Virus record (IMG/VR): IMGVR_UViG_3300024264_000172
Coordinates: 1-24,034 of that record
From: a virus
Reading direction: 5' to 3' (one strand)
Length of the DNA stretch: 24,034 nucleotides
The notes beneath the pieces were generated by a model. It made no database searches and was not told the origin of the DNA. It was given only the letters and a program-made list of their open reading frames with translations. Position numbers and translations under genes: made by a program. Numbering within the stretch: the first letter of the stretch is position 1; each line of letters begins with the position of its first letter. Of the stretch, positions 1-24,034 are shown piece by piece.

Positions 1-315
1 AGAAGTATGTTTACAGAAGCGATGGAGCAGGAAAAACAATGGGCAGAATACTTATTTAAAGATGGTTCAATGATTGGTTTGAATGCTCAATTACTAAGTG
101 ACTACGTAGAGTGGATAACTCATAAAAGACTAGTAGCTGCAGGAGTAAAGCCTGATTTTAGTGTTCCTAGAGCTAACCCTCTTCCTTGGACTCAAAAATG
201 GATAAGTGGGGCAGAAGTACAAGTAGCCCCTCAAGAAACTGAAATTTCTAGTTATGTTATCGGTGGCACAAAAAAAGATGTTAGTGATAAATCATTCGAA
301 GGATTTAGTTTATAA
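1..315 (+). CDS. nrdB: Ribonucleotide reductase class I beta subunit, C-terminal part (5' end outside window)
   Basis: This is the C-terminal ~104 residues of the class I RNR radical-bearing subunit, which with NrdA reduces ribonucleotides to deoxyribonucleotides in the cytoplasm. The reading frame is open from base 1, so the gene starts upstream; the ATG at 7 is internal. Visible family signatures are EQEKQWAEYLFKDGSMIGLN, then NPLPWTQKWISG and VQVAPQETEISSYVIGG. They align closely with the end of E. coli NrdB as I remember it, including the tyrosine of the SSY motif (Tyr356 in E. coli) that passes the radical to NrdA. The acidic/aromatic tail ending in FEGFSL is the usual NrdA-docking peptide. 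The di-iron ligands lie upstream and cannot be checked. The stop at 313-315 is one base before a tRNA gene. A phage NrdB beside thyX and a glutaredoxin-like gene fits dNTP supply during replication. Confidence 0.96.
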   Translation, partial: RSMFTEAMEQEKQWAEYLFKDGSMIGLNAQLLSDYVEWITHKRLVAAGVKPDFSVPRANPLPWTQKWISGAEVQVAPQETEISSYVIGGTKKDVSDKSFEGFSL

Positions 316-316
316 A

Positions 317-392
317 GCTCCTATAGCTCAGCTGGTAGAGCAATTGATTTGTAATCAATAGGTCCGCGGTTCGAGTCCGTGTGGGAGCACCA
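317..392 (+). tRNA. tRNA-Thr (anticodon UGU), CCA encoded
   Basis: A complete 76-nt cloverleaf can be folded by eye. The acceptor stem GCTCCTA/TGGGAGC has 7 pairs with one G-U. The D arm is GCTC/GAGC. The anticodon stem ATTGA/TCAAT encloses the loop TTTGTAA with anticodon TGT. The T arm is CGCGG/CCGTG around TTCGAGT. Discriminator A is at 389 and CCA is encoded at 390-392. It reads ACA (and, by wobble, other ACN) codons, which are frequent in this AT-rich genome. It starts one base after the nrdB stop and is followed by a terminator, so it is probably cotranscribed with nrdB. Confidence 0.96.
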
Positions 393-398
393 TTAATT

Positions 399-430
399 AT
401 AACCAGAGAGCAATCTCTGGTTATTTTATT
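399..430 (+). terminator. Rho-independent terminator after tRNA-Thr
   Basis: A perfect 11-bp stem (399-409 pairing with 414-424, core AACCAGAGA/TCTCTGGTT) closes on a GCAA tetraloop of the GNRA class and is followed by TTTTATTTTA. It lies just past the tRNA and should end the upstream nrdB-tRNA transcript. Confidence 0.88.
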
Positions 431-452
431 TTAGCATTTTGTACCTCTAAGC

Positions 453-469
453 TATGCAAACTGTGCATA
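453..469. promoter_or_regulatory. Inverted repeat TATGCA-N5-TGCATA, possible operator
   Basis: A perfect 6-bp inverted repeat with a 5-nt spacer lies between the terminator at 399-430 and the candidate promoter at 491-519. Its place about 20 bp upstream of the -35 box would suit an activator or repressor site. No T-run follows it, so it is not a terminator. A 6-bp palindrome in AT-rich DNA can arise by chance. Confidence 0.3.
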
Positions 470-490
470 CCGGGTTTGACATAATTATAG

Positions 491-519
491 TTGTTTTTTG
501 AGCCTTTTTATTATATACT
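491..519 (+). promoter_or_regulatory. Candidate sigma-70-type promoter for the small-gene cluster
   Basis: TTGTTT at 491-496 and TATACT at 514-519 are separated by 17 bp, in the 117-bp gap between a terminator and the first small gene (start 542). Transcription would begin near 526. A better -35 match, TTGACA at 476-481, has no -10 box at the right distance. Such boxes occur easily in AT-rich sequence, but a new promoter is expected after the preceding terminator. Confidence 0.45.
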
Positions 520-541
520 ATAAGTATAGAAGGAGAAAAAC

Positions 542-703
542 ATGAAACTTTTAAAAAGACTATTTAGTAAATTAAAACCAAAAACAGAGCAAGAAAGAAT
601 TAATGAGTACCTAGCTCAATCTACTGACCTAGTAGACCTAGAGAGAAGACAAAAGAAATTAATATACGGGAACATGAATCCTAACTTAAGAGGATGGGTA
701 TAA
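542..703 (+). CDS. DUF3563-like small protein (53 aa)
   Basis: The ATG at 542 follows GGAG at 532-535 at good spacing, and the frame ends at TAA 701-703. The 53-aa product begins MKLLKRLFSKLKPK and has the core YLAQSTDLVDLERRQKKL. That core resembles the (Y)LA-A-D--DLE-R---L pattern I associate with DUF3563, a short family of unknown function found in proteobacteria. The N-terminus is basic and amphipathic; there is no membrane segment. The gene overlaps the next start by one base (TAATG), so translation is probably coupled. The family call is from remembered pattern only. Confidence 0.72.
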   Translation: MKLLKRLFSKLKPKTEQERINEYLAQSTDLVDLERRQKKLIYGNMNPNLRGWV

Positions 704-936
704 TGACACAGCATATATTAATAGCACATAATTTCTCTACTAAAATAATTGAAAACTTAATAGATTCTTTACGAACTTTTGCACAGTATTATAAACAAAA
801 GCGCATAACTAAACAAACTATAAAAGAGCTATCTAGATTATCAGACTATGACTTAGAAGATATAGGTCTTACCCGAGGCGACATTTACCGTGTAGCTCGT
901 TCAGGCTCTAAAATTAAAAATAGGGGGTGGCTATAA
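703..936 (+). CDS. DUF1127 (YjiS-like) domain protein (77 aa)
   Basis: I chose the ATG at 703, whose A is the last base of the previous stop, over an in-frame ATG at 694. The 77-aa protein has a DUF1127 core at residues ~39-66: a leucine-rich helix ELSRLSDYDLEDIGLTRGDI, then RVAR. DUF1127 proteins are small, basic, Arg-rich proteins abundant in alpha- and gammaproteobacteria. Some take part in phosphate or carbon metabolism or bind RNA, and most are uncharacterised. The gene sits in the middle of the small-gene cluster and overlaps the next ORF by one base (TAATG at 934-938). It may be a host-derived regulator; its function here is unknown. Confidence 0.85.
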   Translation: MTQHILIAHNFSTKIIENLIDSLRTFAQYYKQKRITKQTIKELSRLSDYDLEDIGLTRGDIYRVARSGSKIKNRGWL

Positions 937-1118
937 TGACAGCTTTAGTAACAAACTATATCTTCTCACCCTTGTCGGGTTTGTGGTCTTCATTCGATCG
1001 GTTTACACAGACGATTGGATACTCCAGAGCGGCAGCGGAGCTCGCAAGAATGGGTTACCACGAGGAAGCCAAACGTTGTATATTGCAGATTCAAGAAATG
1101 CATAACAAAAGGAAATAA
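936..1118 (+). CDS. Small protein with helical ELARMGYHEEA segment (60 aa), GC-rich gene
   Basis: Start ATG 936-938 overlaps the DUF1127 stop, and a GGGGG run at 923-927 may act as ribosome binding site. The 60-aa product has an aromatic N-terminal half and a helix with RAAAELARMGYHEEAKRCIL. That resembles small DUF1127-neighbourhood proteins of alphaproteobacteria, but I cannot name a family. About 960-1080 is ~50-57% G+C by hand count, clearly above the AT-rich flanks, and it uses codons such as CGG, GCG, GAG and CTC that neighbours avoid. This looks like a recent acquisition from a higher-GC genome. The stop at 1116-1118 is one base before the next start. Confidence 0.72.
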   Translation: MTALVTNYIFSPLSGLWSSFDRFTQTIGYSRAAAELARMGYHEEAKRCILQIQEMHNKRK

Positions 1119-1119
1119 A

Positions 1120-1308
1120 ATGACTCCTAGAGAGCAAGCACAAATAGAAGCAGAGAAAACTTTTAACTTGTTTATTATGTGGAGTAAAAGAGTAACATTA
1201 TGGTCTATAGTATTTTTATTAATCGTAGTTGTGGGCTGCAACTCTGGTGTTCAAGATAAAGATACATATCCAGGCTATAATGGAGAGCAGTATGCTCCAA
1301 CGATATAA
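1120..1308 (+). CDS. Small single-pass membrane protein, cytochrome c oxidase subunit IV (aa3-type)-like
   Basis: The product is 62 aa. I chose the ATG at 1120 (after AAAGGAAATAAA) because a start at 1015 would lie wholly inside the previous gene. A short acidic/amphipathic N-terminus with EKTFNLFIMWSKRV leads into one transmembrane helix at residues ~26-40 (TLWSIVFLLIVVVGC), then a polar Tyr-rich tail. The pattern EKTF..F...S.RV plus one hydrophobic helix resembles the short alphaproteobacterial aa3-type cytochrome c oxidase subunit IV family. The resemblance is weak, and any small inner-membrane protein could look similar. The Cys at residue 40 is not in a proper lipobox at the N-terminus. 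It overlaps the next gene by 17 bases. Confidence 0.65.
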   Translation: MTPREQAQIEAEKTFNLFIMWSKRVTLWSIVFLLIVVVGCNSGVQDKDTYPGYNGEQYAPTI

Positions 1309-1465
1309 AAGAATTGTTGACTGGTATTATCACTTAAGACATCAAGGTTGGTGTCTTGGTGTAACGGATATAGGCCCTTGGTATAGTCGTTACAGTAAGT
1401 TTAATTGTATTATATGGGCTTGGCATAACTCAAGTACTCATACTCCTGATGGTAAATACTTGTAG
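1292..1465 (+). CDS. Hypothetical Trp/Tyr-rich small protein (57 aa)
   Basis: I placed the start at ATG 1292 because GGAG at 1282-1285 lies six bases upstream; an in-frame ATG at 1280 lacks such a site. The 57-aa protein is rich in Trp, Tyr and His (for example VDWYYHLRHQGWCLGVTD and IIWAWHNSS). It has two cysteines and no evident signal peptide or membrane helix. I recognise no family. It is the last gene of the small-gene cluster, overlapping its upstream neighbour by 17 bases, and a strong terminator follows at once. This supports its being a real translated gene of that transcript. Confidence 0.6.
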   Translation: MLQRYKRIVDWYYHLRHQGWCLGVTDIGPWYSRYSKFNCIIWAWHNSSTHTPDGKYL

Positions 1466-1474
1466 TATAAAAGT

Positions 1475-1503
1475 AAAAAGAGTCCAATAAGGGCTCTTTT
1501 TTT
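1475..1503 (+). terminator. Rho-independent terminator after the small-gene cluster
   Basis: An 11-bp stem pairs AAAAAGAGTCC (1475-1485) with GGGCTCTTTTT (1491-1501), with one T-G pair, a 5-nt loop and a T-tract reaching 1503. It lies 10 bases after the stop at 1465 and separates the small-gene cluster from the nuclease genes. Confidence 0.85.
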
Positions 1504-1559
1504 ATATTATATTAGACTTATGGTTCTTTTTTATATTAGTATTGTGTAAAGGAGATATT

Positions 1560-2006
1560 ATGAGTAGTAAAAGTAAAACTAAAGGAAGAAGTTTTGAGTA
1601 CGTAGTTAGAGATCTTTTTTCTAAACATTTTAATAATAAGTTTGAAAGGGTGCCCTTATCAGGCGCATTAGAGTATCTCAAAGGAGACGTATATTGTCCT
1701 TGGCTTCCAAATTTTACATATTGTATAGAGGCTAAACATCACAAAGAAATAAATTGGAATAATTTATTAACAGCTAAAAAATCTGCTTTACTATTAGACT
1801 TTTGGAAACAAACTATAAGAGAAGCAGATACTATGAAAAAAGAACCACTATTAATATATAAGTGGGATAGAGGTAAAGTATACTGTTGCTGGGCCAATGA
1901 AGTTGAGGTGCCTAATCAAATAACTGTTAGAGTAGATGACTTATACTTTAAAATGGGTTTATTTGATGAGTGGGTGTTAGAGGCTGTAAAATTAGAACCT
2001 ACTTAA
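1560..2006 (+). CDS. PD-(D/E)XK family nuclease, Holliday-junction-resolvase-like
   Basis: The product is 148 aa. The ATG at 1560 follows AAGGAG at 1549-1554; a TTG at 1542 upstream of that site is unlikely. The arrangement fits a minimal PD-(D/E)XK fold: Glu13 in the first helix (KGRSFEYVVRDLF), Gly42-Asp43 after a Pro-Leu-Ser-Gly strand, then Glu57-Ala-Lys59 in YCIEAKHH. The spacing E-x29-D-x13-ExK resembles small phage and archaeal resolvase-like nucleases. The reaction is expected to be Mg-dependent cleavage of branched or double-stranded DNA in replication or recombination intermediates. It lies directly upstream of the 5'-3' exonuclease, which supports a DNA-processing role. Substrate specificity cannot be told from sequence; a host-DNA-degrading enzyme is an alternative. 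Confidence 0.82.
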   Translation: MSSKSKTKGRSFEYVVRDLFSKHFNNKFERVPLSGALEYLKGDVYCPWLPNFTYCIEAKHHKEINWNNLLTAKKSALLLDFWKQTIREADTMKKEPLLIYKWDRGKVYCCWANEVEVPNQITVRVDDLYFKMGLFDEWVLEAVKLEPT

Positions 2007-2018
2007 GTTAGATTTAAC

Positions 2019-2047
2019 TTGCTTAGTGATTAAATATATTATATTAT
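2019..2047 (+). promoter_or_regulatory. Candidate promoter upstream of the exonuclease gene
   Basis: TTGCTT at 2019-2024 and TATTAT at 2042-2047 are 17 bp apart in the 66-bp gap before the exonuclease start at 2073. Transcription would start near 2054, just ahead of GGAG at 2061-2064. The local sequence is extremely AT-rich, so this is only a plausible site. Confidence 0.35.
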
Positions 2048-2072
2048 AAAGTATAAATATGGAGAAAATTTA

Positions 2073-2924
2073 ATGAGTGCAAGTTGGAATGATCTAGCCG
2101 AGCTAGAACAAGATAAATATGAAGAAAACAACCTTCTTTTGATTGATGCGAATAATGTAGCTTTCAGATACTTACATAGACCTAACTTTGATGATTACTC
2201 TCAAGAGTACATTAAAACTATTAGTAGTCTAGGAAAAAGCTATTCTGCGAAACGAATAGTTTGTTGCTTTGATGTAGGCGCTTCTTCTTATAGAAAAGCT
2301 ATTTATCCTGGGTATAAACAAAATAGAAAAGTAGAGAGAACAGAAGAAGAAAAAATTAGATTCACAGGTTTTTTCAACTGTTTAAAAGATACCACAGAGT
2401 TATTACCTTTTGAACATTACAAGTTTAAAGGTATTGAAGCTGATGATCTAATAACTTACCTAGCAAATAATCTAAAAGAACAGTATGACAATGTATGGAT
2501 TGTATCTAGCGATAGAGACTTATATCAACTACTAGATCATAATGTTAATATATTCAATCTATTCTCTAGAAAAGAGATAACTCTAGACTCTTTACACGAA
2601 GATTGGCAGTTTACTCCTCAAGAGTTTTTATTCTCTAGAATTATTGAAGGAGATAAAAGTGATGGCATTATGGGTATTGATGGTATAGGTAAAAAACGTA
2701 GTCAATCTTTAGTAAAAGAATACAAAAGTTTAGATAATCTGATTAACAATCTACCTATAGCAGGTAAGGCTAAATACATACAAAATTTAAATAGTGGTAA
2801 AGAAATACTATTACTTAATAAACAACTAATGGATCTAAATACTTATTTAGAAGAAGCTATTAATATGTCAGAAAATCCTGAAGTTATAAAAACAATTATG
2901 GGTGAAGCCCTAACAAAGGTATAA
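2073..2924 (+). CDS. 5'-3' exonuclease / flap endonuclease (T4 RNase H, FEN family)
   Basis: The 283-aa length is typical of phage FEN-family nucleases, which remove RNA primers and 5' flaps or degrade DNA 5'-3'. Metal-binding residues are visible in order: Asp25 (LLLIDANN), Asp67 (RIVCCFD), Glu122/Asp124/Asp125 (GIEADDL), Asp147/Asp149 (SSDRD), Asp194/Asp197 (GDKSDGI). The arch-region basics RK and YPGYKQNRK lie at ~74-86. A helix-three-turn-helix follows at ~201-212 (GIDGIGKKRS). All catalytic carboxylates expected for the family appear present. The start has GGAG eight bases upstream. The gene is followed after two bases by thyX, so the two are one transcription unit. Confidence 0.95.
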   Translation: MSASWNDLAELEQDKYEENNLLLIDANNVAFRYLHRPNFDDYSQEYIKTISSLGKSYSAKRIVCCFDVGASSYRKAIYPGYKQNRKVERTEEEKIRFTGFFNCLKDTTELLPFEHYKFKGIEADDLITYLANNLKEQYDNVWIVSSDRDLYQLLDHNVNIFNLFSRKEITLDSLHEDWQFTPQEFLFSRIIEGDKSDGIMGIDGIGKKRSQSLVKEYKSLDNLINNLPIAGKAKYIQNLNSGKEILLLNKQLMDLNTYLEEAINMSENPEVIKTIMGEALTKV

Positions 2925-2926
2925 TA

Positions 2927-3592
2927 ATGAAAGTAAAATTAGTAAGCTATAGTAAAGCTACAGAAGTATTTGAAGAAGAAGGGTTAACTGACTTACAAGA
3001 GCTAATTGCTTTTTGTGCAAAAGTATCAAACCCTGCGGCACAGATAAACACAGAAACAAGTGAAAGACTTATTAAGTATTTAATTAAACATCAACATTGG
3101 TCGCCTTTAGAGATGGCAAATGTAGTAATGGAGATCGAAACTACTAGAGATATTGCTCATCAAATAGTTAGGCACAGGTCTTTTGCTTTTCAAGAGTTTT
3201 CTCAGAGGTACGCAAATCCTTCAGAAATGGGAGATGTTTTTGTTCCTAGAAAAGCTAGACTACAGGATACTAAAAATAGACAGAATAGCGTTATCACTGA
3301 TGATGTAAACTTACACACAGTATGGGAACAACATCAGCGTAATGTTTGGCACTCTGCTATTACAGCTTATGAGTGGGCTATAGATAATGGTATAGCAAAA
3401 GAACAAGCACGAGCGGTACTACCAGAGGGTAATACTAAAACTAAGCTATATATGAATGGGTCTATACGTAGCTGGGTACACTATATTGAGCTAAGAAGTG
3501 CTAACGGCACACAAAAAGAACACATGGATATAGCACATGCATGCGCTGATGTTATTGCATCTATATTCCCTATAGTAAATAAATTAACATAA
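2927..3592 (+). CDS. thyX: Flavin-dependent thymidylate synthase
   Basis: ThyX converts dUMP to dTMP using methylenetetrahydrofolate, FAD and NADPH, without making dihydrofolate. The protein is 221 aa, normal for the family. The ThyX signature RHR-x7-S is intact: RHRSFAFQEFSQRYA at residues 82-96, with Arg82, His83, Arg84, Ser92 and Arg94. Upstream HWSPLEMANV (~57-66) corresponds to the usual H-x-SP-x-E substrate segment, with Met where many homologues have His. The C-terminal ELRSANGTQKEHMDIA contains the late Arg/Gln/Glu motif. The start is two bases past the exonuclease stop. With NrdB it gives the phage its own thymidylate route, useful for AT-rich DNA. Confidence 0.97.
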   Translation: MKVKLVSYSKATEVFEEEGLTDLQELIAFCAKVSNPAAQINTETSERLIKYLIKHQHWSPLEMANVVMEIETTRDIAHQIVRHRSFAFQEFSQRYANPSEMGDVFVPRKARLQDTKNRQNSVITDDVNLHTVWEQHQRNVWHSAITAYEWAIDNGIAKEQARAVLPEGNTKTKLYMNGSIRSWVHYIELRSANGTQKEHMDIAHACADVIASIFPIVNKLT

Positions 3593-3604
3593 GGAGAAAA
3601 TATT

Positions 3605-3892
3605 ATGGCATTAACACCTCTTCAAGATCGGGTGCTTGTTAGACGAACAGAAACAGAAGAAACTACTTCAGGAGGTATTATAATTCCTGAAAGTGCTAAA
3701 GAAAAACCTGCAGAAGGTATAGTAGTAGCTTGTGGTAAAGGAATAAGAAAAGATAATGGGGAATTAGTACCCTTATCTGTATCTACGGGAGATACTATTT
3801 TGTTTGGTAAGTGGTCAGGCACAGAAGTAACTATTGATGGAGAAGATCTTCTAATAGTAAAAGAGTCTGATATTCTAGGTATATTACATTAA
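3605..3892 (+). CDS. groES: GroES-like co-chaperonin
   Basis: This is a full-length 95-aa GroES. The first strand [10 protein letters not shown] (~5-14) is followed by the mobile loop at ~16-33 with the GroEL-binding tripeptide Ile25-Ile26-Ile27 in [17 protein letters not shown]. The roof hairpin lies around residues 44-60 and the second barrel half has [32 protein letters not shown] good GGAGAAAATATT ribosome binding site precedes ATG 3605. No GroEL is present in the window, so the protein presumably caps the host chaperonin, as T4 Gp31 does, to help fold phage proteins such as the major capsid protein. The sequence is far closer to bacterial GroES than to Gp31, which suggests capture from a host. 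Confidence 0.97.
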
Positions 3893-3903
3893 AGGAGTTA
3901 ATT

Positions 3904-4287
3904 ATGACAGAAAAATCTACTACAGCTAAAGCTACTAATAAACCTAACCCCGTTAAGAAGCCTATACCTGTAAAAAAAGAAGAGGCTATCCCGTCTCCGC
4001 CTAAGCCAGCAAGCTGGCTGAAAGATAACTCAAAAAAAGTAGTTTGGAGTATGGTATCTATACCTAACTGTGATTGGTCACAAAAAGCACTACAATTGCT
4101 AAAAGAACATGGAGAAGAGCATATACACCATCAAACTCATAGTGAGTCTACTGCTCAAGAAGCTATATCAAAAGGGTTGAATTATTCTCCTTGTATTTAT
4201 ATGAATGGAAAACTATTAGGAAGTTATAAAGAGTTAGAAGGTTATTACTCACGAAACTATTTCTCAATGATACGAGAAGCAGTATAA
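3904..4287 (+). CDS. Glutaredoxin-like protein with CxxS active site
   Basis: The product is 127 aa; AAAGGAG precedes ATG 3904. Residues 1-37 are a Lys/Pro/Thr-rich, probably disordered extension. Residues ~44-115 fit a glutaredoxin thioredoxin fold: strand VVWSMVSIPNC, active site C56-D57-W58-S59 followed by a helix, cis-Pro at 96 in YSPCIYMNGK, and the glutathione-site GSYKEL at ~106-111. The second active-site cysteine is replaced by Ser, as in monothiol glutaredoxins. An extra Cys97 directly follows the cis-Pro. Dithiol glutaredoxins reduce RNR, so the partner here could be the NrdA/NrdB pair. With CxxS, glutathione-dependent deglutathionylation is likelier. Last gene of the plus-strand block, ending at a terminator. 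Confidence 0.85.
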   Translation: MTEKSTTAKATNKPNPVKKPIPVKKEEAIPSPPKPASWLKDNSKKVVWSMVSIPNCDWSQKALQLLKEHGEEHIHHQTHSESTAQEAISKGLNYSPCIYMNGKLLGSYKELEGYYSRNYFSMIREAV

Positions 4288-4316
4288 AAAAAAAGAGGGC
4301 TTATGCCCTCTTTTTA
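4286..4316. terminator. Bidirectional terminator between convergent gene blocks
   Basis: GAGGGC (4295-4300) and GCCCTC (4305-4310) pair around a TTAT loop and are extended by A-tract/T-tract pairing (4290-4294 with 4311-4315). A-runs on the left and T-runs on the right give each strand a U-tract after the hairpin. It lies between the last plus gene (stop 4285-4287) and the last minus frame (stop 4319-4321), so it can stop both convergent transcripts. Confidence 0.9.
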
Positions 4317-4318
4317 GT

Positions 4319-4441
4319 TTAATATAATAAAAATGATAGAAAAGGAAAAATACTTTCAACAAAGTCTTGTATTTTAAGCACATACTTTGAGTAGGTTATA
4401 TCTAACCAAGAAGTATCTAACCATACAATAAAAATTACCAT
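4319..4441 (-). CDS. Possible tiny membrane peptide (40 aa from ATG; frame may begin upstream)
   Basis: On the minus strand an ATG at 4441 opens a 40-codon frame with one strongly hydrophobic stretch (MVIFIVWL) and a second near the end (IFPFLSFLLY), joined by WLDTSWLDITYSKYVL. The frame is open upstream to 4483 and reads KKVNITVADLVLF before the ATG. That longer form would need a TTG (4447), ATT or ATA start. The ATA at 4483-4481 overlaps the stop of the preceding gene. No convincing ribosome binding site is seen for any of these. Codon choice (TTA, GTA, AAA) is like the neighbours and the frame fills the space up to the terminator. I cannot assign a function; the end of the lysis block makes a small membrane accessory protein possible. 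Confidence 0.4.
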   Translation of the reverse strand: MVIFIVWLDTSWLDITYSKYVLKIQDFVESIFPFLSFLLY

Positions 4442-4479
4442 AAACAATACTAAGTCTGCTACAGTAATATTTACTTTTT

Positions 4480-4707
4480 TTATTTACTTTTTCCCGATCC
4501 GGTATATAGGCCAAACCATGCAGCCCCCGCACCTACTACTATACTTACTAAACCTGATTGCTCCATAGTAGGATCTTCTATTCCCATGTACCATACAACC
4601 ACTTTATATAATAAGTAAATATAAGTAGTAATAAATAGTCTAGGAAATATTCTCCAAGAATCTACAGCAGTAGCCATATCTATCCATTTTTGATATTTAT
4701 TTTCCAA
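4480..4707 (-). CDS. Holin-like small membrane protein (75 aa, TTG start)
   Basis: The start is TTG at 4707-4705, set by a strong AAGGAG seven bases upstream; no ATG fits that site. The 75-aa product has an amphipathic N-terminus, a first membrane helix at ~27-43 (FITTYIYLLYKVVVWYM), the polar turn GIEDPTMEQ, a second helix at ~52-68 (GLVSIVVGAGAAWFGLY) and the basic tail TGSGKSK. Two helices, small size and a charged C-terminus fit class II holins, as does the position after the spanin genes. No endolysin is in the window to confirm a lysis cassette. Similar turn-plus-GAGAAWFGLYTGSG ends occur in membrane proteins of many phages, usually annotated hypothetical. Confidence 0.72.
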   Translation of the reverse strand: MENKYQKWIDMATAVDSWRIFPRLFITTYIYLLYKVVVWYMGIEDPTMEQSGLVSIVVGAGAAWFGLYTGSGKSK

Positions 4708-4721
4708 TTGTTATCTCCTTT

Positions 4722-5090
4722 TTATTTTTTATCTGTACTAGTTTTTGATTTTGAATATGCCTGAGCACCAAAGAATGCAGCAACTAGTCCGGCAATAGCT
4801 ACAAAATAAGTAGGCGCTATATCTCCTATTAACTGTGCAGCATCTTTTACTCCTAAAAAAGAAGTAGCTAATATTAAGATAGGATACAGTAGCATACCCC
4901 AAAGAGCAAACCAGGCCATAGCTCTTATTTGATCTTCTTTTTTATCTTCGTTTTCTTGCATATTACGTTTATGTTCAAATTCTGCTATTTCTTTTGCACG
5001 AGACATTTCTTCGTCTGTGATTATACCATCTCCATCTGCGTCTAGTTCCGCAAAAATAGAATCAGGTTGCAGTGTTTTTGCAGCTGCCAT
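4722..5090 (-). CDS. EF-hand calcium-binding membrane protein, holin-like
   Basis: The product is 122 aa; AAAGGAG lies upstream of ATG 5090. Residues 17-28 form a canonical 12-residue EF-hand loop DADGDGIITDEE: Asp17, Asp19, Asp21, Gly22, Ile24, Thr25 and Glu28 occupy positions 1, 3, 5, 6, 8, 9 and 12. A charged helix follows (~29-55, MSRAKEIAEFEHKRNMQENE). Two transmembrane helices come next at ~57-77 (AMAWFALWGMLLYPILILAT) and ~92-110 (PTYFVAIAGLVAAFFGAQAY), with a basic tail. The C-terminal hairpin resembles the neighbouring 75-aa protein, suggesting a shared membrane fold. The combination could let Ca2+ affect a membrane or lysis step; that is inference. A single EF-hand often pairs by dimerisation. 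Confidence 0.82.
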   Translation of the reverse strand: MAAAKTLQPDSIFAELDADGDGIITDEEMSRAKEIAEFEHKRNMQENEDKKEDQIRAMAWFALWGMLLYPILILATSFLGVKDAAQLIGDIAPTYFVAIAGLVAAFFGAQAYSKSKTSTDKK

Positions 5091-5109
5091 ATGTAGTTCT
5101 CCTTTGAAA

Positions 5110-5286
5110 TTATTTATTTCTAATAATTCCGAGAGGACAAGTTTGCCACTCCCATAGCCAGTATTGTCTTGTGTTCCATACTAATTCTGGATGTTGATAT
5201 CTACATACTCTTACTAAGGTTGAAGGAGGTTGATTATCTATAAAAATCATAGTTAGAGTAGTGTAGACCAGTGGCCATATTACCAC
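5110..5286 (-). CDS. Small Trp-rich hypothetical protein (46-58 aa)
   Basis: A minus-strand frame ending at TAA 5112-5110 fills the gap between two larger genes. From the ATG at 5250 it encodes 46 aa beginning MIFIDNQPPSTLVRVCRY and containing QHPELVWNTRQYWLWEWQT. The frame stays open back to GTG 5286, which overlaps the upstream stop by 7 bases and would add VVIWPLVYTTLT. Start is therefore uncertain: GTG 5286, an ATA at 5280 overlapping the stop, or ATG 5250, none with a clear ribosome binding site. Codon usage matches the neighbours and the composition looks protein-like (five Trp in 58 residues). I recognise no domain; the N-terminal hydrophobic stretch could be a membrane anchor. Confidence 0.55.
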   Translation of the reverse strand: MVIWPLVYTTLTMIFIDNQPPSTLVRVCRYQHPELVWNTRQYWLWEWQTCPLGIIRNK

Positions 5287-5762
5287 CAACCAGCGCCAGT
5301 ACCCACTAAAAAAGTAGTTATACCTACTATACCCGCTCCTAGAGCTATTAACCCTATTAAAAGAAGCCCTTCAAAAAAAGCAGCTTTTCTTTCTTGCTGC
5401 TTATAAAGAGTTTCTTCTCTTTCCTTTTTAATTTTTCTACGAAGCTCTACCATCTCTTTCCAAGTACCAAAACCAAATCGTATATTTAACAAGTCTTGAA
5501 GTTGTTTCTCTTGCTCTTCTAGTTTTTTCTTTTGTACTATTATTCCTAAAGCTTCTTCTTCTATTGAACCACCGTTGAATAGTTTACTAAATATTGGTGG
5601 ATTTTTTCGTTGGGATTCTGCTCGATTTAAGTCTGCAGCAGCTCCATACCATTTACCAAGCTGACCTACTACATCTTCTATCTCTCGACCAGCAGCTACT
5701 AGTTTTTTTACTCCATTAAATGCAGCCGTAGCCGCAGTAATAGCCGTTATTGGATCTATCAT
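5280..5762 (-). CDS. Phage coiled-coil protein with C-terminal membrane helix (160 aa)
   Basis: ATG 5762 is preceded by GGAGG at normal distance. The 160-aa product begins MIDPITAITAATAAFNGVKK, then a helical part with DVVGQLGKWYGAAADLNRAE, the KNPPIFSKLF linker, and a long charged coiled-coil (~70-130, rich in KKKLEEQEKQLQ and RRKIKKEREE). It ends in one transmembrane helix at ~133-156 (EGLLLIGLIALGAGIVGITTF). Proteins starting MIDPITA with this layout recur in phage genomes, to my memory always as hypothetical proteins near lysis or tail genes. The position right after the spanin pair suggests a lysis or membrane role. Topology (N-in, C-anchored) is inferred. Confidence 0.78.
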   Translation of the reverse strand: MIDPITAITAATAAFNGVKKLVAAGREIEDVVGQLGKWYGAAADLNRAESQRKNPPIFSKLFNGGSIEEEALGIIVQKKKLEEQEKQLQDLLNIRFGFGTWKEMVELRRKIKKEREETLYKQQERKAAFFEGLLLIGLIALGAGIVGITTFLVGTGAGWW

Positions 5763-5826
5763 TTAAACTGCCTCCGTATTACTTAAATAATAGATATTAT
5801 TTAAAGTAGTATATTAAATTAACACC

Positions 5827-6177
5827 TTAATCCCCTTCTAATAGTGTTTCATAATAAATTATTATTTCTTTTTGTTGTTTTATATATCTAACAAGATCTT
5901 GAGTATTTAGAGCTAACTTTTCGTAATCTCTAACATCTAGAGCTATAAAAACTACTTCTCCTTCTAAAGATCTCATTTCTGCTAAAAACTGTTCTAAATT
6001 ATTTTCATTTATAACTTTAAAGTTTATAGGATAGGTCTCCACTGCTTTAGGAGACTCTTGAAAAATAATTGGAGTTTTTATCTCTGTCTCAATTACTTCT
6101 ATTTCTCTAGGTATTATACCACAACTAGTCACTAGTAAAAGAGGTAATATCATTGAACAATTCATTAGTCGCATCAT
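5827..6177 (-). CDS. Outer-membrane lipoprotein, o-spanin-like (Rz1 role)
   Basis: The 116-aa product has a short signal peptide, MMRLMNCSMILPLLLVTSC, whose lipobox Val16-Thr17-Ser18-Cys19 marks Cys19 for lipidation. The mature part contains a Pro-containing stretch (IKTPIIFQESPKAVETYP) and a C-terminal helical segment (DLVRYIKQQKEIIIYYE). Its start lies inside the upstream gene in another frame (53-nt overlap), the arrangement of overlapping Rz/Rz1 pairs. O-spanins sit in the outer membrane and contact an inner-membrane i-spanin to fuse the two membranes in the last lysis step. It is longer than lambda Rz1 (60 aa) and not Pro-rich, so the assignment rests on lipobox and gene arrangement. ATG 6174 or 6165 are alternative starts. 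Confidence 0.72.
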   Translation of the reverse strand: MMRLMNCSMILPLLLVTSCGIIPREIEVIETEIKTPIIFQESPKAVETYPINFKVINENNLEQFLAEMRSLEGEVVFIALDVRDYEKLALNTQDLVRYIKQQKEIIIYYETLLEGD

Positions 6178-6478
6178 TTATCTTCTTTTCTAATATTTCT
6201 GGTTTAGACTTTGCTATCTTAGTAAGATCATGTTTAGTAAGTGTCTTTCGTAAACTATCTATAGCAGTTTCTTGTGCTGTTAAAGCTTTTTGTAACTTTG
6301 AATTTTCTTCCACAGAAGTTGAAAAACTTTTTTCCATTTCTAATATGGTCGTTTTTTGACGTTCATAAACTGCTTCTATCTTCACTAGATTCTCTTTTAA
6401 GACGTTATTTTGCCAAAATAAAAAACCTGAAGCACTAAGACTAGCTAACAAAAATCCAAATAAAACTTTTGAAAACAT
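6125..6478 (-). CDS. Inner-membrane coiled-coil protein, i-spanin-like (Rz role)
   Basis: The 117-aa product has an N-terminal signal-anchor helix (~4-22, KVLFGFLLASLSASGFLFW), then an extended coiled-coil (~25-95, for example QKTTILEMEKSF and ENSKLQKALTAQETAIDSLRKTL), and a short polar end. This is the type II topology of i-spanins, with the coiled coil in the periplasm. Its ATG at 6478 overlaps the tail-fibre stop (TAATG), and its end contains the start of the lipoprotein gene in another frame. Pair position and topology together make a two-component spanin the best reading. No endolysin is adjacent, which is unusual but not rare. Confidence 0.75.
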   Translation of the reverse strand: MFSKVLFGFLLASLSASGFLFWQNNVLKENLVKIEAVYERQKTTILEMEKSFSTSVEENSKLQKALTAQETAIDSLRKTLTKHDLTKIAKSKPEILEKKINDATNELFNDITSFTSD

Positions 6479-7104
6479 TATAGCACCATGCTTAGCATAA
6501 CTAAGGAAGAATCTAATTTACTATCGGTAACTGATTCATCTGCAAAATCTGTTTCTATTACCGTTCCAGGAGCTATATGATCAGAGGTGATAGCATTATC
6601 AGCTATTTCGTTTCCAGTAATACTTTTAGAAACTATAGTATTATTAGATATAACCCCATCAGTTGTAGGTATTCCTACATCTATTAAATGTTTGTTATCA
6701 TCAGATACTAAGTAAACTCTGTTATTTGCAGCAGTACCTCCTGTATCATTAATTACTACTATTAACTCTCCTGGATCTAACACCGCACTATCTAAAACAG
6801 CGGCAGCTACAGTAGTATAAGGTCTAGTGCCTAGTCCTGCTCTTCTAAAATTTCCATAAGGACCTTGACCAAACTTAGTAGTGTGTAAGTACATACCCCC
6901 CGTAGTATTGTTATAATATAACATACCATCAGGCTCAGTAGTAAGTGCCCCTTCAAAGTTTAAGTTATTAGCATTAGGAGTAGCATTGGCGCTATTAAAA
7001 TTTCTTAACAGAGCTTGAAAACTAGAATTCCAGTAACCTCTAGCACTCGATATAGTGTCAGAGATAGCAGCTGTATGAAAGGTATTTGAAGTAGTTATGG
7101 CCAT
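6478..7104 (-). CDS. Short tail-fibre-like protein with imperfect ITxxxIAxxAI repeats
   Basis: The 208-aa product has an N-terminal part (SARGYWNSSFQALLRNFNSA) followed by a region with DGMLYYNNTTGGMYL and PYTTVAAAVLDSAVLDPGEL. The last ~60 residues carry short imperfect repeats of the form xxIxxNxI: SNNTIVSKSITGNEIADNAI, TSDHIAPGTV, then DESVTDSKLDSSL. Such repeats (N-x-I-x-x-x-x-I) are common in phage tail fibres and are usually trimeric beta-structures. The gene starts one base after the stop of the 1,099-aa tail protein and ends overlapping the i-spanin start. It probably trimerises at the tail tip; whether it binds receptor is unknown. Confidence 0.7.
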   Translation of the reverse strand: MAITTSNTFHTAAISDTISSARGYWNSSFQALLRNFNSANATPNANNLNFEGALTTEPDGMLYYNNTTGGMYLHTTKFGQGPYGNFRRAGLGTRPYTTVAAAVLDSAVLDPGELIVVINDTGGTAANNRVYLVSDDNKHLIDVGIPTTDGVISNNTIVSKSITGNEIADNAITSDHIAPGTVIETDFADESVTDSKLDSSLVMLSMVL

Positions 7105-7105
7105 T

Positions 7106-10100
7106 TTATGCTCCTGTAGCAGAAATTGTTATTTCAATATCGAGATTGTCAACAACATTCCCGTTTTGTGTATTAAATATAGTAACATTGCAACTTTCAT
7201 TTGTCAAATCGCTAGTTCTAGATATAAGGCTGGTATTAGCAGATAGTACTTGAGTAAATACCGTAGGTATTCTAAAAAATTCTGCACTGCTATAGTCTAC
7301 TACTAAGTTTCCTTGAATTTTGTTAGTAGAGCTTACAACTGTTGTAAATTCTTTTTTTATACCCCTGACTTCATAGTTTAATTCGTCTATAAAAGTATTT
7401 GCTGAGTCTCCATAATCATTTATATCAAACTCCGTTTTAACTTGAAAATACCTAAAACGTCTTAAACCAAAATAGTTTGATTGCCAGTTTTCTTCATCAT
7501 CTCCCTCATCAAACAGAGAAACATTGACATTTCCATGAGGTTTAGAAGAAACATTATCAGAAGCCTCAAAAACATTCGAAGATGAGAATCTTACATAAAC
7601 ATTCTTAGATACTTCTACATCAGGAGAAAAATCTCTAGTTCCAAAAGCGTCTATAAACTGATTCATATCTACTAATTTATAGCTGCTTCCAGACTGAGTT
7701 ATATTGGAAAGAGCAGTACTATTTGTAGCATTTCCTGTAGGTACAGGTTTTCCATTAGCGTAGTATACAGCACTTAATTCTATAGCATTAGTATTTATAG
7801 CGCCTGCGATAAGAGCATAACTATGTATATTAGAAACGTCATCGGCAGCGTTCATAGAGCCTACAACTTCTTGTCCCGGATTTACAACTACAAACACCTT
7901 ATTATTAGCAGAACCATCAGTTATAGTATTATGAGTATTACTGAAAGAAAAAGAAGATTCTGCATTATTATAGCCTACTACTGTTCCTATAGCAAAGTCT
8001 GAGTCAAATAAAACATTAGCCTCTGATGTGTGTCCCTCAGCTACTCCTACTATTAAGTCTTGAGATACATCTAAAAACTTTTCTAATAAAGAAGAATTTA
8101 CTAGGCTAGAAATAACAATGTTTCCTCGTACTACAGAACCTAAATCTCTAACAGGGCTTATATATACAGAGTTAGCAGAAGTAATAAGCAAGTCTGTTCT
8201 ATCTACTCCTTGATATTGACCTTGCGCCCATGAAAAACCATTAGAGGATGCGTTTGCATCTTCTGCTAAACTAGAAGGGGTATTTACTCCTAACACTACA
8301 GAAGTTACAGGGTCTACGTGATAAACAAAACCTCCATTATCTACTTCTGTAGCACCTACAAACACATTATCTCCATAATTGTAATTACCTACTGAAGAGG
8401 ATATATTAGTATTAGGAGCTGCTTCATTCCATATAGCTAGAGTATCTGTTTGTGTAGATATTTCTACTTGTAAATTTCTAGCCAAAGCGTTTAAAGAGTA
8501 ATTACCACTAGTATCTACAGTTTTTGCTGAGAAAGTATAAGAGCCAGAAACAAATCTATCTAAAGATATTTCTGCTCTACTTAGAGGATGAGGTAAAAGC
8601 ATTACTTTATCCCCTCTTAAGAAAGCATCATTAATACTATTTTGAGAATTAACACTTACTACTGGTTTTAAAGATCTAATTTCTGTATGTAAAATATCTA
8701 ATTCATCTAAATTATTTTGTGAATCAACAGGATATTCAATATCAAAAACTATAGAGTCGTTAGTCTGATTAAGATTAAAACTATTTAACGATAAGGGTCT
8801 AGCAGATTTACCAGATAAAGTAATTGACTTATATACAGGAATACCAGATATTAATCCGTTTATAGGAAGAATTTTTACTTGAAGAGAGTAAACATTTCCT
8901 GCTTGTCCTAAGTCTAAGTTGTTTATATTAAAATGAATATTACCATCCTCACCAGCTTCATTAGCATCTACTATAAAACTAGTAAAATTAGTCATGCCGC
9001 TGGGATGAGGATCTGATCCTGATAACTGTACTATCTTGTAACTAATATCATAAGTTTTTACATTTCTATTTATGATATGCGAAAACTGACCTATCACTCT
9101 TGACATAATACCTTTAGTTCTATCTCTAAATAAATTTTCAGATAAGACTACTTGGTCTTCAGGTACCTGTCCTAATGGAGGATAAGATGTAGCTACACTT
9201 TGAGTAATAGGAACACTAGATCTATTAAACTCATTTATAGCAGATACCTGAAATACAAATACACCTGCTGTAGCTGGAGTTTGTATCTTACTATCTACCA
9301 AAGTTACAGAGTTAAAGTCATTATAGCTAAAAGGAGCCAGTATATAAATACCATTATTTGCTAGTTCATATCCTTTATCATATTTAAGATCGTCATAAGT
9401 AATAGTTACTTTATTATTTATACTATCAATAGAAGTAATATCTGCAATTAAGTCTTCTGACGTATTCATTATAGCAGTCTTACCTACAGAAGAAGCAATA
9501 TTATCTGTAAGTTTTACCTTAAAAAAGTCCGAAGAAGTTAGAGCAGAGTTATAAGTAGGAGAAGAAGCTATGTAAGATACTGAATTTATTGTATTTAATT
9601 GTTCGTTATCAACTATAAATATGCTGTCTTTACTTTCAAATGCAGGAGAAGAATAGTTTTCTACTGAAGTAATTATCTGTAAGTCACTTGAAGCTATATT
9701 ATGCTCTATATAGCCGTCTCCTGTAGACCAAGAAAACTCAGTGGCTTCTTCTTCAATTAAGCTACCGTTTACAAAAGTGCTTATTAAGCCTTTAGCAGGG
9801 GGCACTACTCCTAGAGGTAAGGATAAAACGCCTGCCTGCTCAGCAACATTATGAGTATTAGACAGTATACTAAGAGCCCCAGACACAAAAAAAGTATTAG
9901 AAGTAGATATTGTAGGCTCTATTATTTGCTGAAGTTCTACATAAAAAGGAGAAGGCAATAAAGCATTTTTAACTACTGCTGCTACTTCTGCAGTATTATA
10001 ATCTATAGTTAAGGTATTAGCACTTATATTAAAAGAAGTTATATTAGAGCTTAGTGCTACTAAAGTAGAGTCATGACCTACAGTATTTTCTGTAGCTCCA

Positions 10101-10405
10101 GCAGTATTAGAGGCTGATTTTATATTTAAATTGTATCTAAGTAGGTTATCTGGTGCTTGACCTTTAAGAGTTACCAACTGGGTATTATTTCTAGCCTCTA
10201 ATAAGTGAGAGTCAAAATTATCATCATACATTAAGTGTAAGTTAGACACAGAAAAAGTAATACTAGTATCAATTAATTCAGTGTTTAAAACTAAAGGTTT
10301 TACAGTACCTAAAGATGACTTAGCTCCATTCTTCCCAAATAAGGCTGCAGAAGGTTGACCCACAAAAGGTGTAGTGTTAGACACTAATAAATTTAAATTA
10401 GCCAT
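7106..10405 (-). CDS. Large tail protein, distal gpJ-like with fibronectin-III-like segments (1,099 aa)
   Basis: Its ATG at 10405 overlaps the stop of the upstream gpJ-like gene (TAATG). The 1,099-aa sequence is rich in Ser, Asn, Val and Thr and is predicted mostly beta, with no membrane helix or signal. Stretches with FN3 character are visible: AGVFVFQVSAINEFNRSSVP (~385-405) followed by the PPLGQVPEDQVV linker, and GSYTFSAKTVDTSGNYS (~620-640). In lambda gpJ, FN3-like domains follow the hub domains in one polypeptide; here the hub (829 aa) and this protein are separate ORFs. That suggests a two-chain host-specificity protein. The C-terminal ~400 residues are unrecognised and may hold the receptor-binding part. 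Confidence 0.72.
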   Translation of the reverse strand: MANLNLLVSNTTPFVGQPSAALFGKNGAKSSLGTVKPLVLNTELIDTSITFSVSNLHLMYDDNFDSHLLEARNNTQLVTLKGQAPDNLLRYNLNIKSASNTAGATENTVGHDSTLVALSSNITSFNISANTLTIDYNTAEVAAVVKNALLPSPFYVELQQIIEPTISTSNTFFVSGALSILSNTHNVAEQAGVLSLPLGVVPPAKGLISTFVNGSLIEEEATEFSWSTGDGYIEHNIASSDLQIITSVENYSSPAFESKDSIFIVDNEQLNTINSVSYIASSPTYNSALTSSDFFKVKLTDNIASSVGKTAIMNTSEDLIADITSIDSINNKVTITYDDLKYDKGYELANNGIYILAPFSYNDFNSVTLVDSKIQTPATAGVFVFQVSAINEFNRSSVPITQSVATSYPPLGQVPEDQVVLSENLFRDRTKGIMSRVIGQFSHIINRNVKTYDISYKIVQLSGSDPHPSGMTNFTSFIVDANEAGEDGNIHFNINNLDLGQAGNVYSLQVKILPINGLISGIPVYKSITLSGKSARPLSLNSFNLNQTNDSIVFDIEYPVDSQNNLDELDILHTEIRSLKPVVSVNSQNSINDAFLRGDKVMLLPHPLSRAEISLDRFVSGSYTFSAKTVDTSGNYSLNALARNLQVEISTQTDTLAIWNEAAPNTNISSSVGNYNYGDNVFVGATEVDNGGFVYHVDPVTSVVLGVNTPSSLAEDANASSNGFSWAQGQYQGVDRTDLLITSANSVYISPVRDLGSVVRGNIVISSLVNSSLLEKFLDVSQDLIVGVAEGHTSEANVLFDSDFAIGTVVGYNNAESSFSFSNTHNTITDGSANNKVFVVVNPGQEVVGSMNAADDVSNIHSYALIAGAINTNAIELSAVYYANGKPVPTGNATNSTALSNITQSGSSYKLVDMNQFIDAFGTRDFSPDVEVSKNVYVRFSSSNVFEASDNVSSKPHGNVNVSLFDEGDDEENWQSNYFGLRRFRYFQVKTEFDINDYGDSANTFIDELNYEVRGIKKEFTTVVSSTNKIQGNLVVDYSSAEFFRIPTVFTQVLSANTSLISRTSDLTNESCNVTIFNTQNGNVVDNLDIEITISATGA

Positions 10406-12894
10406 TATATAGCCCCCAGTACAGGTACAAAGCTTGAGCTAGGTATAAAAGCTTGAGCTATTTGAATATTAGAACTGCTCTGTACGTTAAATAAAAAGTT
10501 TAAAATTGGATTACCAGCACCTGTATTGGTGTACACAGGGCTAATAGAAAATATAGGAGGGGCAGGTTTTATAAGAGGATTAGCTATTGTTTTAATAGGT
10601 ATAGGCTCAAAGTTTATAATATTTTCACTATCTATATACACTTTTGGTACATATTCACTAGCAGAAATACTAGTTTCTGCACCAGAGGGCATAGATATAG
10701 AATCTATCCTAAATAATTTTGCAGCGTTAGTAGAGTAGTAGTTATTAGGATCTATTTCTCCAAGGGCCCATAAGTCTTTTTCTTTAGGAGTATTAAAAGG
10801 ATCGAAAGTGCTAATTCCTACAAATGTGTTTACTAAAGGATCCCACTTACTTAAAGCTTTAACTTCTATAAAGTCATAACCAGATAATGCTCCTTGTACA
10901 TTACCCGTAGTGGCATAAGAAACTTGAGTATTGCTTATAATATAAAGCTCAGATTTACCGCTTTCTTGGCTATAGTGACGTAAGGCTAGGGGTTGCGTAT
11001 TACTTTCAAATACAGTATTAGAAATTGGAGGATAAGAAATATGTTGTAGTTTTACATTTGTTGTAGCGCTACTAGCCGAAGAATTATCTTGAATAATACC
11101 ATTATACCCATATATAGAGCCTACTGTCTGAGTTGATAAAGAAACAATAGTCCCAGGGGTTAAATCTGAAGTAGTTACAAAAGTAGAAAATTCTACTTTT
11201 CTTTTTACATATTTTTTAGAAGCTAATATATATTGAGCAAATCTAATAGCTTCACTTCGTCTAGAACAGCCTATTAAATCTATACTAGCTACTCTTTCCT
11301 CTAGCATATCAGAATCAGGGTCGTATATCTTTATTAAGTCTTTATTATAGTTATTAGCCCCGTCATTAAAAGATACTTCTACTGCAGTTATATAGTCTTC
11401 TGCTCTATTTCCTGAATATTTGATCGCTGTTAAATTAACTTCGTTGAACATTTGCTCTGGAAGGGAGTTAGGATAGTCTAAAACTAATCCTATCTTATCA
11501 TTACTAATTTCTAAATAACCTTTGGCAGACGCAACTATTTTATTTATAAGCTCATAAGTTTCTATAGAGTCTGTCACACTAAGATCACATACTATCCTTC
11601 TTTCTTTTATGACTTTAGAAGAGGATAAACCTATTTGATCTTCTAGTATAGACGTAAATTGTCCTCTAGGCTTATGACGTATACTACCATCAGCGTATGT
11701 TTCAACACCTATAAATTTTCCTGTTTCAGGCTCTACTGCATCAAATATTTGTGAAGCTTTATAAAAGTTATACTTATCTATGTAAGACTCGGGTATTCCA
11801 TATCCATAAGAAGTATTAGTTAATAAATCATATATAATCCATGCAGGATTCTGAGTCCAGTCATATTTAAAAGTACCATCCCAAATACCTTTATAAACTA
11901 TAGGATTAGCATCAAAACTAACAATTCCTGGAGAGGACTGAAGTTCGTATCCTGTAGAAGTTATGTCATCAACTTCTACTTCTCTCCAGTCTACTTCCCC
12001 ATTAGTTAGTATAGGTTGATCATAATTAGAAGGGACTTTAACTATAAGACCTTTTACTAAACTAGAGTAATTTAGAACAGCATCTGATCTTAGCCCAGTA
12101 GCTTTTAAAGCATAGCCTATACTAGCTGTTCTAGGGTACGAGAAAGGTTCGTGAGATATTTCATTAAAACCTAAAAAAGAAACTTCAGAACTAATCTCAG
12201 AGTCCAAAGTGTCATCTGAACCTTTTAATACTGATACTCTATATCCATTATCACTTTGGTTAGCTGAAGGTATACTTATAGGTACTTCTAATATAGTATC
12301 AAAGGTAATAGTTTCAGTAAAAGAGTGTTGTACTAAAGCAATATAGTTATTTATGTTTGATGTTTCATTTCTATCGTGTACTATTATTCTTAAATCTAAT
12401 CTTTGATTCTGTGGTCCTGTAGTAGAATTATTATTAGTATCTTGTTTGTATAACTCTTCGACAGAAAATTTAAATACTAAAGTGTCTATAGGATTATCTC
12501 CTACAGAAGCAGAAGTCGGAAAAAAGATTACATTAGCTTCAGGTACTCCCGTTACAACACCTTTTATCTGTCCCGACTTAAGAACCACAGGAGAGGAGAA
12601 TCTTAAATTATTTGTCACTTCATCGCTGAAAGGAGTGAGTACCTGCTGATTAATACTACCAGTAGTACTTTTGTATTGAAAAACATAAGGATCTGGCTCA
12701 TTATTAACAGTTATTAAATCATCAATAAACTTACCATCTACTCTAATATCTTGAACACCGTTTGGATTTATTCTGTATATAGGCCCTTCACCAATAGCGA
12801 CATGACTAAACTGAATATCTGTATTTAGTTTAGTTAACTGCTTTTGAAATGTTTGATTTTGCCCTACAGATAAGGTCAGTGGTGAAATAGCCAT
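10405..12894 (-). CDS. Tail-tip attachment (central fibre hub) protein, lambda gpJ-like
   Basis: An 829-aa protein matching the N-terminal and hub parts of lambda gpJ (COG4733-like). Family signs include GEGPI at 35-39 followed by INPNGVQDIRVDGKFI, and ~346-375 QNPAWIIYDLLTNTSYGYGI (family pattern NPAW-lYDLLTN--YG-G), then IDKYNFYKASQIFD. RRIVCDLSV and ETYELINKIVASAKGYLE follow at ~435-465. GpJ forms the trimeric tip of the siphovirus tail, contacts the receptor and closes the tube. It follows the gpM-L-K-I-like genes in canonical order and is coupled by TAATG overlaps on both sides. It is shorter than lambda gpJ (1,132 aa) and stops about where FN3 domains would begin; the next ORF seems to supply these. 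Confidence 0.88.
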   Translation of the reverse strand: MAISPLTLSVGQNQTFQKQLTKLNTDIQFSHVAIGEGPIYRINPNGVQDIRVDGKFIDDLITVNNEPDPYVFQYKSTTGSINQQVLTPFSDEVTNNLRFSSPVVLKSGQIKGVVTGVPEANVIFFPTSASVGDNPIDTLVFKFSVEELYKQDTNNNSTTGPQNQRLDLRIIVHDRNETSNINNYIALVQHSFTETITFDTILEVPISIPSANQSDNGYRVSVLKGSDDTLDSEISSEVSFLGFNEISHEPFSYPRTASIGYALKATGLRSDAVLNYSSLVKGLIVKVPSNYDQPILTNGEVDWREVEVDDITSTGYELQSSPGIVSFDANPIVYKGIWDGTFKYDWTQNPAWIIYDLLTNTSYGYGIPESYIDKYNFYKASQIFDAVEPETGKFIGVETYADGSIRHKPRGQFTSILEDQIGLSSSKVIKERRIVCDLSVTDSIETYELINKIVASAKGYLEISNDKIGLVLDYPNSLPEQMFNEVNLTAIKYSGNRAEDYITAVEVSFNDGANNYNKDLIKIYDPDSDMLEERVASIDLIGCSRRSEAIRFAQYILASKKYVKRKVEFSTFVTTSDLTPGTIVSLSTQTVGSIYGYNGIIQDNSSASSATTNVKLQHISYPPISNTVFESNTQPLALRHYSQESGKSELYIISNTQVSYATTGNVQGALSGYDFIEVKALSKWDPLVNTFVGISTFDPFNTPKEKDLWALGEIDPNNYYSTNAAKLFRIDSISMPSGAETSISASEYVPKVYIDSENIINFEPIPIKTIANPLIKPAPPIFSISPVYTNTGAGNPILNFLFNVQSSSNIQIAQAFIPSSSFVPVLGAI

Positions 12895-13511
12895 TAAGGT
12901 ATTACATCCTTTACTCTAAACACATCAGGATCACATCTATATGTTTTAGTATAATTATTTATTAAAGTACCTGATACTCTTACAAGACCGTAATGAAGTC
13001 CTATAGGCAGTTTTGCATTAGTATTGATTTGTAAGTCCCCGAATACATCATTTTCTGTTCTCATACCTGCTGCGTATACTTCTTCTGCTCTCCCAAATAA
13101 AGATGAGTCTAGTATTCTTTTATCTAATCCTTCGAAGTCAGAAGACTCTGTACTAGCAGTAGATAAACCAAATAAAGGATACATAAAACTAGATTTTATA
13201 TCACTATATAAATTAGAAAAAGTATAAGAAGGGGCTGCTCCAAAAAATACAGGCGTTAACGATACTTCTAAGTTTTCTTTAATTATTAATTTAAATTTAG
13301 ATACGTCTATAATTTTGTTATCTTGAATAAACACTACATCTTGAAATTTAGACTCTGTATTCTTCATAGAGTTTAATAACTTCTCAAATTTAGGAAACAT
13401 ATTTTTAAGACCAGAGTATATATCAAAGTAATCTGAAGCATCTAGTATTACATCAGACCTATCATCAAAGAAAGTTCTAAGAGGCTTATTAATATTTACA
13501 GTGATCTTCAT
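12894..13511 (-). CDS. Tail assembly protein, lambda gpI-like
   Basis: The product is about 205 aa from ATG 13511, whose MKITVNINKPL start fits the usual beginning of gpI proteins. An upstream in-frame ATG at 13550 would add 13 residues and lengthen the overlap with the gpK-like gene to 62 nt; neither start has a strong ribosome binding site. A beta-grasp-like segment spans ~1-100 and ends in LEVSLTPVFFGAAPS, the counterpart of the V-L-P-i-gGa motif of gpI. The rest is unassigned, with a Ser/Glu-rich middle and a GLHYGLVRVSGTLIN strand pair near the end. GpI is needed for tail-tip assembly in lambda. Its gene sits between gpK and gpJ here too, overlapping the gpJ-like start by one base. Confidence 0.75.
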   Translation of the reverse strand: MKITVNINKPLRTFFDDRSDVILDASDYFDIYSGLKNMFPKFEKLLNSMKNTESKFQDVVFIQDNKIIDVSKFKLIIKENLEVSLTPVFFGAAPSYTFSNLYSDIKSSFMYPLFGLSTASTESSDFEGLDKRILDSSLFGRAEEVYAAGMRTENDVFGDLQINTNAKLPIGLHYGLVRVSGTLINNYTKTYRCDPDVFRVKDVIP

Positions 13512-13866
13512 TAAACTTTTCGTACCTTTTAATATTTTTATCTGTGTCATACCAATATATGTAAAAATTTTTATTATTAAATAATATAAATTTTATATCT
13601 GGATATACGGTTAAAGACATATCTAATTCTGAGGGAGTTTCAAACTTTTCATCTGTATGAGAATGAAAAATACCCCATATATTTTCGTCATACCTATTAA
13701 CAACAATAGGATCAATTATAAAACTGTGTCTAGGATTATTACTTAAGTTACTGCTGGGTATAAATTCAAAGTCTAAAGTAATTATACCACAAGCCTCTAA
13801 AGGGTACTGAGACTGAGAATATTTGCCTATTGTATCTAAAAGTAAATTAAACTTTGTTTCTAACAC
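13489..13866 (-). CDS. JAB/MPN (JAMM) metalloprotease domain protein, lambda gpK N-terminal-like
   Basis: The 125-aa product starts at GTG 13866, supported by GGGGAGGG about eight bases upstream. The JAMM zinc site is visible: Glu24 (YPLEACGII), His68 and His70 (IFHSH), Ser79 and Asp82 (PSELD). The usual spacing is HxH-x7-S-x2-D; here eight residues separate His70 from Ser79, a one-residue insertion. Lambda gpK has this domain fused to an NlpC/P60 peptidase; here only the JAMM part exists. It may cleave or process a tail-tip component; the precise substrate is unknown even in lambda. The start lies 20 bases inside the gpL-like gene and the end overlaps the gpI-like gene. Confidence 0.85.
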   Translation of the reverse strand: MLETKFNLLLDTIGKYSQSQYPLEACGIITLDFEFIPSSNLSNNPRHSFIIDPIVVNRYDENIWGIFHSHTDEKFETPSELDMSLTVYPDIKFILFNNKNFYIYWYDTDKNIKRYEKFNEDHCKY

Positions 13867-15637
13867 CGGGAAACCCTCCCCAATTTAATAAATTATTTCG
13901 TAATTTACAAGCAGATATACTTTTAGAACATTTATCTAAGTTAGGGTCAGAAGTCGCCACATTATTTATAGTGAACATACCATTAGCAGTTTTAGGTAGC
14001 ACACTATTGCTAATTACCCCTGTGCCTCCACTAGGATACTTACACTCTACTCCTTTATATTTCCAAGGGCAAGTGTTTTTATAAAATTTTCTTCTTGGCA
14101 CTTCTTTTAATAAATTAGTTGTTCTACTTCCTAAGTTAAAACTAATAGAAGAATCATTATATGAGTTAAGTTTATTAATTGTAAACTTTCTTTCTACATA
14201 AGCATCAGGATCATAATTGCTATTATTTATTAAAAGTTTATCTCCTATTACAGCGCCAGTAATAGATTGATCTAATTTTATATAGTTATTACTATAAACA
14301 TTTGTAATAGTGGCAGTACTAGTACTTACATTACTATTTACGGTGTCTCCTACTCTATAGGGGGCTGTAGATTCTAAGCGTATAGAATCTCCAGATACTC
14401 CACTTATGATAGAAAACTCAGGCCAATACTCTAGTGAAGATGCATAATAGCTTCTTACTTCTACTACCGCCCCTAATAAGTCTCTACTATCCGGCATCAA
14501 AGAAACCCATTCTTCTCCTAAAGAGCTAGTAGTACTATAATCATAAGGTTGATTTTGTCCTCTAGAATCTGCTATATCTGAGTCATAAGAAGGGTTAGAA
14601 AGTACAGTTCTTGGATCAATGTTAGTTAGTACCTCACCGTTAACAGTACTAGATATTGCAGAAGTATTATTGTACCCTACTAGGAAAGGATCTTCTACTA
14701 AGGTGGGTAGAGCTAAATCAATACTACTTATTTCTAAGTCTATCTCTCCTATAGATCCATCAGAGCTAATAGAGATTCCAGGATAGTTAATAGGAAAAGA
14801 TACGTAGTTATTACTTTGATGAGTTATTGTATAGTCCTCAATAGAGAAGTCTTCTCCTATTATTTCTGCATATCTAATAGGGAAACCGTAAGGCCAAGGC
14901 CTTCCTGCGCCTTCTCCTGTAGGATTGCCCTTATCATTAGCAGGATACCACTCTCCTGGATAGTAGATAGAGTATAATCTTACAATAGGTTCTTCTTCAA
15001 AAGCATTTCTATTTAACACAAAGTTAGAAGGATATATAGTAGTTATAGTACTAGATCCTGTTTGTATTTGAGTAGTAGGAGTATTAGATCCTAAAAAAGA
15101 CAAAGAATCTTTATCTCCCGTAGATATTTTCAGAGTTAAACTAGTAGTACCCGTAGTAGGAAAATTAGCACTAGTTACTATAGCCCTATCATTAGCTGCT
15201 GGAAAGGTTACTATTTCTATATCTTTAAAATCTACTCCTACACCATCTAAAACTGTACTAGGCCATACATATTTTTCAGATTCTATAAATACATTATCAG
15301 CATATATTTCAATTTCTGCTTTATGTGAGGGAACATGCGGTAGAGCAAAAGTGTTACTTGTGCCATTTATAGAGTATGAGTTACTATCTATTACTATAGG
15401 AGTAGAAGTAAAAGATTGTTGGTAGGTAGCAGATGTATTTACTGTTACATTGGAAATTATATTTTCTGAAGAAATAAAGTAGTGTTTAGAATTGGCTACT
15501 TTTACTTTTAGATTACTACTATCCTTAGCTATTACTTGACCAAAAGCATTAGAAGAAACTCCTAGCACAGAATTTCCTACAGAGAAGCTACTTGTATCAG
15601 CTAGTTTAAGTATAAAATCATAAGAACGAGAAGACAT
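13847..15637 (-). CDS. Tail-tip protein, lambda gpL-like with four-Cys C-terminal cluster, enlarged
   Basis: The 596-aa product's C-terminal 76 residues match lambda gpL as I remember it: NTCPWKYKGVECKY, then LDKCSKSISACKLRNN and NWGGFPG. The four cysteines (Cys523, Cys532, Cys570, Cys577) are those that bind an iron-sulfur cluster in lambda gpL. A middle segment (~225-340) with EPIVRLYSIYYPGEWYPAND and WPYGFPIRYAEII probably corresponds to the rest of gpL. The ~200 N-terminal residues (Ser/Asn/Thr-rich, beta) are extra; gpL of lambda is only 232 aa. A further inserted segment (~350-480) has SLMPDSRDLLGAVVEVRSYY. GpL helps close the tail tip. The start overlaps the gpM-like stop by one base. 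Confidence 0.85.
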   Translation of the reverse strand: MSSRSYDFILKLADTSSFSVGNSVLGVSSNAFGQVIAKDSSNLKVKVANSKHYFISSENIISNVTVNTSATYQQSFTSTPIVIDSNSYSINGTSNTFALPHVPSHKAEIEIYADNVFIESEKYVWPSTVLDGVGVDFKDIEIVTFPAANDRAIVTSANFPTTGTTSLTLKISTGDKDSLSFLGSNTPTTQIQTGSSTITTIYPSNFVLNRNAFEEEPIVRLYSIYYPGEWYPANDKGNPTGEGAGRPWPYGFPIRYAEIIGEDFSIEDYTITHQSNNYVSFPINYPGISISSDGSIGEIDLEISSIDLALPTLVEDPFLVGYNNTSAISSTVNGEVLTNIDPRTVLSNPSYDSDIADSRGQNQPYDYSTTSSLGEEWVSLMPDSRDLLGAVVEVRSYYASSLEYWPEFSIISGVSGDSIRLESTAPYRVGDTVNSNVSTSTATITNVYSNNYIKLDQSITGAVIGDKLLINNSNYDPDAYVERKFTINKLNSYNDSSISFNLGSRTTNLLKEVPRRKFYKNTCPWKYKGVECKYPSGGTGVISNSVLPKTANGMFTINNVATSDPNLDKCSKSISACKLRNNLLNWGGFPGVRNKV

Positions 15638-16017
15638 TAAGCCACCTCGGTTAATATTAGAGATATATTAAATATATCAGTATTATCGCCAGAAATTACA
15701 TGATTTATGTCTAAAGATTCAGAGAACTTAACATTAGCAGTTCCTGATAATCCAAAATGAGCTAAGTCTAATTTAAAAGTCTCAAAGTCTCCACCCCTGT
15801 CTAAGTAAAAATTTTCAATACTAATTTTTCTAGCTTCGCTTATATTCGTATAGCTAAAAGTAAATTTTCTTAGTACTTTTCTAGATAATCTTTTTCTTTT
15901 TTCATATCCTAAAACAGAGCTAAAAGACGTATTATTAGGGGCTCTAGCAATGCTATAGCCCCTATCTGGTTTTCTATCGTTCATTGACGCATCATCTGGA
16001 TATATGTATGTTGCCAT
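15637..16017 (-). CDS. Minor tail protein, lambda gpM-like
   Basis: The product is 126 aa, close to the gpM family (109 aa in lambda). Recognisable pattern: RGYSIARAPNNTSFSSVLGY, then KRLSRKVLRKFTFSYTNISE, a helix and FYLDRGGDFETFKLDL, ending in a beta strand ISLILTEVA. This follows the order of gpM-like tail-tip ring proteins, with a Y-R-Ap start, a strand pair, then a helix and a G-W/F-F segment. It lies six bases after the tape-measure stop and overlaps the gpL-like start by one base, as expected for the H-M-L order. GpM forms part of the ring joining the tube to the tip. Confidence 0.8.
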   Translation of the reverse strand: MATYIYPDDASMNDRKPDRGYSIARAPNNTSFSSVLGYEKRKRLSRKVLRKFTFSYTNISEARKISIENFYLDRGGDFETFKLDLAHFGLSGTANVKFSESLDINHVISGDNTDIFNISLILTEVA

Positions 16018-16023
16018 GTCCCT

Positions 16024-19000
16024 CTACTTTATCTTCTTAATAGTCTTCTTAATAGGACCATTAGTTCTTAAATCTTTAAGTATAACATCTACTACTACCT
16101 TGCCATCTATTATACTAACTTTAGGCTCAGCTTCTACGTCTACTGGAGACCCGTTATTAGTAATATTTACTTCTACATTAGTATCACCTTGAGGTAGTTG
16201 TCCTGTATTATTTATATAGTCTAAAGTATTTACCCCCACATTGTCAACAGATGAATTTCTAATAATATACTCACCGTCCGACAACATAGCCATAATAGAA
16301 TCACTAGTACTAGTACCAGCACCTGAAACCATACCTCCATCAGCAAAAGAAGGATAAGCATTTTGTAGTCTTGTTATTAAACTATTTATATTGCTTGTGC
16401 CTCTGATTCTGTTGTTAAACTGAGAACCTCTATTGAACTGTATAATATTAGGTCGATCATATTCAAACCACGCATCAGAAATAGAGTTAAAGGCTTGAGA
16501 ATGCGTAAAGGATTTTCCATCTCTATTAGCTGCTATATATCTTGTAAGCTCTACTAATACTTTTTTAGCAAAAGTATTATTAGCAAAATTTGCTGTATTC
16601 CAGCTAGCATTACTACCTATTTTTTCTGGACTATAACCTTCTGGATTATTTGTGTTACTTATAATTGATGTAGCAGCAGATAGTGCTGCGTCTCTAATAC
16701 CTAGTAAAGGATTAAATCCATCAAAGAAAAATTCTTTAAGACCAGAAAGAGGATTTTTAGAGCCTGAACCCCCTATTGATTTAAGCATTTGGGCTTCTAC
16801 AGAGTTAATATGTGCTAATTCTGTATCTCCTTTTCTACCTAAGGATGCTATAGACCCTGTAGAGTTAAGCATATCTAATACGTCTCTACCCATACTCTTA
16901 GCAGAAGAAGCTTTTATTACATACTCGCCATTAGACAAGTTAGCACGAACAGAGTCGCTAGTAGAAGTTCCTGGTCCTACTACAGGGCCTCCAGTTGCTA
17001 AACTAACTTCTGTTGCTCCTGAGTATTTATAGCGAGTTTTATTCTTATTTGTATTACTTATTATATCATCTAAGTTATTAGAAAGATGATCTAAATTACC
17101 AGAAATATGAGAGGTTGCATTATCTGCATTAGTTTTTAAATGGCTTGTATCTTGATCTATTGTTTTAAGATATGCACTATTAGTAGCTATACTTTCTAGA
17201 TAGGTAACCATATTTGAAGTGTCTATTTCTATAGCGTCTAATACTCCATCTATAGCAACTAAAGTCTTTCCTTGGTCAGTAAGCTCTGAAGACATACCAG
17301 GTAGATACAATACATATCCTTCAATAGCATTTGCTGTTTTCTCTAAAGTATCCAAATTATCAGAAATATGATCTAGTTTCTCTGCCAAGTCTTTTGCAAT
17401 ACCATCTAAATCATCAGAAATATGATCTAATTTTCCTTCTATACCATCTGTGTGATTTTCTATTTTAGTAAGTTTAGACACATTTTCAGAAGTGTTAGTC
17501 TTAATATCAGAAGTATTAGCTTTAATATCTGCTAAATCTCCTAAAGAGGTAGAAATAGCTTCTAAGTAAGCTGTATCTTCTAATATAGCTGCATGAAAAT
17601 CTGAGTCTGCTTTTGCAATATTTGTAAGTTTTTCGCTAGATACTTTAGTATAACTTTTTATAGTTTCTAACTTACCATAATTAGTAATTAGATAGGAATC
17701 TTGATCATTAACTGCATCTGTTAGAGTAGATAGCTCAGATTCAAACATAGCGCTAACATCTATTTTTACTTTATTAAAGTTAAATAAATCGTTAGCTGTT
17801 ATAGTGCTTTGAGTAGGACTAAAGAAATTTAAACCTGCTAATTCACTTTTAGTGGGTGTAAAGAAAGAAGCCCCTGATTGCTCACTAGCAATAACTTCCC
17901 AGAAATCAGCCCCTGCTTTATCACTCTTAGTTATATTATATACTTGATTAGCTGTTTTATCTAAAGTACCGGATACTTTGAATACGTCAGAAGATTGAAC
18001 AGTAAGCGTGCCATTAACGTCTAGTACATTTTTAGCTTCTGCTATGTATTTAGAGTCAGCTAAGTAACTTAAATCAATAAAGTCTGCACCTTTAAGTTGT
18101 ACTCCTGAAATAGTAAAGAAGTCAGTAGCAGTTTTACTTTCTTTGTCAAGATCGTAAAGATTATTAGCATCTATTTTTTGTAAAGTATTGCTTAATACAA
18201 ACAAAGATGAACCATCTACAGATTGTGATGTAGGATTAAATAAATCAAGAGCGGATACGGGTTCAGGGGCTATAAAGGTAAATAGATCTTTTGCGTCCAT
18301 TTTATCTGCAGGATCTACCTTAAACCAGCTACTCCAATGTAGACTTTCTTTACCTGCATCATCAGGAAGTTTAAATAGTGTTGTATATTCTATATCTGTA
18401 GCTTCTAAGTTAAATAAATCTAAGTAGCTAATATCAACACTATCAATATCAAAACCTGAACCATTCCAGTTATCAAAAATATCACCTGTAGCAAGAATAG
18501 CCTTATTTGCAAGACCTTCTTTAAGCTTGTCTTCATTAATTACTTGGCCTACACTTATTACAGCTTTTGTCCACTCAAAAGCTCCGCTATCGTAATTACT
18601 AAATATGTCAGATAAGCTTAAAGCCATCTTTGAAGTAGGTTTATCAAATATCTCATCCGCTCCTACTTGTATTCTATTATTAGCCTTAACAGTTATAAGT
18701 GTTGACGCTGCAACTGAGTCTGCGGTTATAGAAAATAAAGTACTACCTGTAACTTCACTTTTTTGAATAGTGAATAGTTCTATAGCTGTTTTTGTAGATT
18801 TTGATATTTGTATAAAATCAGTAATATCTTTTTCAACTATCTTAAAGAAGTTTGTATAATCAAAATCTTTAGCAGTTATCTTAAAGAAGGTTGAGTAGTC
18901 TTTTTCTATAGAGTTTATAGAGTATAAATCATCAGCATTTTTTGAACTTTTGTTTATAGTAAATAAAGAATCGGCATCTACTGTAACAGGATCTATATGG

Positions 19001-22000
19001 TCTGTTAAAGCTATTTTATCTTCGGGGTCAAAAAATTGAGAATATTTAACAGCTACCTTAGTTAAGGTAAACCAATCTGTATAGTCTATATCTTTTTTAG
19101 TAGGTAGATTATACCATAAGTTAGCTGTATTGTCTAGCTTAGTAGGTAGATTATACCAAGTAGCTACAGAGTGATCTACTTTAGTAGGCGCTTCAAAAAA
19201 TGTCTGATAGTTAGCGGCAGATTTAGTTATTGTAATCCAATCAAAAATGCCTGTCTCTTCTTTTACTATTTTTAACCATTTATTAAAGTTAGTATCTATC
19301 AAAGTAGGATCATTAAACCAACTATTATAATCAGTGTCTATTAAAGTGGGGGCGTTAAACCATTTATCAAAATCAGTATCTACTGTAGTTATATTAAAGA
19401 AATAGTCTCCACCATTACCAGTAGCTATAGAGGTAACAGATACAGGGGTTAAGTCAAAGAAAAATTCATAATCTACTTCAATAGGATCTACTATATAAAA
19501 TTCATCTATAGCAACAAGCTTAGGTATTACAATATAAAAATAATCAGCGGGTCTAGTTATAGGCTCTTCTACTTCAAATAGCTGACCTGTGAGACCTAGT
19601 ATTCCTGATTGATTTAAACTCGGTAAACCCGTTGTAGAACCCGTAGGTACCGTAGTAGTAGTAGCTCCCCCCGTAGAAGCAGTAGGAGAGGTAAAGGTAG
19701 AAGTAATATTAGCATAAGTAGGCAAGGTGCCTCCTTGTAATATTAACATATCTTCTAAAACAGTTCTTATCTGCTCTAGTATTTGATTAGTGTAGAATAA
19801 ATAACCAGGACTTTGAACTCCTAAACCTTGGGTTAAGATTTGTTGAAGTAAAGAAGTTTGAGTACTTATTTGAGGATTATTAACTGCTCCCGAACCTGTA
19901 ATTGCTTGTGCAGCTATATTAGTTGTAGACCCTGAAGTAGAAACTCCTGATAAAGTTAAAGGATTCTGTAGTAATGCTATAGAATCTAATACAAATTGTT
20001 CAAAGGTTGCATCCATGTCTGCAATATTACTGTTACCCATAGTACCTAGTAATGAAGTTATTGTGTTTTCTAAATTTATAAATTCTGCATTCAAGTCATT
20101 AAATTCTTGTAACGGAACTACGGGAGTTACTGCAGCTATCGATCCATATAGATTTTCAAAAGCAGTTTTGGCAGCGACTATGCCGGTAAAGTTATTTAAT
20201 ATATCATTTAAATCTGAGATACCTCTATAACTTGTATCTACTACATCTATATTTACCTCGTCCGCAGGGTTAGATATTACATCTAAGGTATCTATTATTT
20301 CTTGTATGCCTGTAGCATTTATAGCAGAAACTGCAGTAGTTATGTCTGAAAATACTTGATTAGCAGATTGCATCTCTGCTATAAAAGAAGACAGACTTAA
20401 TGTACTACTATTAACAGCGGTAGTAGAAGCTACTAAATTAGGAGTAAAATTAGCATTTAAAGCTGTAGTGAAATCATCTAAAAGCTGATTAGAAGTATTA
20501 AATGCAGTTCTAGCATCTATAGCATTTTGAAGCAAATCTTGACTTATACCTTGTAAGGTTAAGTCTACTTGTTGTAACCCTGCCGTAGTATTATTAAAGT
20601 TTAGCTCTTCTTCAACTTTTAATAAGTCTAAAGTAGCCTCTTTTAATGCGTCTGTAGATTGCGTTCCTGCAGATATTTGATTATTAATGTCATCTATCTC
20701 TGAAAGTTTTCTACTTATTTTTACAAATTTATCTGCAGAGTCAGGAAGTGTTTGGAGTATGGCTAAGTCTGCTAAGCTATTAGCAAGATTAGTTTGTAGA
20801 GCTGATAAAGATTGAGACGTATTTATATTGCCTAAAGAAGTAATACCTGCTTGAACATCTATTTGAAGTTGTTTTAAGTACTGATCTAAACCTGCATAGC
20901 CCTGATATGTAGGATCTAAGCCTTTTACAATATCATCTATTCTAGATATATGACCATCTAAGTGTCCTCCAGCATCTATAAATGCGTTTTGAGCACTAAA
21001 TAGTACGCCGTATAATGATTCTTCTGCTTCTTTTTGTTGCGCTACAGCTTCTTGATACATGGTCTTAACATCAGCTAATGTAGTTCTATAAGTGGTTACC
21101 AGAGTTTTAAGTAAGTCTTCTAGCTCCTCAGTTATAGAAGTAAAAGAAGAGTGTAAAGTAGTTTTAAAGTTATCAAGATTTGATTCTGCTTCTCTAAAGG
21201 CATTAGACATACCACTAAATAGATCTAAGAACTCCATAAAGGAAGACTGTAAAAAGGCTACTCCTTCTTTGTATGTATCAGTATCTATAGTCTCTCCAAC
21301 TTCTAACTGATAATTTAATTGCTCTAAAGCAGTAGATAGTGCTTGAACACTTGAAGAGCCACTCTTAGATAGAGTAGCAAAATTAGTTAATGTACCTAAG
21401 AAATTAGTATCTAACTCATCATCTATTATTATGCCTGCTGCTTGTATACTACTAACGACAGAAGCACTTAAAGTTCTAGTAAAGTTTCCTGATGATTGTA
21501 CTAAATTATTGTAAAATCCTACTAACCCTTGCTCAAAAGTACCAAAGGCAGAAGAGACTGCTAGTATTTTTCTTACAGCTATTTCTGCTATAGCACCTGT
21601 TTTAAAAGTTGCGTCTGCGATTGAATCTTGAGTATCTCTAATTATTCTAAGCTGCTCATCAGATGAATTTTTAATTAAATCTATTCTTTCTTTTTCTAGT
21701 CTTTTATTAAGTCTAACTTGTACTGTAGCAGCGTCTATAGTATCTATAAACCCATCGGTAACTGCATCTGTCATAGTATTCATACCGTCTTCAAATGCAT
21801 ACTGAACAGATCTTATGGAGCTTATAATACCTGTAGGGTCCAAAGTCATATCTTGAAGCTCTAAGAAGAAAGAAGAGTACTCATCTAAAGATGCTAAGGC
21901 ATTGTCAAAATCTGAAGTAACATCGTCTAATATAGATCCATATTCATTACCAAATATAACTCCTTGAGATAGCGCTATATTCATTTGACTTATCACAGCT

Positions 22001-24034
22001 TCTAAGTCTCCAGCAGTTACAGAAGAAGTATTTATACTATTGTAAAAACTAGTTAAGTTATCTGTTAAAGTACCTATATTTTCATTTTGCAAATTAACAC
22101 CGGCAGAAGCTAAAGCTTGTTGTGCCTGATTTTGAGACAGGGAAAGAGTATAGGCTTCTGTAGCGGTAGTAGCCTCTGTTAAATTATGTGCTATATCAAA
22201 TACTGCAGTAGCGAGACCTATTTCTCCTCGCTCTATATGATCTACTATAATACCAAAAGCATTCATAAGGTCATTACTAGCCCCTGCTGCTTTTCTAAGA
22301 TCTGAATAAGTTTCAAAAAGTTCTATATTAGCTTGAGCAACTATCTCTCTAGCTTCATAAAACTCTAAAGTAGTAGTCATATCTTGGCTGAAGTTTTTAA
22401 ATAATGCTTGAGTAGCAGGATTTATACCAAAAGTACCTCCAAACGCATCAGTAGCTATTTTATTAGGAGTAATAACTCCTCCTGTAGCACTACCGCCATC
22501 TTCCATCTTTTTAAAGGCTCCAGAATTAAAAGCAGCTAAAGTGCCTACTCCAACATTCTTAACTGCCTCTTTATTTAGTACATACTCTCCAGGCATTAGT
22601 AATGCGGGCACAGAATCTTTATTTTGTTGTTCTGGAGTTCCAGGCACAAAACCGCCCTCAGCAAAAGCTAAGCCTCTTCCTACAGATCTTGAACTTCTTT
22701 GTGCTTGAGTAAGTTGTTTTGCTCCCTCAAATATATTATTCATAACTCTTCTAGTTATTTCAGCATCAGTAGCTGCTTTCATAGCAGCATTACTAAACTC
22801 TTGTCCAGCACCTGCTAACTCACTAAGAGCTTTTAATTCTTGATCTGAAGCTTTAGCTACTATATTACCTCTTTGAATAGCTAAAGCTCTTTCTGCACGA
22901 GCTATAAAGTCATAACCATTACCTAGCTCTTCTTGAATATAGGCAGCATCTCGTACTATAGCCTGTTGATACTCTAATACATCTTTTAATCCTTGAACAG
23001 CGCTTGATTCTAGACTATCACCAAACTGAATTACGTCACTTAACGCATCCCCAAAGTCTTGAGCCATTTGTCTAATTTTAAGTGCTATGCCTTCTTCTAT
23101 TATTCTAGCTGCATCTTTAGAACCTTGTCCTGTAGCCTCAAGAGCTTCTTGCATAGCATTCATTTCCGCTTTTACAGTTTCCATAGCCATAGCCATACCA
23201 CTCAAATTAGTAGACGTATCACTAAGTAAACTTACAGTACCGTCTTGAGCTACATGTAAGTCTAAATGAGCTAAAACCATATTATGAGCTGCCTCTTGTG
23301 CTCTTTGTAGTTGCTCAGACATGAGTCCAAATATTCTTGCAGATTCGTCTATTAAGTCTAATGCTTGCTGTAAGGCTCCTTGCGCAAATGAAGCAGCTGC
23401 AGCTTCTGCTTTAATATTTACTAATTCTATAAACTCACCAAGATTAGTAAATTTACCTCCTGCAGATTCTAATTGCGTCATCAAACCATCAAAGCCTTTA
23501 GCAAAATTAAGGTCTTTCATGTTATCTTCTATCTCTTTATCGAAGTCCATATTACCTATAGCGGTTTTCATGTCTTCCGTTAAAGATCTAGGATCTAAAC
23601 CTTTAATAAGTCCTTCAAATAAGTCCTTACCAAAGTTTTCGCTATCAAAGTCTAATCTAACTGCATCAGCCCCTCCACCCCTCAGCTCTAAGAACCTTTC
23701 TTTAATATCTGAACCTTTAGTGGTTAGTATTGCTTGTGCTTCAGTAAATCTCTGAAGACCTCCAGTAACAGTTTCTAATGCTTGATTCATTTTAAATGCT
23801 GATTTAGCTACAGGATCAAGATCAACTCCACTATCTTTTCTATCTATTATGTTTCCAGTAGTCAAGTCAGCAGTTGATCTATTCCACTTACGAGGAGCAA
23901 AAAAGTTGCTAAGACCTTCTAGTGCGTCGCCAATAAGTCCAGATATAAAGTCACCCGCTATAAAATCTATAGCAGTCATAGCTATACCACCTACAGGGCC
24001 TAAAGCTGTGGTAATAAAATCTTTTATAAATCCA
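16024..24034 (-). CDS. Tape-measure protein (lambda gpH-like), 5' end beyond window
   Basis: This gene sets tail length and is threaded through the tube before DNA ejection. The frame is open to the window edge: upstream of the ATG at 23979, 18 further codons without a stop read GFIKDFITTALGPVGGIA, so the real start probably lies outside. At least 2,669 residues are encoded. The N-terminal ~350 residues are helical and Ala/Glu-rich. Three modules (FAEGGFVPG.., LATGGPVVGPG.., FADGGMVSGAG.., each ending in GEYV/I and a Gly-Val-rich helix) occur. The middle is Thr/Ser/Gln/Asn-rich helix, then an array of 13-14-residue repeats (17731-19550), then DHISDNLD-type heptads and the C-terminal modules. 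At ~1.5 Å per residue it predicts a tail near 400 nm, if wholly helical. Position ahead of gpM- and gpL-like genes confirms the call. Confidence 0.93.
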   Translation of the reverse strand, partial: GFIKDFITTALGPVGGIAMTAIDFIAGDFISGLIGDALEGLSNFFAPRKWNRSTADLTTGNIIDRKDSGVDLDPVAKSAFKMNQALETVTGGLQRFTEAQAILTTKGSDIKERFLELRGGGADAVRLDFDSENFGKDLFEGLIKGLDPRSLTEDMKTAIGNMDFDKEIEDNMKDLNFAKGFDGLMTQLESAGGKFTNLGEFIELVNIKAEAAAASFAQGALQQALDLIDESARIFGLMSEQLQRAQEAAHNMVLAHLDLHVAQDGTVSLLSDTSTNLSGMAMAMETVKAEMNAMQEALEATGQGSKDAARIIEEGIALKIRQMAQDFGDALSDVIQFGDSLESSAVQGLKDVLEYQQAIVRDAAYIQEELGNGYDFIARAERALAIQRGNIVAKASDQELKALSELAGAGQEFSNAAMKAATDAEITRRVMNNIFEGAKQLTQAQRSSRSVGRGLAFAEGGFVPGTPEQQNKDSVPALLMPGEYVLNKEAVKNVGVGTLAAFNSGAFKKMEDGGSATGGVITPNKIATDAFGGTFGINPATQALFKNFSQDMTTTLEFYEAREIVAQANIELFETYSDLRKAAGASNDLMNAFGIIVDHIERGEIGLATAVFDIAHNLTEATTATEAYTLSLSQNQAQQALASAGVNLQNENIGTLTDNLTSFYNSINTSSVTAGDLEAVISQMNIALSQGVIFGNEYGSILDDVTSDFDNALASLDEYSSFFLELQDMTLDPTGIISSIRSVQYAFEDGMNTMTDAVTDGFIDTIDAATVQVRLNKRLEKERIDLIKNSSDEQLRIIRDTQDSIADATFKTGAIAEIAVRKILAVSSAFGTFEQGLVGFYNNLVQSSGNFTRTLSASVVSSIQAAGIIIDDELDTNFLGTLTNFATLSKSGSSSVQALSTALEQLNYQLEVGETIDTDTYKEGVAFLQSSFMEFLDLFSGMSNAFREAESNLDNFKTTLHSSFTSITEELEDLLKTLVTTYRTTLADVKTMYQEAVAQQKEAEESLYGVLFSAQNAFIDAGGHLDGHISRIDDIVKGLDPTYQGYAGLDQYLKQLQIDVQAGITSLGNINTSQSLSALQTNLANSLADLAILQTLPDSADKFVKISRKLSEIDDINNQISAGTQSTDALKEATLDLLKVEEELNFNNTTAGLQQVDLTLQGISQDLLQNAIDARTAFNTSNQLLDDFTTALNANFTPNLVASTTAVNSSTLSLSSFIAEMQSANQVFSDITTAVSAINATGIQEIIDTLDVISNPADEVNIDVVDTSYRGISDLNDILNNFTGIVAAKTAFENLYGSIAAVTPVVPLQEFNDLNAEFINLENTITSLLGTMGNSNIADMDATFEQFVLDSIALLQNPLTLSGVSTSGSTTNIAAQAITGSGAVNNPQISTQTSLLQQILTQGLGVQSPGYLFYTNQILEQIRTVLEDMLILQGGTLPTYANITSTFTSPTASTGGATTTTVPTGSTTGLPSLNQSGILGLTGQLFEVEEPITRPADYFYIVIPKLVAIDEFYIVDPIEVDYEFFFDLTPVSVTSIATGNGGDYFFNITTVDTDFDKWFNAPTLIDTDYNSWFNDPTLIDTNFNKWLKIVKEETGIFDWITITKSAANYQTFFEAPTKVDHSVATWYNLPTKLDNTANLWYNLPTKKDIDYTDWFTLTKVAVKYSQFFDPEDKIALTDHIDPVTVDADSLFTINKSSKNADDLYSINSIEKDYSTFFKITAKDFDYTNFFKIVEKDITDFIQISKSTKTAIELFTIQKSEVTGSTLFSITADSVAASTLITVKANNRIQVGADEIFDKPTSKMALSLSDIFSNYDSGAFEWTKAVISVGQVINEDKLKEGLANKAILATGDIFDNWNGSGFDIDSVDISYLDLFNLEATDIEYTTLFKLPDDAGKESLHWSSWFKVDPADKMDAKDLFTFIAPEPVSALDLFNPTSQSVDGSSLFVLSNTLQKIDANNLYDLDKESKTATDFFTISGVQLKGADFIDLSYLADSKYIAEAKNVLDVNGTLTVQSSDVFKVSGTLDKTANQVYNITKSDKAGADFWEVIASEQSGASFFTPTKSELAGLNFFSPTQSTITANDLFNFNKVKIDVSAMFESELSTLTDAVNDQDSYLITNYGKLETIKSYTKVSSEKLTNIAKADSDFHAAILEDTAYLEAISTSLGDLADIKANTSDIKTNTSENVSKLTKIENHTDGIEGKLDHISDDLDGIAKDLAEKLDHISDNLDTLEKTANAIEGYVLYLPGMSSELTDQGKTLVAIDGVLDAIEIDTSNMVTYLESIATNSAYLKTIDQDTSHLKTNADNATSHISGNLDHLSNNLDDIISNTNKNKTRYKYSGATEVSLATGGPVVGPGTSTSDSVRANLSNGEYVIKASSAKSMGRDVLDMLNSTGSIASLGRKGDTELAHINSVEAQMLKSIGGSGSKNPLSGLKEFFFDGFNPLLGIRDAALSAATSIISNTNNPEGYSPEKIGSNASWNTANFANNTFAKKVLVELTRYIAANRDGKSFTHSQAFNSISDAWFEYDRPNIIQFNRGSQFNNRIRGTSNINSLITRLQNAYPSFADGGMVSGAGTSTSDSIMAMLSDGEYIIRNSSVDNVGVNTLDYINNTGQLPQGDTNVEVNITNNGSPVDVEAEPKVSIIDGKVVVDVILKDLRTNGPIKKTIKKIK
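16197..16350 (-). repeat. Tape-measure GG...GEY module, copy 3
   Basis: FADGGMVSGAGTSTSDSIMA is followed by MLSDGEYIIRNSSVDNVGVN and TLDYINNTG. It lies about 60 residues from the C-terminus. The GVNTLDYINNTG end resembles GVGTLAAFNSG of copy 1, and the GTSTSDS core that of copy 2. Confidence 0.8.
16855..17005 (-). repeat. Tape-measure GG...GEY module, copy 2
   Basis: LATGGPVVGPGTSTSDSVRA is followed by NLSNGEYVIKASSAKSMGRD and VLDMLNSTG. The GTSTSDS core is identical to copy 3 about 0.65 kb downstream, pointing to duplication within the gene. Confidence 0.8.
17731..19550 (-). repeat. Array of degenerate 13-14-residue repeats in the tape measure
   Basis: About 600 residues read as a run of short units with the form [W/F/L][F/Y]-x-[I/P/L]-x-[K/T]-x6-[A/D/S]. 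Examples in order are WFNAPTLIDTDYNS, WFNDPTLIDTNFNK, WYNLPTKLDNTANL, FFKITAKDFDYTN, LFTIQKSEVTGST, FFTPTKSELAGLN and LFNFNKVKIDVSA. Most are exactly 13 or 14 residues; some are interrupted by longer units (11-21, one of ~40). I count roughly thirty or more. Early units favour W-Y/F-N-x-P-T, later ones L-F-x-I/P-x-K-S. Strand in this listing is the coding strand. Confidence 0.85.
19097..19158 (+). repeat. 20-bp direct repeat, 42-bp period, in the tape-measure gene
   Basis: The identical 20-mer TTAGTAGGTAGATTATACCA occurs at 19097-19116 and 19139-19158, 42 bp (14 codons) apart. Each copy encodes the W-Y-N-L-P-T-K part of a repeat unit on the minus strand. Exact DNA identity among otherwise diverged units points to a recent duplication of one unit. 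Confidence 0.85.
22524..22672 (-). repeat. Tape-measure GG...GEY module, copy 1
   Basis: FAEGGFVPGTPEQQNKDSVP leads to ALLMPGEYVLNKEAVKNVGV and TLAAFNSG. It shares the layout GG-x-V-x-G...DS-x-x-A-x-L-x-x-GEY-[V/I]-[L/I] followed by a Gly-Val-rich helix with copies 2 and 3, but has a longer, more divergent linker. Such modules occur in tape-measure proteins of many siphophages; their role is not established to my knowledge. Confidence 0.75.

Follow-up and report, generated by a model that had tools for sequence, protein, structure and literature searches.

A gene on the minus strand of the window (the whole 24,034-nucleotide stretch of viral DNA analyzed here, positions 1 to 24,034 of IMG/VR record IMGVR_UViG_3300024264_000172) encodes a protein, MAAAKTLQPDSIFAELDADGDGIITDEEMSRAKEIAEFEHKRNMQENEDKKEDQIRAMAWFALWGMLLYPILILATSFLGVKDAAQLIGDIAPTYFVAIAGLVAAFFGAQAYSKSKTSTDKK, in which a canonical EF-hand is joined to a hairpin of two transmembrane (TM) helices, and which belongs to a large and essentially unannotated phage family. 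We consider it probable that this is a late lysis protein of the cytoplasmic membrane: a hairpin that resembles the class II holins and either is the holin itself or shares that task with a second holin-like protein, with the EF-hand module on its cytoplasmic N-terminus. A sequence-only reading of the window had proposed both the fusion and the link to lysis. The first was confirmed by translation, by conservation of the loop across the family and by the helices of an AlphaFold2 model, and the second was partly supported by the lysis cassettes in which close and distant relatives of the hairpin sit.

The late operon of the window runs on the minus strand from tail genes through Rz, an Rz1-like gene, a gene for a 160-residue protein, the EF hairpin gene and a gene for a 75-residue protein to a terminator (Table 1). 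The spanin pair, which the sequence-only reading had placed beside the hairpin, does lie upstream, at about 0.7–1.4 kb, but the gene for the 160-residue protein intervenes. The second two-helix protein that it had noted lies directly downstream, but is unrelated in sequence and was rejected as a homologue of the EF hairpin (hhalign 0.5%). Homologues of this 75-residue protein occur in 361 phage records, mostly from Vibrio phages including KVP40 (KVP40.0094), with no annotated function among the matches listed. On its 3′ side, a short membrane-protein frame (about 4320–4480, minus strand) is open in three loci, L002, L006 and L007; its ATG is absent in the latter two, where it may have another start or be reached by coupling or frameshifting from the upstream gene.

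Table 1. Positions in the window of the EF-hand hairpin gene, its protein features and its neighbors in the late operon.
Feature	Position	Strand	Basis
Terminator-like hairpin, bidirectional, at end of late operon	4290..4315	.	One detected per strand (shuffling expectation 1.2)
75-aa two-TM protein, TTG start	4480..4707	-	PHROG 10198; not homologous to EF hairpin
Hairpin protein with EF-hand and two TMs, 122 aa, ATG start	4722..5090	-	ORF translation, family searches
TM helix 2, roughly aa 90-112, with Lys-rich tail C-terminal to it	4755..4823	-	
TM helix 1, roughly aa 57-78; one helix with EF exit helix in AlphaFold2 model	4857..4922	-	
EF-hand loop DADGDGIITDEE, aa 17-28	5007..5042	-	D1, G6, E12 in all 199 unique members
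160-aa protein, coiled coil + C-terminal TM	5280..5762	-	PHROG 32327 (function not annotated)
Rz1-like outer spanin, lipobox LVTSC, overlaps Rz gene	5827..6177	-	PHROG 812 Rz-like spanin, E=8e-14
Rz-like inner spanin	6125..6478	-	PHROG 739 Rz-like spanin, E=2e-12

The loop of the window protein, D-A-D-G-D-G-I-I-T-D-E-E, satisfies every position of the 12-residue EF pattern D-x-[DNS]-x-[DENSTG]-G-x-[ILV]-x-x-x-E. Among the window's six-frame ORFs of 50 residues or more it is the one PS00018-type loop, with 0.045 expected by chance per shuffled set of these ORFs, and shuffling the protein itself produced such a loop in 87 of 200,000 trials. The profile of the family matches the EF-hands of calmodulin (E=5e-11), and Pfam EF-hand_5 matches 30 of 44 family members. 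Taken alone, the window protein matches Pfam EF-hand_1 with E=2.6e-4 and 20.8 bits, under the curated cut-off of 25.4, as might be seen if the loop were a chance run of acidic residues with no metal function; the family-wide conservation described next, together with the shuffling expectation, led us to exclude this explanation, which we regard as extremely improbable.

The 10 phage records from a tblastn search with the EF hairpin were extended, through queries of greater divergence, to phages of Sinorhizobium and Stenotrophomonas and to additional Roseobacter phages. IMG/VR scans with four queries found at least 595, at least 591, 48 and 276 relatives; the first two counts run against the earlier claim that EF-hands are rare in phage proteins. 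Up to 80 relatives per query were taken on, giving 294 family ORFs in groups named by query (A, the window; B, HTVC008M; C, CRP-345; D, DC31). The search patterns of the window query contained no loop residues; because one pattern of each other query touches the loop, sampling of those three branches is slightly biased. The strict EF loop was found in 293 of the 294 ORFs, the exception being truncated at a contig end, and is intact in 293/293 members complete at the N-terminus. Across the 199 unique members, D1, G6 and E12 never vary, positions 3 and 5 are only D or N, and position 8 is only V, I or L. The three fixed positions are also the only invariant columns in an alignment of 44 sequences, many of them 26–45% identical to the window protein. 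In close relatives, the loop codons carry 4–8 synonymous vs. 0–2 non-synonymous changes, with replacements confined to the non-ligand positions 2 and 7, so that change at the ligand codons is synonymous only. This pattern points to strong purifying selection on the loop and is the pattern expected of a functional metal site. Glutamate at EF position 12 is a bidentate Ca2+ ligand, and its invariance suits Ca2+ better than a Mg2+-only site; a lone, unpaired loop may nevertheless be structural or Mg2+-binding. Isolates with a family member infect SAR11, OM43, Roseobacter-lineage and Limnohabitans bacteria. Six hits fell in bacterial metagenome bins and may be phage contigs.

An AlphaFold2 model built from the 44 family sequences, of moderate confidence (mean pLDDT 75, pTM 0.42), has one helix that begins at the end of the EF loop and takes in TM1 (residues 26–78) and a second at residues 82–119, so that loop and membrane hairpin are predicted to be joined by continuous helix. 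The canonical 12-residue loop with all its ligand positions is shared with the calmodulin-type EF-hands, from which the phage protein differs in its single unpaired loop, an entering helix of only three residues and an exit helix that leads into the membrane; with one loop per chain, EF-hand pairing would need oligomerization. A Foldseek search of the model against the PDB gave no significant match, and a search of BFVD returned one close, unnamed relative only. Lysine plus arginine average 2.4 on the N-terminal side of TM1 and 2.6 on the C-terminal side of TM2, against 0.8 between the helices, and relatives that have no EF-hand carry a strongly basic RWKNRRRM stretch ahead of TM1. From this charge pattern we predict an N-in/C-in topology and therefore a cytoplasmic EF-hand, which is one of the two sides that the sequence-only reading had named. 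The small size and two-helix architecture of the window protein match those of class II holins.

Gene neighborhoods of the relatives argue for a role in lysis most clearly in groups D and C. The order in group D is EF gene, Rz-like spanin and M15 endolysin; a spanin or endolysin lies within three genes in 41 of the 43 loci with complete flanks, and the next gene begins within 20 bp in 41/41, with a median overlap of 4 bp. In group C the EF gene is followed by a 3TM-holin-like or spanin-like gene and then an endolysin, and a lysis gene is found within three genes in 14/16 loci. The EF gene immediately precedes the endolysin in CRP-1 and CRP-9, and CRP-810 has the order EF gene, named holin (PHROG 3427), GH108 endolysin. 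Since the endolysins of D and C cassettes have no N-terminal hydrophobic export segment, they would need a true holin.

These same cassettes raise the alternative that the hairpin regulates lysis and does not form the hole, acting as an antiholin or timing partner of a separate holin (the 3TM protein, the 160-residue protein or an XhlA-like one), with its cytoplasmic EF-hand as the docking site for a coiled-coil partner. A 3TM holin-like gene lies near the EF gene in 12/16 group C loci, and the adjoining 3TM holin already encoded in some of these cassettes, such as the PHROG-named holin that is the next gene in CRP-810, speaks against the EF hairpin as the holin. The gene for the 160-residue coiled-coil/TM protein accompanies the EF gene in 40/43 loci of group D, 11/16 of group C and 6/35 of group A. 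In mycobacteriophage F1, moreover, lysis requires two proteins, one with two TMDs in N-in/C-in orientation and one with a single TMD (PMC13056207). On the other side, an EF-less relative of the hairpin in phage DC33 sits in a cassette with no other recognized multi-TM protein, and the 160-residue gene turns up as well in roseophages that yielded no EF protein, for which reason we rejected it as an EF-specific partner. We hold a purely regulatory role to be unlikely, if still to be reckoned with. In the several roseophages that have it, the 160-residue gene lies in varied late-gene contexts.

The remaining two groups fit the lysis reading less well. Recognized lysis genes are nearby in 15/35 group A loci and in 1/26 of group B. 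In group A a SleB endolysin gene is often present on the opposite strand, some EF genes adjoin a topoisomerase gene, and in some genomes the location is scattered. In the T4-like phages HTVC008M, Melnitz and phiM12 the EF gene is flanked by gp51 and the tape measure gene, a slot occupied in DLP6 by an EF-less hairpin, and the gap to the next gene is at most 20 bp in 55/60 group B loci. Conservation of this slot in four divergent T4-like phages, and the tight coupling, would suit a tail or virion-assembly protein: a membrane anchor that acts together with the tape measure or the baseplate hub, or part of a virion DNA-entry channel that uses Ca2+ for injection. In cyanophage S-SM1 and Pseudomonas phage pf16, however, gp51 is followed by a large (presumed tape-measure) gene with nothing between, so the EF hairpin is no essential part of the hub, and three other branches lie in lysis cassettes instead. 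A search for virion proteomics of family members yielded nothing usable. Given the gp51–tape measure position, the T4-like relatives may have a tail role; as an explanation of the family it is quite improbable. Small two-TM proteins with a role in superinfection exclusion are also known, and a protein of the T4 Imm type, modulating the host membrane independently of lysis, would be consistent with the scattered location in group A and with one weak PHROG match, to the "moron" membrane protein phrog_3996 (E=0.0017). The late-operon position, the tight coupling of the group D gene to Rz and endolysin genes, and the lysis cassettes of the EF-less branch make such a role very unlikely.

That branch bears on what the EF-hand contributes. 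The hairpin core recurs in DC33 and cta1H496 from about DRWKNRRRMAW onward (PHROG 22774, function not annotated), in the same slot ahead of Rz and endolysin, overlapped or followed by Rz/Rz1 and endolysin genes; these proteins differ from the EF family in having neither the EF-hand nor the linker helix. Comparison of the profiles of the EF family and the EF-less branch gave an hhalign probability of 97%. In a set of 53 unique members, drawn from a viral-contig scan plus DC33, cta1H496 and DLP6, none has an EF loop (0/53), and in 45/53 a spanin or endolysin gene lies no more than 2.5 kb away; the EF-hand is therefore a separate module, kept whole or missing altogether, on a hairpin associated with lysis. 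Homologues without the acidic loop residues, which the sequence-only reading had held to count against it, are absent from the direct family, and it is the whole module that the sister branch lacks. Ca2+ is for this reason not essential to the hairpin, which argues that it is a modulator and no requirement. In a tree of the hairpin core, from a short alignment and poorly resolved, EF-bearing and EF-less members interleave. Limnohabitans strain DCL3 is host to both DC31, with the EF-hand (hairpin at 5998–6336 of L086), and DC33, without it (3989–4306 of L301), and so offers a ready natural comparison of EF present vs. absent.

No endolysin was recognized in the 24-kb window. On a 75.8-kb contig of the same phage (L003, with an identical EF protein), a SleB-type hydrolase, here the putative endolysin, lies about 31 kb from the EF gene and starts with a signal-peptide-like segment. 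If it is the endolysin it would be self-exported, and the membrane protein would need only to depolarize the membrane, as a pinholin does. A Phage_lysozyme (PF00959) was considered as the endolysin of window-like phages and none was found; the SleB-type hydrolase is present instead.

Among known systems, the class II holins and pinholins, such as S of lambdoid phage 21, are alike in small size, two TM helices, predicted N-in/C-in topology and position in late lysis cassettes. The EF hairpin, a putative holin, differs from them in having no detectable sequence relationship to them and in its N-terminal EF-hand and long linker helix. Like mycobacteriophage F1, whose lysis cassette pairs a two-TMD N-in/C-in protein with a one-TMD partner (LysF1a and LysF1b; PMC13056207), the window has a hairpin and the 160-residue coiled-coil/TM protein; LysF1a and LysF1b act on mycobacteria, and the likeness is one of arrangement. 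Matches to holin families among the 44 sequences were isolated and weak (PF07332 in 2/44, phrog_565 in 1/44), with none significant. Because of this, and because we only infer hole formation and a holin or co-holin function, the family is not filed under any holin family; that it works like a class II holin is our best reading. Among the PHROG, Pfam and open-access literature records retrieved, none is of an EF-hand holin. The paper on Melnitz names no holin and proposes a curli pore (PMC9004378); Melnitz carries the EF hairpin, which is a holin candidate for this phage.

EF-hands normally work in pairs, and a lysis hairpin with one loop per chain could exploit this. As long as the membrane holds, Ca2+ in the cytosol would be too low to fill a lone EF loop, and hairpins would build up harmlessly. 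A first leakage or depolarization would then admit Ca2+, which would fill the loops on neighboring subunits and let them pair, and the stiff helix from EF-hand to TM1 would pass this pairing on as lateral clustering and opening, giving an abrupt trigger. Such Ca2+-driven pairing and gating is speculative, and we put it forward as a tentative possibility. The wider proposition is more doubtful still: a widespread holin-like family of aquatic phages with a cytoplasmic EF-hand as Ca2+ sensor, in which a leak leads through inter-subunit pairing to abrupt, one-step lysis with Ca2+ influx as the trigger. The earlier argument from the Ca2+ content of seawater is weakened by the freshwater Limnohabitans phage DC31, in whose branch the loop is equally conserved, and is unnecessary for the same reason, as any outside-in Ca2+ gradient would serve. 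What triggers holins at a set time is a long-standing open question, to which a holin-like hairpin with a strictly conserved Ca2+ motif would bring a concrete, mutable trigger, tying lysis to an ion far more concentrated outside the cell than inside. The family is also common, and occurs in isolates on hosts in which lysis is poorly understood.

Elsewhere in the window, the plus-strand gene at 3605–3892, which we take by eye from its translation to be a phage-encoded GroES-type co-chaperonin, lies between a gene that is presumably ThyX (2927–3592, also by eye) and a glutaredoxin-like gene (3904–4287, Pfam E=6.5e-4). The tape measure protein, of 2651 residues, contains degenerate short repeats at about 18400–19900 on the minus strand, e.g., PTLIDTDYNSWFN and PTLIDTNFNKWLK.

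Follow-up and report, generated by a model that had tools for sequence, protein, structure and literature searches.

A conserved 13- to 14-residue repeat array in the very large tape measure protein of a marine siphovirus

The length of the tape measure protein (TMP) sets the length of the tail, and TMPs do so in a very large group of viruses. To our knowledge, few TMPs have a full atomic structure, and in most TMPs no tape unit is apparent. One of the long examples, the TMP of Thermus phage P74-26, has about 5,000 residues. The closest described systems to the one reported here are TMPs with tandem units marked by Trp or Phe at a spacing of 11 residues or in an 11-11-18 pattern (Belcaid 2011, PMC3271669; TP901-1, PMC5099701; phage p2), in which duplication changes how many units are present. 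When repeats are deleted from the TP901-1 TMP, the tail becomes proportionally shorter, and one repeat can be replaced by alanines without harm and with little effect (PMC5099701). The helical TMP of HFTV1 spans exactly 11 tail rings with 315 residues, or 28.6 residues per ring (PMC12494034). In phage Douge, the C-termini of the TMP trimer are found in the baseplate hub at the tail tip (PMC13033339).

The TMP considered here is encoded in a window of 24,034 nucleotides, the whole stretch of DNA that was analyzed. It shares with the 11 and 11-11-18 repeats a tandem arrangement with aromatic markers at fixed spacing, here 13 or 14 residues. It differs from them in having a bulky residue pair where the known repeats have a single residue, in a structure prediction that contains strands where theirs is helical, and in the position of the array, which is near the C-terminus of a TMP of 4,400-5,000 residues. 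The coiled coil of HFTV1 gp40 (PMC12494034) is also a part of a TMP that is believed to occupy the lumen of the tube; unlike it, the array has no heptad periodicity and is not predicted to be helical. P74-26, with its extremely long tail (PMC10034513), is likewise a long-tailed siphovirus; no sequence relation to it emerged from the searches.

The tape measure protein and its relatives

The visible residues of the open reading frame that holds the array match PHROG tape measure families 3547, 5448, 6090 and 25241, and the genes that come after it in the window include L-, K- and J-like tail genes as well as spanin genes. In a close relative (L001, 95% identical, on a virus contig of 82 kb) the TMP is complete, with 4420 residues and an N-terminus that matches PHROG 3779 (E 5e-43), and the gene order is tail terminator, major tail protein, two tail assembly chaperones and TMP. 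Given these PHROG matches and the tail-module gene order, we therefore conclude that the frame encodes a siphovirus TMP, as the initial annotation had assigned it; the protein is very large, and its source is a marine phage. A frame or assembly artefact is ruled out, as the frame is open in independent contigs and is under purifying selection.

Table 1. Features of the TMP gene, its repeat array and the neighboring tail genes (positions in the window)
Feature	Coordinates	Strand	Remarks
Central tail fibre J-like protein	10405..12894	-	
Minor tail protein L-like	13847..15637	-	PF05100
Minor tail protein-like gene, downstream of TMP	15637..16017	-	phrog_15525
TMP open reading frame	16024..24033	-	5' end cut by window edge; 2669 aa visible
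C-terminal ~570 aa of TMP	16027..17745	-	coiled-coil-like stretch and two GGxVxGxGTxTSDSI-type motifs
Repeat array, 616 aa	17746..19593	-	~41 units of 13-14 residues; P0001 residues 1481-2096
Array zone 2	17746..18426	-	position 1 mostly A/G, position 4 L or F
Irregular conserved stretch within array	18427..18660	-	longer segments of 36 + 42 aa, DIFxN...GxF motifs
Array zone 1	18661..19590	-	position 4 mostly aromatic, position 1 often aromatic
Identical 20-nt pair, 42 nt apart	19097-19158		family D5
Unit-duplication trace in DNA	19271..19382	-	28-nt copies x3, 42 nt (14 codons) apart; family D1
Thr/Ser/Gly/Pro-rich linker ahead of array	19594..19704	-	from sequence
Predicted helical/heptad-periodic part upstream of array	19705..23979	-	visible portion
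TMP motif GGFVPG...DSVPALLMPGEYVLNK	22519..22659	-	from sequence; PHROG 35029 match here

With the L-like protein and TMP alignments as queries, we recovered relatives in five independent lineages: the window together with L001 and L002 (95-98% identical), L025, L019, L026 (which shares its contig with L020) and L028 (of which L029 is an identical copy). Further scans found no lineages beyond these five. The complete TMPs across the lineages have 4420, 4585, 4985 and 4967 residues, and in them the array occupies a distal position, ~570-690 residues from the C-terminus; the extreme C-terminus is strongly conserved. The identity of the arrays to that of the window is 55% in L025 and 26-28% in L019, L026 and L028.

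The arrays fall into two length classes, one of 616, 616, 617 and 623 residues and one of 921 and 925 residues, and within a class the length is nearly constant despite divergence to 26% identity. BLAST places the window array on the L026 array in two registers, one offset by about 0 and the other by about 310-350. Residues 276-579 of the L026 array align to residues 583-886 of the same array with a score of 314, where shuffles of 13-residue blocks never exceed 116, and two stretches related to the irregular segment of the window array are found in L026, ~307 residues apart. The internal duplication in L028 scores 192 against 124 in block shuffles, and is less clear than that in L026. From these alignments it follows that the long arrays hold a tandem duplication of ~307 residues. 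Internal duplication is seen only in the long arrays; a reading of the window array as a super-repeat of 2 x ~308 residues (616 = 2 x 308) was rejected, as its score of 126 is not significantly above the block-shuffle maximum of 123. The initial annotation had suggested that the number of units may vary between relatives, and it does differ, but by a single block of ~307 residues and not unit by unit.

Selection on the array is purifying and as strong as on the rest of the gene, with a dN/dS against L001 of 0.06 for the array and of 0.07 and 0.12 for its flanks.

The repeat unit

The aromatic residues of the array show autocorrelation at lag 13 (z 8.7) and lag 14 (z 6.6), where the 99th percentile of the shuffle maximum is 3.9, and the strongest hydrophobic lags are 13, 14 and 27. 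A position matrix recovers 36-55 units in each of the four further lineages. Spacings of 13 (93 times) and 14 (54 times) are counted between units over the five lineages, and the mean spacing is 13.4 when spacings from 11 to 16 are included. A matrix built from the window alone still detects 16 units in L019, 26 in L026, 25 in L028 and 29 in L025, against shuffle means of 1-2 units and maxima of 4-6. A chance origin of the periodicity is ruled out by the shuffle tests together with the unit counts in relatives. These results bear out the tandem repeat of 13-14 residues that had been noticed in the sequence, and the span given for it, 17731-19550, is close to the boundaries in Table 1; its count of about 30 or more units was too low, as the position matrix gives ~41.

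The consensus over 219 units is [A/G/F/Y/W]-[S/D]-[D/E]-[L/F/W]-F-[N/D/T]-[I/V/L/P]-x-[K/P/T/A]-x-x-x-x. Conservation between distant orthologues peaks at positions 4 and 5, where 56% and 51% of the residues match those of L019; at the other positions the figure is 8-41%. Of the motif originally described, the bulky pair can thus be placed at positions 4 and 5 and the Pro/Ile position at 7 (I/V/L/P), whereas the Lys/Thr element amounts to a weak preference at positions 8-9. The array is high in Pro, Thr and Asp as well as in Trp, Phe and Tyr, and it is acidic, with a net charge of -42. At places in the array, DNA-level copies 39 and 42 nt apart persist, as is expected of growth by unit duplication.

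We searched for published patterns of seven Phe or Trp residues at a spacing of 11 or 11-11-18 and found 0 matches in five of these TMPs; the array shows no signal at lag 11. The array is also unlike a coiled coil, and unlike the part of the protein upstream of it. That part has lag-7 hydrophobic periodicity and a helix moment of z 8-10, without 13-residue periodicity, and over the 1500 residues just ahead of the array its strongest hydrophobic lag is 7 (z 5-6), a coiled-coil-like pattern. Lag 7 is absent from the top lags of the array, which thus does not show the heptad periodicity of a coiled coil. In 52 other, unrelated TMP-like frames, lags 7, 14, 11, 21 and 18 are raised while lag 13 is at background, and the 13- to 14-residue unit is absent from ~50 other TMP-like frames with the generic C-terminal motif. 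Both the distinction from the 11- and 11-11-18-residue aromatic repeats and that from coiled coils, as first proposed, are therefore upheld.

Sequence and profile comparisons of the array with Pfam, PHROGs and the PDB gave no match, so that no known domain in these collections accounts for it. No match was found among isolate phages, either with the window array as query (E <= 1) or with the most regular units, those of L028 (E <= 10), and no prophage or host copies were found in the prokaryote genome collection scanned. A match to Venkman was set aside, as it sits in a small unrelated gene. The open literature, to which our search was confined (subscription literature being outside its scope), holds no description that we could find of a TMP repeat of the 13- to 14-residue type. 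The array is a real and conserved type of TMP repeat that differs from those described in the literature searched.

Predicted structure and possible roles of the array

For the whole array, with nine alignment rows, the AlphaFold2 model is uninformative (pLDDT 35), and a local HHHH-EEEE pattern is drawn. For eight units the mean pLDDT is 65.5, with 41 residues above 70, and each unit is drawn as a strand of ~5 residues, a loop and a helical turn of 3-4 residues; the alignment for this model consists of non-overlapping tiles of the five arrays and may bias it towards a regular answer. The eight-unit model therefore supports, with modest confidence, a unit-level picture of a strand and a short helix. 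This agrees locally with the strand-turn-short-helix element that had been suggested from the sequence, but the overall fold is not reliable (pTM 0.30). The alternative of a continuous alpha-helix is not what AlphaFold2 predicts, as it draws strands and not long helices. Foldseek with the array model, which is weak, gave no match with E <= 1. Likeness between neighboring units, as in a solenoid ladder, is weak; it is seen at positions 1 and 4, and in most but not every one of the arrays.

On this evidence, the array is probably a quantized, repetitive spacer of a giant siphovirus TMP, not a coiled coil but a beta-rich rod in the lumen of the tail, by which the tail would be lengthened in steps. 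The array would sit in the tail-tube lumen on the side of the tip, between the long helical part, towards the head, and the C-terminal part, which would seat in the tail tip. Each unit may fold as a short helical turn and one short beta-strand, and the whole array may form a thin beta-rich rod, as a single chain or a trimer, and the tail tube would be built around this rod with a set number of rings; growth of the array by duplication would then lengthen the tail in steps. The regularly spaced aromatic pairs could be contacts with the tube, with partner TMP chains or with a tail assembly chaperone. These anchors need not be essential, since a TP901-1 repeat tolerates replacement by alanines.

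Several other roles can be imagined. The array might be an ejected module that is stored in compact form near the tail tip, is the first part to leave at infection, and then forms a periplasmic bridge or a beta-rich conduit by refolding or association, in which case the number of units would track the geometry of the envelope and not the length of the tail. The distal position of the array, the aromatic-rich units with short predicted strands, and the proposal that the TMP is expelled and an envelope channel formed (PMC13033339) are in keeping with such a module, although strands of 5 residues are short, the array is acidic and has no obvious membrane-spanning stretch, and the two sharp length classes are also expected of a ruler; we consider it unlikely. 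Quite unlikely, in our judgment, is that the units serve mainly for docking of the two tail assembly chaperones. The aromatic pairs would then prevent the TMP from collapsing or becoming insoluble while the tail is assembled, and the fold in the virion would matter little. The chaperone genes are indeed directly upstream of the TMP gene, conservation is highest at positions 4 and 5, and for phages with 11/18 spacing it has been proposed that chaperones bind to aromatic anchors at fixed spacing (PMC3271669, PMC5099701), but exchange of a TP901-1 repeat for alanines had little effect (PMC5099701), and the long helical part of this TMP, presumably also dependent on chaperones, lacks such anchors.

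We regard as very unlikely that the array is a plain alpha-helical segment in which the 13/14 spacing is an unusual hydrophobic stripe. Helix predominates in well-studied TMPs, a pair of units (26.8 residues) would as a helix span ~40 Å, or one ring, the L043 and L044 TMPs described below hold an indel-free 27-residue array at the same place, and a weak helix moment is left in the array (z 3.4, where the upstream part has 8-10); yet the array has no lag-7 signal, its lag 13 is at background in the other TMP-like frames, AlphaFold2 draws strands in it, and its composition is high in Pro, Thr, Asp and aromatic residues.

A possible ring register and the length of the tail

Two more distant TMPs, L043 and L044, have C-terminal domains 46-50% identical to that of the window TMP, and at the place of the array they carry ~15-18 units of 27 residues, nearly all indel-free (lag-27 z 21 and 23). 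In a third TMP, L048, 27-residue units are found just ahead of the C-terminal motif. The L043 and L044 arrays resemble the array of the window in their place, in the related C-terminal domain and in their regularity, and 27 is 2 x 13.5; their units differ in sequence (e.g. NSALSGVNFVTNRDSSVAQINAVNTNI), without a bulky pair every 13-14 residues. As an alpha-helix, 27 residues cover 27 x 1.5 Å = 40.5 Å, and 13.4 residues at 3.0 Å, in a nearly extended chain, cover the same distance. The tail tube of P74-26 rises 40.25 Å per ring (PMC10034513). This coincidence of lengths suggests that the repeat units of the tape may keep step with the rings of the tube. A specific form of the idea, that each unit of 13-14 residues is nearly extended (~3.0 Å per residue) and spans one ring of ~40 Å while the sister TMPs use helical units of 27 residues, is unlikely. 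Ring register is not a general rule for TMPs, because lag 27 is otherwise not raised in them. If the register reading is true, the units of the tape would be ring marks, and the block of ~307 residues (23 units) would add about 23 rings.

For the array as a spacer, the length that the ~307-residue block would add depends on its rise: ~93 nm if extended (~3.0 Å per residue), ~46 nm as a helix (1.5 Å per residue), or ~11 nm as a solenoid (4.8 Å per unit). A trimeric beta-fibre gains about 1 nm per unit, and as such the block would add ~25 nm. The two natural size classes are thus a clean natural experiment, in which a comparison of the two tails would choose among the models of rise. The TMP described here shows a clear unit on the tape, one that is neither an 11-residue repeat nor a coiled coil.

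Tandem repeats in related tape measure proteins

The large tape measure proteins (TMPs) of the more distant relatives L043 and L044 carry arrays of 27-residue units (for example NSALSGVNFVTNRDSSVAQINAVNTNI), nearly free of indels, at the same location as the 13-14-residue array of the window's TMP. In L048, a third TMP, units of this length directly precede the C-terminal motif, and their sequence differs again from that of the L043 and L044 units. One ~40 A tube ring corresponds to 27 residues in helical form. The TMP of L028, a related lineage with an orthologous 13-14-residue array, has 21-residue repeats (three heptads each) in its C-terminal coiled-coil part; the window's TMP has no 21-residue repeats in that form.

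Repeat arrays of related TMPs and genes of the window
Feature	Location	Strand
27-residue-unit array, L044	TMP residues ~2315-2800, ORF L044:2-10276	
27-residue-unit array, L043	TMP residues ~2386-2800, ORF L043:2-10330	
27-residue units (about seven or eight), L048	TMP residues ~1380-1580, L048:5042-10399	
Tandem 21-residue repeats SIDNKLTDTNNFLE..., L028	TMP residues ~4441-4560	
Ribonucleotide reductase small chain, end of gene	window 1-315	+
tRNA-Thr	window 317-392	
Flavin-dependent thymidylate synthase	window 2927-3592	+
Phage-encoded Cpn10 (GroES-like)	window 3605-3892	+
Small protein, weak EF-hand-like match	window 4722-5090	-
1099-residue protein, after J-like protein	window 7106-10405	-

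Other genes of the window

The 1099-residue protein, for which Pfam and PHROG gave no match, is likely an uncharacterised tail fibre. The gene of the small protein with the weak EF-hand-like match closes the lysis/tail cluster, and the tRNA-Thr adjoins the end of the ribonucleotide reductase small chain gene. Among isolates, the thymidylate synthase is most similar to that of Methylophilales phages Melnitz (61% identity), a resemblance that hints at, rather than proves, the host or habitat of the virus.
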